This document shows positions 1 through 64,000 of a DNA stretch of 64,000 nucleotides, piece after piece. The translations under genes and the position numbers were made by a program. A model generated the notes under the pieces. It ran no database searches. It was not told the origin of the DNA and saw nothing but the letters and a program-made list of their open reading frames with translations. How positions within the stretch are numbered: position 1 is the stretch's first letter; every line of letters starts with the position of its first letter. The DNA comes from Arenibacterium halophilum (GTDB lineage: Bacteria > Pseudomonadota > Alphaproteobacteria > Rhodobacterales > Rhodobacteraceae): NCBI RefSeq assembly GCF_005938225.1, contig NZ_VCPC01000003.1, forward strand, positions 124,001 through 188,000. The letters run 5' to 3'.

Positions 1-207
1 GTGCCGCCTTGCGCGCCCACCGTTCTGGTGGGCTGCCTGCCTGCGGCCCGGGTTGGCGACATGCACATCGGGATCGGGCCGCACCCGATTGCGCTGGGAT
101 CGTTCACCGTGATGATCCAGAAGATGCCGGCGGCCCGCATTGGCGACATCCACGGGTGTGGCGGGGCCATCACGGTGGGCCTGCCCACGGTTCTGACAGG
201 AGGCTGA
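1..207 (+). CDS. PAAR-domain protein, 3' part
   Basis: The reading frame is already open at base 1, so the gene begins left of the window and only its last 68 codons are here. PAAR proteins cap the VgrG spike of the type VI secretion system (T6SS) and often carry effectors. The visible part has the repeated PAAR pattern: PTVLVG, then LPAARVGDMH, then MPAARIGDIHGCGG and a closing PTVLTGG. It ends soon after the fold, so this looks like a stand-alone PAAR protein without a C-terminal toxin. It lies 8 bases ahead of the FHA gene and reads into the T6SS operon. The GTG at base 1 is probably internal, not the start. Confidence 0.85.
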   Translation: MPPCAPTVLVGCLPAARVGDMHIGIGPHPIALGSFTVMIQKMPAARIGDIHGCGGAITVGLPTVLTGG

Positions 208-215
208 CCAAGCAA

Positions 216-1670
216 ATGCCGGTGACGCTCAAATTCCAGTCGTCGGGGACCGTGCCGGGCAATGCCCGCCCGGTCGAAATGCGTGGTCCAAGCCTGACTG
301 TGGGGCGTGGCCCCGCGAACGATCTGGTGCTTCCCGATCCTGACAGGCTGCTGTCGAAAAATCACTTCGTGATCGAGGATCACAACGGCAACGTTATGAT
401 CGTCGATCTGTCGACCAACGGCACCTTCCTGAACTATTCCAAGATCCCGCTGGGCCGCACGCCGACTCCGCTGAACAATGGCGATGTGTTGGGGCTGGGC
501 ACCTATGAGCTGGTGATCGAGATCGGACAGGACATTCCCGATATGGCCGATCTGCTGGCCCCGCCCGCTCCGCAAGACGGGATATCGCCGGGCCGGGCCG
601 ATCGCGCGCCCGATCCGATGAAGCTGCTGGACGACAGCGGGCCCGACGATTTCCTTGACGATCTGCTGGGCCCCGATACTGCACCCAAGGGGCCGTCGCA
701 GTTGAACCCCGTCGATCCGATCGACGAATTGCTGCCGCCCATGGGCGAAGACGAAGACCCGTTCTTTCAAAAGCCGAAGGATGGCCGCGAAGGCGAGGGC
801 GCCAGCCTGCCGTCGCATGGCGCCTCGGCCAATGACAGCATTCGCTCGGGTGGCGTCCAGGGCGGGAATGCGATCATCCCCGACGATTGGGACGATCTGC
901 TTGACGGCATCGAAACGCCCGGCGCCAAGCCGGAACCGGAACCAGTGCCTGAACCGGCGCCCGTGCGCCGTACCCCGCCGACGATCCCGCCCGAAGATCG
1001 CGCGCCGCCACCGCCCGAGGCCGCGCCCGCACCAGAGCCCAAGCCCGAACCAACCACCAAGGCCCCGCCATCGGCCGAGCAGGCCGATCTGGCGCGCGCC
1101 TTTCTTGCCGCCGCCGGCGCGGGCGAGGTGCGGCTGGACGATGCAGATCTGCCCGGCACGATGGAGCGTATGGGCCGAGTGATGAAATCACTGGTGACCG
1201 GATTGCGCGAAATCCTGATGACGCGCACCTCGATCAAGTCGGAATTCCGCATCGAACAGACAATGATCGGGGCGGGCGGGAACAACCCGCTGAAGTTCTC
1301 GATCAGCCCGGAACAGGCGATCGAGGCGATGGTCAAGCCCGCGACCCGTGGCTACCTTGATCCCGAAGCCGCCGCCGAACAGGCGTTGCAGGACATCAAG
1401 GCGCATGAAGTCGCCATGGTGACAGGGATGGAGGCCGCGCTGAAAGGCGTGCTGCGCAAGCTGGACCCAGAGCAGTTGGCGGGACAGATCGAAACCAGCA
1501 GTGCCTTCGGCAGCCTGTGGAAGGGCAAGAAGGCGCGGTATTGGGAAGTTTACGAAAAGCTTTATGCCGAAATATCCGATCAGGCCGAGAATGATTTCCA
1601 CGACCTGTTCAGCCGTGAATTTGCACGGGCCTACAAGGCGCAGCTGGACAAGCTGAAGCCGAAGGCCTGA
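216..1670 (+). CDS. tagH: T6SS-associated FHA-domain protein TagH
   Basis: 484 residues. The N-terminal forkhead-associated domain (about residues 25-90) shows GRGPANDLVLPD, LSKNHF and STNGTFLN, the phosphothreonine-binding loop pattern. A long Pro/Glu-rich linker (about 120-290) follows, then a helical C-terminal region typical of T6SS FHA proteins (RMGRVMKSLVTGLREIL). In Pseudomonas aeruginosa the equivalent Fha1 is phosphorylated by PpkA and switches secretion on; kinase and phosphatase are both encoded downstream here. ATG at 216 is preferred because AGGAGG lies just before it and the FHA fold begins there; upstream codons in this frame overlap the PAAR gene. The function call is family knowledge plus context. 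Confidence 0.88.
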   Translation: MPVTLKFQSSGTVPGNARPVEMRGPSLTVGRGPANDLVLPDPDRLLSKNHFVIEDHNGNVMIVDLSTNGTFLNYSKIPLGRTPTPLNNGDVLGLGTYELVIEIGQDIPDMADLLAPPAPQDGISPGRADRAPDPMKLLDDSGPDDFLDDLLGPDTAPKGPSQLNPVDPIDELLPPMGEDEDPFFQKPKDGREGEGASLPSHGASANDSIRSGGVQGGNAIIPDDWDDLLDGIETPGAKPEPEPVPEPAPVRRTPPTIPPEDRAPPPPEAAPAPEPKPEPTTKAPPSAEQADLARAFLAAAGAGEVRLDDADLPGTMERMGRVMKSLVTGLREILMTRTSIKSEFRIEQTMIGAGGNNPLKFSISPEQAIEAMVKPATRGYLDPEAAAEQALQDIKAHEVAMVTGMEAALKGVLRKLDPEQLAGQIETSSAFGSLWKGKKARYWEVYEKLYAEISDQAENDFHDLFSREFARAYKAQLDKLKPKA

Positions 1671-1686
1671 GAAGAAGGAGAGCCGC

Positions 1687-3027
1687 GTGTCCTGGGACAG
1701 CAAGGTGCTTTGGACCGAGGGGTTGTTTCTGCAACCCCACCATTTTCAGCAGGCCGACCGCTATCACGAGGCGCTGGTCAGCGGGCTTGCGCGCCGGATT
1801 CGCCCCTATGCCTGGGGTGTCAGCGCGCTGGAGATCGACGACGAGGTGCTGAAGGTCGGGCAGTTCGCGCTGAAGTCGGCTGCCGGTCTGACCGAGGACG
1901 GCACCGTGTTCCGCGTGCCCATGGCCGACGATCACCCTCCCGCGCTGGAAGTGCCGGGCACGATCAAGGATTGCGTCGTCTACCTGACCGTGCCGCAGCG
2001 CCGACAGGGCGCGACCGAGGTCGATATGTCGGGCGCGGAGATGTCGGCCTCGCGCCTGCGCCCGTCCGAGTTGGAAGTGACCGACACGATGGGGCCGCAG
2101 AAGAAGCCGGTGATGCTGGGTGTGGGCAAGATGCGGCTGCAATTCGCGCTGCAGGTGGATGACCTGGCCGACAAGCTGGCGATCCCGATTGCCCGCATCA
2201 TCGAGGTCCGCCCCGACCGCGAGATCATTCTTGATCATGCCTTCGTGCCGTCTTGCCTTGACGTGCGCGCGGCGCATCCGCTGACAGGGTTCCTGCGCGA
2301 GATCGAAGGCCTGCTGTCGCACCGGATGACGGCGCTGGCCGGGCGCATGGCCGAAAGCGGCCCAACACGGGGCGCGGCCGAGGTGCAGGATCTGCTGTTG
2401 CTGACGGTGGTCAACCGGTCGCTGCCGGTATTCCGCCATCTGGCGCAGATCGAGAACCTGCACCCCGAGGATTTGTATCGCGCCAGCATCGCGCTGGCCG
2501 GCGAGCTTTCGGCGCTGATGTCGGCAGACAAGGAACCGCCCAAATTCCCGGCCTATCAGCACAACGATCTGACAGGCACCTTCGCGCCGGTGATCCGGGT
2601 GCTGCGGCAATACCTCAGCTCGGTTCTGGAGCAGACGGCGATTTCCATCGCGCTGGAAGAACGCAAGTACGGCATCAGCGTGGGCGTGATCGCCGACCGC
2701 AAGCTGCTGGGCACCGCCGGGTTCGTGCTGGCGGTGGATGCCGACATTCCCGCCGAAGACGTGCGCCGCCATTTCGCGGGGCAGGCCAAGATCGGCCCGG
2801 TCGAGGAAATCCGCCAACTGGTCAATTCGGCCCTGCCCGGGATCACGCTGCGCCCGCTGCCTGTGGCGCCGCGGCAAATCCCCTATCACGCGGGTGTCGT
2901 CTATTTCGAGATGGACAGCGACAGCCCCTATTGGGCCAAGATGACCACCTCGGGCGGGATTGCCGTGCATGTCTCGGGGCAGTACCCGGGGCTGAAAATG
3001 GAACTCTGGGCGATCCGGAACAACTAG
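1687..3027 (+). CDS. tssK: T6SS baseplate protein TssK
   Basis: 446 residues, the usual length for TssK (ImpJ/VasE). TssK trimers join the baseplate to the TssL-TssM membrane complex. The N-terminus is family-typical (KVLWTEGLFLQPHHFQQ), and the C-terminus carries the conserved stretch around YHAGVVYFEMD and SGGIAVHVSG. A GTG start is supported by AAGGAGAGCCGC immediately upstream. It sits 16 bases after tagH and 15 before tssL, so it is part of one operon. No damage is visible. The tssEFG, sheath and Hcp genes are not in the window. Confidence 0.95.
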   Translation: MSWDSKVLWTEGLFLQPHHFQQADRYHEALVSGLARRIRPYAWGVSALEIDDEVLKVGQFALKSAAGLTEDGTVFRVPMADDHPPALEVPGTIKDCVVYLTVPQRRQGATEVDMSGAEMSASRLRPSELEVTDTMGPQKKPVMLGVGKMRLQFALQVDDLADKLAIPIARIIEVRPDREIILDHAFVPSCLDVRAAHPLTGFLREIEGLLSHRMTALAGRMAESGPTRGAAEVQDLLLLTVVNRSLPVFRHLAQIENLHPEDLYRASIALAGELSALMSADKEPPKFPAYQHNDLTGTFAPVIRVLRQYLSSVLEQTAISIALEERKYGISVGVIADRKLLGTAGFVLAVDADIPAEDVRRHFAGQAKIGPVEEIRQLVNSALPGITLRPLPVAPRQIPYHAGVVYFEMDSDSPYWAKMTTSGGIAVHVSGQYPGLKMELWAIRNN

Positions 3028-3042
3028 GGATTGGGGGCGCCG

Positions 3043-4467
3043 ATGTCGGACAAAGACCCGTTCGCGGAACCAGATGACACCGACAAGACGGTGATCCGCC
3101 CCAATCCGGGCGGGCGGCTGACACCGTCCGCACAGCCCACTCCGGCGGCAGCCGCAACCGCTGCGCCCGCCGACCCGTTGGACCCGGCCGAGCCGCCAAC
3201 CGTGGCCTATGGTGTGCCGCAGGGCCACGCCGCGCAGGCCGCGCCGCGGGCGTCAGGTGGCAATGCCAAGATGGCGATGACGGGCATGAACCGGCTGACC
3301 GCCTGCGCCAGCACGCTGTTTTCGCTGATTTCCCGCATCCGCAATCGCGCCCAGCACATGGACCCGGACAAGCTGCGCCTGTCGGTGGTGGCCGAGGTGC
3401 GCGAGTTCGAAAACCGCGCGTTGCAGGCAGGCATCGCCGCGCAGACAGTCAAGGTGGCCCGCTATGCGCTCTGTGCCACGCTCGACGATGTGGTGTTGAA
3501 CACGCCCTGGGGCGGGCAATCTTCATGGGGGCTGCAGTCAATGGTCGGCACCTTCCACCGCGAAACCGTGGGGGGCGACCGGTTTTACGACCTGCTGGCG
3601 CGGCTGGAAAAGGAACCCGGCAACAACATCGACATGCTGGAATTCCTGTACATGTGCATGTCGCTGGGGTTCGAGGGACGGTTGCGCGTCGAGCAGGGCG
3701 GGGCCGAGAAGCACCTGCAAATCCGCGCCGCGCTGGCCCGCATCATTCGCGCACAGCGTGGGCCGCTGGAGCATGACCTGTCACCGCGCTGGGAAGGGTT
3801 GAAGAAGCCGTTCAAGGCGCTGTCGGCCTGGCGGCTGCTGTGGATCGCCGTGGGGCTGACCTCGGGGCTGTTGCTGATGGAATTCCTGGGCCTGTCCTAT
3901 GCGCTGTCGAATTCGACCGAGCGGGTGATCGGCCAGCTTTCGGTGATCGACAGCGGCCAGCGCGCCACGCTGCTGCGCCGGGCGCCGCCGCCGCCCCCGC
4001 CGCCGCCCGCGCCCACGGCCGAGGAACAGTTGAAAAAGGTCGAAGGCTTCCTGCAGGAAGAAATCGACGATGGCGTGGTCGAGGTGTTCCAGAAGGCCAA
4101 CACTTTGGTGATCCGCATCGCCGGGTCGGGCATGTTCGGGTCGGGGTCCGACGATTTGCAGGCGCGGTTCGAAGAACCCATCGCCCGCGTCGCCCGGTCG
4201 CTGAACGAGGAACCGGGTCCGGTTATCATCGTGGGTCATTCCGACAACGTGCCGATCCGGTCGTCGCGGTTTCCGTCGAACATGCACCTGTCGCTGGCGC
4301 GCGCCAAATCGGTGATGAACGGCATCGCGCGCATCTTTGACGACCCCAACCGCCTGACCGCCGAAGGCCGCGCCGACAAGGAACCGATTGCCGACAATGG
4401 CACGGCAGAAGGCCGCGCCAAGAACCGCCGGATCGAAGTTGTACTGGTGCGGGAGAGTGACCAATGA
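3043..4467 (+). CDS. tssL: T6SS membrane protein TssL (DotU) with C-terminal OmpA domain
   Basis: 474 residues. The order is a disordered Pro/Ala-rich N-terminus (1-75), a DotU/IcmH cytoplasmic domain (about 75-255), a single membrane helix (about 266-289), an eight-proline run (about residue 312) and an OmpA/MotB-like domain (about 345-474). The last shows GHSDNVPIRSSRF, LSLARAKSV and GRAKNRRIEVV. DotU links the baseplate to TssM, and the OmpA domain probably anchors the complex to peptidoglycan, as in other evolved TssL proteins. ATG 3043 is chosen over TTG 3031 because GGGATTGGGGGC lies just before it. It ends in an ATGA overlap with tssM, suggesting translational coupling. Confidence 0.94.
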   Translation: MSDKDPFAEPDDTDKTVIRPNPGGRLTPSAQPTPAAAATAAPADPLDPAEPPTVAYGVPQGHAAQAAPRASGGNAKMAMTGMNRLTACASTLFSLISRIRNRAQHMDPDKLRLSVVAEVREFENRALQAGIAAQTVKVARYALCATLDDVVLNTPWGGQSSWGLQSMVGTFHRETVGGDRFYDLLARLEKEPGNNIDMLEFLYMCMSLGFEGRLRVEQGGAEKHLQIRAALARIIRAQRGPLEHDLSPRWEGLKKPFKALSAWRLLWIAVGLTSGLLLMEFLGLSYALSNSTERVIGQLSVIDSGQRATLLRRAPPPPPPPPAPTAEEQLKKVEGFLQEEIDDGVVEVFQKANTLVIRIAGSGMFGSGSDDLQARFEEPIARVARSLNEEPGPVIIVGHSDNVPIRSSRFPSNMHLSLARAKSVMNGIARIFDDPNRLTAEGRADKEPIADNGTAEGRAKNRRIEVVLVRESDQ

Positions 4468-7400
4468 TCCGCCTGTTTATGCGCGCCATGCGCTCGATCT
4501 ATTTCGCGCTGTTTTTTGCGGCGCTGGTGCTGTCGCTGGCGATCTGGTTCCTTGGCCCGCTGATCGGAACAGAGGCCTGGCACCCGCTGGCCAGCCTCAA
4601 GGCGCGGATCATCACGGTGACGATCCTGTGTTTCCTGTTCGTGATGACGATGCTGCTGATCCTGGTGCTGCGCCTGCGCCGGAATCGCAAGATGACCGAG
4701 GATATGGCCGAAGCCGTCGAGCCTGTCGAAGATGATGTGGTCTCGGAAGAAATCGGAGAGCTGCGCGGCAAGTTCAAGGCAGCGATCACCGAACTGCGCA
4801 AATCGAAGAACGGCAAACGGTCGCTGCGCGAGCTGCCCTGGTATGTCATCATCGGCCCGCCCGGCGCGGGCAAAACTACGGCTATCGTGAATTCGGGGCT
4901 GCAATTCCCGCTGGCCGACAAGCTGGGCAAGGCCGCCGTGGGCGGCGTGGGCGGAACGCGCAACTGTGACTGGTGGTTCACCAACGAGGCCGTGCTGATC
5001 GACACCGCCGGGCGCTACACCACGCAGGAAAGCGACGCCGAAACCGACAATGCCGCCTGGATCGGGTTTCTTGGTCTGCTGAAAAAATACCGGAAACGCC
5101 AGCCGATCAACGGCGCGGTGGTGGCAATTTCGCTGTCCGATCTGTCCTTGCAAGACGAGATGACCCAGAAGGCCCACGCGCAGGCTGTGCGCAGGCGCCT
5201 GAACGAACTGCGCGAAAAGCTGGGCGTGCGGTTCCCGGTTTACGTTCTGTTCACCAAGGCCGATCTGATCGCTGGCTTCACCGAATTCTACGACGATCTG
5301 GGCAAGGAAGGGCGCGAACAGGTCTGGGGCTTTACCCTTCCGCTGGACAAGGCGCGCACCGAGACGCCGCCCGTGGCCGGTTTTGACGAGGAATTCGGCG
5401 CCCTGCTGGGCCAGCTGAACGCGCAGATGCTGGAGAAGATGCAGCGCGAGACCGACCAGCAGCGCCGCGCGCTGATTGCCGGCTTCCCGGCGCAGGTCGC
5501 CTCGGTCCGCGTTGTGGCGCGCGATTTCCTGAACGAGGTGTTCCAGGACAACCGCTATGAGAACCGCCAGATGCTGCGCGGCGTCTACCTGACCAGCGGC
5601 ACGCAGGAAGGCACGCCCATCGACCGGCTGATGCTGGGCATGGCGCAGACCTTCGGCATCGGGCGTCAGGCTATCGGCACCGGGCAGGGCACCGGGCGGT
5701 CGTTCTTCCTGACCAGGCTGTTTGAATCGGTGATGTTCAACGAGGCCGGGCTGGTTTCGGCCGATGACAAGGTAGAACGCCGCTATCGCTGGACCCAGCG
5801 GGCGGCGATTGCCGCGACCGTGCTGATCGCGCTGGGCATGGGGGCGCTGTGGGTGCGCAGCTACCTTGGCAATACCGCGATCATCGCGCAGGCGGCCGAA
5901 CAGGTCGACAATTACAATCAGGCGGCCTCGGCTCTGCCGCCCAGCCCGGTGGGTGATACCGATCTGCCGCCCGTGGTGCTGGCGCTGAACCAGCTGCGCG
6001 ATCTGCCCGGCAATCCGGTGCTGTCCGACCCCGATCCCGATGGCAGCGTGCGCTATGGCCTGTACCAGGGCGAGGTGATCGGCACGCAGGCCGCGCAAAG
6101 CTATCGCGCGGCGCTGAACCAGCGGCTTCTGCCCCGGCTTCTGCTTCGGCTGGAGGAACAGATCACCGCCAACATGAACAACCCCGAGCTGCTCTACGAG
6201 GCGCTCAAGATCTACATGATGCTGGGGCTTCAGGGGCCGATGAACGTCGATCTGGTCAAGGAGTGGATGCAGGTCGACTGGTCGCTGGTCTATCCCGGCG
6301 TGGTGCGTGACCAACTGCGCGCCGATCTGAACGACCACCTTGATGCGTTGCTGTCTCAGCCGATGGAAGAGATTGACCTGAACGGCCCCTTGGTCGAACA
6401 GGTGCAGGGCATCCTGACCGAGCTGCCGCTGGCGCAGCGCGTCTACAACGGCATCATCAACAGCACCACCGCCACCGCTTTGCCGAAATGGCGCATCACC
6501 GAGGTGGGCGGCCCGTCGGTCGCGCGGGTTCTGGTGCGCAGCTCGGGCAAGCCGCTGAACGACGGGGTCGAGGGGATTTTCACCTACAACGGTTTCAACG
6601 ACGTGTTCCTGCCCGAAGCGGTCAGCGTGGCCGAACGGGTGCAGTCCGAGGCATGGGTGCTGGGCGAACGCGGCGAGGCGATCCAGACCGAAGGCGCGTT
6701 GCTGCAGCTTAGCCGCGATGTGCTGGATCTGTATTACAACGACTATATTGCGCGGTACGACGGGGTGCTGGCCGACCTGGACATCATCCCGATGGAAAGC
6801 CTCAGCCACGCGGTCGAAGTGACGAATGTGCTGTCGGGGCCAACCTCGCCCATCGTCAATATCCTGACCGAAATCTCGAATGAAACCAAGCTGACCGAAG
6901 ATCGCAATGCGCTGAATACCGAGTCGCTCAGCGATGGGGCGCAAAGCATCGCCAGGCTGGAAGCGAGGTCGAGCCTGTCGATCCAGGGGCAGATTCTGCT
7001 CGAGGCGCTGACCTCGGCGGCGACCACGCAAACGGGCGTGCCGCCCAAGCCGCCCGGGGCCTATGTCGAAGATCGCTTTGCCTGGCTGCACCAGTTGACG
7101 GAACGCCCCGAAGGCCAGCCCAGCCAGCTGGACCGGCTGATGCAGGCGCTGACGGCTGTCTATCAGGAAATGAACAAGATGACGTTCTCGGGCGTCTCGA
7201 CAGGCGGCGAAACCGGGCAGGCGCTGTTGCAGTTCCAGCAGGCCGCCAGCCGGATCGAAGGCCCGATGCCGCGCTGGGCCGCGCAGATCGCGACCGGGTC
7301 GTCTGGCATTACCTCTGACAGTACCCGCGCCTCGATCAACGCGCGCTGGCAGGCCAACGTGCTGCCGTTCTGCGAAAAAGCGCTCGACAATCGCTATCCG

Positions 7401-8030
7401 TTCAACAAACGCGCCGGGGCCGACGTGGCGATGGCCGATTTCGCGCGGCTGTTCGCGCCGGGCGGGTTGATCGACAGTTTCTTCAACGAGGCGCTGTTGA
7501 AGCACGTTGATATCCGCACCCGTCCGTGGACTTGGAAATCGGTCAACAACGTCGATCTGGGCATCAGCCAGGCGGTGCTGGACCAGATGCAGAACGCGTC
7601 CGAAATCCGCGAGGCATTCTTTGGTGGCAGCGCCACGCCGCTGGTGCAGTTCCAGATCACACCCGAGGCATTGGACCCCAAGGCCAAATCGGTGACGCTG
7701 GAAATCGACGGGCAGCGGGTGGAATTCGCGCAGCGCAGCGGCCAGCCGAACCCGGTGGCGATTACATGGCCCGGCGCGGTGGGGCTGGCGCGGGTGCACT
7801 ACGAACCCGACCGCAAGAACATCGAAAGCACCCTCAGCCGCGATGGCCCGTGGGGCTGGTTCCGCCTGCTGGACGCGGCCGAGGTGCGCGGATCGAACGT
7901 ATCCGACCGCAAACGCGTGATCTTCAACGTGGGTGGGCGCATCGCGATCTTCCAGATGCAGTCCGGCTCTGTGCTCAACCCCTTTGCCCTTCCGGCGCTG
8001 GCCAAGTTCAGTTGCCCGAAATCCATGTGA
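4464..8030 (+). CDS. tssM: T6SS membrane complex protein TssM (IcmF)
   Basis: 1188 residues, normal for TssM. Two N-terminal membrane helices (about 10-30 and 48-72) precede a cytoplasmic NTPase-like domain with an intact Walker A (GPPGAGKTT, about 131-139) and LIDTAGRYTT as the Walker B/switch region. A third helix (about 448-468) leads to a large periplasmic part containing the IcmF-related and C-terminal TssM regions (ending near the NVGGRIAIFQMQ stretch). TssM forms the trans-envelope channel with TssL and the TssJ lipoprotein; tssJ is not in the window. ATG overlaps the tssL stop (ATGA) and the TGA overlaps the next start (TGATG). Confidence 0.95.
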   Translation: MIRLFMRAMRSIYFALFFAALVLSLAIWFLGPLIGTEAWHPLASLKARIITVTILCFLFVMTMLLILVLRLRRNRKMTEDMAEAVEPVEDDVVSEEIGELRGKFKAAITELRKSKNGKRSLRELPWYVIIGPPGAGKTTAIVNSGLQFPLADKLGKAAVGGVGGTRNCDWWFTNEAVLIDTAGRYTTQESDAETDNAAWIGFLGLLKKYRKRQPINGAVVAISLSDLSLQDEMTQKAHAQAVRRRLNELREKLGVRFPVYVLFTKADLIAGFTEFYDDLGKEGREQVWGFTLPLDKARTETPPVAGFDEEFGALLGQLNAQMLEKMQRETDQQRRALIAGFPAQVASVRVVARDFLNEVFQDNRYENRQMLRGVYLTSGTQEGTPIDRLMLGMAQTFGIGRQAIGTGQGTGRSFFLTRLFESVMFNEAGLVSADDKVERRYRWTQRAAIAATVLIALGMGALWVRSYLGNTAIIAQAAEQVDNYNQAASALPPSPVGDTDLPPVVLALNQLRDLPGNPVLSDPDPDGSVRYGLYQGEVIGTQAAQSYRAALNQRLLPRLLLRLEEQITANMNNPELLYEALKIYMMLGLQGPMNVDLVKEWMQVDWSLVYPGVVRDQLRADLNDHLDALLSQPMEEIDLNGPLVEQVQGILTELPLAQRVYNGIINSTTATALPKWRITEVGGPSVARVLVRSSGKPLNDGVEGIFTYNGFNDVFLPEAVSVAERVQSEAWVLGERGEAIQTEGALLQLSRDVLDLYYNDYIARYDGVLADLDIIPMESLSHAVEVTNVLSGPTSPIVNILTEISNETKLTEDRNALNTESLSDGAQSIARLEARSSLSIQGQILLEALTSAATTQTGVPPKPPGAYVEDRFAWLHQLTERPEGQPSQLDRLMQALTAVYQEMNKMTFSGVSTGGETGQALLQFQQAASRIEGPMPRWAAQIATGSSGITSDSTRASINARWQANVLPFCEKALDNRYPFNKRAGADVAMADFARLFAPGGLIDSFFNEALLKHVDIRTRPWTWKSVNNVDLGISQAVLDQMQNASEIREAFFGGSATPLVQFQITPEALDPKAKSVTLEIDGQRVEFAQRSGQPNPVAITWPGAVGLARVHYEPDRKNIESTLSRDGPWGWFRLLDAAEVRGSNVSDRKRVIFNVGGRIAIFQMQSGSVLNPFALPALAKFSCPKSM

Positions 8031-8710
8031 TGGCGGCGATGTTCGGCGCATTCGGCAAGATGCCGTCGGTGGGCGATTTCTTTCGCATTAACCTTGGGCC
8101 GGGGTTCGTGACGCCGTGGGATACCTGGATCCAGCAGGTGATGCTGGGCGCTCAGGGCGTGTTCGGCAATCGTTTCGACGCATATTACATGTCCGCACCG
8201 ATCTGGCGCTTCAGCCTCTCGGCGGGGCTGGCCGGGCCGCAGAAGATGCTGGGGGTGCTGATGCCCTCGGTCGATCGGGTGGGGCGGCGGTTTCCGCTGA
8301 CCCTCGCCGCGCCGATGGACACGCCCGGCTCCGCGCCGCTGGACCATTTCCGTGAAGAGACGCTGTTTGCGCAGTTGGAAACGCTGGCCCTGTCGGCGCT
8401 GGGCGATGACATGACGCGCGAGGGTTTGGCCGAGCGGCTGGGCGATCTGCCCGCGATGCCCCTGCGCGGTGCTGCCCCGCTGCGTGCCCATGCGGGTGCG
8501 ATGGTGCTGACCGGTGCGGGCGAGGGCGGGTTTCTGCCCGATCTGGCCTCCGGCCTGCTGGCCGGAAAATATTCGGCACCTACCATGTGGAGTGCTGTTG
8601 TGAACGATGTGACCCGGGTTATGATTTGCGATGGTTTACCAAATGACACCAAAGGCTGCGCGCTGTTCGATCTGGATGCCCCGCTATGGACAGAGGCAGG
8701 TGCGCCATGA
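8030..8710 (+). CDS. tagF: T6SS-associated protein TagF
   Basis: 226 residues with the TagF N-terminal signature near the start (GAFGKMPSVGDFFR) and later SVDRVGRRFPLTL. In Pseudomonas and Agrobacterium TagF is a post-translational repressor of T6SS that binds Fha; in some alphaproteobacteria it is fused to PppA. Here TagF and PppA are separate genes that overlap by 4 bases. The start is ATG 8030 in a TGATG overlap with tssM; GTG 8027 is in frame too. No transmembrane segment is seen. The role as a repressor is from family knowledge. Confidence 0.88.
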   Translation: MAAMFGAFGKMPSVGDFFRINLGPGFVTPWDTWIQQVMLGAQGVFGNRFDAYYMSAPIWRFSLSAGLAGPQKMLGVLMPSVDRVGRRFPLTLAAPMDTPGSAPLDHFREETLFAQLETLALSALGDDMTREGLAERLGDLPAMPLRGAAPLRAHAGAMVLTGAGEGGFLPDLASGLLAGKYSAPTMWSAVVNDVTRVMICDGLPNDTKGCALFDLDAPLWTEAGAP

Positions 8711-9429
8711 GTGATCGTTCCGCCTATCGCTACAACGCCAAAACCCATGTGGGCCTGAAACGCCGTGTAAACGAAGACGCGGTGCTGGCCTTGCCCGAAC
8801 ACGATATCTGGGTCGTCTCGGACGGCATGGGCGGTCACGAGGCGGGTGATTACGCCAGCCGGTTGATTGCCGATTCCATTGCCACCATTCCCCTGGGGCT
8901 GGACCCGGCCAGCCGGATGCACGCCCTGCGCGATGCGATCCGCACCGCCCATACCATGATCGTGCAGGAAGCCGAGGCGCGCGGGCGCGGGGTGATCGGG
9001 GCGACGGTGGCGGCGCTGATGATCTCGGGGCCGCATTTCGTGGCGATCTGGGCCGGCGACAGCCGCATCTATCGCCTGCGCGACGGCCGGATCGAGCTGT
9101 TGACGACAGACCATTCCGCCGTCGCGGAATTCGTCGCCGCAGGCCAGATGACGTGGGACGAGGCCGAAATGCACCCCCATTCCAACGCCATCACCCGCGC
9201 TGTCGGCGTGGGCGACGAGTTGGAGTTGGACAAGGTGCGCGGCGATGTGCAAAGCGGCGACCGCTATCTGCTGTGCTCGGACGGGCTGACCAAATACGCA
9301 ACCTTCGCAATCCTGGAACGCGCGCTGGGGCGGTTCCCGCTGGAAACCGTGTCGGACGAGCTGATTCAGATCGCGCTGACCGGCGGCGGGGCCGACAATA
9401 TCTCGGTCATCGTGGTGGACGTGCTGTAA
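8707..9429 (+). CDS. pppA: PP2C-type protein phosphatase PppA (TagG)
   Basis: 240 residues covering a complete PPM/PP2C phosphatase domain: KRRVNEDAV, VSDGMGGHEAGD, AGDSRIYRLRDG, LLCSDGLTKY and GGADNISVIVVD. All metal-binding aspartates of the family are visible. In T6SS loci PppA removes phosphate from Fha and opposes the kinase PpkA, whose gene faces this one 18 bases downstream. The start is ATG 8707 overlapping the tagF stop (ATGA). It has no membrane segment, so it should be cytoplasmic. It is the last gene of the rightward T6SS operon. Confidence 0.92.
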   Translation: MSDRSAYRYNAKTHVGLKRRVNEDAVLALPEHDIWVVSDGMGGHEAGDYASRLIADSIATIPLGLDPASRMHALRDAIRTAHTMIVQEAEARGRGVIGATVAALMISGPHFVAIWAGDSRIYRLRDGRIELLTTDHSAVAEFVAAGQMTWDEAEMHPHSNAITRAVGVGDELELDKVRGDVQSGDRYLLCSDGLTKYATFAILERALGRFPLETVSDELIQIALTGGGADNISVIVVDVL

Positions 9430-9447
9430 CGTCGGCAAACACGCACC

Positions 9448-11646
9448 TTACGGGCGCGCTGTTTCCAGTATCCGGCTGTCGAGCGAGCGGATGCTCGTCT
9501 CATTGCTTTCAGCAAACTCCTGCAAGGCTTCGGCATAGCCCGACGCGCTTTCCGATGTCGGGCGCAGCCCGTCGAACAGAGGGGTGTCCGACAGGATCGC
9601 GATCACCTTGCTTTTGCCCAGCGTGCTGTCATCGACGCGAAAGGCCAGCCGCCCATTCTGCGCGGCCTCTTTCAGGTCATAGGCCACGCGTACGGACACC
9701 TCTCCGCCCTGGCCTTCGCGCAGGGCAGAAATGGAATTGTCCTGGCGGTTCAGATTGGGCAGCAGGTGGAACACGTTGCCCGAGACATCAAGGATCGAGA
9801 CGCTCAGGAAGCCATCGGTCACGTCGGGGGGGATAATCACGTCGATCACCGGGTTTTCGCCCACGAAAAACCGCCCCGAGGGGTTGGCTTCGTCACGTTC
9901 GCCGACGCGATAGGCGATGCCCACGTTCCCGGTGGGCGCATTGGGCAGGTGGTTTTCGATCAGGCAGAGCGTGTGATTCAGAACCTCGACATCCAGAACG
10001 ATCTTGCGATCCCCCGCCAGCGCGCGCAGCTGGTCGAACATCTGCACACGTGTCGCGGTTTCGCCAACCCGGCCGGAAACGGTGATCGCGCTGTCGGGGC
10101 CGTAGCCGGTGGCGGGCACGCTGCCCTGTTCCAGCGGCCCGCAATCGGCCAGCCCGTCCAGCACCGCGCCCACCTCGGACGCGGCAAGGAAAACGGGGAC
10201 AAAGCTGATCTGCGCCCGGCCTTCCAGCGCGCCGGGCAGATCGCTGCCCATGGCTGCCATCAGCCGTTGCTGTTCGCCCTGGTCGGTCGCGGTGCCGGTG
10301 ACCTGCCCGCGATTGCCGCTGACCGACAGCCGCCATGCGGGCAAATCTTCGATCGCCTCGATGGTGGTCAGCACGTCCTCGCCCCACGTGGCGGCGATAT
10401 CACCGCGCGCAAGTGTCAGATCGGCGCTGCCCTGGCCTGCGTCCATCAGCGCGGTCAGACGGGTCTGCACAGCTTCGGAGGGCACATTCCCCACGGCTTG
10501 TGGCGTACCGCCTTCCGCCTTTTCAATGATCAGCGTGTAAGGCTCTGCCAGCGGTAGCGACGGCCCCAGCAGGCTGTCGAACGCGCCGCTGGCATAGCCG
10601 CCTGCGCCTGCGACGCCAATCGCGGCCACCGCCAGCATCGCATAAAGCCCGCCGCGCGATTTTCCCGCTTTCGAGGTGTCTGGCAGGGCGGCGGTGCTGG
10701 CTGCGGGGGCAACCGTTGCGCCCACGGGCGGCGGCGGCGGAATGGTCGGCGTCTCGGTCCGCGTGCGGGCGGCTACAGGCGTGATAACGGTGGCGTCTTC
10801 ATCCAGATCAGCATCGGCGGGCGCGGGATTGTCCAGATAGGCCAGCACGGCGGCGGCGCTTGCCATACGGTTGTCCGGGTCGGGCGCGCACATCCGGTCG
10901 ATCAGCGTTTTCAGTGGTTCGGGCACGCCGGTGGTGTCCAGAGGCTCGCTCTTGCGTTTGACCACTTCCATCGGGTTGCGGCCCACGTCGGGCGGGCTGC
11001 CCCGGAAGTTCGCCAGCAACAGCGCGCCCAGCGAATAAATATCAGACCGCGCGTCGGTCTGCCCGTTCAGCTGCTCCGGCGCGGCATAGGCGTATTTCCC
11101 GGCGAATTCGTTGCCCACGATGGTTTCGGCGCCGGGATTCGTATCTTTCGCGATGCCAAAGTCGATGATGATCGCCTGCGACGGCTCGCCATCGCGCAGG
11201 ATGATATTGTCGGGTGAAAGATCGCGGTGCACGATATTGCGTGAATGCGCGGCTTGCAGCCCCTCGGCCACGCGGCGGCACACGGTCAGCAGCTCGTCAG
11301 CAGGCATCGGCCCCTGTTTCAGACGTTTGTCGAGCCCGGGGCCTTCGACGTAATCCATCAGAAGGTAGATATGCCCGCTTTGGGTTCGCGAACATTCAGA
11401 GTAGCGCACCACCGCGTCATGGCGGATGTCGCGAATTTCCTCTTCCCGGGTCAGCAGGACTAGGTAGTCGTCATTGCCTGACAGTTCCGCCTTCAACACC
11501 TTCAGCGCCATCAGGCGCCCGGAAATTTCCGACCGGGCCTTGTACACATCCGACGTGCCGCCACGGCCAAGGATGCTTTCGATCCGGTAGGTGTTGTTCA
11601 ATAGCTCGCCGGGCTGGAATGCGTCGCCCGGGCGCGACTCGATCAT
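9448..11646 (-). CDS. ppkA: Membrane-anchored Ser/Thr protein kinase, PpkA-like
   Basis: 732 residues. The N-terminal Hanks kinase domain (about 15-275) is complete: GRGGTSDVYKA, ALKVLK, HRDLSPDNIIL, DFGIAK and APEQLNGQTDARSDIYSLG. A Pro/Thr-rich linker, one membrane helix (about 336-355) and a periplasmic part follow. That part contains BON/OmpA-like repeats and a DUF4384-like region near residues 570-690 (around GRFFVGENPVIDVIIPP and GEVSVRVAYDL). Pseudomonas PpkA instead ends in a VWA domain, so the sensor side differs. Its position opposite pppA in a T6SS locus suggests it phosphorylates the FHA protein. It is transcribed toward the phosphatase, so the two can be expressed independently. 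Confidence 0.88.
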   Translation of the reverse strand: MIESRPGDAFQPGELLNNTYRIESILGRGGTSDVYKARSEISGRLMALKVLKAELSGNDDYLVLLTREEEIRDIRHDAVVRYSECSRTQSGHIYLLMDYVEGPGLDKRLKQGPMPADELLTVCRRVAEGLQAAHSRNIVHRDLSPDNIILRDGEPSQAIIIDFGIAKDTNPGAETIVGNEFAGKYAYAAPEQLNGQTDARSDIYSLGALLLANFRGSPPDVGRNPMEVVKRKSEPLDTTGVPEPLKTLIDRMCAPDPDNRMASAAAVLAYLDNPAPADADLDEDATVITPVAARTRTETPTIPPPPPVGATVAPAASTAALPDTSKAGKSRGGLYAMLAVAAIGVAGAGGYASGAFDSLLGPSLPLAEPYTLIIEKAEGGTPQAVGNVPSEAVQTRLTALMDAGQGSADLTLARGDIAATWGEDVLTTIEAIEDLPAWRLSVSGNRGQVTGTATDQGEQQRLMAAMGSDLPGALEGRAQISFVPVFLAASEVGAVLDGLADCGPLEQGSVPATGYGPDSAITVSGRVGETATRVQMFDQLRALAGDRKIVLDVEVLNHTLCLIENHLPNAPTGNVGIAYRVGERDEANPSGRFFVGENPVIDVIIPPDVTDGFLSVSILDVSGNVFHLLPNLNRQDNSISALREGQGGEVSVRVAYDLKEAAQNGRLAFRVDDSTLGKSKVIAILSDTPLFDGLRPTSESASGYAEALQEFAESNETSIRSLDSRILETARP

Positions 11647-11715
11647 GGGCGCCGCTCCTTATGACCGGCAGGCACGGGCCTGCCGGAACCGTTCTGATCT
11701 GCGCCCGACAGGGGC

Positions 11716-12294
11716 TTAACCCAGCGCCTGGAATTCAACCCGGCGGTTCACGTCGCCGCGCGGATCGTTGGCGTCAAAGGGTGCGGATTCGCCCAGGCCC
11801 ACGGCCTCGAGCCGGGTTTCCGGGATGCCGCAATCGCTGACCAGATGGCGCTTGACCTCTTGCGCGCGCAGCAGCGACAGGCGTTCGTTATAGCTGGCGC
11901 TGCCCGAGCTGTCGGTGTGGCCGATGATCTGGAATTTGGCCACATCCACGCTGCGCATCACTTCGCACAGGGTGCTCAGCTTGACCTTCTGGTCGTTGCG
12001 CAGGGTCGCGCTGTCGAAATCGAAGGCGATCTGGATGTTGACCTGATCCGCGCGATCGACCGCGCTATAGGCGGTGGTGGCGGCAGGGGCGGTTGCAACG
12101 CTGGTTGTGCTGGCCTGTTCGGCCTGCTGCCCCGATGGGACGATCACCAGACCGCGGGTTTTCTGTTTCTTGAACGCCTCGGTGATTTCTTCGGCGGTCA
12201 TTTCATTGGCTGACTGGGCCGACACGGCAACGGGGGCGGAAAACCCGATTCCGGCAATCAGAGAACAGGCGATAAGGCTGGTAAGACGGACCAT
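11716..12294 (-). CDS. OmpA-family peptidoglycan-binding protein
   Basis: 192 residues. A cleavable signal peptide (LIACSLIAGIGFSAPVAVSA, cut near residue 27) precedes a short linker and an OmpA C-terminal domain (about 85-190) with IAFDFDSATL, IIGHTDSSGSASYNERLS and RGDVNRRVEF. The domain binds peptidoglycan non-covalently. ATG 12294 is chosen because AAAGGGAAAG lies just upstream and the signal peptide begins there. It lies 69 bases upstream of ppkA on the same strand and probably shares its transcript. A structural or anchoring role for the T6SS envelope complex is plausible from position but not shown. Confidence 0.85.
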   Translation of the reverse strand: MVRLTSLIACSLIAGIGFSAPVAVSAQSANEMTAEEITEAFKKQKTRGLVIVPSGQQAEQASTTSVATAPAATTAYSAVDRADQVNIQIAFDFDSATLRNDQKVKLSTLCEVMRSVDVAKFQIIGHTDSSGSASYNERLSLLRAQEVKRHLVSDCGIPETRLEAVGLGESAPFDANDPRGDVNRRVEFQALG

Positions 12295-12467
12295 GGTTCG
12301 CTTTCCCTTTCTATCCACTTGGGTTACGTAAGGACTTTATACCGAAGGGCTTATAACCGACAACGGGTATTGCTTCGGTGAACTGGGTCACTTTACGCGA
12401 TTCCGGTGCATTTTTATGGCAGCGCGGCAATAATTTCGCGCGTGGGCAGAATGGGACGACGGGCGCG

Positions 12468-13304
12468 ATGCGGTATCTGCCGGCAATTATCGTCGCGGTG
12501 GCGCTGATCATGGTTCCGGTCATCTGGGTCGGGCTGAATTTTGCGCTGTCGGAAGAAGATTTTCAGGGCGCGGCCGTGGATTCCGGTGCGCGCATCGACA
12601 TCGAGGTGCTGCGCCAGCAGGTCGAGGATTTGCAGCAACGCCTTGCCGCACTGGAGACCGAGGTCGCGCGGCTCCCCGCAGCGGGCGCGGGGCAGACGTT
12701 CCAGCGCGACGAAGACGCCGAAAACGCGCTGCTGAACAGTGGGCCGAACGACATCATCGACGCCTATGCGCAGGTGGTGCTGATTGCCAATCGCACCAGT
12801 GTGAACCGGGGGCTGGAAGTCGCTGGGCCCGACTACCTCGAGGCCAAGCTGGGCCGCCCGCGCGCGGTGCTGTCGGACACCTGCGAGCCGATGACGAACG
12901 AAGCGTTGAAATCGCGTCTGGTGCTGGAACAGGTCGGCCCGATCCGCGTCAACATGCTGCGCCCGGCGGTGGATTCGCTGCGCCGGGTGTTCGCCAATAT
13001 CGAACGCGCCGATCCCGATCTCTATGCGCGCATCAATTCCTCCGGCTCGCTCTGTGTGCGGCGCATTCGCGGCACGGTCGACCGGCTCTCGACCCACAGC
13101 TATGGCCTTGCGGTCGATCTGAACATCGACGGGCATCTGGATAATTTCACCGATGGCAAGACGCAGCTGGGCCTGACCATCCTGGCCGATTTCTTCCATG
13201 CCGAAGGTTGGGTCTGGGGGGCAGGATTCCGGCGTGAAGACAGCATGCACTTTGAAATCAGCCGCAAACAGCTGGATGAATGGCTGGCAGAGGGCGCGCT
13301 TTAG
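12468..13304 (+). CDS. Membrane-anchored M15-family peptidoglycan peptidase (VanY-like)
   Basis: 278 residues. An N-terminal membrane helix (YLPAIIVAVALIMVPVIW) is followed by a short coiled coil (about 45-70, VLRQQVEDLQQRLAALETEV). A C-terminal M15 peptidase domain carries the zinc motif THSYGLAVDL (about residue 208) and MHFE (about 259), as in D-Ala-D-Ala or L,D-peptidases. The catalytic face should be periplasmic. It is divergent from the OmpA-like gene at the edge of the T6SS locus. I recall that the Acinetobacter T6SS protein TagX is a peptidoglycan hydrolase needed for assembly, and this gene could play that role. ATG 12468 gives a clean signal anchor; an upstream in-frame start at 12378 would add 30 residues without clear sense. 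Confidence 0.8.
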   Translation: MRYLPAIIVAVALIMVPVIWVGLNFALSEEDFQGAAVDSGARIDIEVLRQQVEDLQQRLAALETEVARLPAAGAGQTFQRDEDAENALLNSGPNDIIDAYAQVVLIANRTSVNRGLEVAGPDYLEAKLGRPRAVLSDTCEPMTNEALKSRLVLEQVGPIRVNMLRPAVDSLRRVFANIERADPDLYARINSSGSLCVRRIRGTVDRLSTHSYGLAVDLNIDGHLDNFTDGKTQLGLTILADFFHAEGWVWGAGFRREDSMHFEISRKQLDEWLAEGAL

Positions 13305-14743
13305 GCCGCCTGTCGCACCAGTTCGACGGCGCAGGCCAGATCGCCCGTCAGGTCGGCGCTCGCCTTCTGGCGCGCGGTTTCATCTGGCAGACGCAGGATA
13401 TAGCTGGGGTGTAGGGTGATCAGCACCGGCGTGTCATCCGGCCCCGGTTCCACACTGCCGCGCCGTTTCAGAAGGCCCGATTTGTCGCCTGTCAGGCTGT
13501 AGGCCGCCGTGCCCCCCATCGCGACCAGAAGCCGGGGCCGGATCAGGCGGCGTTCCACGTCCAGCCACCAGCGGCAATGGTCGATTTCGTCCCGATCGGG
13601 GGATTGGTGCAACCGGCGCTTGCCGCGCGGCTGGAATTTGAAGTGCTTCACCGCGTTGGTCACATAGGCGCGTGACCTGTCCAGCCCGGCCTGAGCCGCC
13701 AGCCGATCAAACAGCTGCCCGGCGGGGCCGACAAAGGGACGCCCGGCCAGATCTTCGTGGTCGCCCGGTTGTTCGCCCACGATCATCAGCGCCGCATCGG
13801 GCGGGCCTTCGCCGGGCACCGCCTGCGTGGCCGATTGCGCCAGCGGGCAACGGGTGCAGCCTTGTAGCCCGGCAAGATACTCGGCTTGGTCGCCTACTAC
13901 GGGCGCAGGGGTGCGTGTCTCGGCCAGACGGTCCAGCACGCGCGCCGCGCGAGGGGGCGCGATTGTGGGCATAGCCAGAGCCATCTCGCGCGCGCGGGCG
14001 GGGGCAGTGGCGATCAACTCGGGGATCAGCGCGGCCTCCGGCAGGTTCTTCCAGTACTTGCGCGGCATTTCCGTCTGCATCGCGTTCACCTTCAGCCGCG
14101 CCGGGTTGAAGATGTTGCGGAAATAGGTGCGCCACAGATCCTCGGTCGCGTCTTCGGGCAGGGGCGGTTTCGGCTGGCCCGCGTCAAAGCGCAGTTGGCC
14201 CGCGCGGAAATGCGCGGACAGGTCGGGTGTCAGGATCGCCCAGTCCATGTCGCCGAACCGTTTGGCAAAGAAGGCCGCGCCGGGTTCGGTGGTGAAATGG
14301 CTGGGTTCGAACCACGCGGCAAATTGGCGGCGGCCCTCGACCGGCTCGGCAATTTCGCGGAACCGCACGAAGGCGTGCATCTTGTGGATGTCGCGGCGCA
14401 CCGCCTTGGCCATGTCGTTCAGCCGCGCGATGCCCGCATCCCCCCGGTCCGAGATCAACGCGGGCCGGTCCCGCAACGCCCAGAGCAGCGCATAGAGCCG
14501 GGCAAAGCGTTCCGGGTCGCGGTGCCAGATCACGCTGCGCGCCAGCGCGACGAAGGCGCGCGGCACGTTCGGCGGCGGGCCACCCGGGGCGGCGTGCGCG
14601 ACGGGCGCATCGAACAGGTCGCCGCCATCGGCCCCCATCACCCAGCGCAGCGTTTCAGGCCGCTGCTCCGCCATCAGGCAGGCGCGCGCCTGATCGCGCC
14701 ACGCGTCAAAGGTGCCGATGGTCGGCAAGTGGATCGTCTGCAT
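13301..14743 (-). CDS. UdgX-family uracil-DNA-binding protein fused to TIGR03915-type domain
   Basis: 480 residues, two modules. The N-terminal part (about 1-240) resembles the DNA-metabolism domain called TIGR03915/DUF4130, with the stretch RFREIAEPVEGRRQFAAWFEP. The C-terminal part (about 265-475) is a family-4-like uracil-DNA glycosylase fold: GCTRCPLAQ, GEQPGDHEDLAGRPFVGPAG, TNAVKHFKF and LHPSYILR. The loop KRRLH (His about 379) matches the KRRIH loop of UdgX from Mycobacterium, whose histidine bonds covalently to the abasic sugar after uracil removal. The cysteines could hold the usual Fe-S cluster. The start overlaps the stop of the radical SAM gene (TGATG), so the two are coupled. Confidence 0.9.
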   Translation of the reverse strand: MQTIHLPTIGTFDAWRDQARACLMAEQRPETLRWVMGADGGDLFDAPVAHAAPGGPPPNVPRAFVALARSVIWHRDPERFARLYALLWALRDRPALISDRGDAGIARLNDMAKAVRRDIHKMHAFVRFREIAEPVEGRRQFAAWFEPSHFTTEPGAAFFAKRFGDMDWAILTPDLSAHFRAGQLRFDAGQPKPPLPEDATEDLWRTYFRNIFNPARLKVNAMQTEMPRKYWKNLPEAALIPELIATAPARAREMALAMPTIAPPRAARVLDRLAETRTPAPVVGDQAEYLAGLQGCTRCPLAQSATQAVPGEGPPDAALMIVGEQPGDHEDLAGRPFVGPAGQLFDRLAAQAGLDRSRAYVTNAVKHFKFQPRGKRRLHQSPDRDEIDHCRWWLDVERRLIRPRLLVAMGGTAAYSLTGDKSGLLKRRGSVEPGPDDTPVLITLHPSYILRLPDETARQKASADLTGDLACAVELVRQAA

Positions 14744-15978
14744 CACAGCAGGCTCAGCTGTTCCGGCGGCGGTGCGAACCGCGCGCGCAGCCCCGCGCTG
14801 TCCGTCAGCCCGCCGGGCGACCAGTCTGGCAGGGTCAGGAAGGGCCGCGCATGGGTTAGCCGCGCACCCATTCGCATCAGGTCGCCATAGCGTATTGTCC
14901 GATGCCGGCGGGTGGCAAGAATGCGGCCCACTGTCTTGGCGCCCAGCCCCGGCACGCGCAACAGCATCTCGCGCCCCGCGCGGTTCACATCGACGGGGAA
15001 GTGGTGCCGGTTCGCCAGCGCCCATGCCAGTTTCGGGTCAATCGCCAGATCCAAATTGCCGCCCTGCGTCGCGCCGGTAATCTCGCCCACGTCAAAGCCG
15101 TAGAACCGCAGCAGCCAATCGGCCTGATACAGCCGGTGTTCCCGCATCAGCGGCGGTTTGATCAACGGCAGCACCTGTGAGGAATCGGGAATAGGGGAAA
15201 ACGCCGAGTAATAGACCCGGCTCAGCCGATAGCTGGAGTAGAGCCGGGTCGAGGTGGTCAGGATGTCCGTATCCGTCGCCGCATCGGCCCCCACGATCAT
15301 CTGCGTCGATTGCCCCGCGGGCGCAAAGCGGGGCGGGCGTTTGCCCCGGTGGCTTTTGTCGCAGCGCGCGTCGCGGTTCAGGCGCACATCGGCCATGGTG
15401 CGGCGGATTTGGTCGGGCGACTTCTCGGGGGCCAGCGTTTTGACCCCGGCATCGGTCGGCAGCTCGACATTGATCGACAGGCGGTCGGCGTACAGCCCGG
15501 CCTGTTCGATCAGCTCGGGCGCGGCATCGGGGATGGTTTTCAGGTGGATATAGCCGCGAAAGCCGTGGTCTTCGCGCAGGGTGCGTGCGATGCGGACCAT
15601 GTCGCCCATCGTGTCGTCGGGCGAGCGGATGATGCCGGAGGACAGGAACAGCCCCTCGATATAGTTGCGGCGATAGAATTCCAGCGTCAGCGAGACCACC
15701 TCCTCGACGCTGAACCGCGCGCGGGTGACGTTCGAGCTCACCCGGTTCACGCAATAGGCGCAATCGTAGATGCAGAAATTCGTCATCAGGATCTTCAGCA
15801 GGCTGATGCAGCGCCCATCCGGCGCATAGGCATGGCAGATGCCCGACCCGGTGACCGAGCCTAGCCCTTTGCCATCGCGGCTGTCGCGTTTCGCCCCCCC
15901 GCTGGACGCGCAGGAGGCATCGTATTTGGCGGCGTCGGACAGGATCGCCAGTTTTTCGTCCAAGGTGAGTCGGGCCAT
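14743..15978 (-). CDS. Putative DNA modification/repair radical SAM protein (TIGR03916 type)
   Basis: 411 residues. The radical SAM cluster motif is at Cys69, Cys73 and Cys76 (NFCIYDCAYC). The N-terminus has the family stretch KLAILSDAAKYDASCASSGG. The C-terminus carries helix-hairpin-helix segments (MLLRVPGLGAKTVGRILATR), which bind DNA. This family is nearly always next to a UdgX-type protein and has no proven substrate. It is the first gene of a two-gene operon. The promoter region contains a LexA-type direct repeat only 2 bases before the ATG, and no Shine-Dalgarno is visible, so the mRNA may be leaderless. Involvement in DNA repair is inferred from partner, HhH and LexA box. Confidence 0.9.
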   Translation of the reverse strand: MARLTLDEKLAILSDAAKYDASCASSGGAKRDSRDGKGLGSVTGSGICHAYAPDGRCISLLKILMTNFCIYDCAYCVNRVSSNVTRARFSVEEVVSLTLEFYRRNYIEGLFLSSGIIRSPDDTMGDMVRIARTLREDHGFRGYIHLKTIPDAAPELIEQAGLYADRLSINVELPTDAGVKTLAPEKSPDQIRRTMADVRLNRDARCDKSHRGKRPPRFAPAGQSTQMIVGADAATDTDILTTSTRLYSSYRLSRVYYSAFSPIPDSSQVLPLIKPPLMREHRLYQADWLLRFYGFDVGEITGATQGGNLDLAIDPKLAWALANRHHFPVDVNRAGREMLLRVPGLGAKTVGRILATRRHRTIRYGDLMRMGARLTHARPFLTLPDWSPGGLTDSAGLRARFAPPPEQLSLL

Positions 15979-16013
15979 ATGTTCATGATATGTTCACGCG
16001 CCCGGCGCGACAA
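15979..16013 (-). promoter_or_regulatory. LexA (SOS) box overlapping a leaderless promoter
   Basis: GTTCATGATATGTTC at 15981-15995 is an exact GTTC-N7-GTTC direct repeat, the known LexA operator form in Rhodobacter and Sinorhizobium. On the minus strand a -10-like TATCAT (15985-15990) sits inside the box, with a -35-like TTGTCG (16008-16013) at 17-base spacing. The start codon is 7 bases after the -10. LexA binding would therefore block RNA polymerase at this promoter. The box is seen directly; the regulation is inferred. Confidence 0.82.
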
Positions 16014-16046
16014 TAAACCATGACATAACACACGCGTGAGCGGGGG

Positions 16047-17534
16047 TTATTCGCTCAGGCCATAGGCCAGCCGGATGCTGCGCCGGGTGCCCGGTCCGAA
16101 ATCGCCGTCGATGGCTCCGGCGTAGAATTCGTATTTCTGCAATTCGCGTTGCAGTGCCTGCCGGGTTTCGGTGGCGAACATCTCGGGCCGGTCGGTCAGC
16201 AGGTTCAGCACGTCCTGGCTGCCCGAGCGCAGCGCGGCATACAGGTACTGCGCCGCATCCTCGGGGCCTTTCGACGGGATCAGCCCGTCGTCGATCAGCG
16301 CGGCAAAGTTGAACTGCGCCTGCGGATGGCGCAGATCGGCGGCGCGTTCAAAGAAAGACAGTGCGCGTTTTGGATCGGCGGGCAGGCCAAGCCCACCCTG
16401 ATAATGCAGGAAGCCCAGATCGTTGATCGCATCGGCGAAATCCTGATCCGCCGCGGCGCGGTACAACTCAAGCGCGCGTTTTTCGTCGCGGTCCACTCCC
16501 GTGCCGCGTTCGTACAGTTTCGCCAGCTCGAACTGCGCCTCGGGCGACCCGGCCTCGGCCGCGCGTTCAAGGAAGCCCACGGCCGCCTGCGGGTCGAACC
16601 GGCCTTCGTTCGGGTTCAGCCGGATATAGGCCAGCCCCAGCATCGATCGCGTATCGCCAAGATCGGCCAGCGCCAGCAGCTGTTCCTCCTGGTCGGGCTT
16701 GATCGCGGCCCAGGCATCGACGGCCTGCGCCTGCGCCACATCCGCCTGCCCCTGTCCGGGACCGGCAAGGTAAAAGGGCACGCCGGTAAGGGAGCCATAG
16801 GTGTGCGGTTCCTGCAGGTTGTTGGTATCGCGCAGAACCTGGTCGCGCACCTGTCGGAACATCAGCGAAATTTCCAGCCCGGGCTGCACCATCTTGTCGA
16901 TCAAGGCGCTGGCATAGGGGCTGTTTTGCCCATTGCCATCCAGCGCGACCTGCCCGTCCTTGGCGGCAAATGCGACCAGCGTGCCCCGGTCGGGATCGGC
17001 GGCCGCCAGCCCGCCGCGTTCACCGCCGCCGCGCGTGATATTGCCCGAGCTGTCCATTTCGATCAGATCGCCCAGCGGGTTGTCGCGGCAGCTGTCCAGG
17101 ATCACGATCCGCATCTTGCGGGCGCGTTCGACCGCGTCGAGCAGCTGTTTCAGCGAGACCGACTGCCGCTGCACATCGCGGTTGGACTGCACGTTGGCAT
17201 CGACGGGGATCAGGAAATTCTCGCCCTGCACCTCGACCCCGTGACCGGCGAAATAGATCAGCGCGAGGTCGGCGGTTTCCGAGCGGAAGGCGAAATCGTC
17301 CAGCTGCTGGCGCAGTTGATCGGTGGTGGCGTCCAGCGCCAGCGTCACGTCGAAGCCAATGCCATCCAACGCCTTGGCCATGGCCTCGGCGTCGTTGATC
17401 GTATTGTCGAGCGGCGGAATCGATTGATAGGCGCTCATCCCCAGAACCAGAGCCACACGGTCGGATGCGGCCATGGCCATCGGGGCCGTTACCAACAGAG
17501 TGAACAGGAAAACAAGACGCGCCATCAATGTCAT
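16047..17534 (-). CDS. Secreted caspase-like (C14) peptidase with Sel1 repeats
   Basis: 495 residues. The signal peptide (LVFLFTLLVTAPMAMAA) leads to a caspase/metacaspase domain (about 25-250) with catalytic His98 (YFAGHG) and Cys149 (ILDSCRDNP), both intact. Sel1-like repeats follow (about 290-430; LAYIRLNPNEG, QFELAKLYERG, AINDLGFLHYQGG). The end (KYEFYAGAIDGDFGPGTRRSIR) matches a peptidoglycan-binding domain 1 signature. It probably acts in the periplasm, possibly bound to the wall. A second start at ATG 17525 also gives a signal peptide. The downstream gap to the radical SAM gene is 68 bases with the SOS box in between, so it is a separate unit. Its substrate is unknown. Confidence 0.87.
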   Translation of the reverse strand: MTLMARLVFLFTLLVTAPMAMAASDRVALVLGMSAYQSIPPLDNTINDAEAMAKALDGIGFDVTLALDATTDQLRQQLDDFAFRSETADLALIYFAGHGVEVQGENFLIPVDANVQSNRDVQRQSVSLKQLLDAVERARKMRIVILDSCRDNPLGDLIEMDSSGNITRGGGERGGLAAADPDRGTLVAFAAKDGQVALDGNGQNSPYASALIDKMVQPGLEISLMFRQVRDQVLRDTNNLQEPHTYGSLTGVPFYLAGPGQGQADVAQAQAVDAWAAIKPDQEEQLLALADLGDTRSMLGLAYIRLNPNEGRFDPQAAVGFLERAAEAGSPEAQFELAKLYERGTGVDRDEKRALELYRAAADQDFADAINDLGFLHYQGGLGLPADPKRALSFFERAADLRHPQAQFNFAALIDDGLIPSKGPEDAAQYLYAALRSGSQDVLNLLTDRPEMFATETRQALQRELQKYEFYAGAIDGDFGPGTRRSIRLAYGLSE

Positions 17535-17708
17535 GGCCTGATACCTACGTGAAACGTGAAAGACTTTGGCGCAATGGTAATCAACGAAAGGGCGAAACGG
17601 AACATGCGATTTTGCGCAGCGGGTGACGAATGCGCGAGGGTGGAGTTAGGCGTTTGCCGGGTGCCATGCTAGTCTGGATCGGCATGTTGCTGTGTCGCGA
17701 GGGTGAGG

Positions 17709-18380
17709 ATGAGATACCTGCGGTTTCCGGTGTGCCTGTGCGGCGCGCTTCTTTTGCCGATGGTGGCCAATGCCGAAGGCATTCTGAGCGGCGGCGCAGG
17801 GAAGGCGATCCTGTTCGGTCAAAGTCAGGGTGCCGGGCGAGGTGGGGCGGCTAACGGGGCCGAGGGCGGATCATCCGTTGGCAGCAGCGTGGCGGACCGC
17901 TTTGGCGCGGCGAGTGCAGGCAGCGCGACAACTGGCGTGGCCGCGCGGATCGAAGCGGCCTTTGCGCAAGCGCGCGGGCTGTGCACGGCTGTTCCGCGCG
18001 AATACCGTCTGGACTGTATGCTGGTGTTTTTCCGTCAGGCTTTGGCCGAAACCCCGCAAGCCGGGCAGATGGCCGAGGCCCATGCTATCCTGCGCGACAC
18101 GGTACAACGGCTGGAGAAGTTGGTTTCCGACAATGCCGATGGCTCGCGCCCGACGATCCGGGCGCAGGTCCGCGAGGGCAATCGAACCCGTGCGACGCCA
18201 CGTTTGCGCGCCGTGCGGGCAGAGCGCGTGGCGCAAACCAATGCCGCCGCCGCCCGCATCGTAGCCGAAGCGGAAACCCAGCTGCTGAGATCTGCGCCCG
18301 CCAGCAGTCCGGCGCGGCTGGAATACACCCGCATCGCCTCCGCAGTCGGGTCGAACAAGGTTCTTCTGCGCTCTACGTGA
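17709..18380 (+). CDS. Unknown exported protein with duplicated C-terminal codons
   Basis: 223 residues. The signal peptide (YLRFPVCLCGALLLPMVANA) is followed by a Gly/Ala/Ser-rich stretch (about 25-75) and an Arg/Ala-rich helical body with two cysteines (GLCTAVPREYRLDC, about 95-108). I recognise no domain. ATG 17709 is chosen because GAGGGTGAGG lies directly before it. The last codons (GSNKVLLRST, then TGA) are repeated in frame 51 bases later as GSNKVLLRFT, again followed by TGA. It is divergent from the caspase-like gene and convergent with the MarR gene. Function unknown. Confidence 0.7.
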   Translation: MRYLRFPVCLCGALLLPMVANAEGILSGGAGKAILFGQSQGAGRGGAANGAEGGSSVGSSVADRFGAASAGSATTGVAARIEAAFAQARGLCTAVPREYRLDCMLVFFRQALAETPQAGQMAEAHAILRDTVQRLEKLVSDNADGSRPTIRAQVREGNRTRATPRLRAVRAERVAQTNAAAARIVAEAETQLLRSAPASSPARLEYTRIASAVGSNKVLLRST

Positions 18381-18432
18381 GATGTTTCTGGTCCGACCGG
18401 GTCGAACAAGGTTCTATTGCGCTTTACGTGAG
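18348..18432 (+). repeat. 51-base-period tandem repeat at a gene's 3' end
   Basis: Two 34-base copies start at 18348 and 18399 and differ at three positions. Both contain GGGTCGAACAAGGTTCT and end in ACGTGAG, so both carry the same TGA stop in the same frame. The second copy lies between the stop of the exported protein and the stop of the MarR gene. Confidence 0.9.
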
Positions 18433-18433
18433 T

Positions 18434-18952
18434 TCAAAGCCGTTCGACATTGCGGCGTAGCACGCGCATCACCCGCAAGAATGCTTCGAGGTCTTCAGGG
18501 TCCACCCCGTCGATCAAAGCCGCTTCGCGATCCAGCGCGGTGGCCATCACCCGATCATGCAGCGCATAGCCATCGTCGTTCAATGACAGGGCCTTGCGGC
18601 GCGGATCAGTGGGTGAGGCTTGGGTGTTCAGGAGCCCCATGTCGGCCAGTTTGCTGACCGAGCGGCTGACGGCCGCCTTGTCGAGCGCGATCACGTCGCA
18701 GATGCGCGAGGCTGGTATGCCCGGTTCAGTCGCCAGCCACGACAGCACGCGCCATTCGGTCACGCCCACGCCGAAATCCGTCAGGTAGCGCGACGACGCG
18801 CCACGCGACAGCGCGTTGTTCACAGCCGCTAGGAAATAGGGGATGTAATTGTCGATATCTATCACGCGCTGGCCATGCGGCGTGACAAGCGTGGGCTGCG
18901 AAAGACGGCCACCCGGGCAGGTGGCGCCGGCCGGATCGGTCGACGGGGTCAT
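18434..18952 (-). CDS. MarR-family transcriptional regulator
   Basis: 172 residues, normal for MarR. The winged-helix region (about 60-130) shows VTEWRVLSWLATEPG, ASRICDVIALDKAAVSRSVSKL, MGLL and SPTDPRRKALSLNDDG. Dimerisation helices are at both ends. ATG 18952 is chosen because AGGAGAG lies 5 bases upstream. It is 28 bases downstream of pobA on the same strand and likely co-transcribed, so it probably controls pobA in response to 4-hydroxybenzoate or a related acid. Elsewhere PobR proteins regulating pobA are usually AraC or IclR types; the MarR assignment here rests on adjacency. Confidence 0.88.
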   Translation of the reverse strand: MTPSTDPAGATCPGGRLSQPTLVTPHGQRVIDIDNYIPYFLAAVNNALSRGASSRYLTDFGVGVTEWRVLSWLATEPGIPASRICDVIALDKAAVSRSVSKLADMGLLNTQASPTDPRRKALSLNDDGYALHDRVMATALDREAALIDGVDPEDLEAFLRVMRVLRRNVERL

Positions 18953-18980
18953 GCAACTCTCCTGGTATCGCGACCCCGGC

Positions 18981-20249
<1,269 letters not shown>

Positions 20250-20377
20250 TCATCTAACGCGCAAGCGGGGAGGGGGCCCAGTCTAACCATTAACTGCAGT
20301 GCCCCCTTCGCAAGACGGGACGGCCTGTTGAGACATTGGCGCCATTCCCCAAAGAGAGTGTAGCAACGAAGGTGGAA

Positions 20378-20435
20378 GGGGGCTCTGCCCCCGTCCCTGC
20401 GGGACTCCCCCGGGATATTTGTCCCCCAAAGAAGG
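20378..20435. repeat. Hairpin plus GATATTTG element downstream of the DMT gene
   Basis: GGGGGC-TCT-GCCCCC (20378-20392) is a short strong hairpin. It is followed by GACTCCCCCGGGATATTT and an AAAGAAGG tail (to 20435). The core resembles the elements near 34575 and 44041 in this window, and I recall similar intergenic copies in Rhodobacteraceae. It lies just after the stop of the minus-strand DMT gene and may serve as its terminator. Confidence 0.5.
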
Positions 20436-20442
20436 ATTGGAT

Positions 20443-21366
20443 TTAGCTGCGGGAAATCCGGGTGGCGATGCGGCCGTCGATGGCCGCGAGGCCGGCACCG
20501 ATCAGGGCCATTCCGGCGAGGTGGCGCGGCAGGAGCGATTCGCCCAGGAAGACCGTGCCCAGCACGATCGCGCTGACCGGGATCAGGAAGGTGACAAGCA
20601 CGAGGTTGGTGGCCCCGGCGGTCGCAAGGATGCGAAAGTAGATCACATAGGCCAGTGCGGTAGACAGGGCCGCGACGCAGATCAGCGCCGCGATGGAGAC
20701 GGTGTCAGGTGCAGGCAGTGTCCAGGGGCGGTCGATGATCAGCGCAAAGGGCAGCATGACGCAGCTAGAGGCGATGACCTGTCCGGTGGCGGTTGTCATC
20801 GGGGCCACGCCCATAGCGCGAAAGCGGCGCCCGAAGATTCCTGCAAAGCCGTAAGAGAGTGCAGCGGCAAGGCACATCGTCTGCGCCGCGACGCTTGTGC
20901 CCATATCGTTCAGCGCGGCGGGTCCGATCATCAGGGCGACCCCGGCAAAGCCGATCAACACTCCGGCAAGCCGGTCGCGAGTCATGCGCTCGTCTGCCGT
21001 AAGGACATGCGCAAGAACCACCGTGAACAGCGGCGTTGCGGCGTTCAGGATCGAGGCCAGCCCAGAGGCGATGTGTTGCTGGCCCCACACGATGAGAGTG
21101 AAGGGAACCGCATTGTTCAAAAGCCCCATGCCCATGAAAGCCAGCCAGATGTGCCGATCATGGGGCAGAGGCGTGCCACGGGCGCGCAGCAGGGCGGTCA
21201 GAAGGATGGCTGCGATCACAACGCGGGCCGTGACCACCGTGAACACAGGCACGCTGCGCAGGGCGATGTCGTTAAAGAAGAACGAGCCGCCCCAAAGCAG
21301 CGACAGGGCCAGCAGCAAGGCCCATTCGGTGGTTGTCATCGGGCGAGTGCTGGAAGGCTGAGGCAT
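20443..21366 (-). CDS. DMT-superfamily (EamA) transporter
   Basis: 307 residues with about ten predicted membrane helices in two EamA repeats. The first begins WALLLALSLLWGGSFFFNDIAL and the second near MCLAAALSYGFAGIF. The second half ends with the family-typical VFLGESLLPRHLAGMALIGAGL. These proteins export metabolites or amino acids, and the substrate cannot be told from sequence. ATG 21366 is chosen as the first codon giving a normal N-terminus; ATG 21339 is an alternative and neither has a clear ribosome site. It is a single gene between the pobA promoter and the DUF1127 pair. Confidence 0.85.
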   Translation of the reverse strand: MPQPSSTRPMTTTEWALLLALSLLWGGSFFFNDIALRSVPVFTVVTARVVIAAILLTALLRARGTPLPHDRHIWLAFMGMGLLNNAVPFTLIVWGQQHIASGLASILNAATPLFTVVLAHVLTADERMTRDRLAGVLIGFAGVALMIGPAALNDMGTSVAAQTMCLAAALSYGFAGIFGRRFRAMGVAPMTTATGQVIASSCVMLPFALIIDRPWTLPAPDTVSIAALICVAALSTALAYVIYFRILATAGATNLVLVTFLIPVSAIVLGTVFLGESLLPRHLAGMALIGAGLAAIDGRIATRISRS

Positions 21367-21465
21367 GTCTGATAAGGTCCGGTGCTTGGTGGTCGTGCCA
21401 GATTGCCCCAAGCTGCGCCAGTCGGGCGATCCGGTTCCTGCGCCTAAACCGTATCCCGGAACGAC

Positions 21466-21491
21466 AAAAACCGCCCCGGATGGAGCGGTTT
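21466..21491 (-). terminator. Rho-independent terminator after the DUF1127 genes
   Basis: Read on the minus strand, AAACCGC and GCGGTTTTT flank a short loop, giving a GC stem followed by a run of T. It begins 43 bases after the stop of the 60-residue DUF1127 protein and lies between it and the DMT gene start. Confidence 0.7.
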
Positions 21492-21533
21492 GCCGTGGGT
21501 CGGATCAAAGGGCCGCAGATGCGGCGCCCGGGG

Positions 21534-21716
21534 TCAGGCCCAGATATTGCCTGCGAAGTGGTCGAAGGCCAGGCTGGCACGCTTCAGGCCGCGCGCGTCG
21601 AGTTCGGCATCGCTGAGGGCCCAGATCGCATCGAAGCGGGTCAGCGGGGTCGGCTCGGTCACCACGGTTGCGGTGGCTGCGGGTTGGGCGGCGAGGGGAG
21701 CGGAATCAAATGCCAT
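21534..21716 (-). CDS. DUF1127-like small protein
   Basis: 60 residues. The C-terminal half (TRFDAIWALSDAELDARGLKR) matches the DUF1127 pattern of a short helix and the L-S-D-x-E-L-x-x-x-G-x-x-R motif. The N-terminal half is Ala/Thr/Pro-rich and likely disordered. It lies 42 bases downstream of a second DUF1127 gene and ends at a clear terminator. In other alphaproteobacteria some small DUF1127 proteins act in phosphate or RNA-related regulation; the role here is not known. Confidence 0.75.
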   Translation of the reverse strand: MAFDSAPLAAQPAATATVVTEPTPLTRFDAIWALSDAELDARGLKRASLAFDHFAGNIWA

Positions 21717-21758
21717 GGCTAAGGGGTCCTTTCGCTGGGCAGTCGGCCGTGTGGCCGA

Positions 21759-21983
21759 TCAGAGGTAGAAACGGTCGCCGAATACGTGGCGGGCGATGTC
21801 TTCGCGCTTGATGCCGCGATCGGCCAGTTCGGCGTCGGTCAGGGCGCTGAGGGCTGCGACCTGGCGCATACGGGGGTTGTTTTCTGCGATGCGGACGAGG
21901 CCGCCGAACAGGGCCGAAAGGCCACGGGCGACGATGCCGCCAAAGTCGTTGCGCGCTGCGCTGTGTGTTGCTGTGTAAGCCAT
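21759..21983 (-). CDS. DUF1127-domain small protein
   Basis: 74 residues with a full DUF1127 pattern: an amphipathic N-terminal helix (GGIVARGLSALFGGLVRIAE) and LSALTDAELADRGIKREDIARHVFG. It is the first gene of a two-gene unit with the 60-residue paralogue downstream. The motifs of the two share ALTDAELxxRGIKR versus ALSDAELxxRGLKR, so they probably come from a duplication. A perfect inverted repeat lies about 46 bases upstream. Function not known. Confidence 0.82.
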   Translation of the reverse strand: MAYTATHSAARNDFGGIVARGLSALFGGLVRIAENNPRMRQVAALSALTDAELADRGIKREDIARHVFGDRFYL

Positions 21984-22028
21984 TTTCTTAGGTCCATAGA
22001 TGGATATTGCTGTGTTGCAGCGAACTTA

Positions 22029-22044
22029 TGCTGCACTTGCAGCA
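22029..22044. promoter_or_regulatory. Perfect palindrome TGCTGCA-N2-TGCAGCA
   Basis: A 7-base inverted repeat with a 2-base centre in the 173-base gap between the divergent DUF1127 and GntR genes. A further half-site-like GCTGTGTTGCAGC lies about 20 bases to the left (near 22008-22020). It could be an operator for either side. No regulator can be assigned. Confidence 0.45.
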
Positions 22045-22156
22045 AGCGGTAGAGCCGAAGCGGAATAGCCGCCTTGCAGCGGATGCAGATCTGGCGGTGC
22101 ATTGAAGCAGGGCGCGGGGCGGCCTAGACTCGGGCCAGTCAGGACGGGCGAGGCAT

Positions 22157-22807
22157 ATGGCGGGGCAGACAGATACGGTATTCGGGGCGGTGCTTGATGG
22201 TATCGACAAGGGCCGCCTGTTGCCCGGCGACATGCTGGACGAGGCCGCGATCATGGCGGAACATGGCGTGTCGCGGACCCCGGTGCGCGAGGCGTTAATC
22301 CAACTGGAGGCCGCCGGGCTGATCCGCCGTTTGCCGCGCAAGGGGGCGGTGCTGTTCAAGCCCACGATCGAGGAGTTCCTTGGCATTCTGGAAGTCCATG
22401 CGAGGCTGGAGGGGCAGGCGGCCGGGCTGGCGGCGCGGCGGCTGTCAGCCTCGGGGGGCGACGATCTGGAACGCGCGGTTGCGGCCTGCGAAGACCACGC
22501 TGCGCGGCAGGGCGATGGCGACCCGGACGGCTATTACCAGCTGAACATGCGCTTTCACGAGGTGGTCGCGCTGGGCGCGGGCAATCCGTTTCTGGTGGAC
22601 ATGATCAAGACCAACGCGCGCAAGCTGATGGCCTATTATCGCGCGCGCTACCGCTATCCGGGTGCGATTGCCGCCTCGGCGCGGGAACATCGCTACATTG
22701 CAACGTTGATTCGCGCCCATGCCCGGGGCGAGGCCGATGCGAAAATGACCGCGCATGTCGGGTTCGACCGCGAGACCGTGATGGATTTGCTGGCCGCGCT
22801 GGGCTAG
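22157..22807 (+). CDS. GntR-family regulator (FCD/FadR subfamily)
   Basis: 216 residues. The N-terminal winged helix (about 5-70) shows LLPGDMLDEAAIMAEHGVSRTPVREALIQLEAAGLIRRLPRKGAVL, the standard GntR signature. The C-terminal all-helical FCD domain (about 75-210) carries the ligand/metal histidines (MRFHEVV, SAREHRYIATLIRAHARGE). Such proteins usually repress catabolic genes until their acid substrate binds. It faces the amidotransferase gene, and their stop codons share the palindrome CTAG at 22804-22807. It probably controls the divergent amidotransferase/P450-ligase promoter next door. Confidence 0.9.
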   Translation: MAGQTDTVFGAVLDGIDKGRLLPGDMLDEAAIMAEHGVSRTPVREALIQLEAAGLIRRLPRKGAVLFKPTIEEFLGILEVHARLEGQAAGLAARRLSASGGDDLERAVAACEDHAARQGDGDPDGYYQLNMRFHEVVALGAGNPFLVDMIKTNARKLMAYYRARYRYPGAIAASAREHRYIATLIRAHARGEADAKMTAHVGFDRETVMDLLAALG

Positions 22808-23511
22808 CGCGCCTGTTCGAAGAACCGCGCGACGGATTCGGCAAAGGCGGCGCCATCGGCAGGGCGTTGAAGCGATGCGCGCGCGCGGGCCAACTGGTCG
22901 GGGGTCAGCGCCTCGGCCATTTCCTCGGTCAGGGCGGCGATGAAATCGGCGCTCATCTCGGGATGGTGCTGGGTGGTATAGATGTGCCGCCCGATGGCCA
23001 TGCCCGCGTTGGCGCAATCAATAGACCGGGCGATGATGCGCGCGCTTTCGGGGGCGGCAATCACCTGTTCCTTATGGCTGGCATACAGGCGGAACGGATC
23101 GGGCAGGTCTATGGCCCAATCCACCTGCGCAACTGAGTCAACTTCGACCGCGCCATGCACATAGCCGCCGGGGTTCTTGCCGATCTGCCCACCCAGCGCC
23201 AGCGCGATGGCCTGATGCCCGAAACACGCGCCGAACAGGGGAAACCGCGCGGCGTTGGCATCACGGATCAAGTCCAGCAGACGCGCGACCCAAGGCGCGC
23301 CGTCCAGAACCGAGGCCGGGCTGCCGGTGATCATCGCGCCGTCCAGCCCGCTCAGCGTGTCGGGAAACACGCTGTCCTTCACCGAAAACACCTGACACTG
23401 CCACTCTGGGCGGCGCGCGCAAATCATATCGGTGAATTTCTGCCCATCCTTCGGGTGGTGCGTGGCAAAGGCCGACTCGTCGGTATTGGTCATGAAAATG
23501 GCAAGCCGCAT
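22804..23511 (-). CDS. Class I glutamine amidotransferase-like hydrolase
   Basis: 235 residues with a complete catalytic triad: nucleophile Cys96 (FGACFGHQ), His183 and Glu185 (TTQHHPEM). The early glycine stretch (MITGSPASVLDG) forms the oxyanion region. Stand-alone amidotransferases next to glutamine-synthetase-like ligases include AtdA2 of aniline catabolism, which hydrolyses gamma-glutamylanilide, and more distantly PuuD. The divergent P450-ligase pair suggests this enzyme acts on a gamma-glutamyl amide. ATG 23511 is chosen because the fold starts there. Residues 1-90 show no other domain. Confidence 0.85.
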   Translation of the reverse strand: MRLAIFMTNTDESAFATHHPKDGQKFTDMICARRPEWQCQVFSVKDSVFPDTLSGLDGAMITGSPASVLDGAPWVARLLDLIRDANAARFPLFGACFGHQAIALALGGQIGKNPGGYVHGAVEVDSVAQVDWAIDLPDPFRLYASHKEQVIAAPESARIIARSIDCANAGMAIGRHIYTTQHHPEMSADFIAALTEEMAEALTPDQLARARASLQRPADGAAFAESVARFFEQAR

Positions 23512-23590
23512 GATCCGCACCTCTCTGGGCAAGATTTTTATATACATATTTATAAGCCTCATTAGTATACATTGCAAAGAGGGGAGTGCC
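23512..23590. promoter_or_regulatory. AT-rich divergent promoter between amidotransferase and P450
   Basis: Much richer in A/T than its surroundings. TATACAT occurs twice in the same direction, at 23541-23547 and 23566-23572, 25 bases apart. The second lies in TAGTATACATT, which resembles the GTATAC-centred sites of some FCD-type GntR regulators. Likely carries both promoters and the GntR operator. Binding is inferred. Confidence 0.5.
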
Positions 23591-24850
23591 ATGACGGTCT
23601 GGACAGCCTGGGATGACGGCCACGCCGATCTGACAAGCCACGATACCTTTGCGCGTGGCCTGCCGCTGAACACCTTCGCCCGGATGCGGGCCGAGGCGCC
23701 GCTGGAATGGACGGCCTATGACGGCGGGCAGGATTTCTGGTCGGTCACGCGGCACGCCGACATTGCCGAGATGAACAAGCAGCCCGCCATCTTCAGCTCG
23801 GCCCGTGGCATCCGCATGGAAGACCAGAGCCACGAGGAATACATGGCGCGGCGGACCTTTCAGGAAACCGACCCGCCCGAGCACAGCCAGACCCGGATGA
23901 AGCTGTTCAAGGCGTTTTCCCGCACCACCATGTCGGCCTACGAGGATACGATCCGCGACTTGTGTCAGGGCATTCTGGATCAGGCGCTGGCACAGGGCAC
24001 GTTTGATGCGACGCGCGAGATTGCGCGGCAGTTGCCGATGCGGATGCTGGGGCGGATCATCGGCCTGCCAGAGGCGGATTTGCCCTGGCTGGTGGAAAAG
24101 GGCGATGCACTGATCGCCAACACCGACCCGGATTTCACCTCTCACGTCCTCGACAAGATGACGACGGATGAATTCCGCATGATGCCGTTCAACTCGCCCG
24201 CCGGGGCCGAGTTGTACGATTATGCGCGCGAATTGATGGCGGGCAAGGCGGCGAGGGGCGACACCGGCGGCGTGCTGAACATGATCCTTGCGCCGTCCAA
24301 GGATGGCTCGGTCATTTCCGACACCGAATTCCGCAACTTCTTCTGCCTTGTGGTGGCGGCGGGCAATGACACCACGCGATACTCCATCGCGGCGGGGATT
24401 CAGGCGATGTGCCACCAGCCCGAGCTGCTGGCGCAGATGCAGGCAGGTGGTGATATTTGGGACACCGCCCCCGATGAAATCATCCGCTGGGCCACGCCGG
24501 CGATCTATTTCCGGCGCACGGCGGCGCAGGATTACAGGATGCACGGCAAGACGATCCGCGAGGGCGACAAGGTGCTGCTGTGGTGGGCCTCGGCCAACCG
24601 CGACGACACCGTGTTCGACGCGCCCGACCGGGTGGACCTGACGCGCAGCCCCAATCGCCATCTGTCGTTCGGGCAGGGCGGGCCGCATGTCTGCCTTGGC
24701 ATGTGGCTGGCTCGGCTCGAGGTGCGGGTGCTGTTCCAGGAACTTGCCAAGCGGTTGAAATCCATCGAACCTGCGGGCGATCACCTGTTCCTGCGGTCGA
24801 ATTTCGTCGGCGGGATCAAGCATCTGCCGGTGCAGGTGACCCTGGCCTGA
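23591..24850 (+). CDS. Cytochrome P450
   Basis: 419 residues, a soluble bacterial P450. The haem motif FGQGGPHVCLG places the iron ligand at Cys368; the I-helix oxygen motif is AAGNDTTR and the K-helix ExxR is EIIR. The early DPPEHSQTRMKLFKAFS is the usual region before the substrate pocket. No reductase domain is fused and no ferredoxin gene is next to it, so electrons must come from elsewhere. It is followed after 11 bases by the ligase gene and divides from the amidotransferase at a shared promoter. I infer that it hydroxylates or dealkylates the amine or its gamma-glutamyl derivative. ATG 23591 has GAGGGGAG upstream. Confidence 0.93.
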   Translation: MTVWTAWDDGHADLTSHDTFARGLPLNTFARMRAEAPLEWTAYDGGQDFWSVTRHADIAEMNKQPAIFSSARGIRMEDQSHEEYMARRTFQETDPPEHSQTRMKLFKAFSRTTMSAYEDTIRDLCQGILDQALAQGTFDATREIARQLPMRMLGRIIGLPEADLPWLVEKGDALIANTDPDFTSHVLDKMTTDEFRMMPFNSPAGAELYDYARELMAGKAARGDTGGVLNMILAPSKDGSVISDTEFRNFFCLVVAAGNDTTRYSIAAGIQAMCHQPELLAQMQAGGDIWDTAPDEIIRWATPAIYFRRTAAQDYRMHGKTIREGDKVLLWWASANRDDTVFDAPDRVDLTRSPNRHLSFGQGGPHVCLGMWLARLEVRVLFQELAKRLKSIEPAGDHLFLRSNFVGGIKHLPVQVTLA

Positions 24851-24861
24851 AGGAGGCAGCG

Positions 24862-26151
24862 ATGAAGCCCAGACTGCGTGCGATGTTCTGCGATCACCTG
24901 TCGATCATGCGGGGCAAGTATCTGCCGGGATCAAAGATCGGCGATGACGGCACGCGGTTCTGCCTCTCGGTGTTCGGCACCCACTACGACCGCGATCTGC
25001 TGGATGCTCCGGGCGCGCGGGTCAAGCAGGGCCTGCCGGATATGGAGCTGATCTGGCGTGGCGACGAAGTTCGGCAGGGGTGGGAGAAGTCGACGCAGGT
25101 GGTGCTGGGCGATCTGTATGATGACACCGGCGCGCCGCTGTCCCTGTGCCCGCGCGGCGCGCTGAAACGCGCAGTGGCCGATTGGCAGGCTCTGGGCCTC
25201 ACGCCCAAGGTGGGGATCGAGCTTGAGGCCTTTGCCTTGCAAGCCGATGAACAGGGTCGGTTGATGCCCTATGACGCGCCGGGCGGCGTGGTTTATGGCA
25301 CGGGGCCCTTTGCCGACCCGCTGCGTTTCAACGACCGCATATGGGAAATGGCGGACGATCTGGGCTTTTCGCTCGACATGATCACCTCGGAATTCGACAC
25401 GCCTCAATTTGAATATACCCTCACCTTCGACGATGCGGTGAAGGCGGTGGATGACATCGTGCTGTTTCGCCTGATGGCGCGGGAAATCGCCTTGGAATAC
25501 GGGATCGTCCTGACCTTTCTGCCCAAGCCGATTGCCGAGGCCGGTGGCTCGGGGATGCACGTCAACTTTTCCTTCACCGATGCACAGGGCGGCAATGCGC
25601 TGGCCTCGGGGCCGGTGGGCGGGCCGGATCACCTGAACGATCTGGCGCGCGGCTGTCTGGCCGGGTTGGTGCATCACCACAAGGGGCTGGCCGGGCTGGT
25701 TGCCCCCACCGCCGGGTCCTACCTGCGGCTGCAACCGGGCGCGCTGTCGGGCTATTGGCAGAACTGGGGCGGCGACCATCGCAACGTCACCACGCGGGTC
25801 AGCGGCGAAGGCGGGGCGAAGGCGCGGCTGGAACACCGCATGGCCGATGCCAGCGCCAACCCCTATACTGCCGTCGCCGCCGTGCTGCAGGCTGCGCGGC
25901 TGGGCGTGGCAGGGGGGCTGACCCTGCCGCCGATCGAAACCGGCGACGGGTTCGATCGCACCGATGCGCGCCATGGCACCGCGACCGATTTGAAGGGCGC
26001 ATTGGACGATTTGCAGGCGGATCAGGACCTTACCGATGCCGTTGGGCCGGAACTTGTGGCCAATCACCTGTACATGAAGCGCAAGGAAGTCACCAAGACG
26101 CGCGATCTGGAAGGCGACGCGCTGCGCGATTTCTACGTCTATTTCGTCTGA
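24862..26151 (+). CDS. Glutamine synthetase-like gamma-glutamyl amine ligase
   Basis: 429 residues, the length of type III / PuuA-like enzymes. ATP-glutamate ligation motifs are visible: GIELEAFAL, FDTPQFEYT, GSGMHVNFSF, TAGSYLRLQPGA and RLEHRMADASANPYTAVAA. These enzymes join glutamate to an amine (putrescine in PuuA, isopropylamine in IpuC, aniline in AtdA1) instead of ammonia. Neighbours (P450, amidotransferase, GntR) argue for a catabolic amine rather than nitrogen assimilation. AAGGAGGCAGCG precedes ATG 24862. The substrate cannot be read from sequence. Confidence 0.88.
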   Translation: MKPRLRAMFCDHLSIMRGKYLPGSKIGDDGTRFCLSVFGTHYDRDLLDAPGARVKQGLPDMELIWRGDEVRQGWEKSTQVVLGDLYDDTGAPLSLCPRGALKRAVADWQALGLTPKVGIELEAFALQADEQGRLMPYDAPGGVVYGTGPFADPLRFNDRIWEMADDLGFSLDMITSEFDTPQFEYTLTFDDAVKAVDDIVLFRLMAREIALEYGIVLTFLPKPIAEAGGSGMHVNFSFTDAQGGNALASGPVGGPDHLNDLARGCLAGLVHHHKGLAGLVAPTAGSYLRLQPGALSGYWQNWGGDHRNVTTRVSGEGGAKARLEHRMADASANPYTAVAAVLQAARLGVAGGLTLPPIETGDGFDRTDARHGTATDLKGALDDLQADQDLTDAVGPELVANHLYMKRKEVTKTRDLEGDALRDFYVYFV

Positions 26152-26241
26152 GGCTGAGGGTTTGTTAACCCGGGCGCGATAACCCGGTGCAAACGGTTGC
26201 CGCCGTGGGGCGCGGGCGGCCTTTGCTATCGGATGACCTGC

Positions 26242-27657
26242 ATGAATATCGAACCTTCCAAATCCGTCGCCCCAAAATCTGTCGCTGGCCGCTTGGCCGA
26301 TCTGCTGCGCGCGCGTCAGGCGGGCGCCTTGTCCGATCCTCAGGAAGAAGAGCCTGATCCGGACGAAAGCCCGGACTTGGCCAAGGTCGGGGATGCCCCG
26401 GAACAGGCTGAACTGGCGGAACCCGCCCCCGATACCGTCACGGCCGACGAAATCATGCTGCGCGTGGCCCGCGCCGTGCGTGGCTCCCCCGGGGGAGCCT
26501 CTTCGCCGTCCGCACCCGCTGGGGACGAGACTGCGCTGGGGCTTGAAGACTGGCGGGTGGAAGCCGCAGGGGACAGCGACGAGGCTGACACCGAGGATCG
26601 GGACGCCGGGGTCGAGGAGGGCACCGAAGACTGGAATGGAAGCGCAGGGGACGAGACTGAGGATTTGGACGCCGAGACCGTCCAGGAGACGGAGGAAGGA
26701 AGTGAGCCCCGACCGATGGAAGCGGATACTGCCTCCGCGGACGATCTGCTCGACGGCCTGTCCGAGGCACTCGCGCGTGTCGAGGCGGAAGATGCCGAAC
26801 GTGCCGCGCTGCAGGATAGGTTCGAGGGCCGGACTTTTGCGGCAGTGACGCCGGGCGAGTCGATGCCGGTCACGGTCGCGTCCTATGACGGCGCAGGGTC
26901 CGGTGACAGGGTCGCGCCAGAGGTGGGCCCGGAGCCGGAGGCAGGCCACACGGATACCAGCGGTGACCGTGGTGCACCGGCCGTCGCGGTTGTTGCGCAG
27001 CCGCATGGCATCCGCGTGCCTGACGGGCCTGGCCTGCATTCGAAACGCATCGCGCGCATGGCGGCGGGCACCTACGAACCGCGCGAGATTGACGGCGCGC
27101 TTGCGGTGGTCAGCCCTTCGGACGTGGTGCTTGACCTTGGCGCAGGCACCGGGCTGGTCGGGGCGGCCGTGGCACGTGCCATCGCTCCGCAACGGGTGAT
27201 CGCGGTTGATCCGCACCCGGATCTGGCCGAGCCTTTGGCCGCGATCTATGAATGTAACGCGCTCGCCTCGCGCGCGGAGGTCTGGCAAGGCGTTTTGGTG
27301 CCCGATGATCGCGCCCCGGATGATACCTCGCTCTTTCTCGCAGAGGATCCAGTGGCCTCGACCACGCTCGGCCCGATGAATGGGCTGCCTCCGATCTCGG
27401 TGCCTTGCCGCCGGTTTGCCGACTTTTGCGAGGAACACGGCGTGACGGTTCTGTTGGCCGACATCAACGGGGCGGAGCTTGACTTGCTGCGCGGCGCCAA
27501 CCTGTCGCATCTGCGCGCGCTGGTCATTGCGTTTCACCCCGCGGTTTACGGGGCTGAAGGGATGCGCGAGGCCAAGGCGCTGATCCAAGCCGCCGGGTTC
27601 ACCCCGCTTGAGGCCTTTTCAAATCGACTGGTCTGGACCTGCACGCGGGCAGAGTAA
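26242..27657 (+). CDS. FkbM-like SAM methyltransferase with long acidic N-terminus
   Basis: 471 residues. The first half (about 1-250) is Glu/Asp-rich, low in complexity and probably disordered. The C-terminal half (about 265-470) is a Rossmann methyltransferase fold with VVLDLGAGTGLVGAAVARAI (motif I), VIAVDPHPDL and the FkbM-type ADINGAELDLLRGANLSHLRAL. FkbM proteins usually methylate sugar or polyketide hydroxyls. The acidic extension is unusual for the family. ATG 26242 has GGATGA upstream; 26233 is an alternative. It stands alone after the ligase gene. The methyl acceptor is unknown. Confidence 0.72.
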   Translation: MNIEPSKSVAPKSVAGRLADLLRARQAGALSDPQEEEPDPDESPDLAKVGDAPEQAELAEPAPDTVTADEIMLRVARAVRGSPGGASSPSAPAGDETALGLEDWRVEAAGDSDEADTEDRDAGVEEGTEDWNGSAGDETEDLDAETVQETEEGSEPRPMEADTASADDLLDGLSEALARVEAEDAERAALQDRFEGRTFAAVTPGESMPVTVASYDGAGSGDRVAPEVGPEPEAGHTDTSGDRGAPAVAVVAQPHGIRVPDGPGLHSKRIARMAAGTYEPREIDGALAVVSPSDVVLDLGAGTGLVGAAVARAIAPQRVIAVDPHPDLAEPLAAIYECNALASRAEVWQGVLVPDDRAPDDTSLFLAEDPVASTTLGPMNGLPPISVPCRRFADFCEEHGVTVLLADINGAELDLLRGANLSHLRALVIAFHPAVYGAEGMREAKALIQAAGFTPLEAFSNRLVWTCTRAE

Positions 27658-27757
27658 CCCAATATGATTGCGAATTCGCGCCTCGGTGCGGCGCGGGATG
27701 GTCGGTGGGTGCCTATCCACCAGGTGTTCCTTTCGAAGGGAGCGCAGACCGGTCCGC

Positions 27758-29110
27758 CTAGGCCGCCGCCAGCCCGGTCGCCAAATCCGAAAGGATGCGG
27801 CTCACGTCGTCCTCTGTCACGATCAGGGGCGGCGACAGGATGATGTTCGGCCCTGATACGCGGATCATGGTGCCGCTGCGATAGGTCGCCTCCTGAACCG
27901 CGCCGATGCGCGACTTGTCGATCGGGGCCTTGGTGGCGCGGTCGCTGACCAGCTCCAGCGCGCTCATCAGGCCCTGACCGCCGCGCACGTCCCCGATCAC
28001 GTCAAAGCGATCCTTCAGCGCCAGCAATCCTTGGTACATCTGCGCCCCGCGCGCCGCGGCATTTTCCGGCAGGTTCAGGCGTTTTGTCTCGGCCAGGCAG
28101 GCCAGCGCGGCAGCCGCGCCAACGGGATGGCCCGAATAGGTATAGCCGTGCCCGATGGCGGCCTTGCCCGTCTTGTCCTGCTCGAACACCTCGGCCACGC
28201 CCTCGGCGATCATCACCGCGCCGAAGGGGAAATAGCCGTTGGTGATCGCCTTGGCGGTGCAGGCCATATCGGGCTGCACGCCCCAGTGGCGCGAGCCGGT
28301 CCAGCTGCCGGTGCGGCCAAAGGCGGTGATCACCTCGTCCGCGATCAGCAGGATGCCGTTTTTGTCGCAGAGCGCCCGCACTCCGGGCATGAAACTGGCA
28401 TGCGGCACGATCACGCCCCCCGCGCCCAGCACCGGTTCCATGATGAAGGCGGCGATGGTCTCGGCCCCCTGGAACGCGATCTCGTCCGCCAGCGCGGCCA
28501 GACATTTCTGCGCCAGCTTCTCCGGGTCGGTTTCGTCGAACGGGTTGCGATAGGTGTAGGGCACCGGAATGTGGTGGCAGCCGGGCATGAGCGGTTCATA
28601 TTGCGTGCGGAAATTCGCATTTCCGTTCACGCTCGCCCCGCCGAAATGGGTGCCGTGATAGCCCTTTTTCAGGCTCAGGAATTTCGTCCGCGACGGCGCG
28701 CCCTTGACCTTGTGATACTGCCGCGCCAGCCGCAGCGCGGTTTCCACGCTGTCCGACCCGCCCGAGGTGAAGAATGCGCGGGTCAGCCCGTCGGGGGCAA
28801 AGAAATCCCGCAGCTCTTCGGCCAGCTGGATCGCGGCGGGGTGGCTGGTGCCGCGAAAGATGGAATAATAGGGCAGTTCGTTCAGCTGTGCGGCAATCGC
28901 GTCCTTCACCGGCTGGCAGGAAAACCCAAGGTTCACGTTCCACAGCCCGCCCACGGCGTCGATGGCCTGATGTCCGTCGATATCGGTGATCCGCACGCCG
29001 TCGCCGCTGGCCACGATGGTAGGCGGGTTGGCCTGGCTGTCGGCCGGATGCGCCATCGGATGCCAGACCGAGCGGGCATTGTGTTCCTTGAGGTAATTGG
29101 AATCCTTCAT
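27758..29110 (-). CDS. Class III PLP-dependent aminotransferase
   Basis: 450 residues, typical for omega-amino acid or amine:pyruvate transaminases. Landmarks: GLWNVNLGF, FTSGGSDSVETALRLARQYH, KKGYHGTHFGGASV, EPVLGAGGVIVP, LIADEVITAFGRTG and the PLP lysine in TAKAITNGYFPFG. It forms an operon with the IclR regulator 18 bases upstream. The aldehyde dehydrogenase in the divergent operon is a likely partner: transamination of an amine gives an aldehyde that it could oxidise. GGAG precedes ATG 29110. The exact amine is not known. Confidence 0.9.
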   Translation of the reverse strand: MKDSNYLKEHNARSVWHPMAHPADSQANPPTIVASGDGVRITDIDGHQAIDAVGGLWNVNLGFSCQPVKDAIAAQLNELPYYSIFRGTSHPAAIQLAEELRDFFAPDGLTRAFFTSGGSDSVETALRLARQYHKVKGAPSRTKFLSLKKGYHGTHFGGASVNGNANFRTQYEPLMPGCHHIPVPYTYRNPFDETDPEKLAQKCLAALADEIAFQGAETIAAFIMEPVLGAGGVIVPHASFMPGVRALCDKNGILLIADEVITAFGRTGSWTGSRHWGVQPDMACTAKAITNGYFPFGAVMIAEGVAEVFEQDKTGKAAIGHGYTYSGHPVGAAAALACLAETKRLNLPENAAARGAQMYQGLLALKDRFDVIGDVRGGQGLMSALELVSDRATKAPIDKSRIGAVQEATYRSGTMIRVSGPNIILSPPLIVTEDDVSRILSDLATGLAAA

Positions 29111-29128
29111 CGCGGATGCTCCGGTATG

Positions 29129-29908
29129 TCAGGCCGCGCGGGCGGCGGGAAATGAGGGCGGGTACAGTCCGCCGATGCGCTGCGTCATGTCGCGCGCGCC
29201 GGCGGCCAGCTCGGCCCGGATGGTCTGTTTCAGCGTCTCGGTCATGCGCGACACGGGCGCGGCCACAGCCAGCGCGCCAATGGGGCGTTGATCGGGGCCA
29301 AAGACGGGGGCGGCGTGGGAATGCACATCGGCCTCGTATCCGCCGATGGATTCCGCCATGCCGTCGCGCCGGATGTCGTCCAGCCGGGCGCGGATCGCCT
29401 GGGCGCTGGTTTCCGTGTCGGGTGTAAAGGCGTGCAGGCGTTCGGCCAGCACGGCATTGACAAAATCGGGCTCGGCCCAGGCCAGCACGGCGAGCCCCGA
29501 ACCGGTGGCGTGGAAGGACAGCACCTCGGTGTCGTCCATCATCACGCGGGTCGCATAGCGCGGGCTGTAGGCGTGGCTGAGCGCGTTCAGCTTTGCCCCC
29601 TGCACCAGCGAGATATGCGCGGTTTCCCCCGTCGCGGCGCTGAGCCGGTCCAGCACCTCGCGCGAGACCGACAGGATCGGCACCGTGGCTTCGCGCAAGG
29701 CGGCAAGGCGCAGCACCTCGGGGCCAAGGCGATAGGCGCGTTCCGGCCCCACCTGTTCAACGAATCCCTGCGCCTGCAATTCGCGCAGCAACCGGTGCGT
29801 CGTCGCCTTGTTCATGCCTGACAGGCGCGTCAGATCGCTTAGCCCGATTTCGGGCCGGATCTGGGTGAATAATCCCAGCAGCGACAAGGCTTTGGTGACG
29901 GTTCCCAT
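29129..29908 (-). CDS. IclR-family transcriptional regulator
   Basis: 259 residues. The N-terminal helix-turn-helix (about 1-65) contains LSDLTRLSGMNKATTHRLLRELQAQGFV; the C-terminal IclR effector domain (about 75-250) shows VPILSVSREVLDRLSAATGETAHIS and GALAVAAPVSR. It is the first gene of a minus-strand operon with the aminotransferase and is divergent from tctCBA. A 7-base palindrome just before tctC is its likely operator. It probably controls both sides in response to the transported acid. Confidence 0.9.
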   Translation of the reverse strand: MGTVTKALSLLGLFTQIRPEIGLSDLTRLSGMNKATTHRLLRELQAQGFVEQVGPERAYRLGPEVLRLAALREATVPILSVSREVLDRLSAATGETAHISLVQGAKLNALSHAYSPRYATRVMMDDTEVLSFHATGSGLAVLAWAEPDFVNAVLAERLHAFTPDTETSAQAIRARLDDIRRDGMAESIGGYEADVHSHAAPVFGPDQRPIGALAVAAPVSRMTETLKQTIRAELAAGARDMTQRIGGLYPPSFPAARAA

Positions 29909-29983
29909 GGGGCGCAGGCGGCTCCGGTTTGCGGCGGTTTTGGGCGGATGCGCGGGGCAGGCCCGTGCGGCGTTTCAAAATTG

Positions 29984-30044
29984 TTGACAGATCGACAGAC
30001 CGGGTGTCAATCTAATTCAAACCAATGGTTCAAATAATGAACCA
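29984..30044 (+). promoter_or_regulatory. tctC promoter region with palindromic operator
   Basis: TGGTTCA (30026-30032) and TGAACCA (30038-30044) are perfect inverted arms around AATAA, and an overlapping AACCA-A-TGGTT palindrome begins at 30020. A -35-like TTGACA lies at 29984-29989. No convincing -10 stands at ideal spacing (TCTAAT at 30011 is 21 bases away). The site lies between the divergent IclR and tctC genes and would suit IclR binding. Confidence 0.5.
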
Positions 30045-30063
30045 ACGCAACAGGGGAAAGACC

Positions 30064-31020
30064 ATGCCAACCAAGCGTATCGTTTCGGGGGCGTCCGCCC
30101 TTGCCATGACGGCCCTTGCCATGACGGCCTTGGCCGGTCCGGCGCTGGCCGAGTATCCGGAAAAGCCGGTGAACTTCATCGTGCCCTGGCCTCCGGGAGA
30201 TTTGGAAGACGTGCTGACCCGCATGATCGCCGAGGATTTCCAGGCCGAATACGGTGTAGCGGCGGCCGTGGTGAACAAGCCCGGCGGGGGTGGCGGCCCG
30301 TTCCCCGGCGCGATCGAGGTGGCGAATGCACCGGCCGATGGCTACACCATCGGGTCTTTCGTGATCGGCGTTCCAGTTGTCGGCCACCAGATCGACATCG
30401 CGCCGCTGACCCCGGCCAAGTTCGACCCGCTGGGCATCTTCCTGACCTATCCCTTCGTCATCGCCACCAGCGGCGACGCGCCCTATTCCTCGATGGAAGA
30501 ACTGGCCGCCTATGCCAAGGAGAACGAGGTGGCGCTGGGCCATTTCGGCGATGTGCTGACTCCGACGCAGGTGACCAAGGCCTTTGCCGTGAACGCGGGG
30601 TTCGAATGGGGCTCGGACGCGGCGTTTGACGCACTGGATTGCAACACGCTGGCCTCGGGCGATGCGGATGTCATCAACACGACGCTGCAACTGATCCTGC
30701 CCTGCCTTGACGATGTGAAGGTGCTGGTGGCGATCACCGACGAACGCATCCCGCTGGTGCCTGATGCCCCGACCATCGGAGAGCTGGACGAGAGCCTGAA
30801 CATCGCCCTGTGGAACGGGCTGTTCGTCACCAAAGACACCCCGCAGGACGTACGCGACAAGATCATCGCCGTGGCCGAAAAGACGGTGAAGAGCGAGCGC
30901 GCCCAGAATGTCGCCAAGGAAACCGGCGCGCTGGTGTACTGGCAAGGTGCCGATGAAAGCGCCCAGCGGATCGAAACGGACATCGAAACCGTGGCCCGCA
31001 TCGGCGAGCTGCTGCAATAA
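30064..31020 (+). CDS. tctC: Tripartite tricarboxylate transporter substrate-binding protein
   Basis: 318 residues. The signal peptide (to about ALA in GPALAEYPEKP) is followed by the TctC/Bug fold with VNFIVPWPPGD, VVNKPGGGGGPFPGAIEVANAPADGYTIG and PTIGELDESLN. It would bind an organic acid in the periplasm for the TctBA membrane complex encoded directly downstream. ATG 30064 is chosen because AGGGGAAAG precedes it and it begins the signal peptide. Inside the signal peptide a 15-base unit is repeated in tandem (ALAMT-ALAMT). The substrate is unknown; genes around suggest an acid from amine catabolism. Confidence 0.92.
   Translation: MPTKRIVSGASALAMTALAMTALAGPALAEYPEKPVNFIVPWPPGDLEDVLTRMIAEDFQAEYGVAAAVVNKPGGGGGPFPGAIEVANAPADGYTIGSFVIGVPVVGHQIDIAPLTPAKFDPLGIFLTYPFVIATSGDAPYSSMEELAAYAKENEVALGHFGDVLTPTQVTKAFAVNAGFEWGSDAAFDALDCNTLASGDADVINTTLQLILPCLDDVKVLVAITDERIPLVPDAPTIGELDESLNIALWNGLFVTKDTPQDVRDKIIAVAEKTVKSERAQNVAKETGALVYWQGADESAQRIETDIETVARIGELLQ
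30097..30135 (+). repeat. 15-base tandem repeat in the tctC signal peptide
   Basis: GCCCTTGCCATGACG occurs at 30097-30111 and again at 30112-30126, followed by a partial third copy. It encodes ALAMT twice and lengthens the hydrophobic core without changing the frame. Confidence 0.85.
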
Positions 31021-31074
31021 ATCGAGCAGGGGGCGGGCCGCAAAAGGCCCGCCCGTCACCCTTGGGGCGATGCC

Positions 31075-31605
31075 ATGACAACCGAACGCGAACGCCGTTT
31101 CACCGGCCCAAGGCGCGGGCAGCTTGCCTTTGCGCTGGGCTTCCTCGCGATTTCGCTGCTGCTGCTGGCGTGCATCCGCGACCAGACGGTCTGGGCGGCA
31201 AAAACCGGGCTGGCCGCCCAACCCCGGTTCTGGCCCGCGATTGGGTTGGGCGCGATGGTGGCGCTGGGCGGTCTGCATCTGTATCGCTTGCCTTGGCGGC
31301 GGTTCACCCGCTTTGACGGGGCCGAGATGCGCCGTTGGGCCGCCGCGCTGGAATATGTTCTGTGGTTCATGGCCTATGTCGTCGCAGTGCCCTATGTGGG
31401 CTACCTGCCGGTCACGATGATCTTCGTGCCGCTGCTGGCCTGGCGCATGGGCTATCGCAGCGGCCGGATGCTGGCAATTTCGGTCGGCTTTGCCGTCGCC
31501 GTGGTGCTGGTGTTCAAGATGGCGCTTTCGGTGCGTATTCCGGGCGCCGTGCTATATGAATACCTGCCCGACGCACTGCGCGGCTTTTTCATCCTGAACC
31601 TCTGA
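31075..31605 (+). CDS. tctB: Tripartite tricarboxylate transporter small membrane protein
   Basis: 176 residues with four predicted membrane helices (AFALGFLAISLLLLACI; FWPAIGLGAMVALGGLHL; YVLWFMAYVVAVPYVGYLPV; ILAISVG-like helix near residue 140). This is the normal TctB size and topology. It partners TctA in the inner membrane. It lies 54 bases after tctC, and its TGA overlaps the tctA ATG (TGATG). Confidence 0.88.
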   Translation: MTTERERRFTGPRRGQLAFALGFLAISLLLLACIRDQTVWAAKTGLAAQPRFWPAIGLGAMVALGGLHLYRLPWRRFTRFDGAEMRRWAAALEYVLWFMAYVVAVPYVGYLPVTMIFVPLLAWRMGYRSGRMLAISVGFAVAVVLVFKMALSVRIPGAVLYEYLPDALRGFFILNL

Positions 31606-33224
31606 TGGATCTGATCCTTTCCGCCATCGAGATCCTGATGCGCTGGGACGTGGCACTGGCGCTGCTGGCCGGGTCGGTCGGCGGGGTGCTGATCGGCGCG
31701 ATTCCCGGCGTTGGTCCGGCGGTGGCCATCGCCATCCTGCTGCCCGCGACCTTCAGCATGGACCCGATCGTTGGGCTGACGGTGCTGTTGGGGATTTACG
31801 GTAGTTCGATGTACGGCGGCGCGATCCCCGCGATCCTGATCAATACGCCCGGCACGGCGGTGAATGCGCTGACCACCTATGACGGCTATCCGATGACCGC
31901 GCGGGGCGAACCGCGCCGGGCGCTGTCGCTGGCCTATTCCGCGTCCTTCTTCGGCGGCGTGTTTTCCGTTCTCTGCCTGATCCTGTTCGCCCCGGTGCTG
32001 GCGCGTGTCGCACCGATGTTCGGCAGCCGAGAGATATTTCTGGCTGCGCTGCTGGGCATCATCCTTGTGATCGTCGCGCACCGGGGGCAGACGCTGATCG
32101 CCGGGGCGCTGGCGGGGCTGGGCATCTTCATCCAGTCCATCGGGCTGGAGCCGGTCAAATACTCGCAACGCTATACCTTCGATCAGACCTGGCTGTCGGG
32201 CGGGATAGACCTGATCGTGGTGGTTCTGGGGCTGTTCGCCCTGAGCCAGGCCTTCGTGCTGCTGACCAGCGAAGACGAGAAAATCCGCACCACGCGCCTG
32301 CGGGGCGGGTTGTTTCAGGGCCTGCGCGAACTGGCGCGGCATCCGCGCGTGGCGGGCGTGTCGGCCAGCTTTGGCGTGCTGATGGGGATGATCCCGGGCG
32401 TCGGCGAATTCACCGCGCAATTCATGAGCTATACCTACGCGCAGCGCACCAGCAAACGCCCCGAGGATTTCGGGCATGGTTCGTCCGAGGGGCTGATCGC
32501 TGCGGAAACCGCCAATAACGCGGTGCCGGCGGCGGCGATGGTGCCGCTGCTGGCGCTGGGCATTCCCGGCGAGGCGCTGACCGCGATGATGCTGTCGGTG
32601 TTCTATGTACACAACGTGGTGCCGGGGCCGGGGCTGTTCCAGACCCGGATGGATTTTGTCGTCGCGCTGTATATCGCGCTGCTGGTGCTGAATGTGCTGG
32701 TGCTGATCTTCTTGCTGATGGCGACGCGGCCCTTGGTGCAGGTGGTGAAGATCCCAAACCGCTTTCTGGGCATCTGCGTGCTGACGCTGTCGTTCGTCGG
32801 GGTCTATTCGCTGCGGAATTCCGCCAGCGACTGCATGATCGCCGCCGGGTTCGGGCTGTTCGGATTTGTGCTGAAACGGCTGAACATGCCCATCGTGCCG
32901 ATCATCCTTGGCATGGTTCTGGGCAACATCATGGAGGTGAAGCTGCGCGCGGGTATGGCGCGGGTCAAGACACCGCTGGATTTCATCGACCGGCCCGTCG
33001 CCTTCATCCTGTTCTGTATCATCATCATCGTCTGTGTCGCGCATCTTCGCCGAGTCTGGCTGGATCGGCGCGAGTTGAAGGAGGCCGAATGGCGCAGCAA
33101 GACACGATCAACACGCTTCGGCGGGCACCTGTTCCGGCGCAGAAGTTACTTATCGACGGAGCGTGGCAAGACGGTTCGGGCACGCCATTTGCCGTCACCT
33201 CGCCCATCGACGGATCGCGACTGA
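31605..33224 (+). CDS. tctA: Tripartite tricarboxylate transporter large membrane protein
   Basis: 539 residues with about 11-12 membrane helices. Family landmarks are AIPGVGPAVAIAILLPATF, YGSSMYGGAIPAILINTPGTA and LGIPGEALTAMML. TctA proteins are usually near 500 residues. Here the frame runs 136 bases into the aldehyde dehydrogenase gene, giving a basic tail (RSTRFGGHLFRRRSYLS) that is translated from the other gene's codons. A single G-to-A change at 33092 would create a stop in an ATGA overlap with that gene, so the tail may be recent stop-codon loss. Confidence 0.9.
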   Translation: MDLILSAIEILMRWDVALALLAGSVGGVLIGAIPGVGPAVAIAILLPATFSMDPIVGLTVLLGIYGSSMYGGAIPAILINTPGTAVNALTTYDGYPMTARGEPRRALSLAYSASFFGGVFSVLCLILFAPVLARVAPMFGSREIFLAALLGIILVIVAHRGQTLIAGALAGLGIFIQSIGLEPVKYSQRYTFDQTWLSGGIDLIVVVLGLFALSQAFVLLTSEDEKIRTTRLRGGLFQGLRELARHPRVAGVSASFGVLMGMIPGVGEFTAQFMSYTYAQRTSKRPEDFGHGSSEGLIAAETANNAVPAAAMVPLLALGIPGEALTAMMLSVFYVHNVVPGPGLFQTRMDFVVALYIALLVLNVLVLIFLLMATRPLVQVVKIPNRFLGICVLTLSFVGVYSLRNSASDCMIAAGFGLFGFVLKRLNMPIVPIILGMVLGNIMEVKLRAGMARVKTPLDFIDRPVAFILFCIIIIVCVAHLRRVWLDRRELKEAEWRSKTRSTRFGGHLFRRRSYLSTERGKTVRARHLPSPRPSTDRD

Positions 33225-34561
33225 CCACGCTGGAAGCGGCGACAGAGGCAGATGTCGAACGGGCCGTGGCAGCGGCGCGGCGTGCATTTGACAGCGGTGT
33301 CTGGTCGCGGGCGGCCCCTGCCGCGCGCAAGAAGGTGCTGCATGCCATTGCCGACCGGATCGAGGCCGAGGCGCTGGACCTCGCCGTGTTGGGCGTGCGC
33401 GACAATGGCACGGAATTGGCGATGGCGTTGAAGGCCGAGCCGGGATCGGCCGCCGGGACGTTCCGCTATTACGCCGAGGCGCTGGACAAGGTGAACGGTG
33501 AAATCGCCCCGACGGCGCCCGATGTGCTGGGGCTGGTGCACCGGATGCCGGTGGGCGTGGTGGGTGCCATCGTGCCGTGGAACTTCCCGCTGATGATCGG
33601 GGCTTGGAAGCTGGCCCCGGCGCTGGCGATGGGCAATTCCGTGGTGCTGAAACCGGCCGAAACAGCATCTTTGTCGCTGCTGCGGCTGGCGCAGATCTGT
33701 GCCGACTGCGGCCTGCCCGAGGGCGTGCTGAACGTGGTGACGGGCGCAGGTGCCGAGACGGGCAGCGCGCTGGCACTGTCGATGGGTGTGGATGTGCTGG
33801 CCTTTACCGGGTCGGGCGTGACGGGGCGGCGGTTGCTGGAAGCCTCGGCGCGGTCGAACCTGAAACGGGTCTATCTGGAGCTTGGGGGCAAGTCGCCCAA
33901 CGTAGTGTTCGCCGATGCGCCCGACCTGCGCGAGGCGGCCAAGGTCTCGGCGGCGGGGATTTTTCGCAATTCGGGACAGGTTTGCGTCGCCGGGTCGCGG
34001 TTGCTGGTACAAGCCTCGGTTCACGACGAATTCCTGGCGCTGCTGAAAGCCGAGGCCGAAGCGCTGCGCGTCGGCGACCCACTGGCCGAGGGCACCCAGA
34101 TCGGCGCGGTGAACTCCGAGGCACAGCTGGCGCGGGTGCTGTCGTTCATGGAGGGCGCGGGCGAGATCGTGACCGGCGGCGCGCGGATACTGGAGAACAC
34201 GGGCGGCACCTATATGGCGCCGACCATCGTGGCGGGCGTGGGCGCGCAGGACCGGCTGTTTCAGGAAGAGGTGTTCGGCCCGGTGCTGGCGGTAACTCCG
34301 TTCAGTGATGAAGCCGAGGCGGTCAGGTTGGCCAATGCCACCGATTTCGGGCTGGCGGCGGCGGTCTGGACCTCGGACCTGTCGCGCGCGCATCGCATGG
34401 TCGCGGCGATCCGCGCCGGGGTGGTGCATGTGAACACCTATGGCGGGGCCGACAACACGGTGCCTTTGGGGGGCGTCGGGCAGTCGGGCAACGGGCACGA
34501 CAAATCCTTGCACGCGCTGCAGAAATACGTCGATCTGCGCACGGCCTGGATCAAGCTGTGA
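33089..34561 (+). CDS. Aldehyde dehydrogenase (NAD(P)+)
   Basis: 490 residues, typical ALDH length. Visible are PWNFPLMIGAWKLAPALAMGN, KPAETASLSLL, FTGSGVTGRRLLEAS, the glutamate motif LELGGKSPN and the catalytic cysteine in NSGQVCVAGSRLL. It oxidises an aldehyde to an acid. AAGGAGGCCGA directly before ATG 33089 fixes the start, even though it lies inside the tctA frame. In this operon it would process the aldehyde made by the divergent aminotransferase. Substrate unknown. Confidence 0.93.
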   Translation: MAQQDTINTLRRAPVPAQKLLIDGAWQDGSGTPFAVTSPIDGSRLTTLEAATEADVERAVAAARRAFDSGVWSRAAPAARKKVLHAIADRIEAEALDLAVLGVRDNGTELAMALKAEPGSAAGTFRYYAEALDKVNGEIAPTAPDVLGLVHRMPVGVVGAIVPWNFPLMIGAWKLAPALAMGNSVVLKPAETASLSLLRLAQICADCGLPEGVLNVVTGAGAETGSALALSMGVDVLAFTGSGVTGRRLLEASARSNLKRVYLELGGKSPNVVFADAPDLREAAKVSAAGIFRNSGQVCVAGSRLLVQASVHDEFLALLKAEAEALRVGDPLAEGTQIGAVNSEAQLARVLSFMEGAGEIVTGGARILENTGGTYMAPTIVAGVGAQDRLFQEEVFGPVLAVTPFSDEAEAVRLANATDFGLAAAVWTSDLSRAHRMVAAIRAGVVHVNTYGGADNTVPLGGVGQSGNGHDKSLHALQKYVDLRTAWIKL

Positions 34562-34570
34562 AGCACGCGG

Positions 34571-34603
34571 CCTCCGGCGGGAGTATTTGAGGAATAATGA
34601 AAC
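34571..34603. repeat. GAGTATTTG intergenic element
   Basis: CCTCCGGCGGGAGTATTTGA followed by GGAATAATGAAAC, between the aldehyde dehydrogenase and the Tm-1-like gene. The core resembles the elements at 20414 and 44041. It overlaps the leader of the downstream gene, so here it does not simply end transcription. Confidence 0.45.
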
Positions 34604-34614
34604 GGGAGAGTTGC

Positions 34615-35847
34615 ATGGCCGAGCGGACGATTCTGGTGGCCGGGACCTATGACACCAAGAGCGAGGAACTGGGCTATATCGTCGAGGTGATCCGCGCACA
34701 GGGCGGCGATGTGGTCAGCATGGATGTGAGCGTGCTGGGCGACCCGCCGGGCCGGGTGGATGTGGGCAAGCACGCGGTTGCCGCGGCGGGGGGCAGTTCG
34801 ATCGCCGAGGCGGTGGCGCGTGGCGACGAGAACAGCGCCATGCAGATCATGGCGCGCGGGGCGGCGGCAGTGGCGCTGGACCTGTATCGGTCCGGGCGCA
34901 TTCACGGGGTGATCGTGCTGGGCGGGACAATGGGCACCGATCTGGCGCTGGATCTCTGTGCCGCGCTGCCGGTGGGGGTGCCGAAATATGTGGTCTCGAC
35001 GGTCGCGTTTTCGCCGTTGCTGCCTCCGGACCGGCTGGCGCCGGATATCCAGATGATCCTCTGGGCCGGGGGGTTATATGGGTTGAACCCCGTGTGCCGT
35101 GCCTCGCTGTCTCAGGCGGCGGGGGCGGTTCTGGGGGCGGCGCGCGCGGTCGAGGCGCCGGTGTCGGGGCGTCCGCTGATCGGGATGACGAGTTTCGGCA
35201 AGACGGTGCTGCGCTACATGGTGACGCTGAAGCCGGCCTTGGAGGCACGCGGCTTCGACCTGGCCGTGTTTCATGCCACCGGCATGGGCGGGCGCGCCTT
35301 TGATGCGCTGGCGGCGCAGGGGGCCTTTGCCGCCGTGATGGATTTCGCGCCGCAGGAGGTGTCGAACCACCTGTTTGGCGGGCTCTCGGCCGGGGCCGAC
35401 CGGATGACCGGGGCGGGTCGTGCAGGCGTGCCGCAGATCGTGGCGCCGGGCTGCTATGATCTGGTCGATTTCGTCGGCTGGCAGGGGGTGCCGAGACGGC
35501 TGGAGGGGCGTCCGACCCATGCGCACAACCGGCTGCTGAGTTCCGCGATGCTGGACGCGGGCGAGCGGCGCGAGGTGGCGCGGGCGATCTGTGCCAAGAT
35601 GGCGGGGGTGCGCGGGTCGGTGGCTTTCGTGTTGCCCTCGCAGGGCTGCAACGAGTGGGATCGCCCTGGCGCCGAGTTGCACGATGCCGAGGGGTTGGCG
35701 GCGTTTTGTGACGAGATGCGCGCAGCCTGCCCGGCCAATGTGGCGCTGCACGAGATCGACGCGCACATCAATGACGCAACGTTCTGTGACACGGTGCTGC
35801 GCCTGTTTGATGGCTGGTTGGCTGATGGGACGTTGACGCGCGTCTAA
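34615..35847 (+). CDS. Tm-1-like ATP-binding protein (UPF0261)
   Basis: 410 residues, usual for UPF0261. Conserved parts: VAGTYDTKSEELGYI at the start, GGTMGTDLALDL, GMTSFGKTVLRYM, FHATGMGGRAFD, VAPGCYDLVDFV and FVLPSQGCNEWDRPG. The plant homologue Tm-1 binds ATP and a viral replication protein; bacterial members are uncharacterised and often sit with a TIM-barrel partner, which I do not see here. ATG 34615 has GGGAGAG 5 bases upstream; 34597 is an alternative. It is the last gene of the tctCBA-aldehyde dehydrogenase run, so a catabolic role is likely. Confidence 0.88.
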   Translation: MAERTILVAGTYDTKSEELGYIVEVIRAQGGDVVSMDVSVLGDPPGRVDVGKHAVAAAGGSSIAEAVARGDENSAMQIMARGAAAVALDLYRSGRIHGVIVLGGTMGTDLALDLCAALPVGVPKYVVSTVAFSPLLPPDRLAPDIQMILWAGGLYGLNPVCRASLSQAAGAVLGAARAVEAPVSGRPLIGMTSFGKTVLRYMVTLKPALEARGFDLAVFHATGMGGRAFDALAAQGAFAAVMDFAPQEVSNHLFGGLSAGADRMTGAGRAGVPQIVAPGCYDLVDFVGWQGVPRRLEGRPTHAHNRLLSSAMLDAGERREVARAICAKMAGVRGSVAFVLPSQGCNEWDRPGAELHDAEGLAAFCDEMRAACPANVALHEIDAHINDATFCDTVLRLFDGWLADGTLTRV

Positions 35848-36089
35848 GCCGGTTTGCGCGGTTTGCCGCGACGAGACGGTTGTCTGTCTGCGATAAGTGT
35901 GGAATAGAATTCCGCAGATCGGAACGTTACCTGAATCGGCAGCTTGCAAAGCCGGGGGGCGGCGTTAGGGTCTGCCGTGGCGGCCGGAGGGTTTGGCGGC
36001 CACAGGGAGGAGACTGCCGCAACCCATGCGCCGCACTGCCCCTGTGCCATGCCCCGCAGGCCGCGAGGAATGAGAGGGTGAACGAACTT

Positions 36090-38183
36090 ATGTCAGATGC
36101 GATTGCTTACGAACGGGTGGGCGATGTTGCCGTGCTTATCGCGCAGAATCCGCCGGTCAACGCGCTGGGGCTGGATGTGCGGGCCGGGCTGGTGGCCGGG
36201 ATCGAGCGGGCCGAGGCCGACGAGGGCGTGCGCGCCGTTCTGATCTATGGCGATGGCAGCACATGGTTCGCGGGGGCTGACATTCGTGAATTCGGCAAGA
36301 CGCCGAAGGAACCCTATCTGCCCGACGTCTGCAACCGGATCGAAGCCTGCCCGCTGATCGTGGTTTCAGCAATGCATGGCACCGCGCTGGGCGGCGGATT
36401 CGAGATTGCGATGTCGACGCATTACCGCATTGCCGTTCCCAAGGCGCGCATGGGCCTGCCCGAGGTGCATCTGGGCCTGATCCCCGGCGCGACGGGCACC
36501 CAGCGGCTGCCGCGTCTGACCGGGGTTCCGGCGGCGCTGGACCTTGTGACCTCGGGGCGGCAGATCAACGCGAAAGAGGCGCTCAGCCTTGGCGTGATCG
36601 ACCGTATCGAAGAGGGCACCCCGCGCGACATCGGGCTGGCCTATGCGCAGGAATTGCTCGACGCGGGCGCCCCGCGCCGTGCGGTCAGCGAACTGCCTGC
36701 GCCCGAGCCGGTGGATTTCGATGCCGCCTATGACGCCGCCCTGAAGAAAAGCCGCGGCCAGATTTCGCCCGCCTATGGCGTGCGCGCGGTTCAGGCGGCT
36801 TGCGAATTGCCATTCGCAGAGGGCGTGGCCGAAGAACGCCGCCTGTTTCTTGAACTGATGGGCACCGACCAGCGGCAGGGCATGATCCACGCGTTCTTTT
36901 CCGAACGGGCTGTGGGCAAACTGCCCGAGCTGAAAGGCGTCGAGCCGCGCGGGATTGCTGCCATCGGCGTGATCGGCGGCGGTACGATGGGCGCAGGGAT
37001 TGCCACGGCGGCGCTTCTGTCGGGGCTGAAGGTGGTGATGCTGGAAATGACGCCCGAGGCCGCCGAGGCCGCGCGCGGACGCATCACGGGCAACCTTGGC
37101 GGCGCCTTGAAGCGCGGCAAGATCAGCCAAGACACCCATGATGACATGGTAAACAAGGCGCTGACCCTGACCACCGATTACGCTGGCCTGTCCGACGTTG
37201 ATCTGGTGATTGAGGCTGTGTTCGAGGACATGGGCGTCAAGAAACAGGTGTTCACCCAGCTGGACGAACACTGCAAGCCGGGGTGCGTACTTGCCTCGAA
37301 CACCTCGTACCTGGATATCGACGAAATCGCGGCCTGCACCAAGCGGCCCGAGGATGTGATCGGGCTGCACTTCTTCTCGCCCGCCCATGTGATGAAGCTT
37401 CTCGAGGTGGTCGTGGCCGACAAGACCGCGCCGGATGTGGTGGCGACGGGGTTCGCTCTGGGCAAGAAGCTGGGCAAGATCTCGGTCCGCGCCGGGGTGT
37501 GCGACGGGTTCATCGGCAACCGTATCCTGAAGACCTATCGCACCGCCGCCGACCACATGGTGCTGGATGGCGCGACGCCCTACCAGATCGACAAGGCGCT
37601 GACCGACATGGGATTTGCGATGGGGCCTTTTGCCGTGGGCGACCTGGCCGGGCTGGACATCGGCTGGGCCACGCGCAAGCGGCTGGCCCCGCACCGCGAC
37701 CCGCGCGAGCGGGTGCCGACCTATATCGACAAGGTCTGCGAGGCGGGCAACTTTGGCCAGAAGACCGGCAAGGGCTATTACATCTACGAGGCGGGCAAGC
37801 GCGCCGGCGTGCCCAACCCCGAAGTGCTGGAGCTGATCGAGGCCGAGCGCGCCGAGCGCGGCATCACCCCGCGCGACTTCAGCGACGATGAAATCCGCCG
37901 CCGGTACATGGCCGCAATGGTCAACGAAGGCGCGAAGGTGCTGGAGGAAGGCATCGCGCGCCGCCCGCTGGACATCGATATGGTGTTCCTCTTTGGCTAT
38001 GGCTTCCCGCGCTATCACGGTGGGCCGATGAAATGGGCCGATCTTCAGGGCCTGCCCGCGCTGCTGGACGATATCCGCAGCTATGCCAAGGAAGACCCGT
38101 ATTTCTGGCAGCCCGCACCCCTGCTTGAACAGCTGGTGGCCGAAGGGCGTACATTCGACGACCTGAACAAGGATGCCGCCTAA
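36090..38183 (+). CDS. Bifunctional enoyl-CoA hydratase / 3-hydroxyacyl-CoA dehydrogenase (FadJ/PimF-like)
   Basis: 697 residues. The N-terminal crotonase domain (about 1-190) shows FAGADIREFG and GTALGGGFEIAMSTHYRI with ARMGLPEVHLGLIPGATGTQRLPRL. The NAD-binding domain (about 290-480) starts IGVIGGGTMGAGIA and contains SNTSYLDIDEIA and GLHFFSPAHVMKLLEVV; the C-terminal dimerisation domain ends with GYGFPRYHGGPM. It hydrates and oxidises acyl-CoA chains. ATG 36090 follows GAGAGGGTGAACG; GTG 36078 is possible. It heads a run with two acyl-CoA dehydrogenases like the pim operon of Rhodopseudomonas. No thiolase is present next to it. Confidence 0.92.
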   Translation: MSDAIAYERVGDVAVLIAQNPPVNALGLDVRAGLVAGIERAEADEGVRAVLIYGDGSTWFAGADIREFGKTPKEPYLPDVCNRIEACPLIVVSAMHGTALGGGFEIAMSTHYRIAVPKARMGLPEVHLGLIPGATGTQRLPRLTGVPAALDLVTSGRQINAKEALSLGVIDRIEEGTPRDIGLAYAQELLDAGAPRRAVSELPAPEPVDFDAAYDAALKKSRGQISPAYGVRAVQAACELPFAEGVAEERRLFLELMGTDQRQGMIHAFFSERAVGKLPELKGVEPRGIAAIGVIGGGTMGAGIATAALLSGLKVVMLEMTPEAAEAARGRITGNLGGALKRGKISQDTHDDMVNKALTLTTDYAGLSDVDLVIEAVFEDMGVKKQVFTQLDEHCKPGCVLASNTSYLDIDEIAACTKRPEDVIGLHFFSPAHVMKLLEVVVADKTAPDVVATGFALGKKLGKISVRAGVCDGFIGNRILKTYRTAADHMVLDGATPYQIDKALTDMGFAMGPFAVGDLAGLDIGWATRKRLAPHRDPRERVPTYIDKVCEAGNFGQKTGKGYYIYEAGKRAGVPNPEVLELIEAERAERGITPRDFSDDEIRRRYMAAMVNEGAKVLEEGIARRPLDIDMVFLFGYGFPRYHGGPMKWADLQGLPALLDDIRSYAKEDPYFWQPAPLLEQLVAEGRTFDDLNKDAA

Positions 38184-38194
38184 GGCGCGGCCTT

Positions 38195-38214
38195 CGGCCC
38201 CTGCTGCGGGGCCG
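38195..38214. terminator. Hairpin between the FadJ-like gene and acyl-CoA dehydrogenase
   Basis: CGGCCCC-TGCTGC-GGGGCCG, a 7-base GC-only stem, starts 12 bases after the stop of the FadJ-like gene. There is no T run, so it may slow, attenuate or stabilise the transcript rather than end it. The downstream gene starts 30 bases later. Confidence 0.5.
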
Positions 38215-38243
38215 TTCCCTGATTGACCGTATCGGAGCGTGAC

Positions 38244-39434
38244 ATGGAACTGAATTATTCCCCCGAAGACATCGCCTTTCGCGACGAGGTTCGCGCTTTT
38301 CTGGACGAAAAGCTGCCCAAGGACCTGTCGGCCAAGGTGAAGGCGCGGGCGCATCTGTCGAAAGACGACATGGAGCGCTGGCATGCGATCCTGAACGAGA
38401 AGGGCTGGCTGGCGCCGAACTGGCCCAAGAAATACGGCGGGGCCGAATGGAACGCCGTGCAAAAGCACATCTTCGAGGAAGAGACCGCCAAGGCCGGCGC
38501 ACCGCGCATCGTGCCCTTCGGCCTGTCGATGCTGGCGCCGGTGCTGATGGCCTTTGGCTCGGACGAGCAGAAGGATCATTACCTGCCGCGCATCCTGAAC
38601 GGCGACGACTGGTGGTGTCAGGGCTATTCCGAACCGGGCGCCGGATCGGACCTTGCCAGCCTGAAAACCCGCGCCGTGCGCGAGGGCGACCATTACATCG
38701 TGAACGGCCAGAAAACGTGGACCACGCTGGGCCAATACGCGAACATGATCTTCTGCCTTGTTCGCACCGACCCGGACGTGAAGCAGCAGGAGGGCATTTC
38801 GTTCCTGCTGATCGACATGGACACCCCCGGCATCGAAGTGCGCCCGATCATCCTGCTGGATGGCGTGCACGAGGTGAACGAGGTGTTCTTTGACAACGTC
38901 AAGGTGCCGGTCGAAAACCTCGTGGGCGAGGAAAACAAGGGCTGGACCTATGCCAAGTACCTGCTGACCCACGAACGCACCAACATCGCGGGCGTCGGGT
39001 ATTCGCAGGCGGGGCTCGAGTCGGTCAAACGGATCGCCAAGGCGGAACGCGCCAATGGCAAGCCGCTGATCCAGAACCCGCATTTCGCCGCGCGTCTGGC
39101 GCAGGTGGAAATCGATCTGATGGCGATGGCGACCAGCAACATGCGCATCATCTCCAAGGCCGCCGCCGGGCAGGCGCCGGGCGTCGAATCCTCGATGCTG
39201 AAGGTCAAAGGCACGATCATCCGACAGGAGCTGAACGATCTGGCCCGCCGCGCCGTTGGCCCCTACGCGATGCCGTTCCCGTCGGAAACCGTCGAAGGCG
39301 ACAACGATCCGATCGGGCCAGAGTACGCGGCGCCGGTCTCGGCCGCATATTTCAATAACCGCAAACTGTCGATCTTTGGCGGATCGAACGAAATCCAACG
39401 CGGGATCATCGCCAAGGTAAAGATGGGGGGCTGA
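38244..39434 (+). CDS. Acyl-CoA dehydrogenase, large subunit type (PimC-like)
   Basis: 396 residues. FAD and substrate landmarks: QGYSEPGAGSDLASLKTRA, IVNGQKTWTT, FDNVKVPVENLVGEENKGW and the C-terminal FGGSNEIQRGIIAK. The N-terminus (LNYSPEDIAFRDEVRAFL) is like pimeloyl-CoA dehydrogenase large subunits. The second, shorter dehydrogenase follows 4 bases later, so the two probably form one heteromeric enzyme. ATG 38244 follows CGGAGCGTG. Substrate inferred only loosely: a dicarboxylic, cyclic or side-chain acyl-CoA. Confidence 0.88.
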   Translation: MELNYSPEDIAFRDEVRAFLDEKLPKDLSAKVKARAHLSKDDMERWHAILNEKGWLAPNWPKKYGGAEWNAVQKHIFEEETAKAGAPRIVPFGLSMLAPVLMAFGSDEQKDHYLPRILNGDDWWCQGYSEPGAGSDLASLKTRAVREGDHYIVNGQKTWTTLGQYANMIFCLVRTDPDVKQQEGISFLLIDMDTPGIEVRPIILLDGVHEVNEVFFDNVKVPVENLVGEENKGWTYAKYLLTHERTNIAGVGYSQAGLESVKRIAKAERANGKPLIQNPHFAARLAQVEIDLMAMATSNMRIISKAAAGQAPGVESSMLKVKGTIIRQELNDLARRAVGPYAMPFPSETVEGDNDPIGPEYAAPVSAAYFNNRKLSIFGGSNEIQRGIIAKVKMGG

Positions 39435-39438
39435 GCAC

Positions 39439-40566
39439 ATGAATTTCGACCTGACCGAAGAACGCCAGATGCTGCAGGACACCCTGCGCCGCTATCTGTC
39501 CGACAAGTACGACACCGCGACCCGCAACAAGATCATCGACAGCGATGAGGGCTTCAGCGCCGAGATCTGGGAGGGCCTCGCCGAGCTGGGCGTGATTGGC
39601 GCGCTGTTCACCGAAGACCAGGGCGGATTCGGCGGTGCCGGGTTCGACATTTCCACCGTGTTCGAGGAGTTGGGCCGCGCGGGCGTGGTCGAGCCGATGC
39701 TGGACACGGCCATCCTTGGCGGCGGTCTGATCGCCGCGCTGGGCAATGACGACCAGAAGGCCCTGCTGGAAGAGGTAATCGCCGGCGGGCTGCACCTTGC
39801 GCTGGCGCATGGCGAACCCGTCTCGCGCTATGACCTGAGCCGCGTGGAAACCACCGCCAAGGCCGATGGCGACGACATCGTGCTGGATGGCCGCAAGGCG
39901 GTTGTGGTCAACGCCGAAGCGGCGGGCCAGCTGATCGTTTCGGCCCGCGAAAGCGGCGATGTGGATTCGCGCGATGGCATTTCGCTGTTCCTCGTGCCCG
40001 CCGATGCAGCCGGTCTGACAATGCGCGGCTACCCGATGCTGGCCGGAGGACGCGCTGCCGAAGTCACGCTGGACGGTGTGAAGGTTCCCGCCTCGGCCCG
40101 CCTGGGTGTGGCTGGGGCAGGTTACGACGCGCTGTGCGACGTGATCGCGCGGGCCGACGTGGCCATCGCCGCCGAGGCGCTGGGCGCGATGGACACCGCG
40201 GTCGAACTGACCCGCGATTACCTGACCACCCGCAAGCAGTTCGGCCGCCCGATCGGCACCTTCCAAGCACTGGCGCACCGCTACTCCGATCTGCTGATCG
40301 AGATGGAGCAGGCACGCTCTGCCGTGATCAACGCTGCCGGCCACCTGGAAACCGACGATGCCGCGCGCCAGAACGCCAGCACCCGCAACCTGACCGCGCG
40401 TGTCGGGCGCCTTGTGGCCGAGGAATCGATCCAGATGCATGGCGGCATCGCCATGACCAAGGAATACGAACTGGCCCATATCGCGAAGCGGATCGTCATG
40501 TGCGACCACCGGTTCGGCGACGCAGACTATCATCTGGAGCGGTTCATTGAACTCAGCGCAGCCTAA
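39439..40566 (+). CDS. Acyl-CoA dehydrogenase, small subunit type (PimD-like)
   Basis: 375 residues. The N-terminus (MNFDLTEERQMLQDTLRRYL) matches the small subunit of pimeloyl-CoA dehydrogenase. The region that is EPGAGSD in the partner gene is replaced by GEPVSRYDLSR, so this subunit may lack full FAD or substrate contacts. The C-terminus keeps TTRKQFGRPIGTFQAL and EESIQMHGGIAMTKEYELAH. The gene pair parallels split dehydrogenases in pim and steroid side-chain loci. Its end overlaps the thioesterase start by 20 bases. Confidence 0.88.
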   Translation: MNFDLTEERQMLQDTLRRYLSDKYDTATRNKIIDSDEGFSAEIWEGLAELGVIGALFTEDQGGFGGAGFDISTVFEELGRAGVVEPMLDTAILGGGLIAALGNDDQKALLEEVIAGGLHLALAHGEPVSRYDLSRVETTAKADGDDIVLDGRKAVVVNAEAAGQLIVSARESGDVDSRDGISLFLVPADAAGLTMRGYPMLAGGRAAEVTLDGVKVPASARLGVAGAGYDALCDVIARADVAIAAEALGAMDTAVELTRDYLTTRKQFGRPIGTFQALAHRYSDLLIEMEQARSAVINAAGHLETDDAARQNASTRNLTARVGRLVAEESIQMHGGIAMTKEYELAHIAKRIVMCDHRFGDADYHLERFIELSAA

Positions 40567-40984
40567 AGAAAGCGGGCGGCGGATCGAAGGCGAAACCGGC
40601 GCGCAAAAGCTGGTTGGGTGGGTGACGGATGTCAGCCACCCCGATGGCCGCGCCCGGCTGACCCTGCAGGTCGATGAGCGTCACACCAACCGCCACGGCG
40701 TGCTGCACGGCGGCATCATCGCGATGCTGCTGGACAGTGCCAGCGGCTACACCGGCTCGCGTCATGCCGATGATGCAACGCTGCCGCCGATGCTGTCGCT
40801 GTCTTTCACCACGCAGTTCCTTGCCCCGGCCCATGCGGGCGAGGTGATGGCCATTGGCCGTGTCACCGGGGGCGGGCGTAGTACGCTATTCGTCGAAGGC
40901 GAATTGCGCGATGCCGACGGGCGGCTGATCGCCACCAGCACCGGCGTTTACAAACGGGTTCCACAGGAAAGCACCAAATCATGA
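40547..40984 (+). CDS. PaaI-family hotdog thioesterase
   Basis: 145 residues, single hotdog domain with RHGVLHGGIIAMLLDSASGYT, the usual PaaI active-site helix, and the beta-strand run LSLSFTTQFLAPA. It would release the acid from an acyl-CoA, for example to spare CoA when the pathway stalls. The start is TTG 40547, inside the previous gene; GGAG lies 7 bases before it and no ATG gives a better fold. The stop overlaps the next ATG (ATGA). The exact thioester is unknown. Confidence 0.82.
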   Translation: MNSAQPKESGRRIEGETGAQKLVGWVTDVSHPDGRARLTLQVDERHTNRHGVLHGGIIAMLLDSASGYTGSRHADDATLPPMLSLSFTTQFLAPAHAGEVMAIGRVTGGGRSTLFVEGELRDADGRLIATSTGVYKRVPQESTKS

Positions 40985-41757
40985 CACTGGCCCGCACGGA
41001 CGATCAGGGCGACCGCCTTGTCGTCGTGAACATGAATTCCACCCGGCGCGGCGCGCTGTCGCCCGACCTGTATGACGCGATCAACGACGCGATGGCGCGG
41101 GCGGTCGATCCGCGGATCCGCGCCGTGATCCTGACCTCTGAAGGCGGGTTCTTCTGTGCCGGGGGCGACCTGAACGTGCTGATCGAACGGCGCAGCCTGC
41201 CGCCCGGCGAACGCCGCAGCAAGATCGACGGGCTGCACGGGCTGATCCGCGGTATCCGGGGCTGCCCGGTACCGGTCATCGCAGCCGTCGAAGGTGGCGC
41301 CGCCGGGGCGGGGGCGTCGCTGGCGCTGGCCTGCGATCTGATCGTGGCGGCGAAGGGCGCGAATTTCACGGCGTCTTACGTGCGTGCGGGCCTTGTGCCC
41401 GATGGCGGTCTGACCTCGGCCCTGTCGCGGATGCTGCCGCGTGCCCTGGCGATGGAGATGTGCCTGATGGCGCGCCCGGTCAGCGCCGAACGCATGGCCG
41501 AGCTTGGCGCGATCAACGCCGCCGTGCCCCCCGGCACCGCCTTGGACGAGGCGATGGCGCTGGCCGATGCGCTGGCCAAAGGCCCGCGCGATGCGCAATC
41601 CACCATTCGCGAGCTGGTCGCCCAGGCCTACGAGCTGACCGAAGACGCCCAGCTTGACGCCGAGCGCGATGCCATGGCGCTGGCCCAGGGCGGCGACGAG
41701 GCGGCCGAGGGCATCTCGGCCTTCCTTGAAAAACGCAAGCCCGACTTCAGCAAATGA
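40981..41757 (+). CDS. Enoyl-CoA hydratase / isomerase family protein
   Basis: 258 residues, one crotonase domain. The oxyanion regions are FFCAGGDLNVLIE and VEGGAAGAGASLALACDLIVAA, followed by FTASYVRAGLVPDGGLTSAL, which resembles isomerase-type members such as PaaG more than the main hydratase. It could reposition a double bond so that the FadJ-like enzyme can act. Coupled on both sides by ATGA overlaps. Reaction not proven. Confidence 0.87.
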   Translation: MTLARTDDQGDRLVVVNMNSTRRGALSPDLYDAINDAMARAVDPRIRAVILTSEGGFFCAGGDLNVLIERRSLPPGERRSKIDGLHGLIRGIRGCPVPVIAAVEGGAAGAGASLALACDLIVAAKGANFTASYVRAGLVPDGGLTSALSRMLPRALAMEMCLMARPVSAERMAELGAINAAVPPGTALDEAMALADALAKGPRDAQSTIRELVAQAYELTEDAQLDAERDAMALAQGGDEAAEGISAFLEKRKPDFSK

Positions 41758-43250
41758 CCGGGCGCTGGCACGATTACCTTGACGGGCAGGTGGCCAACCG
41801 GCCCGACGCCGCCGCCGTCAGCGATTCCATTGGTACGGAATGGACCTATGGCGCGCTGGATGCGGCCTGCTGCGATGTCGGTGCCGCACTGTCCGCCGCC
41901 GGGGTTCAGCGCGGCGACCGCGTGGTGATCCTGATCGAGAATTGCGCCGCCGCCGTCGCCGCGCTGTTCGCCTGCTCGCGCATGGGCGCCATCGCGGTGC
42001 CGGTGAACGCACGGCAATCCGCGTCCGAGCTTGACCGCATCCTCGACCACGCCAACCCGGCAGCGGTGCTGTTCACCGTGGCCGCCTCGAAAGATGCCGA
42101 GGGTCACGCCGCCCGCCTTGGCGCGCGCGAAATCACCGGCGCTTTCGGGTCGCTGCACATGCTGGCGCGTGACAGCGCGCCCGACGATCTGCCCGATGTT
42201 GCGGTGCTGCTCTACACCACCGGCACCACGGGCGCGCCGAAAGGCGTGATGATCACCCACGGCAACCTGCGCTTTGGCGGTGAATCCTCGGCCCGGCAAC
42301 GCGCGATGCGCGCCGATGATCTGGTCTATGGCGTGCTTCCCGTGACACATGTGTTCGGCCTGACGGCCATGATCACCGGGGTGACGGTGGCTGGTGCGCA
42401 TCTGTTTCTTGAAGCACGGTTTTCCGCCGCGCGCCTCTACGAGGCGCTGACCGGCAAGGTCACGTTGTTTTCAGGCGTGCCGCAGATGCACGCGCTGCTG
42501 ATGCAATACGCCCGCGAACAGGGTGTCGAAAAGCTGACGGGCAGCCGGTTGCGCTATGTCTCGTCCGGCGCTGCCCCGCTGGACCCGGCCTGGAAGCGCA
42601 AGGCCGAGGCGTTCTATGGCCTGCCGCTACAAAACGGCTATGGCGCGACCGAAACCACCTCGGGCACCAGCCTGACCAACAACGCGCTGGGCGATCCCGA
42701 CATCTCGGTCGGGCCGATCCTTCCGGGCACCGAGGTAAAAATCGACGAAACCGTGCCCGGTGGCGGCGATGGCGTAGGCGAAGTGCTGGCGCGCGGCCCC
42801 CACATCATGAAGGGCTACTACCGCAACCCCGAGGCCACCGCCGCCGCGCTTGATGCCGACGGCTGGCTACGCACCGGCGATCTGGGCCGATTTGATGCCG
42901 AACAGCGCCTGCACATCGTGGGCCGATCAAAAGAGCTGATCATCCACGGCGGCTTCAACGTCTACCCACCCGAGGTCGAAGCCGCGCTGAACGACCACCC
43001 GCAGGTGATCCAAAGCGCCGTGATCGGCCGCCGGGTTGGCGGCGACGAACAGGTGCTTGCCTTCGTCCAGGCCGCGCCCGGAGAGCTGCCGGATGAATCG
43101 GAACTGCGCGCCTTCGTGGCAGACCGGCTGACCGGCTACAAACGCCCCAGGCATATCGTCATCGCGACCGACCTGCCCTCCGCGCCGACGGGCAAGATCC
43201 TGAAGCATAAACTGCTCGAGGCCTTCGGCGACAGGTTGCCTCAGACGTAG
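41754..43250 (+). CDS. Acyl-CoA ligase (AMP-forming, class I adenylate-forming)
   Basis: 498 residues. The P-loop motif is LLYTTGTTGAPKGVMITHGN; further landmarks are GYGATETTSG, GWLRTGDLGRFDAEQRLHIVGRSKE and the catalytic lysine in SAPTGKILKHKLL. It activates a carboxylic acid to its CoA ester, the entry step of the operon. ATG overlaps the stop of the hydratase. It is the last gene and overlaps rpe by 10 bases tail to tail. In the pim operon of Rhodopseudomonas the ligase PimA plays the equivalent role. Acid unknown. Confidence 0.92.
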   Translation: MTGRWHDYLDGQVANRPDAAAVSDSIGTEWTYGALDAACCDVGAALSAAGVQRGDRVVILIENCAAAVAALFACSRMGAIAVPVNARQSASELDRILDHANPAAVLFTVAASKDAEGHAARLGAREITGAFGSLHMLARDSAPDDLPDVAVLLYTTGTTGAPKGVMITHGNLRFGGESSARQRAMRADDLVYGVLPVTHVFGLTAMITGVTVAGAHLFLEARFSAARLYEALTGKVTLFSGVPQMHALLMQYAREQGVEKLTGSRLRYVSSGAAPLDPAWKRKAEAFYGLPLQNGYGATETTSGTSLTNNALGDPDISVGPILPGTEVKIDETVPGGGDGVGEVLARGPHIMKGYYRNPEATAAALDADGWLRTGDLGRFDAEQRLHIVGRSKELIIHGGFNVYPPEVEAALNDHPQVIQSAVIGRRVGGDEQVLAFVQAAPGELPDESELRAFVADRLTGYKRPRHIVIATDLPSAPTGKILKHKLLEAFGDRLPQT

Positions 43251-43930
43251 GTGCCGTCCGCCGCCTGACGGATCGCGCGGATGTTCTCGCCATAAGGCGC
43301 CGGGTTGGCGACCGAGCCGCCGCGGAACACCGCAGACCCGGCGACCAGCACATCCGCGCCAGCCTGCGCGACCAGCGGCGCGGTTTTCGCATCGACCCCG
43401 CCGTCGATCTCGATATGCACGGGACGGTCGCCGATCATCGCGCGCAGAGTGCGGATCTTGTCGCTCATGTCGATGAACTTCTGCCCGCCAAAGCCGGGGT
43501 TCACCGTCATCACGCAGATCAGATCGGTCAGATCCAGCAGATGTGCCACCGCCTCGGCCGGGGTGCCGGGGTTCAGCGCCACACCTGCCTTCGCGCCCGC
43601 ACCCCGGATTGCCTGAAGCGTGCGGTGAATATGCGGCCCCGCCTCAACATGGGCGGTGATCACATCGGCTCCGGCCTGCGCGAAGGCGTCGATATAGGGA
43701 TCAACCGGCGCGATCATCAAATGCACATCCATCACGCCCTTGATATGCGGCCGGATCGCGGCACAGGTGGCCGGGCCGAACGTGATATTGGGCACGAAAT
43801 GCCCATCCATCACGTCCACATGCACCCAATCGGCGCCTTGCGCTTCGACCGCCGCGCATTCGGCGCCGAAATTGGCGAAATCCGCCGCAAGGATGGACGG
43901 GGCGATCTTGATCGAACGGTCGAATGTCAT
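43241..43930 (-). CDS. rpe: Ribulose-phosphate 3-epimerase
   Basis: 229 residues, complete TIM barrel. Active-site and metal motifs: KIAPSILAADF, VHVDVMDGHFVPNITFGP, DVHLMI, VNPGFGGQKF and IEIDGGVDAKTA. It interconverts ribulose-5-phosphate and xylulose-5-phosphate in the pentose phosphate and Calvin routes. ATG 43930 is chosen as the family N-terminus. It lies 111 bases after the hairpin ending the glycan operon and appears to be a housekeeping single gene. The 10-base tail overlap with the ligase gene is convergent. Confidence 0.96.
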   Translation of the reverse strand: MTFDRSIKIAPSILAADFANFGAECAAVEAQGADWVHVDVMDGHFVPNITFGPATCAAIRPHIKGVMDVHLMIAPVDPYIDAFAQAGADVITAHVEAGPHIHRTLQAIRGAGAKAGVALNPGTPAEAVAHLLDLTDLICVMTVNPGFGGQKFIDMSDKIRTLRAMIGDRPVHIEIDGGVDAKTAPLVAQAGADVLVAGSAVFRGGSVANPAPYGENIRAIRQAADGTYV

Positions 43931-44040
43931 GGCATTGGTCCTGTGCACGTTACCCACAGGCCGCGTATACGGGCTGCGCCGGTCTTAGGGTAGGGGGTTT
44001 GACGTAGAGGCGCGCTTCGCTCTGGACGGGTGTAGGATTT

Positions 44041-44113
44041 TGAGTATTTGGACAAAGAAGAAGCACGGACCGGGCTGCGCGAATTCCCTGCTTCTTCTTT
44101 GTCCAAATACTCA
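44041..44113. terminator. 25-base perfect inverted repeat (long hairpin)
   Basis: Arms at 44041-44065 and 44089-44113 match perfectly over 25 bases around a 23-base spacer. The arms start TGAGTATTTGGACAAAG. It sits 30 bases after the stop of the SDR gene, the last gene of the minus-strand glycan operon, and 111 bases before rpe. No T run follows. It probably ends or protects that transcript; the core resembles the GAGTATTTG elements elsewhere in the window. Confidence 0.75.
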
Positions 44114-44142
44114 CCTGCGGAACGCCGCTGCGCAGGCGGGGC

Positions 44143-44913
44143 TTAGGGGTATGTCCGAGGCAGCCCCACGCGGGCGCGTCCCTCTTCCGTCTTGAGCGAG
44201 AAATCAGTGCCAAGGAAATCGTCGCCTCCGGGCCCGCACAAATAGGCCAGGCCGCGCGCGACCCATTCGGCGGGAATATGGACCGAGGGGTCCAACTGGC
44301 TGACCGGATTAAGCCCCGAGGCCTTGATCTGCACCTGCATGTCTGTCGCGACGGTGCCGGGGCTGAGGCCCATGATGCGCAGGCCCTTGTCGCGGTACTC
44401 CAGATCGGCGCCGCGGGTCAGGGACAGAACGGCGGCCTTGGAAGAGCAATAGTGTGTCCAGCCCTCCAGCACGCCGGTCGCCGCGCCCGAACTGATGTTG
44501 ATGATCGTGCCCGCGCCGCGCTTTTCCATACCCGGCAGGACCGCGCGCAGCCCGTGGTAGACGCCTTTCACGTTCACGTCGATCACCTGGTTCCAGCCCT
44601 CCGGGTCGCTGTCGCCCAGCCGCGCGATCGGGTCGATCAGACCTGCGTTGTTGATCAGGATATCGATAGGGCCGAAGTGGGCTTCGGCCTTTTCAAATGC
44701 GAGCCGGACATCGTTCCAATTCGCCACGTCGCATGTGAGAGCCAGGGCGCTGCCGCCTGCGGCCGTGATGTCATCTGCGATGGCTTTGATTTGCCCGCCA
44801 GAGCGGGCAATCAGGACGACGTTTGCCCCGTGTTCGGCAAAGTGGCGCGCGGTAGCGGCCCCGATTCCCCGGCTCGCGCCCGTGATGACTGCGGTTTTGT
44901 TGGCAAGGGTCAT
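44143..44913 (-). CDS. Short-chain dehydrogenase/reductase
   Basis: 256 residues, classical SDR. NAD(P) motif TGASRGIGAATARHF, NNAG, and the catalytic Ser-Tyr-Lys set (INISSGAATG, HYCSSKAAV). It oxidises or reduces an alcohol or ketone, possibly on a sugar or lipid intermediate. It is the last gene of the nine-gene minus-strand operon, 6 bases after the DUF1045 gene. No membrane segment. Substrate unknown. Confidence 0.9.
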   Translation of the reverse strand: MTLANKTAVITGASRGIGAATARHFAEHGANVVLIARSGGQIKAIADDITAAGGSALALTCDVANWNDVRLAFEKAEAHFGPIDILINNAGLIDPIARLGDSDPEGWNQVIDVNVKGVYHGLRAVLPGMEKRGAGTIINISSGAATGVLEGWTHYCSSKAAVLSLTRGADLEYRDKGLRIMGLSPGTVATDMQVQIKASGLNPVSQLDPSVHIPAEWVARGLAYLCGPGGDDFLGTDFSLKTEEGRARVGLPRTYP

Positions 44914-44919
44914 TTGGTC

Positions 44920-45630
44920 TTACTCCTGTTGCTTCGGTGGCTTCGGTCCTCCGGTAAGGCCGAACCGCTGGATGACGTGGAAGCGGCCATCAGGCGCTTC
45001 ACCCGCAAGGGCAATGTCGTCGATCCGGAACGGGCGTGGCAACCTGTCTGCCAGCGCCTGCTGTAGCACGTCATGGGTGTTGTCGCGCAGGGGTTGGTCC
45101 AACCGCCCGGTCAGTGTGATGTGAAATCGGAACTGTTCCAAGACATGAGGATAGCCCCATGTCACCAGGTTGCGCTCCTGCGCGGGGCCAAGGCCGGCGA
45201 CGCGGCGGCGGTCCAGTTCGGCATCCGACAAGGGCGCGCGAAATCCGTCGAGGCCGCGCATACAGTCGTCCGCCAAGGCATTCAGTTCGGTCGCATCCCC
45301 ATCCGGGCAGAGCGCGAAAAAGCGCCCAAGCCGGGCAAGCCCCAATCCAGCGGCGGTGGCTGGTGCGAGGGTTGCGGCAAGATCGGCGCAGGCGTTTTCC
45401 AGATGGTCACGGGTGGTGCCGCTGGCCAGACGGAAGGGCGCTTTCAGCGTGGCATGAAGCCCGTATTTGCGCGGCGTTTCCGTGATCTGGGGCACCGGAA
45501 CAGCGGTGTTCGGATGCGCGACCTCGCGGACCGAAATAGAATCCCAGCCCAGCCATGCGGTGCAGTAGCTCGCCCAATACTCGGCTTCTGGCGGGACATA
45601 GTAGACGGCGTAGCGCGTGAATCCTGTCAT
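44920..45630 (-). CDS. DUF1045 protein (2H phosphoesterase-like)
   Basis: 236 residues. Two histidine motifs, LHATLKAPFR (about residue 58) and FHITLTGRL (about 170), are the paired HxTx signatures of the 2H phosphoesterase fold. DUF1045 proteins are best known next to phosphonate (phn) genes, but no phn gene is seen here; instead it sits between a methyltransferase and an SDR in a glycan operon. It may open a cyclic phosphate or hydrolyse a phosphodiester. Overlaps the methyltransferase gene by 4 bases. Confidence 0.82.
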   Translation of the reverse strand: MTGFTRYAVYYVPPEAEYWASYCTAWLGWDSISVREVAHPNTAVPVPQITETPRKYGLHATLKAPFRLASGTTRDHLENACADLAATLAPATAAGLGLARLGRFFALCPDGDATELNALADDCMRGLDGFRAPLSDAELDRRRVAGLGPAQERNLVTWGYPHVLEQFRFHITLTGRLDQPLRDNTHDVLQQALADRLPRPFRIDDIALAGEAPDGRFHVIQRFGLTGGPKPPKQQE

Positions 45631-46103
45631 GCGCGATAGAACAGGTAGCGGTCGGGCGCGATGGTGTCGGGGCCTTGCAACTGGGTCATCCCGACGAGCG
45701 GCTGACCTGACACCACCATCCCGCCGGGGGCCATGACGGCGGCCAGATACGGGCTGAGCCTTGCCGCTTCGGCCACGTCCTGATCTTTCACGCCAAAGCC
45801 CAGATCGTAATGCGCCAGCGCGAATTGCGCGCCCTCGCGGGCCAGTTGCGTCAGCATCGGTTCGGCCTCGCCTTGCAGGAAATCCGCTTCTGGCGGAATG
45901 CAGGAAGGGTGGCAGTTCAGCGCGCGGTCGATCACCCGGATGCGGCGATCGGGCAGGATTTCGCGCAGGTGGTCGTAGGTGCGCCCGTTGCCCAGCCCAA
46001 GGTCAAGCACGTCGCCCAGGAGGTCTGATATGGCGTCGGCAGCCCAGTTCAGCCCGTCGCGTTGTGCGCCAAGACGGCGCAGCATCGAATCCAGTCGGCT
46101 CAT
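45627..46103 (-). CDS. Class I SAM-dependent methyltransferase
   Basis: 158 residues, small single-domain methyltransferase with motif I VLDLGLGNGRTYDHLREIL and PDRRIRVIDRAL. The C-terminal end (GGMVVSGQPL, PDRYLFYRA) closes the sheet. A paralogue at 61601-62095 shares GNGRTYDHLR, the NCHPS/SNPAS-TPPE region and overall size. ATG 46103 fits the start MSRLDSMLRRLG of that paralogue. It overlaps both neighbours by 4 bases. The acceptor is unknown. Confidence 0.85.
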   Translation of the reverse strand: MSRLDSMLRRLGAQRDGLNWAADAISDLLGDVLDLGLGNGRTYDHLREILPDRRIRVIDRALNCHPSCIPPEADFLQGEAEPMLTQLAREGAQFALAHYDLGFGVKDQDVAEAARLSPYLAAVMAPGGMVVSGQPLVGMTQLQGPDTIAPDRYLFYRA

Positions 46104-46888
46104 GCGGAATTTCCTTTGATTTGCGGCGCGTCGGCCCGCCACGATTGTACCGGTCCCTGCATCAGCCGGTCGATCAGGCGTTCGGTAAACTCCCAGATCG
46201 GGGTGTCATGCACAAGGTGGTGGGTCAGCAGGCCAAGCGGCTCGGCGGTATCAGTCTGGCCTTCGCGGCGCGACTTCAGCGCGGCGACAAGCCCTGCGAT
46301 CAGTTGCTCAGGTGGCACCAGAGAGCGGGTGCCGCGCCAGTCGATCACGTCGAGATGGGTGTTGACCGTGATCAGCCCCGGTGCGGCGGATTCCGTGGCG
46401 CGGGGGCCATAGGTTGACAGGAAGCGATACCCCATGTCGGCAAGCCCGGGCGCCAGATCAGGGCCGATCCGGTTCCACGGTGGGACGAACATCGGCGCAA
46501 CGGCCTCCTCGCCTCCCAGCAGTTGGCGCAGCCGCGTCAGCCCCTCGCGCGCATCCATCAACCGGTCGGGCAGCGGGCGCGAGGCGGCAAATTCGGCCCT
46601 CTTCTCGGTCGAAGGCGTATGGGCGCGGTGGGCCCATCCATGCACCACCGGCACCACGGAAGACGCAGCGGACAGCCGGTGCGCCAGCTCGGGCTGGGCC
46701 GTGGCAGGGATCACTGCAAGATGCAGCGGCAGGCCGTAGGATTCGGACAGCCCGATCAACCGGTCGAGCGGCGTAGTCGCAGCGATGGCATCGTCGTCGC
46801 GCCACCAGATCGGAATGCGCCGCCCTTCGTCGCGCCAGTTAGCCAGTTCGGTGTCCAGCGGGCTCCAGTTGATCTTAGGCAGGGTCAT
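46100..46888 (-). CDS. Polysaccharide deacetylase-like protein
   Basis: 262 residues. A carbohydrate esterase 4-like fold is suggested by WWRDDDAIAATTPLDRLI (metal-binding aspartates), LHLAVIPATA and the histidine motif VHGWAHRAHTPSTEKRAEF, plus APMFVPPWNRIGPDLA. No signal peptide is seen, so it may act on a cytoplasmic glycolipid or nucleotide-linked sugar. It lies between a glycosyltransferase and a methyltransferase, overlapping each by 4 bases. Deacetylation of an N-acetyl sugar is inferred. Confidence 0.8.
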   Translation of the reverse strand: MTLPKINWSPLDTELANWRDEGRRIPIWWRDDDAIAATTPLDRLIGLSESYGLPLHLAVIPATAQPELAHRLSAASSVVPVVHGWAHRAHTPSTEKRAEFAASRPLPDRLMDAREGLTRLRQLLGGEEAVAPMFVPPWNRIGPDLAPGLADMGYRFLSTYGPRATESAAPGLITVNTHLDVIDWRGTRSLVPPEQLIAGLVAALKSRREGQTDTAEPLGLLTHHLVHDTPIWEFTERLIDRLMQGPVQSWRADAPQIKGNSA

Positions 46889-48018
46889 AACGCGCGTGCC
46901 TCTGCCAGCCGCTCGGCGATGGCCACGCTGCTGGCGCCGCCGTCGCATCGTGGCCCTTCGCCTGAGCGGCGCGGCGTTGCGATTGCGCGGGTCACGGCCT
47001 CGGCCAGCGCCTTTCCCGACAGGTCGGCGCTGGTCAGCACCGAAACGGCGCCGGCGCGGGCAAGAGCGCGGGCACGCAGGGTTTGTTCCACCTCGGCGCC
47101 ATCGTCGAAGGGCACCACCACGGCGGGGCATCCGGTTTGCAGCAGGTCGAGCGCGGTGTTGTAGCCGCACATGCTGACCGAAGCTGCCGCCAGCGGCAGC
47201 ATCTGGCGGAAATCGGGGCGCGCCGGTTCGATGATGGCTGGGCTGTCGGGGTGGCTTGTGCGCAGCGCATCTGCCGCCCCGCCGCCAACCAGCAGGCGCC
47301 AGCGCAGATCGGGTGTGAGCTGTGCAGCGTCCAGCGCGGCCCGGAACAGGGGTTGCCCAACGCGGCCACCCCCGGCGCTGACCAGAATTTCACCGTGGCC
47401 CGCGCCAGCAGGATGGGGCGCGGGCGGTGGCGGGGCCACAAAGCCGGTGTAGTGCAGCATGGGGCGCAAGTGGTCGTTCATGGGCCAACTCGCATCCAGC
47501 CGGACCAGTGCCGGGTCGGAATGCACAAGCACGCCGTCGTAATGCTCGTCCAGCCACGCCTGCGTCTGGTCTGCCTTGGCCGGGGACGACGGCGGCGCAA
47601 GGATGTCGCGGACCGAGGCCAGCACCACCGGCCGCCGTGCCATCCGCGCAGCCGCTGACAGCAGCGCCAGAAATTCCTGCCGCAGCATCCGGCGGCCAAA
47701 GGGGAACAGCTCGGTGATCAGCACATCGGGGGAAAACCCGAGTAGCGTCGCCACCAACCGCGACCGGCGCGCATCATGGCAGGTTGCATCGGCGGGTTGG
47801 TCACCCACCGTCAGCAGGCGTGCGAAATCGGTGCCGTCCGAGCGCAAAGGCGGCAGTTGCACGACGTCGAGCCCTGACAGGTCAAGCTGGGGTGCGGGAA
47901 ATCCGCCCGAGACCAGCCGCACGGCGTGGCCTTCGGACTGAAACGCGCGCGTCAAGGTGGCCGCCCGCGCCAAATGGCCGGTGCCCAGCAGATGCGTGGT
48001 GACGATCAGAACCTTCAT
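46885..48018 (-). CDS. Glycosyltransferase, MurG-like (GT-B)
   Basis: 377 residues. The N-terminal domain starts VLIVTTHLLGTGHLARAATL, a glycine/histidine loop like MurG and family 28; the C-terminal domain has ILVSAGGGRVGQPLF and the nucleotide-sugar site CGYNTALDLLQTGCPAVVVPF. It likely transfers a sugar from a nucleotide donor to a lipid or glycan. Within the operon it lies between the histidine phosphatase and the deacetylase genes (4-base overlaps). It resembles the first gene of the operon, so the two may be related. Acceptor unknown. Confidence 0.85.
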   Translation of the reverse strand: MKVLIVTTHLLGTGHLARAATLTRAFQSEGHAVRLVSGGFPAPQLDLSGLDVVQLPPLRSDGTDFARLLTVGDQPADATCHDARRSRLVATLLGFSPDVLITELFPFGRRMLRQEFLALLSAAARMARRPVVLASVRDILAPPSSPAKADQTQAWLDEHYDGVLVHSDPALVRLDASWPMNDHLRPMLHYTGFVAPPPPAPHPAGAGHGEILVSAGGGRVGQPLFRAALDAAQLTPDLRWRLLVGGGAADALRTSHPDSPAIIEPARPDFRQMLPLAAASVSMCGYNTALDLLQTGCPAVVVPFDDGAEVEQTLRARALARAGAVSVLTSADLSGKALAEAVTRAIATPRRSGEGPRCDGGASSVAIAERLAEARAL

Positions 48019-48602
48019 GCGGCGCCTTTCGGGACAAGCCGGACCGGATCGCCCAGCGGCACAAGGCCGATTTCGGTGATCTCGATCAGGTACAGCCTGT
48101 TGCGTTTGATGGCAAATGGGGCCGGGCCGTCAAAATTCCAACCGTGTGCGCGGGCGAGCAGCACGCGCATCACGCCAATGTGGCATACGGCCACCGCGTC
48201 GCCCGTCAGGTGTGCCAGCCAAGGCTGTAACCGGCTCAGGACCGCGCGCGGGGGTTCGCCCTCGGGCGGGCAATAGTCCCAGCCCCAATCCTCAATATGG
48301 CGGAAGCCGCTAGCCGGATCGGCGGCAAGCTCGGTGCCGTGCTGTCCCTCCCATGCGCCCCAGTTCATTTCGATCAGCGCCGGGTCGGTCTGCGGTTCAC
48401 GCGCGGCGACCAGCCTTGCGGTGTCAAACGCGCGGGCCAGCGGGCTGGACCACAGCGCCGCGCGATCCCAGGGCGCGGGCAGCGCCAGCGCGGCCAGATC
48501 GGTTCGGGCTTCGGCGTCCAGCGCGATGTCGCTGCGGCCCTGGATGCGGCCTGCCCGGTTCCACGGCGTATGCCCGTGTCGCAGCAGGGCAAGCCGGGTC
48601 AT
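48015..48602 (-). CDS. Histidine phosphatase family protein
   Basis: 195 residues with the RHG signature near the start (LALLRHGHTPWNRAGRIQG) and the second catalytic histidine in AVCHIGVMRVLL; ALIEMNWGAWEG supplies the acid-base segment. The family removes phosphate from small metabolites. Among glycosyltransferases it might dephosphorylate a sugar phosphate or lipid phosphate. Overlaps on both sides are 4 bases. ATG 48602 is fixed by the overlap. Confidence 0.9.
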   Translation of the reverse strand: MTRLALLRHGHTPWNRAGRIQGRSDIALDAEARTDLAALALPAPWDRAALWSSPLARAFDTARLVAAREPQTDPALIEMNWGAWEGQHGTELAADPASGFRHIEDWGWDYCPPEGEPPRAVLSRLQPWLAHLTGDAVAVCHIGVMRVLLARAHGWNFDGPAPFAIKRNRLYLIEITEIGLVPLGDPVRLVPKGAA

Positions 48603-49675
48603 GTGGGCGCCCCCACAAAGCGCGAGAGTTCGCTGTTCAGTGTCGTCACGGCGCTGCCGATCAGGTGGTACTCGCGGATGTGGCGGACGGCGGCGGCGCC
48701 CTGCGCGGCGCGGGCGGTGGGATCGGCCAGCAGGGCGTTGACATGCCGCGCCAAACCTGCGGCACCCGCATCTACCGCCGGATAGTTCCCGGGTTCCAGC
48801 ACCTCGCGCACGCCGGGACGGTCTTGTGCGACAACGGGCAGCCCTGCCGCCTGCGCTTCCAGATACACCATGCCGAAGGCTTCGTTCACCCCGGGCCACA
48901 GGAACAATGCGGCGCGGGCGTAGGCGGCGGCCATCTCCTCGGCACTCAGCGCGCCAAGGAACCGCGCACGGTCGCCCAGCAGCGCCTCGACCTGCGGGCG
49001 GGCAGGGCCGTCGCCGGCAACCTCGACCGGGGTGCCCGTGGGGATCAGCGCCAGCGTCTGCGCGATCAGCCGGTACGACTCGAACTTGTCACCCGGGCGC
49101 ATCATCCCGGCGCAGAGGACCGGCGCATCAGGCCCGCGCGACGGGACCGGGGGGAGTTCGGCCTGCGGCAGGAAGGGGCGCAGGTGCACCACGCGCTGTC
49201 TGTCGGGGCGGTCGCGCAACAGCGCTTCTCCGTCACGTTCGGTCAGATGAAAGATGGTGTTGGCCGCATCGCAGGCGGCTTCGGCCCGCGCGGCGAACTG
49301 CGCCCAAGGCCCGGTCAGCCGTTTGCGGGCGCGCGTCGCCTCTATCAGCAGATAGGGAAGGCCAAGCCGCGCGCAAACGGCGGGGCCAATCAGATCGGGC
49401 GCCTTGTAATAGCTGTGATAGGTGATCCACGCGGCAAAACCGCTGTCGCGCAGCGCATCGGTCACGCGATCCACCTCGGCCTCGGCTGCGGCGATCAGCT
49501 CGGCCTGCCGCTCCGGGTCGCCTTTGCCATCACGGCTGGTGAAACGCGACGCCACGTCCACGCGATGCCCGCCTGCGCCCAGTGCCGCGATCAAAGCGCG
49601 CGCCATCTGCCGATCGCCCGAGACCACGGGATGATCGGGCGGTTTCATGGGCGCGTAAAAGGCCAGCCGGGCCAA
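48599..49675 (-). CDS. Glycosyltransferase family 4 protein
   Basis: 358 residues, GT-B fold. The C-terminal donor site has GVNEAFGMVYLEAQAAGLPVVAQDRPGV, the E-x7-E-like motif of GT4, and CAGMMRPGDKFESY begins the second domain. The N-terminal part starts LAFYAPMKPPDHPVVSGDRQMARAL. Cytoplasmic or membrane-associated. Three bases separate it from the preceding GT4 gene. Sugar and acceptor unknown. Confidence 0.9.
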   Translation of the reverse strand: MARLAFYAPMKPPDHPVVSGDRQMARALIAALGAGGHRVDVASRFTSRDGKGDPERQAELIAAAEAEVDRVTDALRDSGFAAWITYHSYYKAPDLIGPAVCARLGLPYLLIEATRARKRLTGPWAQFAARAEAACDAANTIFHLTERDGEALLRDRPDRQRVVHLRPFLPQAELPPVPSRGPDAPVLCAGMMRPGDKFESYRLIAQTLALIPTGTPVEVAGDGPARPQVEALLGDRARFLGALSAEEMAAAYARAALFLWPGVNEAFGMVYLEAQAAGLPVVAQDRPGVREVLEPGNYPAVDAGAAGLARHVNALLADPTARAAQGAAAVRHIREYHLIGSAVTTLNSELSRFVGAPT

Positions 49676-49678
49676 ACG

Positions 49679-50929
49679 TTAGGCGCCTGTCAGCGCTGTC
49701 AGCCGTTCGGACAGGCGGCGCAACCCCGGTTCTGCCCCGAAATCGCTGCGCAGCCGGTCCAATGCGGCGTCGGCCATGGCGCGGGCATCGTCGGGGTTTT
49801 CGGCCATCCAGGCGATGGCATCGGCCAAATCCTGCGGCCGGTCGCTGGCCAGCAGCCCTTGGGTACCGCTTTCGATGAACTCGGGTATCGCGGAAATTGC
49901 CGTCGACAGGATCGGCAGCTTCTGCGAGGCGGCCTCCATCAGCACATTGGGCAGCCCGTCGCGGTCGCCGTTGATCGCGATGCGGCTGGGCAGCACGAAC
50001 AGATCGGAGGCGCGCATTGCCTCGATCACCTCTGGCTGGGTCAGCGGCCCGCGCCACGTGATCCGATCAGTTATTTCGCCCTTGGCGGCCATGTCGCGCA
50101 TCTGGTCCTTCAATTCGCCCCCGCCGATATGCGTCCAGCGCCAGTCCAGCGTATCGGGTAGCATCGACAACGCCGCGATCAGCCGGTCGAAGCCTTTTTT
50201 CTCGACCAGACGTCCGACGGAGACCAGATGGATCGGGTCGCCGGGCGCGCGCTTGGGCCGCTCGGGTGGTGCGGGAAAACGCGACAGATCGAGCCCGTGA
50301 TAGATCAGGTCTATCCGGTCGGGGTCGGTGGCCAGATCGCGCAGCGTATCGGCCCCGAAGGCCGTGCAGGTGGCGCCGAAGGTCGCGCCCGTGGCGTCGC
50401 CCGCCATCTTTTCGCGCAATTCCCAATCGGGCGAAGTCCAGATATCCTTGGCGTGGGCCGAAAACGCCCAAGGGATACCCAGCATCACGGCGGCATAGCG
50501 CGCCACGGTCGACGGCGTGTGAAGGAAATGGGAATAGATCGCGCGCGTTCCGGCGGGCAATTCGGTGGCCAGAACACAGGCCTGCCCAAAGCGGCGCACC
50601 CGGTTGCGGGTCCGGTCGCGGGCGAAATCGGCACGCCAGATGCGCCGCGCCTCGGCGAAACCAGGCAGGCGGCGGGCGGCGCGATAGGCGGCCAGCACGC
50701 GGGCTGTTTCGCTGCGCAGGTATTCAGGCAGATAATGCACCGGGGCGGTTATCTTGTCATGCAGCGGGTGCGTTTTGGTATCGGTCGGGTGGCGCAGCGA
50801 CCAGATCGCGAAATCGTGGCCCATGTCCTGCAATCCGGCCAGTTCCTGCGCGATGAAGGTTTCCGACAGGCGCGGCCAGCCCTTTACCACCACGGCAAGC
50901 GCAGGGCCGTTTGCGGGCGTATCGCTCAT
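49679..50929 (-). CDS. Glycosyltransferase family 4 protein
   Basis: 416 residues, GT-B fold with SVGRLVEKKGFDRLIAAL at the start of the donor domain and GLPNVLMEAASQKLPILSTAISAIPEFI as the E-x7-E region. The N-terminal part (VVVKGWPRLSETFIAQELAGL) is typical for enzymes making exopolysaccharide or glycolipid, such as colanic-acid-type transferases. Overlaps the first operon gene by 4 bases. Substrates unknown. Confidence 0.92.
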   Translation of the reverse strand: MSDTPANGPALAVVVKGWPRLSETFIAQELAGLQDMGHDFAIWSLRHPTDTKTHPLHDKITAPVHYLPEYLRSETARVLAAYRAARRLPGFAEARRIWRADFARDRTRNRVRRFGQACVLATELPAGTRAIYSHFLHTPSTVARYAAVMLGIPWAFSAHAKDIWTSPDWELREKMAGDATGATFGATCTAFGADTLRDLATDPDRIDLIYHGLDLSRFPAPPERPKRAPGDPIHLVSVGRLVEKKGFDRLIAALSMLPDTLDWRWTHIGGGELKDQMRDMAAKGEITDRITWRGPLTQPEVIEAMRASDLFVLPSRIAINGDRDGLPNVLMEAASQKLPILSTAISAIPEFIESGTQGLLASDRPQDLADAIAWMAENPDDARAMADAALDRLRSDFGAEPGLRRLSERLTALTGA

Positions 50930-52134
50930 TCCGCGGCCTGACCGGCAGCACGGCCACCCAGCAGCGCGGATATCCGGGTGGTCACATAGTCCAGCCCGTC
51001 CAGAAGTCCGTCGGTGATCGCCTGGCTTGGCAGCGCCTGTTCGGGCAGGCGGCGGATCGCGGCGATCATCGCCTCGGGGGTCAGCCCGTCGCGGGTTTCG
51101 TCCAGCATACTTATCAGGCCCAGCTTTTCCGCCCGGGCGGCGCGGATATACTGTTCCAGCCGGGGCACGGTGCGCGGCACGATCAGCGCGCGCTGATCGA
51201 AGGACAGCACCTCGCAGAAGGTGTTGTAACCACCCATGCAGATCACGCCCTGCGCATGCGCAAACAGCGTTTCGATCTGGGATTCAAAGCCCACGGCGGT
51301 GACGCGGCCATCAAGTGCCTCGACCCGTTCTTCAAACGCGGCGCGGGTGTCGCCCGACAGGAACGGCCCGTAGACCAGCACCGCGCGCGGACTAAGGCCC
51401 GGATCCTGCTCGTATGCCGACAAGACAAGGTTTACCATCGCCTGCCCGTCGCCGCCGCCCCCCGGCGTGACAAGGATATAGGGTTGCTCGGGCGGCTCTG
51501 CGGTGGATTGCAGGCTCCGGCGCAGATAACCTGTCCAATGCATCCGGGCGCGCGCGGCAGAAGACAGCGGCAGGCCATCCGTGGGGTCGTAGATCGATTT
51601 CAGACCATAGACCCATGTTTCGTGATAATATTTCTCGGTCGCCTCAACCGCGTTCTTGCGCGCCCACTCGGCGGCCAGCACCTCGGGTTCGTCCAGCACA
51701 TCGCGCAGGCCCAGCACCATCCGTGCGTCGCCGCGACGCGCCAGCATATCGAGCGTCGGCACCAGTTCGCCACGAAAGCCGGTTGGCTCTTTGTCAACGA
51801 TCAGGACGTCGGGCTGATACTGCTCGGCCGTGGACCGGATCAGCCCGGCGCGCAGGTCGGTGGTTTCTTCGATGGTCATGCCCATGGTCTGGCTGACATA
51901 GGACCCGTCGCGCCGTTTCGTCACCCCGGGCAAGCGAACGTGATCGACGCGGCGCGGGAAATCGAACCGCCCGGCCACGGGAGAGCCCGTCAGGATCAGC
52001 GCCGAGGCATCCGGGTTGGCTTCGGTGATCGCCTGCGCCAAGGCGCGCGACCGGCGCAGGTGGCCAAGCCCAAAGGTGTCGTGGCTGTATAGCATGATGC
52101 GCGGCCGTCGGGGCGCGGTGCTGTCCGGACTCAT
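50926..52134 (-). CDS. Predicted glycosyltransferase (GT-B, family 28-like)
   Basis: 402 residues. N-terminal loop MLYSHDTFGLGHLRRSRALA, then ILVTPGGGGDGQAMVN and the donor site GVICMGGYNTFCEVLSFDQRALIVPR. It resembles COG4671-type predicted glycosyltransferases and the second MurG-like enzyme of this operon. It is the first gene of the nine-gene run. ATG 52134 is chosen because the fold begins right after it; the frame stays open further left without conserved content. No good ribosome site is visible. Activity inferred from fold. Confidence 0.85.
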   Translation of the reverse strand: MSPDSTAPRRPRIMLYSHDTFGLGHLRRSRALAQAITEANPDASALILTGSPVAGRFDFPRRVDHVRLPGVTKRRDGSYVSQTMGMTIEETTDLRAGLIRSTAEQYQPDVLIVDKEPTGFRGELVPTLDMLARRGDARMVLGLRDVLDEPEVLAAEWARKNAVEATEKYYHETWVYGLKSIYDPTDGLPLSSAARARMHWTGYLRRSLQSTAEPPEQPYILVTPGGGGDGQAMVNLVLSAYEQDPGLSPRAVLVYGPFLSGDTRAAFEERVEALDGRVTAVGFESQIETLFAHAQGVICMGGYNTFCEVLSFDQRALIVPRTVPRLEQYIRAARAEKLGLISMLDETRDGLTPEAMIAAIRRLPEQALPSQAITDGLLDGLDYVTTRISALLGGRAAGQAAE

Positions 52135-52435
52135 CTCAGATAAATCCCGGGAACCGGGCGCCGCCCGCGTGACAAGGTGTGCGTGCCGTCCACTGTCTGC
52201 CCCCACGTCGTTCAGACGTCTTGCGTTCCCTTGGCCGACCATTGCAGCAACGGTCGGCACCGTCCTTTCCGTGGTACTGAAAATCGAACCTGTTGGAAAT
52301 ACGAAACTGGTGCATCGAAGCACACCCTGTGTGGCGTGGGAGAGATATGTGCGCTGACGCGGCGTTAGGCGATTGCACGGTGGATTCCGGGCGGCTAGCC
52401 TTTGTCCGGATCGCCCGAGCCCGCCGGAGACGCCG
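52135..52435. other. Intergenic region between glycan operon and mscS-like gene
   Basis: 301 bases between divergent genes, expected to hold both promoters. I see the palindrome AGACGTCT (near 52216) and the run TGAAAATCGAACC, but no convincing -35/-10 pair and no gene. The frame of the first glycosyltransferase stays open through it on the minus strand without conserved content. Confidence 0.4.
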
Positions 52436-54757
52436 ATGCCGAACCTTATCCTGTGTCGTATCCTTGCCCTGATGCTGGCCGCGTTCGCGATGATCTTGCT
52501 GCCTGTTGGAGGCGCCTTTGCGCAGCAGGCCGACGGAGAGCTGGCGCAAGCGATCCGCGATGCGATGGCAGGGGGAGCGCGGGTCATCATCCTGAACGGC
52601 GACGGCGCACTGGCCGGTGCCACCGGGGCCGAGGCAGCCAGCACCGAAACGCCGTCACCGATGAAAGACGCCTCGGCACTGATGCAGGCGCAGGCCGAGA
52701 TTTCGGGCTTCCGCGAAACTTTGCGCGAGCGGCTGACCGCACTGCCCAATTCGCTGAACGAGGTGGCCTTTATCCTGCGCGCCACCAGTCCAGACGGCCA
52801 GATTTCAACCTACGTTCATGCGCTGTTGTGGACGTTGGTTTTGCTGTTCATCGGACGTTTCGCTGCAGTTTACATCTACGGCCAGCGCCTGATGCGCGGC
52901 TTTGTGACCGGCAAGGTGCTGGACGCACCGCAGGGCTACCGCGAAAAGATGCCGTTCCTCGTGTTCCGCTTTGTCGTTGGCGTGGGCGGCACGCTGTTCG
53001 GCATGGCGGTGGCCTATACGCTTGGAGTGCTGATCTTTGGCGCCTCCGACGACATCTCGATCCAGTTCACCGTCACGGCGATTTTCACTGCGTGGTTCGT
53101 GGGGCGCACTGTGTCGGACGTGTGGCGAATGATCCTGTCACCCTTCCTCAGCCAGTACCGTATCCCGTGCTTTACCGACCGGGATGCCAAGCGGTTGTAC
53201 TACTGGGCGTCGCTGCTGGCAGGCTATTCGGTCGCCGCCTATATGTTCAGCACGTGGATCCACGATTTCGGGCTGAACTATAACGTCTACGCGCTGATCT
53301 ATGGTGCGCTGTCGCTGATCGGGACGCTGCTGAATATCGCGATGATCCTTGCCAACAAACGCGCGGTCAGCAACGCGATCCTGCATGGCAAGTCGCGGCA
53401 GGATTCGTCGTGGATTTCCCGCGCGGTGGCAGTGGCATGGGCGCCGGTGGTTATCGTTTACACCCTGTTCGGGTGGTTCGAACTGGTTTTCGATCTGGTG
53501 CTTGAACGGCCCGAGTCGCTGCCGCTGACGGTGGGGGCCTATGCCGTGTTCCTGTCGATCATCGTGGTCTACGGCGCGATCAACTATGTGATTGAACGCT
53601 ATTTCGACCGTCGCCTGTCGCGCGAGCGGATGAACAGCGATATGGCTGCGGCCGATGCAGCCGAAGATGCCGCCGAGGCGGGAAACGCACCGCCACCCGC
53701 GCCAAGCATCAACACCTTCGAACAGTTGGCCCGCAGGGTCGCAGGCATTCTGGCCTTCGTCGCCGGGGCCTATGCGCTGCTGCGGATATGGGATGCCGAC
53801 AATGCGGTGATGTCCGAAAGCTTGGTGGGGCGGATGCTGGACGTGATCGTGATCCTGTTCATCGGCTATATTGTCTACAACATCTTCCGCATCTGGATCG
53901 ACAGCAAGATCGCCGAGGAAACCGTGCCTGTGGAAGAGGTCGAGTTGGGCGACGAAGGCGGCGGCTCGAGCACAAGCCGGTTGGGCACGCTGCTGCCGCT
54001 GTTCCGGGGCGCGATTCTGGCCGTGGTGGTGGTGGCGATCGGGCTGATCGCCCTGCTCGAGGTCGGGATCAACGTCAGCCCGCTGTTCGCGGGGGCCGGG
54101 GTTGTCGGGCTGGCCGTGGGGTTTGGCGCGCAGACACTGGTGCGCGATATCTTCTCAGGCGCGTTCTTCCTGATCGACGATGCGTTCCGCAAAGGCGAAT
54201 ACATCGACATCGAAAGCGTGAAAGGCACGGTCGAGAAAATCTCGGTCCGGTCGTTCCAGCTGCGCCATCATCTGGGCGCGCTGCATACGATCCCCTTTGG
54301 CGAGATCAAGGTGCTGACGAATTACTCCCGCGATTGGGTGATGATGAAGCTGCCCCTGCGGGTGACATATGACACCGATGTCGAACACGTCCGCAAGATC
54401 GTGAAAAAGCTGGGCCAGCAGCTGCTTGACGATCCGGTGATCGGAGAGAGCTTCATCCAACCGCTGAAATCGCAGGGCGTCATCGAAATGCAGGACAGTG
54501 CGATGATCATCCGGGTCAAGTTCATGACGAAGCCGGGGGATCAATGGCTGGTGCGCAAGAAGGTCTACGAAGAGATCCGGGCGCTGTTCGAACGCGAGGG
54601 CATCCGATTTGCCCATCGCGAGGTGACGGTGCGGCTGGCCGACGGAAAGGTTGAAAACCTCTCAGAAGCAGAGCGCAAGGCCATAACCGGGGCAGCGCAG
54701 GCGGCTATCGACGACGATGCGATGGGGCCGGCGGATGCCTCGGGCGATGATCGATAG
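52436..54757 (+). CDS. Large mechanosensitive ion channel (MscS family)
   Basis: 773 residues. A signal peptide (AFAMILLPVGGAFAQ) leads to a periplasmic coiled region and about ten membrane helices. The MscS pore and beta domain (about 540-640) contain GAGVVGLAVGFGAQTLVRDIFSGAFFLIDDAFRKGEYIDI and SVRSFQLRHHLGALHTIPFG. It releases solutes on hypo-osmotic shock; such large members are often called MscK/YbdG-like or DUF-extended MscS. ATG 52436 follows CCGGAGACGCC. Stand-alone gene. Confidence 0.93.
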   Translation: MPNLILCRILALMLAAFAMILLPVGGAFAQQADGELAQAIRDAMAGGARVIILNGDGALAGATGAEAASTETPSPMKDASALMQAQAEISGFRETLRERLTALPNSLNEVAFILRATSPDGQISTYVHALLWTLVLLFIGRFAAVYIYGQRLMRGFVTGKVLDAPQGYREKMPFLVFRFVVGVGGTLFGMAVAYTLGVLIFGASDDISIQFTVTAIFTAWFVGRTVSDVWRMILSPFLSQYRIPCFTDRDAKRLYYWASLLAGYSVAAYMFSTWIHDFGLNYNVYALIYGALSLIGTLLNIAMILANKRAVSNAILHGKSRQDSSWISRAVAVAWAPVVIVYTLFGWFELVFDLVLERPESLPLTVGAYAVFLSIIVVYGAINYVIERYFDRRLSRERMNSDMAAADAAEDAAEAGNAPPPAPSINTFEQLARRVAGILAFVAGAYALLRIWDADNAVMSESLVGRMLDVIVILFIGYIVYNIFRIWIDSKIAEETVPVEEVELGDEGGGSSTSRLGTLLPLFRGAILAVVVVAIGLIALLEVGINVSPLFAGAGVVGLAVGFGAQTLVRDIFSGAFFLIDDAFRKGEYIDIESVKGTVEKISVRSFQLRHHLGALHTIPFGEIKVLTNYSRDWVMMKLPLRVTYDTDVEHVRKIVKKLGQQLLDDPVIGESFIQPLKSQGVIEMQDSAMIIRVKFMTKPGDQWLVRKKVYEEIRALFEREGIRFAHREVTVRLADGKVENLSEAERKAITGAAQAAIDDDAMGPADASGDDR

Positions 54758-54761
54758 CGGA

Positions 54762-55130
54762 TCAGGCCTGCGGTCGGACGATCACGCGGTGGCTGTCGGC
54801 CTGGACGCTGGGCTTGCCTAGTCGTGCCATCAGCGAGGCAAAGCTGTGCCCGATCGACGCACAGGTGCAAAGCGACATCCCAGTGTTGTCGTTGACAAGC
54901 ACAAGGCGCGTGTCTTCGAACTGCAACCCGAACCCGCGCTTGGCCAGCGCGATCACAAGATCGGCCCAGGATTTGGCGCGGGTGAAGCTGCCGGATAGGT
55001 GGCAGGCCAGCGAGGCCGCACTTTCGCAATCCAGCGCGGTTTCGGTGGTGCCACGGATGCGCTCGCTCCAGACGGTCGGCATCGGGGCGTCGGCTGGGGG
55101 AGGAACGATTTGGAACTTGGTATCGGTCAT
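54762..55130 (-). CDS. Unknown small protein
   Basis: 122 residues, no signal peptide or membrane helix. The C-terminal half shows KSWADLVIALAKRGFGLQFE, LVLVNDNTGMSLCTCASIGH and RLGKPSVQADSHRVIVRP; three cysteines are in the middle (CESAASLAC, SLCTCAS). I do not recognise the family, though the pattern weakly recalls linker regions of relaxase-type proteins. ATG 55130 is the best start; the gene ends 4 bases from the channel gene, tail to tail. Reality is supported by length and gap fit only. Confidence 0.55.
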   Translation of the reverse strand: MTDTKFQIVPPPADAPMPTVWSERIRGTTETALDCESAASLACHLSGSFTRAKSWADLVIALAKRGFGLQFEDTRLVLVNDNTGMSLCTCASIGHSFASLMARLGKPSVQADSHRVIVRPQA

Positions 55131-55505
55131 GTCGTGTCTCACTCGTAAACTCCTTCTCTCCGTCCAACCTTGCCAGCGCATTCGGGTGCCGGCAGGGTCG
55201 GCCTTGGGTCATTCTGCGGCATCTTGGCGCGCCGGTCTGTGACCCGTATCACCAACTATGACGTGGTTAAAAAGGTTTCGCATAGCCTGAAAAATGCGTC
55301 AGAAATGCGTTTTTACTGCTGATTTGGGGTCAATCTGCACCAGCGTTAACTTATTGTTGGCCAAGAGTTGACAGAGGCGGAATCGGGCGGATTGGCGGCA
55401 CTGCGGTGCCGGGGCTATGGCGCGGGGGCGCGGAGGGCGCAAGCGGGGCCGCGGCACGACCCCGCTTGCGCCCTCCGCGCAGGCGTTGCGCTGCACCGTC
55501 GGTGC
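55131..55505. other. Intergenic region with two hairpins
   Basis: 375 bases without a gene. The left half is relatively AT-rich and should hold the promoter of the unknown small protein. AAAAATGCGT (55290-55299) and ATGCGTTTTT (55305-55314) can pair as a 10-base RNA stem with two G-U pairs and a T run, a possible rightward terminator. The right part holds the 21-base inverted repeat described separately. Confidence 0.5.
55428..55480. terminator. 21-base perfect GC-rich inverted repeat
   Basis: Arms 55428-55448 and 55460-55480 pair perfectly (GCGCGGAGGGCGCAAGCGGG begins the left arm) around an 11-base spacer. It lies 25 bases after the end of the minus-strand ABC transporter operon. There is no T run. 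It most likely ends or protects that transcript. Confidence 0.7.
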
Positions 55506-56657
55506 CTAGTCCTGATAGGGGTCAAGGCTGTCGCGCAACCCGTCACCAAGGAAATTGAAGGCCAAGACCACCACGATGATTGGCAGCATCGGAATGGCCG
55601 TCCACCAATACAGCTCGACGTTCACGAGGTTCTGCGCGTCGTTCAGCATCACGCCCCAGCTGACCGCAGGCGCGCGCAGGCCAAGCCCCAGGTAGGACAG
55701 CGCGGTTTCGCCCAGGATCATTGCCGGGATCGACAGCGTGGCCGAGGCGATCAGGTGCGACATGAAATTCGGCAGCAGATGGCGCCGGATCACACGGGCA
55801 GGGCGGGCGCCCATCATTTCCGCCGCGCGTACGAATTCCTCTTCGCGCAGGGCCAGGAATTTCGACCGCACGGACCGCGCCAGCCCTGGCCAGTCCAGGA
55901 TGCCCAGGATCACCGAGATGATGAAGAACACCGCCACCGGCCCCCAATTCGACGGCACCGCCGCCGAGAGCGCCAGCCACAACGGCAGTTCGGGCAGGCT
56001 CCGCAGGATCTCGATCACCCGGTTGATGGTCCAGTCGATGCCGCCGCCGAAGTACCCCGCCAGCGCGCCAAAGAAGATGCCCAGCACGAAGGACACGGTG
56101 ATGCCGATCAGCCCTACGGTCAGCGAAAGTTGCGCGCCATAAAGGATACGGCTGTAGATGTCGCGGCCCAGCCGGTCGGCGCCCCAGAGGAAAACGGGCG
56201 CATCTTCTGGCGCGCAGAACAGGTGCCGGTTCGCCGGGATCAGCCCGGCGAGGTGATAGCTGTCGCCCTTGCAGAAGAACCGCAGTTTTTGCGGATTGCT
56301 CATGTCGGGCGTGAATTCCCACTGGAAGGTTTCAAGGTTCGCGACCGAGGTGGTCGGGTAGACATGCGGGCCAATAAATTTGCCGTCGTGAAACAGGCTG
56401 ATGCCTTGTGGTGGCGCATAGAGGTGCTCGGAGTGGCGGTGGTTCGGGCCGTAGGGCGCAAGGAACCCGGCAATCGGCAGCGCGAGGTAGCACATCAACA
56501 GGAAGGCGCCCGAGATCAACGCCAGCCGGTGACGGCGAAACTTGCGCCAGATCAGCAACCAGTTCGGCGCGTCCAGATCGCGCCGTTCGGGCGCGGTGGC
56601 CGAAGCCTGCGGATCGAACGGCGCGTCGTCGATGTAATGTTCGCCCCGTGTCGTCAT
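55506..56657 (-). CDS. Peptide-type ABC transporter permease (OppC/YejE-like)
   Basis: 383 residues. Six membrane helices; the first (LALISGAFLLMCYLALPIAGFL, about 45-66) is followed by a large periplasmic insertion (about 70-160), as in YejE. The permease loop that contacts the ATPase is EEEFVRAAEMMGARPARVIRRHLLPN. It forms the channel with the partner permease for a peptide or related solute. The start overlaps the stop of the other permease by 4 bases. It is the last gene of the operon, before a strong hairpin. Confidence 0.92.
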   Translation of the reverse strand: MTTRGEHYIDDAPFDPQASATAPERRDLDAPNWLLIWRKFRRHRLALISGAFLLMCYLALPIAGFLAPYGPNHRHSEHLYAPPQGISLFHDGKFIGPHVYPTTSVANLETFQWEFTPDMSNPQKLRFFCKGDSYHLAGLIPANRHLFCAPEDAPVFLWGADRLGRDIYSRILYGAQLSLTVGLIGITVSFVLGIFFGALAGYFGGGIDWTINRVIEILRSLPELPLWLALSAAVPSNWGPVAVFFIISVILGILDWPGLARSVRSKFLALREEEFVRAAEMMGARPARVIRRHLLPNFMSHLIASATLSIPAMILGETALSYLGLGLRAPAVSWGVMLNDAQNLVNVELYWWTAIPMLPIIVVVLAFNFLGDGLRDSLDPYQD

Positions 56658-57682
56658 CCGCCGCGCCCCTTGTAGCGGATGCGCGGGTCAAGCAGCACCA
56701 GCAGCACGTCCGAGATCATCGTGCCCAGCAGCGTCAGCAGCGCCACGAACATCAGCACGAAGCCCGCGAGGAACTGGTCTTGCGTCTTCAGCGCGGTCAG
56801 CAGGGTTGGCCCGATGGTCTGAAGCCCCAGCACCACCGACACCAGCACCGAGCCCGAGATCATCGCAGGCAGCAGGTTGCCGATGTCGGCGACAAAGGGG
56901 TTGAAGGCCATGCGCAGCGGGTATTTCGTCAGCATCCGCGGCGGGCTCATCCCCTTGGCGATGGCGGTTTCCACATAGGGTTTGCCCAGCTCGTCCAGCA
57001 GGTTGGCGCGCAGGCGCTGCATCATCGCCGCCGCGCCGGAGGTGCCGATCACGAAGGTCGGCACGATCAGGTGCAGAAGGATGGATTTCACCTTGGCCCA
57101 TGTCATCGGCTCGCCCTCGAAGGCCGGGTCCATCAGCCCGCCGATCGGCAGATCGAACCAGCGGTGGCCATAGTAGAACAGGATCAGCGCCAGCAGGAAG
57201 TTCGGCGTGGCAAGGCCAAGGTAACCCACAAAGGCCGAGGTATAATCGACCCAGGTCCGGCTGCGCGCCGCCGCCAGCACGCCCAGCGGCAGCGCCACGG
57301 CATAGACAAACAGCACGGCGGCCAGATTCACCAGAACCGTCAACCAGAGCGTATCGCCGACAATCTCGGCCACGGGCCGGTCGAATTCGAACGACCAGCC
57401 GAAATTGCCCTGGATCAGCCCGTAAAAGCCCTGTGGCCCCGGCCAGAAGCCGACCCAGATCAGGTATTGTTCCCAGATCGGCCGGTCGAGCGCATATTCC
57501 TGCCGGAGAAACTCGGCCTTGGCGACACCGGCAGATTGGCCAGTCGCGCGCAGCTCGGCGATCTGGTTCGACAGGTAGTCGCCGGGCGGCAGGTTGATGA
57601 TGAAGAACACCAGCGCCGAAACGACGAGCAGCGTCAGCAGCATCGTCCCGAACCGGTAGATCGCGTACTTCAGAATCTCCAT
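56654..57682 (-). CDS. Peptide-type ABC transporter permease (OppB/YejB-like)
   Basis: 342 residues, six membrane helices. It starts MEILKYAIYRFGTMLLTLLVVSALVFFIINLPPGDYL and carries the ATPase-contact loop LLDELGKPYVETAIAKGMSPPRMLTKYPLRMA. ATG 57682 overlaps the stop of the binding-protein gene (TGATG), so translation is coupled. An earlier in-frame start would run into that gene and is not needed. Confidence 0.93.
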   Translation of the reverse strand: MEILKYAIYRFGTMLLTLLVVSALVFFIINLPPGDYLSNQIAELRATGQSAGVAKAEFLRQEYALDRPIWEQYLIWVGFWPGPQGFYGLIQGNFGWSFEFDRPVAEIVGDTLWLTVLVNLAAVLFVYAVALPLGVLAAARSRTWVDYTSAFVGYLGLATPNFLLALILFYYGHRWFDLPIGGLMDPAFEGEPMTWAKVKSILLHLIVPTFVIGTSGAAAMMQRLRANLLDELGKPYVETAIAKGMSPPRMLTKYPLRMAFNPFVADIGNLLPAMISGSVLVSVVLGLQTIGPTLLTALKTQDQFLAGFVLMFVALLTLLGTMISDVLLVLLDPRIRYKGRGG

Positions 57683-59628
57683 CAGTGCGAGACTCCGGGC
57701 TCGCCCAGGTAGAATTCGTCGATCCGGTGGATGCCGAAATGCGCGCCCGGATCCCAGGCCCATATCGCCTCGGTCGGGGCGTTCTGCACGCGGTCCGACA
57801 CAACGACGGGCTGCGGCGCACCGGCCAGAATGCCAATGCCAAAGACGTTTTCGGCGTGGATCGCCAGCATCTGCCGCCAAACGTTGGCGCGGGTGGCATC
57901 ATCGGAGGCGACTTCCCAGTCGTGCGCCAGATTCATCAGCGCCAGTGCCGGTTCCATGTCGGGGGCTTCGCCGGCCTCTCCTCCGGTCTGGTGGAACTGG
58001 CCCCATTTCGGCCAGGCAAAGAATTCCTGATATCGCGGCGCGAGGTAATCGGGCGATGTATAGGCCTGCGGTATGCCATTGTCCCAGCCATACCAGACCG
58101 AGGCCATGCTGGTGCCCGCGTAGACGCGGTTGCGCAGGATGTCGCGGTCCAGCGGGCGCATCACCAGCTTGACGCCCACCTCGGCCCAGGTGTCGGTGAC
58201 GATCTGCAGCGCGTTTTCAACCTCTTGCCGCTCGCCCGCCGTTTCCACGACAATCTCCATCGGGCGGCCGTCGGGCAGGTGGCGGATGCCGTTACGCCCG
58301 CGCGGCAGCCCGGCCTGATCCAGCAGCGCATTGGCCTGTTCCGGGTCAAAGCTCGCCCAGGCGTCGCGGTTGGCGACATCGAAAAACGGGCTTTGCGGCA
58401 GCACCGTCATCGCGCCGGGGCTGGCGAGGTTGAAATATAGCGCCCGGTTGATCGTCTTGCGGTCAATCGCCAGCGACAGCGCGCGGCGCACGCGCACGTC
58501 GCGAAGAACCTCGCGCCAGACGGGATCGGCATAGTTCAGGTTCGGATAGATCGCGATCTGGCTGGCGGTGCCATTGGCCCACAGCAAAGTGCGATAGCCG
58601 CTGCCATCGGTTTCGCCCTTGCGCAGGATCGGGATGTCGCGGAAATCCAGCCCACGCGCCTGAAGGTCTGCCTGTCCGGCATTCGAGCGCGCCGCCACCA
58701 GCCCGCCGCCAACGACCTCCATCTCGACCGCATCGATATAGGGAAGCTGCACGCCGTTCGGATCGACACGGTGATAGAACGGGTTGCGGGTAAAGCGGTG
58801 GCGCATCTTCTTGCCATCCGTCGCGTTGATCCACGGCTGCAGCGTTGGCAGGTCGGGATTGTCGAAGTTGTACATATTGTCCATCTTGTTGTGCAGCGCC
58901 GCCCAGCCCTTGACGCGGGCTGCGATCACCGCCGCCGTCAGGGTCTCGGTTTCGGCGTAGGCCAGATGGAACGGTTTCAGGTAGTGCGCGGGGCGGTAGA
59001 TGAATGGCGGGCGCGCCATCGCCAGCGTGGGCAGGAAGTTCGGGTTCGGGACCGGCCAGTCGAACACCACGGTCGTTGCGTCCGGGAAGGTGACTGTGGG
59101 GTAGTGTCCCTCGACCCGCAGGAAATCCGGCGGGCCCGAGGGGCTGAGCTCTGCGTTGTTGGCAACATCGTTCCACCAATAGGCGAAATCGGCCGAGGTG
59201 AAAGGCGCGCCGTCGCTCCAGCGGTGGCCGGGGCGCAGGTGCAGGGTAAAGGTACGGTTGTCATTGACATCGACGCTGTGCAGCAGATCGGGCGCAAGAC
59301 GGTAGTCGCTGTCATAGCCCACCAGCCGGGCATAGCCGTAGACCACCATCATGCGGATGTCCTTGTCGCGCGAGATCATCGTGCGTAGCGTGCCGCCGGG
59401 CTGGCCGGATGTGCGGCCCCGTGCGGCAAGGTCGACAACCAAGGGCACTGTCGGGATCCGCTCGGCCACGGGGGGAAGGATGCCTGCTTTCACCGCATCC
59501 GCGAACATCGGGGTTTCCTGGGGGGAGACAGCCTGCGCGCGGCAGGGCGCAGCGGGCAGCAGGGCGGCCAGCGCCCAGGCGGCGGCCAGCCCAAGGGCCG
59601 GCAGGGTCAGCGCCGCGCGTCTAGACAT
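57682..59628 (-). CDS. ABC transporter substrate-binding protein, family 5
   Basis: 648 residues. The signal peptide is twin-arginine-free but strongly hydrophobic (LTLPALGLAAAWALAALLP, cut near CRAQA). The mature protein has the SBP_bac_5 pattern: TLHLRPGHRWSDGAPFTSADFAYWWND and RRALSLAIDRKTINRALY. Its length and the ADRxxLP-type C-terminal half recall YejA. It binds the solute in the periplasm. It overlaps the ATPase gene by 8 bases. Confidence 0.92.
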   Translation of the reverse strand: MSRRAALTLPALGLAAAWALAALLPAAPCRAQAVSPQETPMFADAVKAGILPPVAERIPTVPLVVDLAARGRTSGQPGGTLRTMISRDKDIRMMVVYGYARLVGYDSDYRLAPDLLHSVDVNDNRTFTLHLRPGHRWSDGAPFTSADFAYWWNDVANNAELSPSGPPDFLRVEGHYPTVTFPDATTVVFDWPVPNPNFLPTLAMARPPFIYRPAHYLKPFHLAYAETETLTAAVIAARVKGWAALHNKMDNMYNFDNPDLPTLQPWINATDGKKMRHRFTRNPFYHRVDPNGVQLPYIDAVEMEVVGGGLVAARSNAGQADLQARGLDFRDIPILRKGETDGSGYRTLLWANGTASQIAIYPNLNYADPVWREVLRDVRVRRALSLAIDRKTINRALYFNLASPGAMTVLPQSPFFDVANRDAWASFDPEQANALLDQAGLPRGRNGIRHLPDGRPMEIVVETAGERQEVENALQIVTDTWAEVGVKLVMRPLDRDILRNRVYAGTSMASVWYGWDNGIPQAYTSPDYLAPRYQEFFAWPKWGQFHQTGGEAGEAPDMEPALALMNLAHDWEVASDDATRANVWRQMLAIHAENVFGIGILAGAPQPVVVSDRVQNAPTEAIWAWDPGAHFGIHRIDEFYLGEPGVSH

Positions 59629-61405
59629 GCGCGCGCACCAGATGTCCGTCGCCTACCTGCGTCAGCGCGGGCGCGCCTGCGGCGTCAAACCGGAATTCCT
59701 CGGGCCAGGCCTGTGGCGAACCGGCCCCCTGCGCCACCACGCTAAGGTCGATGGGGCGCGAGATGTCGGGCGTCGGCTGGGCCGCGATCAGCGCGCGGGT
59801 ATAGGGGTGGCGAGGCGCGTGGAATAACGTGTCGGGCGTGGCTTGTTCTACCACCAGCCCCTGACGCATCACCGCCACTTCGTCGGCGATCCGCGCCACC
59901 ACCGCCAGATCATGCGAGATGAACAGGTAGGAGAGGGTCATCCGGTCGCGGATGTCTTCCAGCAGCGTCAGGATCTGGTCCTGCACCGAGACATCCAGCG
60001 CCGAGGTGGGTTCGTCACAGACCAGCAGCGACGGATCCAGCATCAGAGCGCGCGCAACCGACAGCCGCTGGCGCTGGCCGCCGGAAAAGGCGTGCGGATA
60101 GCGGTACATCATATCCCGGCCCAGCCCGACCTGCGCGAGCATCTCGGCCGCCTTGTCACGGCGTTCCGCCGGGGTGCCGATGCCGTGAATGTCCAGCGGT
60201 TCGCACAGTGCGTCGATGATTCGCATCCGGGGCGAGAGCGAGGAATAGGGATCCTGAAACACCATCTGCGCCTGCCGCCGGAACGCTACGCGCGCGGGCC
60301 CATCCAACAGATGCACCGGCAGCGGGGCGGCGCCGCCGGGCCCGTGAAACAGAACTTCTCCGCCTTCGTCAGGCACTTCGGCGCCCAGCGCGATCCGCGC
60401 CGCCGTCGTCTTGCCCGATCCGCTTTCGCCGACAATCGCCAGCGTCTTGCCGCGCTGCACGCTCAGGTCGATGCCGCGACAGGCCTGTACGATTGTCCGG
60501 GGCGCCCAGCCGTTGCGCCCGCGCACGGCATAGGTTTTCGAGACCGATTTCAACTCTAGGATCGGGTCGGTGTTTGCCGGGGGCAGGGCGGCCTGCGTCT
60601 GCGCCGGAATGGCAGGCGCAGCATTGAACAGCTGGCGCGTATAGGCATGGCCCGGTGTGCCCAGCACGTCGCGGGCCGGGCCGCTTTCCATCACGCGGCC
60701 CTTGTGCATCACCACCACACGTTCCGCCATATTGGCCACAACTCCCAGGTCGTGGGTCACGATGATCATCGCCATGCCGGTTTCGCGCTGCAAGTCCTTC
60801 ATCAGCCCCAGCACCTGCGCCTGCGTGGTCACGTCCAGCGCGGTGGTCGGTTCGTCAGCGATCAGCAGTGCCGGGCGCGTGACCATCGCCATCGCGATCA
60901 TCGCGCGCTGCCGCATTCCTCCCGACAGTTCGAACGGATAGGCCTGATAGGCGCGATCGGGATCGGGAAAGCCGACGCGGGCAAAGGTTTCCAGCACGCG
61001 GACTTGTGCCACACGACGCGGCGTGCGCTGGCCGTCGCTTCGGTGAAGACACAGAGCCTCGGACACCTGATTGCCGATCCGGTGCAACGGCGAGAGCGAG
61101 CGCATGGGCTCCTGAAAGATCATCGACACCAGATTACCGCGCACCCGGCGCATGGCGCGTTCGCCAAGCGCGGTCAGGTCGATCTGTCTGTCGGGCAGGT
61201 TCAGCGCGATCTGCCCCGACAGGAACCGCGCGCTGCGGGGCAGGATGCGCAGGATCGTCCGGCAGGTCACCGTCTTGCCCGAGCCGGATTCGCCCACCAA
61301 GGCCAGCGTTTCGCCCGGATTCACGGCAAAAGACACACCGCGCACCGCCGGCGGGTTGGCGCCAAAGCCGATCGACAGGTCGTTCACTGTCAGCAGGGGT
61401 GTCAT
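59621..61405 (-). CDS. ABC transporter ATP-binding protein with two ATPase domains (YejF-like)
   Basis: 594 residues with two nucleotide-binding domains. The first (about 5-260) has LVGESGSGKTVTCRTI, LSGGMRQRAMIAMAMVTRP and LLIADEPTTALD; the second (about 285-550) has IVGESGSGKTTAARIALG, FSGGQRQRLSVARALMLDP and LLVCDEPTSALD. Both Walker and signature motifs are intact, so one polypeptide drives the importer. It is the first gene of the four-gene operon; the order ATPase, binding protein, permease, permease differs from yejABEF. ATG 61405 is chosen as the family start; ATG 61435 is an alternative. Confidence 0.93.
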   Translation of the reverse strand: MTPLLTVNDLSIGFGANPPAVRGVSFAVNPGETLALVGESGSGKTVTCRTILRILPRSARFLSGQIALNLPDRQIDLTALGERAMRRVRGNLVSMIFQEPMRSLSPLHRIGNQVSEALCLHRSDGQRTPRRVAQVRVLETFARVGFPDPDRAYQAYPFELSGGMRQRAMIAMAMVTRPALLIADEPTTALDVTTQAQVLGLMKDLQRETGMAMIIVTHDLGVVANMAERVVVMHKGRVMESGPARDVLGTPGHAYTRQLFNAAPAIPAQTQAALPPANTDPILELKSVSKTYAVRGRNGWAPRTIVQACRGIDLSVQRGKTLAIVGESGSGKTTAARIALGAEVPDEGGEVLFHGPGGAAPLPVHLLDGPARVAFRRQAQMVFQDPYSSLSPRMRIIDALCEPLDIHGIGTPAERRDKAAEMLAQVGLGRDMMYRYPHAFSGGQRQRLSVARALMLDPSLLVCDEPTSALDVSVQDQILTLLEDIRDRMTLSYLFISHDLAVVARIADEVAVMRQGLVVEQATPDTLFHAPRHPYTRALIAAQPTPDISRPIDLSVVAQGAGSPQAWPEEFRFDAAGAPALTQVGDGHLVRAHV

Positions 61406-61600
61406 TCGTGCCGTTCCGTCCCTTTGCGCCGCCATGGGGCCGCCGCGCGGCCACCTTCGCTTGCGGCCCTGTTGGTAGTCAAACACCAAATGCGGCTTTC
61501 GGCGCGGATTGCGGGCCAGCCCCTACACATTCGCGCCCCGGGCTGCCATGTAAGGCACAATGGCCCGCAGGCAGCGCCGCCCCACCCAGAAGGAGCCCCG

Positions 61601-62095
61601 ATGACCCGACTCGACATGTTCATTGACCGGATGGTGTCACAGCGCGCCTGTCTGGATTTCGCCATCGCGGAAACTGCGCTGATGGGCGGGCCGGTGTTTG
61701 AACTGGGCCTTGGCAACGGGCGAACGTATGACCACCTTCGCGACCGCGTTACGGGCCGCCCGATCTATGTGTTCGAACGCGCCGTGGCCTCGAACCCGGC
61801 TTCGACCCCGCCCGAGGACATGACGATTTTGGGCGATGTGCGCGAAACCCTGCCCCAAGCGGTGGGGCGCTTTGGCGATACGGCTTCGCTGATCCACGCC
61901 GATCTTGGCGGGCATAACCTTGCCAAGAACGATGAATTCGCGCGGCTTGTGTCGCCGCTGATCGCCCCGCTTCTTGCGCCCGGCGGGTTGATGGTGTCAT
62001 CGGACCGGATGTATTTCGACGCACTGGAACAGGTCCCCCTGCCCACCGGCGCGGTCGAGGGGCGCTGCTTCATCTACCGCCGCCCGACCGCCTGA
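61601..62095 (+). CDS. Class I SAM-dependent methyltransferase (paralogue of 45627-46103)
   Basis: 164 residues. Motif I is VFELGLGNGRTYDHLRDRV, followed by GRPIYVFERAVASNPASTPPED; the end is GGLMVSSDRMYF and EGRCFIYRRP. It shares length, start (MTRLDMFIDRM) and motifs with the methyltransferase in the glycan operon. AAGGAG precedes ATG 61601 by 5 bases. It stands alone between the ABC operon (divergent) and the glutathione transferase gene (convergent). The acceptor is unknown. Confidence 0.87.
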   Translation: MTRLDMFIDRMVSQRACLDFAIAETALMGGPVFELGLGNGRTYDHLRDRVTGRPIYVFERAVASNPASTPPEDMTILGDVRETLPQAVGRFGDTASLIHADLGGHNLAKNDEFARLVSPLIAPLLAPGGLMVSSDRMYFDALEQVPLPTGAVEGRCFIYRRPTA

Positions 62096-62098
62096 GCG

Positions 62099-62728
62099 TT
62101 ACAGCAGCGCGCTGGGGCGTTCGCGGATGTTGTCGCGCCACGTCAGCGTGGCCTTATGTGTCTCGGGAACGCGCATCTTGATGACGCGGGCGAATTCGAC
62201 AAAGACAAACGCGGTGATGTCGGCCAGCGTGAAGTGATCGGCCGCCAGAAACGGGCTTTCGCCCAGCCGCCCCTCGAGCAGGTCGAAAAACACGGCGGTC
62301 CGCGTCAGCCCACGCTCGGCCAGCTCGGGGATTTGTGCGTGGTTCGTCGGGCCGGGCAGGGCGCGATCCTTCATATGCGGGTTGGAATTGCGCAGCGCCT
62401 CGGCAATGGGCTGGCCGCCCTGCTGTTCCGCAATCGCGTTCCACATCAGCACCTGCCCCTTTTCCTCGGGGGTGCGTCCCATCAGCGGCGGTTCGGGTTG
62501 AAAAGCCTCGAGGTAGGCGGCGATCCCAAGGTTCTCTGTCAGTGTCGCCCCGCCTGCCGTGACCAGAACGGGCAGGGTGGCGCGCGGGTTCACGGCCAGA
62601 AACTCAGGTGCCATCTGCTCGCCGTTGGCGATCGAAACCTCGTGGGTTTCGATGGTCAGCCCCTTTTCGGCGATGAACATCCGGGCGCGGCGTGGGCTGG
62701 GCGCGGTGGAACAGTCGTAGAAAATCAT
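62099..62728 (-). CDS. Glutathione S-transferase
   Basis: 209 residues. N-terminal thioredoxin-like domain (about 1-80) with FYDCSTAPSPRRARMFIAEKGL and NPRATLPVLVTAGGATLTENLGIAAYL; all-helical C-terminal domain ending FTLADITAFVFVEFARVI. Ser/Cys in YDCSTAPS is the candidate thiol-activating residue. It conjugates or reduces electrophiles. AAGGGAGGACGATTC precedes ATG 62728. Three bases separate its stop from that of the methyltransferase. Confidence 0.92.
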   Translation of the reverse strand: MIFYDCSTAPSPRRARMFIAEKGLTIETHEVSIANGEQMAPEFLAVNPRATLPVLVTAGGATLTENLGIAAYLEAFQPEPPLMGRTPEEKGQVLMWNAIAEQQGGQPIAEALRNSNPHMKDRALPGPTNHAQIPELAERGLTRTAVFFDLLEGRLGESPFLAADHFTLADITAFVFVEFARVIKMRVPETHKATLTWRDNIRERPSALL

Positions 62729-62798
62729 GAATCGTCCTCCCTTGGGCAGCTTTCCCGCTTTGCGCAGCCAGAGCAAGGCCCGCGCAAATGCCGTTGCG

Positions 62799-63935
62799 TC
62801 ACGTCAACAGCGCATTGGCGGCCCGGGCAATGACCAGTTCTTCGTCGGTGGGAATGACTAGGATACGTGCAGCGCCGGTCCCGATGTCCTGCGCATTCGC
62901 GTCATTGGCGGGGCCGTCGATTTCCAGCCCCAGAAACGCCAGCCCTTCGACCGCGCGCGCGCGGATCGCCCCGGCATTTTCGCCAACCCCACCGCAGAAC
63001 ACCAGCGCGTCGATCCCGCCCAGCGTCGCCGCCATCGCTCCGATCTCGCGCCGCAGCCGTTCGATGTAGTACTCCAGCGCCTGCGCCGCCTCGGGCACGT
63101 CACTTTCCAGCAGCGTGCGCATATCATGGCTGATGCCCGACAGCCCCAGCATCCCGCTTTGGCGGTACAGAAGGTCGGTCAGTTCAGGCGCGCCCAGGCC
63201 CTGATCCAGCAGATACAGGATCACGCCCGGGTCGATCTGGCCGCAGCGCGTGCCCATCGCCAGCCCGTCAAGCGCCGAAAACCCCATCGTCGTGCTGATG
63301 GATCGCCCGTTGCGAAGCCCACAAAGCGACGCACCATTGCCCAGATGCGCAATGATCACGCGCCCGGCGGCAAGGCCAGGCTCGTTCTGGCGCAGCACGC
63401 CCGAGATATAATCGTAGCTGAGCCCGTGAAATCCATAGCGACGGATACCCCGCTCGTAATAGGCGCGCGGCAGCCCGTAGGTGTCATTGGCAAAGGCATG
63501 GCCCTGATGAAAGGCGGTGTCGAAACATCCGACCTGCACGGCATCGGGAAAGGCAGCCTGCGCGGCACTCACGGCCGCAAGGTTGTGTGGTTGATGCAGC
63601 GGAGCCAGCGGGATCAGCCCGGCGAGCGTTTGCAGCACATCCGGCGTCAACTCCATAGGAGCGGAGAAATCCGGCCCGCCATGCACGATACGATGGCCCA
63701 CCGCCGCCACACGGCCGCCCCCCAGCATAGGCCGGATGGTGACAAGAATCGCTTGAACCGCGTTGGCATGGTCGCTGGCATCGATGGCGGTGGATGTTCC
63801 ATCCACCTTTAATCTGGCATCGCCGCCGATCCGCTCGACCTGACCCGCGCCCACCAGATCGGGCGCAACAGCCTGCGTGTAGACCGCGAATTTGATCGAC
63901 GAACTGCCCGCATTCAGCGTCAGGATTGCGCTCAT
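62799..63935 (-). CDS. ackA: Acetate kinase
   Basis: 378 residues, slightly short of the usual 395-400 but complete in motifs: LTLNAGSSSIKFAVY, HRIVHGGPDFS, FDTAFHQ, HLGNGASLCGLRNGRSISTTMGFS and GTRCGQIDPGVILYLL. It makes acetyl phosphate and ADP from acetate and ATP, or the reverse. Its ATG overlaps the stop of the upstream gene (ATGA), which looks like phosphate acetyltransferase; the two form the Pta-AckA route. Confidence 0.95.
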   Translation of the reverse strand: MSAILTLNAGSSSIKFAVYTQAVAPDLVGAGQVERIGGDARLKVDGTSTAIDASDHANAVQAILVTIRPMLGGGRVAAVGHRIVHGGPDFSAPMELTPDVLQTLAGLIPLAPLHQPHNLAAVSAAQAAFPDAVQVGCFDTAFHQGHAFANDTYGLPRAYYERGIRRYGFHGLSYDYISGVLRQNEPGLAAGRVIIAHLGNGASLCGLRNGRSISTTMGFSALDGLAMGTRCGQIDPGVILYLLDQGLGAPELTDLLYRQSGMLGLSGISHDMRTLLESDVPEAAQALEYYIERLRREIGAMAATLGGIDALVFCGGVGENAGAIRARAVEGLAFLGLEIDGPANDANAQDIGTGAARILVIPTDEELVIARAANALLT

Positions 63936-64000
63936 ACCCCGCCCCCATGCGCCGCGTTCAGTGCCGCCACCGCGCAGGATGCCAGCCGCGCGTGTTCGTC
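63932..64000 (-). CDS. 3' end of probable phosphate acetyltransferase
   Basis: Only the last 22 codons are in the window (DEHARLASCAVAALNAAHGG, then two residues and TGA). The frame is open to the window edge and the stop overlaps the ackA ATG. The Ala-rich ending fits PTA_PTB-family enzymes such as the bifunctional enoyl-CoA hydratase/phosphate acetyltransferase, and the partner gene ackA supports it. The call is mostly from context. Confidence 0.5.
   Translation of the reverse strand, partial: DEHARLASCAVAALNAAHGGGV

Follow-up and report, generated by a model that had tools for sequence, protein, structure and literature searches.

A conserved ligase, amidotransferase and cytochrome P450 gene set in Arenibacterium halophilum and its relatives, predicted to catabolize an arylethylamine towards homoprotocatechuate

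In the Puu pathway of polyamine catabolism, a glutamyl tag is put on by a glutamine synthetase (GS)-like enzyme and taken off by a hydrolase of the class I amidotransferase fold; to our knowledge that pathway includes no P450. The catabolism of isopropylamine in Pseudomonas sp. KIE171 and Paenarthrobacter aurescens TC1 employs, according to the parts of PMC6776027 drawn on here, the ligase IpuC, a multicomponent P450 with ferredoxin and reductase, and an IpuF-like amidotransferase-type hydrolase, which act serially on the gamma-glutamyl amide. The corresponding ligase, P450 and amidotransferase genes adjoin one another on the annotated plasmid pTC1. The aniline system AtdA1/AtdA2 and its relatives (TdnQ, NpaA1) likewise combine a GS-like ligase with an amidotransferase-like protein, with the gamma-glutamyl amide as the substrate of their oxygenase (sections of PMC4539516 and PMC11335346). 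Beside the piperidine and morpholine P450s PipA and MorA and their Gulosibacter relatives, a GS gene adjoins by locus number (GMOLON4_437/438 and 3051/3052); however, the substrates are cyclic secondary amines, the GS is taken to serve ammonium assimilation, and the cited sections of PMC9477822 mention no amidotransferase. Finally, a catabolon of Pseudomonas putida U leads from tyramine and dopamine to homoprotocatechuate (title of Arcos 2010, as cited in PMC10606097 and PMC12718150).

The window analysed here is a stretch of 64 000 nucleotides from the Arenibacterium halophilum genome. From 22157 to 26151 it carries genes for a GntR regulator, a class I glutamine amidotransferase-like protein (GAT), a cytochrome P450 and a GS-like ligase, each an uninterrupted reading frame; these are the genes that an earlier note on this DNA had named, and their Pfam matches (GntR, FCD, GATase, p450 and Gln-synt_C) all exceed the curated cut-offs. 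These features and the linked neighbours are listed below. Counts out of 80 refer to the best 80 of 104 confirmed stretches from relatives, retrieved with the GS protein alone, and depend on identity thresholds that we set ourselves. The TctB count comes from clusters over 81 records (the window, 76 genome loci longer than 11 kb, and L096, L097, L099 and L100), in which ALDH paralogues are mixed.

22157–22807, plus strand: GntR/FCD regulator (Pfam GntR 60.6 and FCD 83.9 bits; 67/80 loci)
22804–23511, minus strand: GAT (Pfam GATase 66.5 bits; 80/80 loci)
23512–23590, no strand: divergent promoter region of 79 bp, with a conserved operator-like motif at 23543–23571
23591–24850, plus strand: cytochrome P450 (Pfam p450 62.2 bits; 79/80 loci)
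24862–26151, plus strand: GS-like ligase (Pfam Gln-synt_C 228.5 bits, cut-off 24)
27758–29110, minus strand: AT3, class III aminotransferase of the PRK07481 subfamily (NCBIfam NF005683 734 bits, cut-off 575; 57/80 loci)
29129–29908, minus strand: IclR regulator (Pfam IclR_C 92.5 bits; 58/80 loci)
30025–31020, plus strand: TctC-type binding protein of a tripartite tricarboxylate transporter (annotation of the TM1040 orthologue; 58/80 loci)
31075–31605, plus strand: TctB-type membrane subunit (TM1040 annotation; cluster 9, 51/81 records)
31605–33224, plus strand: TctA-type permease (TM1040 annotation; 55/80 loci)
33089–34561, plus strand: ALDH, PuuC-like aldehyde dehydrogenase (PuuC 526 bits, cut-off 850; 48/80 loci at 60% identity or more)
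34615–35847, plus strand: UPF0261 (Tm-1-like) protein (Pfam UPF0261 N and C domains; NF002676 629 bits, cut-off 556; 44/80 loci)

The window thus resembles the Ipu system in encoding ligase, P450 and amidotransferase together, and the statement in the earlier note that no described pathway has exactly this set has to give way to that precedent, as it is presented in the cited parts of PMC6776027. The two differ in that the window enzymes are at most 30% identical to the pTC1 copies (the comparison covers pTC1, with the pTC2 cluster and the KIE171 genes outside it), and in that a 25-kb stretch of pTC1 has no annotated decarboxylase, Hpa or Tct gene. The window GS and P450 stand on separate branches from the pTC1 copies in both trees, and GAT has no full-length match. 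The aniline system differs as well: the oxygenase of AtdA is a Rieske dioxygenase, whereas in the window a P450 lies between GAT and GS.

GAT and the P450–GS pair run in opposite directions from the 79-bp gap, and the GntR gene is convergent with GAT, overlapping it by 4 bp, so that it adjoins the divergent pair; the shared divergent promoter beside a GntR gene, which the earlier note had described, is indeed present. The conservation check that it had proposed also bears it out, as the set is kept together in the best 80 of the 104 loci (GAT in 80, P450 in 79 and GntR in 67), and the association of the four genes exceeds chance. GAT and the P450 point away from each other in 73 of the 80, the source genome's own locus (L007) being excluded. 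The motif TACATATTTAT-N7to9-TTARTATACA, with five mismatches or fewer, occurs in 67 of the 74 GAT–P450 gaps (the window plus the 73 loci) compared with 4 of 1480 mononucleotide shuffles. When the spacer is fixed at 8 bases and at most three mismatches are allowed, it occurs just once in the A. halophilum genome, and a wider GntR regulon was therefore rejected; GntR probably regulates the divergent promoter locally. Scanning positions 21500–28000 for the sigma-70 consensus was of little help, with two sites against 0.8 expected.

The ligase is unlikely to make ordinary glutamine, judging from its sequence, because the ammonium-site Glu of GlnA is replaced and the scores lie far below curated cut-offs. 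The GFEAPV block of A. halophilum GlnA, whose Glu we take to be the ammonium-site residue, is aligned with GALSGY in the window protein (Glu to Leu), which scores 152 bits against the type I GS model (cut-off 429), 175 bits against type III (cut-off 470) and, in further distinction from the Puu system, 164 bits against gamma-glutamylputrescine synthetase (cut-off 650). Eight residues (E120, E122, E177, E184, H233, R307, E324 and R326), presumably the GS metal and ATP sites, are the same in 97% or more of 42 aligned rows. Two marks of gamma-glutamyl organic amide synthetases (GoaS) are thus found, namely a Gln-synt_C domain with the metal and ATP residues and the loss of the ammonium-site Glu, and we predict the protein to be a gamma-glutamyl-amide synthetase. 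GAT, a predicted gamma-glutamylamide hydrolase, has C96, H183 and E185 conserved in 97% or more of 33 aligned rows. From reading frames of at least 480 residues, only the last 440–450 residues entered these trees and alignments (GS, P450 and GAT).

The P450 retains the AGNDTT, E296/R299 and Cys368 blocks, and its nearest solved chain is 8vxi (CYP125MRCA; 314 bits); membership of a named CYP family follows a 40% identity rule. Ahead of the C helix the alignments contain a polar, near-invariant block, GIR(M/I)EDQ...EY.AR(R/K)TFQETD, and CYP125, CYP126, CYP268 and P450terp have different residues there. Such a block would fit a polar tag on the substrate, which we predict to be a gamma-glutamylated amine. 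A Fer2 ferredoxin gene is found in 43 of the 80 loci; none was found beside the module in A. halophilum, and two Fer2 ferredoxins (36–41% identity) are encoded elsewhere in its genome.

Among the neighbours, AT3 is predicted to deaminate the freed amine, and ALDH, whose top NCBIfam match is PuuC at a score below the cut-off, to oxidize an arylacetaldehyde. Two other candidates were rejected as pathway genes: PobA with MarR (18434–20228), PobA being near the module in just 2 of the 80 and 1 of 22 further loci, and an FkbM-type methyltransferase (26233–27657), present in 18 of the 80 and none of the 22.

The link to homoprotocatechuate emerges from several arrangements. Five consecutive genes in A. 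halophilum, 57 kb from the module, encode an HpaI-like protein, an HpaG-like protein, a decarboxylase, HpaD and HpaE. HpaD (412 bits, cut-off 321) and HpaE (797, cut-off 638) score above their cut-offs, the HpaI-like (353, cut-off 369) and HpaG-like (172, cut-off 276) proteins score below, and the decarboxylase reaches 395 bits against chain 7xin ('DOPA decarboxylase'). HpaD and HpaE of a homoprotocatechuate catabolon are thus encoded in the genome, whereas HpaB (TIGR02309, E 1e-60) gave no match in it, the HpaB-2 and Acinetobacter-type models being outside the search. Neither gamma-glutamylation nor a P450 is known to us from the P. putida U route for tyramine and dopamine.

In other genomes the two gene groups merge. 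Locus L172 carries in one direction AT3, TctB, TctA, TctC, GAT, P450, GS, HpaF, HpaE, HpaD, decarboxylase, HpaG and HpaH, with estimated gaps from GAT to HpaE of -32, -10, -1 and 1 nt (extrapolated from tblastn alignments, as are all gaps in these runs) and 511 nt between HpaE and HpaD. L171 has the same order except for ALDH in place of AT3, with 388 nt between decarboxylase and HpaG, and both P450s are 55% identical to that of the window. These two loci were chosen for a nearby HpaD, as were most of L163–L178, and so stand outside all frequencies. Under a selection blind to HpaD, Hpa genes or the decarboxylase occur in six (L127, L129, L130, L131, L140 and L144) of 12 further loci of variant A. 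Those 12 comprise L127, L129, L130, L131 and L136 from other families and L138–L144 from the host family; six of the eight host-family matches outside the source genome were taken (G005 and G031 were left out), and L128 and L132, from other families and cut by contig ends, were not counted as variant A. By the curated models, L127 has HpaD (389, cut-off 321) and HpaE (756, cut-off 638), and L130 has HpaB (541, cut-off 480), which adjoins the module there and in L131. The decarboxylase gene is present in eight of the best 80 of the 104 GS-found loci, and L054 holds nearly the entire set within about 20 kb.

The P450 is carried by 56 of 295 sampled genera of the host family (one genome per genus). 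HpaD exceeds its cut-off in 50 of these 56 genomes against 42 of the 239 without the P450 (Fisher p 2.5e-24, a test that ignores phylogeny beyond one genome per genus, as do those below); the six exceptions are G003, G833, G848, G891, G916 and G972. HpaB, at E 1e-60, occurs in 7 of the 56 and 19 of the 239 (p 0.30), and since it is not enriched with the P450, the co-occurrence with HpaD reflects more than catabolic richness. In 11 of the 50 genomes, no more than 25 kb separate HpaD from the P450. Sequence comparison establishes the gene set, its conservation, its linkage in runs to decarboxylase and Hpa genes, and its co-occurrence with HpaD. A mutual exclusion of P450 and HpaB was considered and rejected: a P450 that took the place of HpaB should leave HpaB more frequent among HpaD genomes without the P450, but it occurs in 8 of those 42 and in 7 of the 50 with it (p 0.58), although most HpaD genomes, 77 of the 92, give no HpaB match in any case.

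Thus, the module probably catabolizes an arylethylamine that feeds homoprotocatechuate. Tritonibacter horizontis O3.65 counts slightly against this: the cited part of PMC5064897 reports for it only two of seven homoprotocatechuate genes, and its locus (L046) carries the module. The amine-catabolic module with glutamylating ligase, hydrolase and P450 that the earlier note had envisaged stands, but the Hpa and decarboxylase neighbours make an arylethylamine more likely than an aniline-type or branched amine.

The full scheme, to which we give somewhat less than even confidence, is as follows; we infer all its reactions on named compounds, chiefly the P450 step, and the binding by GntR. A phenolic arylethylamine, most likely tyramine and possibly dopamine, would be taken up or would arise through an aromatic L-amino acid decarboxylase. 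The ligase would join it to glutamate as the gamma-glutamyl amide, and the P450, with a [2Fe-2S] ferredoxin, would hydroxylate the ring, converting gamma-glutamyl-tyramide into gamma-glutamyl-dopamine. The GAT-like hydrolase would then take glutamate off the hydroxylated amide, AT3 and ALDH would convert the free amine to 3,4-dihydroxyphenylacetate (homoprotocatechuate), and the Hpa enzymes would cleave this to central metabolites, while GntR would act on the motif within the divergent gap. TctABC suggests carboxylate import, a step absent from the scheme, and UPF0261 likewise has no place in it. Further points weigh against the scheme: HpaB adjoins the module in L130 and L131, six P450 genomes have no HpaD above the cut-off, P450 and HpaB do not exclude each other, and in A. 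halophilum itself the Hpa row is distant and no ferredoxin gene was found beside the module.

A related proposal, more tentative still, is of an HpaB-independent route, in which a tyrosine-derived amine would be masked as its gamma-glutamyl amide and a P450 instead of a flavin hydroxylase would make the catechol. It includes a variant B, found in Novosphingobium, other alphaproteobacterial families, Streptomyces and Embleya, in which the catechol ring would be cleaved with the glutamyl tag still attached; the tag would stop the free amine from cyclizing onto the opened ring, and the end product would be gamma-glutamyl-aminobutyraldehyde, the Puu intermediate. Among the openly licensed papers listed by literature searches, titles and abstract openings tied no gamma-glutamyl-tyramine or -dopamine to a catabolic P450.

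An unlikely alternative, though the best of those considered, keeps the amine class but has the P450 hydroxylate the carbon adjacent to nitrogen, so that gamma-glutamyl-dopamine would yield glutamine and 3,4-dihydroxyphenylacetaldehyde; ligase and P450 would then replace an amine oxidase, and GAT would be a glutaminase or safety valve. Variant B lends it some weight: L123, L124 and L126 carry a DOPA-decarboxylase-like gene (729 bits to 7xin in L123), whose product would yield an amine with the catechol ring already in place, and nine variant B loci, several cut by contig ends, lack AT3 (at 50% identity) and GAT (at 30%), so that the amine would have to leave by other means. However, variant A always keeps GAT and mostly AT3, neither of which this model much needs, the LigB-type (130 bits, cut-off 316) and HpaE-like (479, cut-off 638) ring-cleavage enzymes of variant B are not the curated homoprotocatechuate ones, and the dioxygenase gene in L137 is adjoined by that of a more distant class I amidotransferase.

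Slightly less likely is another phenylethyl compound, such as phenethylamine or a phenolamine with an N- or beta-substituent, degraded to phenylacetate or homoprotocatechuate, with the P450 responsible for para- or side-chain hydroxylation. PaaA of the phenylacetyl-CoA route is close to the module in 19 of the 80 loci, and PaaK (688, cut-off 646) adjoins the A. halophilum Hpa row, but PaaA is near none of the 22 further loci, and gene order common to close relatives may account for the 19.

The chances are lower again for the earlier note's idea taken narrowly, a pathway of the aniline or isopropylamine kind that serves small or branched amines and has an incidental Hpa linkage, even though GS, P450 and GAT make up the described Ipu set. 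Identity to the pTC1 proteins is 29.8% for GS and 25.1% for the P450, the GAT match spans 73 residues (E 0.008), IpuC groups, on long branches, with a different A. halophilum GS-like protein, and the linkage and co-occurrence with HpaD and decarboxylase are left unexplained. Aniline-type aminophenol cleavage had been prompted by ring-cleavage genes beside P450–GS on Novosphingobium and Streptomyces plasmids; it was given up, as those genes are HpaD-, HpaE- and HpaG-like and a DOPA-decarboxylase relative lies among such genes in another family. Puu-like polyamine catabolism or plain nitrogen assimilation is very improbable: gamma-glutamylation is the logic of the Puu pathway and the linked ALDH is closest to PuuC, but the ligase falls far short of the gamma-glutamylputrescine synthetase cut-off, the P450 has no place in that pathway known to us, and the replaced ammonium-site Glu argues against assimilation.

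The glutamyl-tag logic is known from other amines, and the present substrate and partner set appear to be new. If the preferred arylethylamine reading is true, glutamate tagging would be a general strategy of amine oxidation that extends beyond isopropylamine and aniline, and the P450 of so many sampled genera would gain a function. It would also point to an upper pathway that serves some of the Hpa gene sets, HpaB being without a match at E 1e-60 in 77 of the 92 genomes with HpaD (other 4-hydroxyphenylacetate hydroxylases being outside that search). Furthermore, the P450 and ligase pair could be used to make catecholamine derivatives, and Ruegeria pomeroyi (locus L050) is among the strains for which the scheme makes definite predictions.

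The set that an earlier note had placed at 22157-26151 (a GntR regulator, an amidotransferase, a cytochrome P450 and a glutamine-synthetase-like ligase) is present, and all four reading frames are intact:

22157-22807, + strand, GntR/FCD regulator, intact frame
22804-23511, - strand, class I amidotransferase-like protein (GAT), intact frame
23591-24850, + strand, cytochrome P450, intact frame
24862-26151, + strand, GS-like ligase (GS), intact frame

GAT and P450 are divergent with 79 bp between them, and the P450-GS spacing is 11 bp. Of 33 aligned rows, at least 97% keep the GAT residues C96, H183 and E185, which we take to be the catalytic Cys, His and Glu; the conserved blocks of P450 and GS are intact in the alignment. 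In GS, the Glu of the GlnA block GFEAPV is replaced by Leu, as expected for a putative ligase without ammonia use. The 4.63-Mb genome, in which the window is contig 9, 124001-188000, encodes six Gln-synt_C proteins, so that nitrogen assimilation need not rest on this GS.

A search with the GS protein matched 112 stretches, of which 104 were confirmed. Among the best 80 of these 104 loci, mainly from Rhodobacteraceae/Roseobacteraceae with a few Rhizobiales, GS is accompanied by GAT in 80, by P450 in 79 (a P450 match is absent from the L053 stretch) and by GntR in 67, and the proposed four-gene set is thus conserved as a neighbourhood. GAT is divergent to P450 in 73 of these best 80, and six loci (L066, L068, L071, L081, L086 and L087) have co-directional P450-GS-GAT genes; given this varied gene order, the linkage outlasts rearrangement. 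A motif in the GAT/P450 divergent gap is common to 67 of 74 gaps (≤5 mismatches) versus 4 of 1480 shuffles. Since it occurs once in the window's own genome, the regulon is probably limited to this promoter pair.

In the same best 80 of 104, with stretches reaching ≤10 kb either side of the module, IclR (58/80), a class III aminotransferase (AT3, 57/80), TctC (58/80), TctA (55/80), a PuuC-like aldehyde dehydrogenase (ALDH, 48/80), UPF0261 (44/80) and a Fer2 ferredoxin (43/80) recur; no ferredoxin gene was found beside the window module. The UPF0261 (Tm-1-like) gene of the window (34615-35847), a frequent module partner, also occurs in seven of 22 further loci. TctABC, a tripartite tricarboxylate transporter (30025-33224), forms a co-directional run with GAT-P450-GS in L168, L171 and L172; the identity of its ligand could point to the compound from which the pathway really starts. 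The TctA and ALDH frames (31605-34561) overlap by 136 nt, an overlap estimated to be of the same size in L054. Directly 3' of GS lies an FkbM-type methyltransferase (26233-27657) with a long acidic N-terminal part and relatives in 18 of the best 80 of 104. Upstream of the module are a PobA-like 4-hydroxybenzoate hydroxylase and a MarR regulator (18434-20228); PobA stands beside the module in L016 and L023 of the best 80 of 104, and L129 has a 52% relative. By eye, the frame at 16047-17534 presumably resembles a caspase-type peptidase with Sel1-like repeats.

At E ≤1e-95, the P450 was matched in 11 genomes of a set of 385 from the class and in five of a set of 398 from the phylum (own genome counted in both). 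In variant A neighbourhoods P450-GS is surrounded by GAT and usually also by AT3, ALDH, TctABC and UPF0261. L136, from another class, has GAT, P450, GS, ferredoxin, ALDH, AT3 and UPF0261; no TctA or TctC match was found in its stretch.

Clues to the substrate come from variant A loci picked by P450 or GS alone. Homoprotocatechuate (Hpa) or decarboxylase genes are present in six of the 12 further variant A stretches (L127, L129, L130, L131, L140 and L144), and a decarboxylase in eight of the best 80 of 104 GS loci, adjoined in seven of the eight by an HpaI-like aldolase. L127 has HpaI-, HpaH-, HpaG- and HpaF-like genes and AT3, with HpaD and HpaE above curated cut-offs; in L130 HpaB is above its cut-off. 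About 20 kb of L054 holds HpaH, HpaG, decarboxylase, HpaD, HpaE, HpaF and HpaR-like genes together with GntR, GAT, P450, GS, ferredoxin, AT3, IclR, TctCBA, ALDH and UPF0261. One Hpa row there (L054:2803-4662) has adjacent VOC-type HpaD and LigB-type dioxygenase genes, the latter 35% identical to the variant B enzyme. In L171 and L172, GAT-P450-GS-HpaF-HpaE are co-directional with near-zero gaps, followed by HpaD, decarboxylase, HpaG and HpaH, a part with a 388-nt gap in L171 and a 511-nt gap in L172. The window's own genome has a row of HpaI-like, HpaG-like, decarboxylase, HpaD and HpaE genes (contig 9, about 87118-92794), its HpaD 57 kb from P450; HpaD and HpaE pass the curated cut-offs, and HpaI (353 versus 369) and HpaG (172 versus 276) fall below them. 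Its decarboxylase scores 395 and 364 bits against solved DOPA and tyrosine decarboxylases, respectively. Judged from gene content, the neighbours would name the substrate class.

In a family-wide set of 295 genomes, each from a different genus (P450 at E ≤1e-130), P450 occurs in 56 and HpaD above cut-off in 92 (95 at 1e-60): both in 50, P450 only in six, HpaD only in 42 and neither in 197 (Fisher p 2.5e-24, kinship uncorrected). HpaD lies ≤25 kb from P450 in 11 of the 50. The six P450 genomes of the 295 without HpaD above cut-off count against the linkage, as does strain O3.65 (L046), which carries the module and is reported to have two of seven homoprotocatechuate genes (PMC5064897). HpaB, found in 26 genomes at 1e-60 and four above cut-off, has no clear tie to P450 at 1e-60 (7/56 with versus 19/239 without, p 0.30); above cut-off the figures are 3/56 versus 1/239 (p 0.02). 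Replacement of HpaB by the P450 is disfavoured, HpaB being present in 7/50 HpaD genomes with P450 versus 8/42 without.

Variant B comprises nine loci: L096 (Novosphingobium), L123-L126 (one family), L128, L137, L097 (Streptomyces) and L100 (Embleya). Some are plasmid-borne and others chromosomal, in hosts that range from Novosphingobium to Streptomyces. In these nine, AT3 was not found at 50% identity, nor GAT at 30%; eight, all except L100, have a LigB-type extradiol dioxygenase, adjoined in L137 by a more distant class I amidotransferase. Most of the stretches have HpaE-like, HpaG-like and ADC/MppR-like genes, and L123, L124 and L126 a DOPA-decarboxylase relative. In the trees, alphaproteobacterial variant B proteins nest among variant A, which suggests that one enzyme pair, probably acting on one kind of substrate, serves both variants. 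Well-supported branches of the GS tree require at least two changes of type; the P450 tree draws B within A, where a single origin may nevertheless hold. In variant B, the ring of the catecholamine may possibly be cleaved with the glutamyl tag still on.

The earlier note knew of no described pathway with exactly this set; the gene set as such is already known from the isopropylamine (Ipu) pathway. The window enzymes are not orthologous to those of plasmid pTC1 (GS 29.8%, P450 25.1%, GAT without a full-length match), and the Ipu ligase IpuC groups, on long branches, with another GS-like protein of the window's genome. Among Gulosibacter relatives of piperidine/morpholine P450s, P450 genes with an adjoining GS are likewise reported (PMC9477822).

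The simplest scheme using the module enzymes follows the logic of isopropylamine and aniline oxidation, in which the oxygenase is reported to act on the gamma-glutamyl amide (PMC6776027, PMC4539516, PMC11335346). The decarboxylase would convert an aromatic amino acid to a tyramine-type amine, GS would form its gamma-glutamyl amide, the P450 is predicted to hydroxylate the amide, and GAT, as a predicted hydrolase, would release the free catecholamine; AT3 and ALDH would then yield homoprotocatechuate for ring cleavage by the Hpa enzymes. The alphaproteobacterial rows shown, of both variants, have the P450 block GIR(M/I)EDQ...EY.AR(R/K)TFQETD almost unchanged, and the Streptomyces and Embleya rows keep it only partly; CYP125, 126, 268 and P450terp differ from it. 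As a sequence pattern, the block fits a polar head group. Titles and abstract openings in the openly licensed literature gave nothing tying a catabolic P450 to tyramine or dopamine in gamma-glutamylated form; judged by title, the ten papers with such amide names deal with methanofuran or methylofuran cofactors, profiling of metabolites, drug delivery, depression and pond snails. The interest of the module is that its neighbours would give the substrate class, and that the predicted scheme is cheaply testable.
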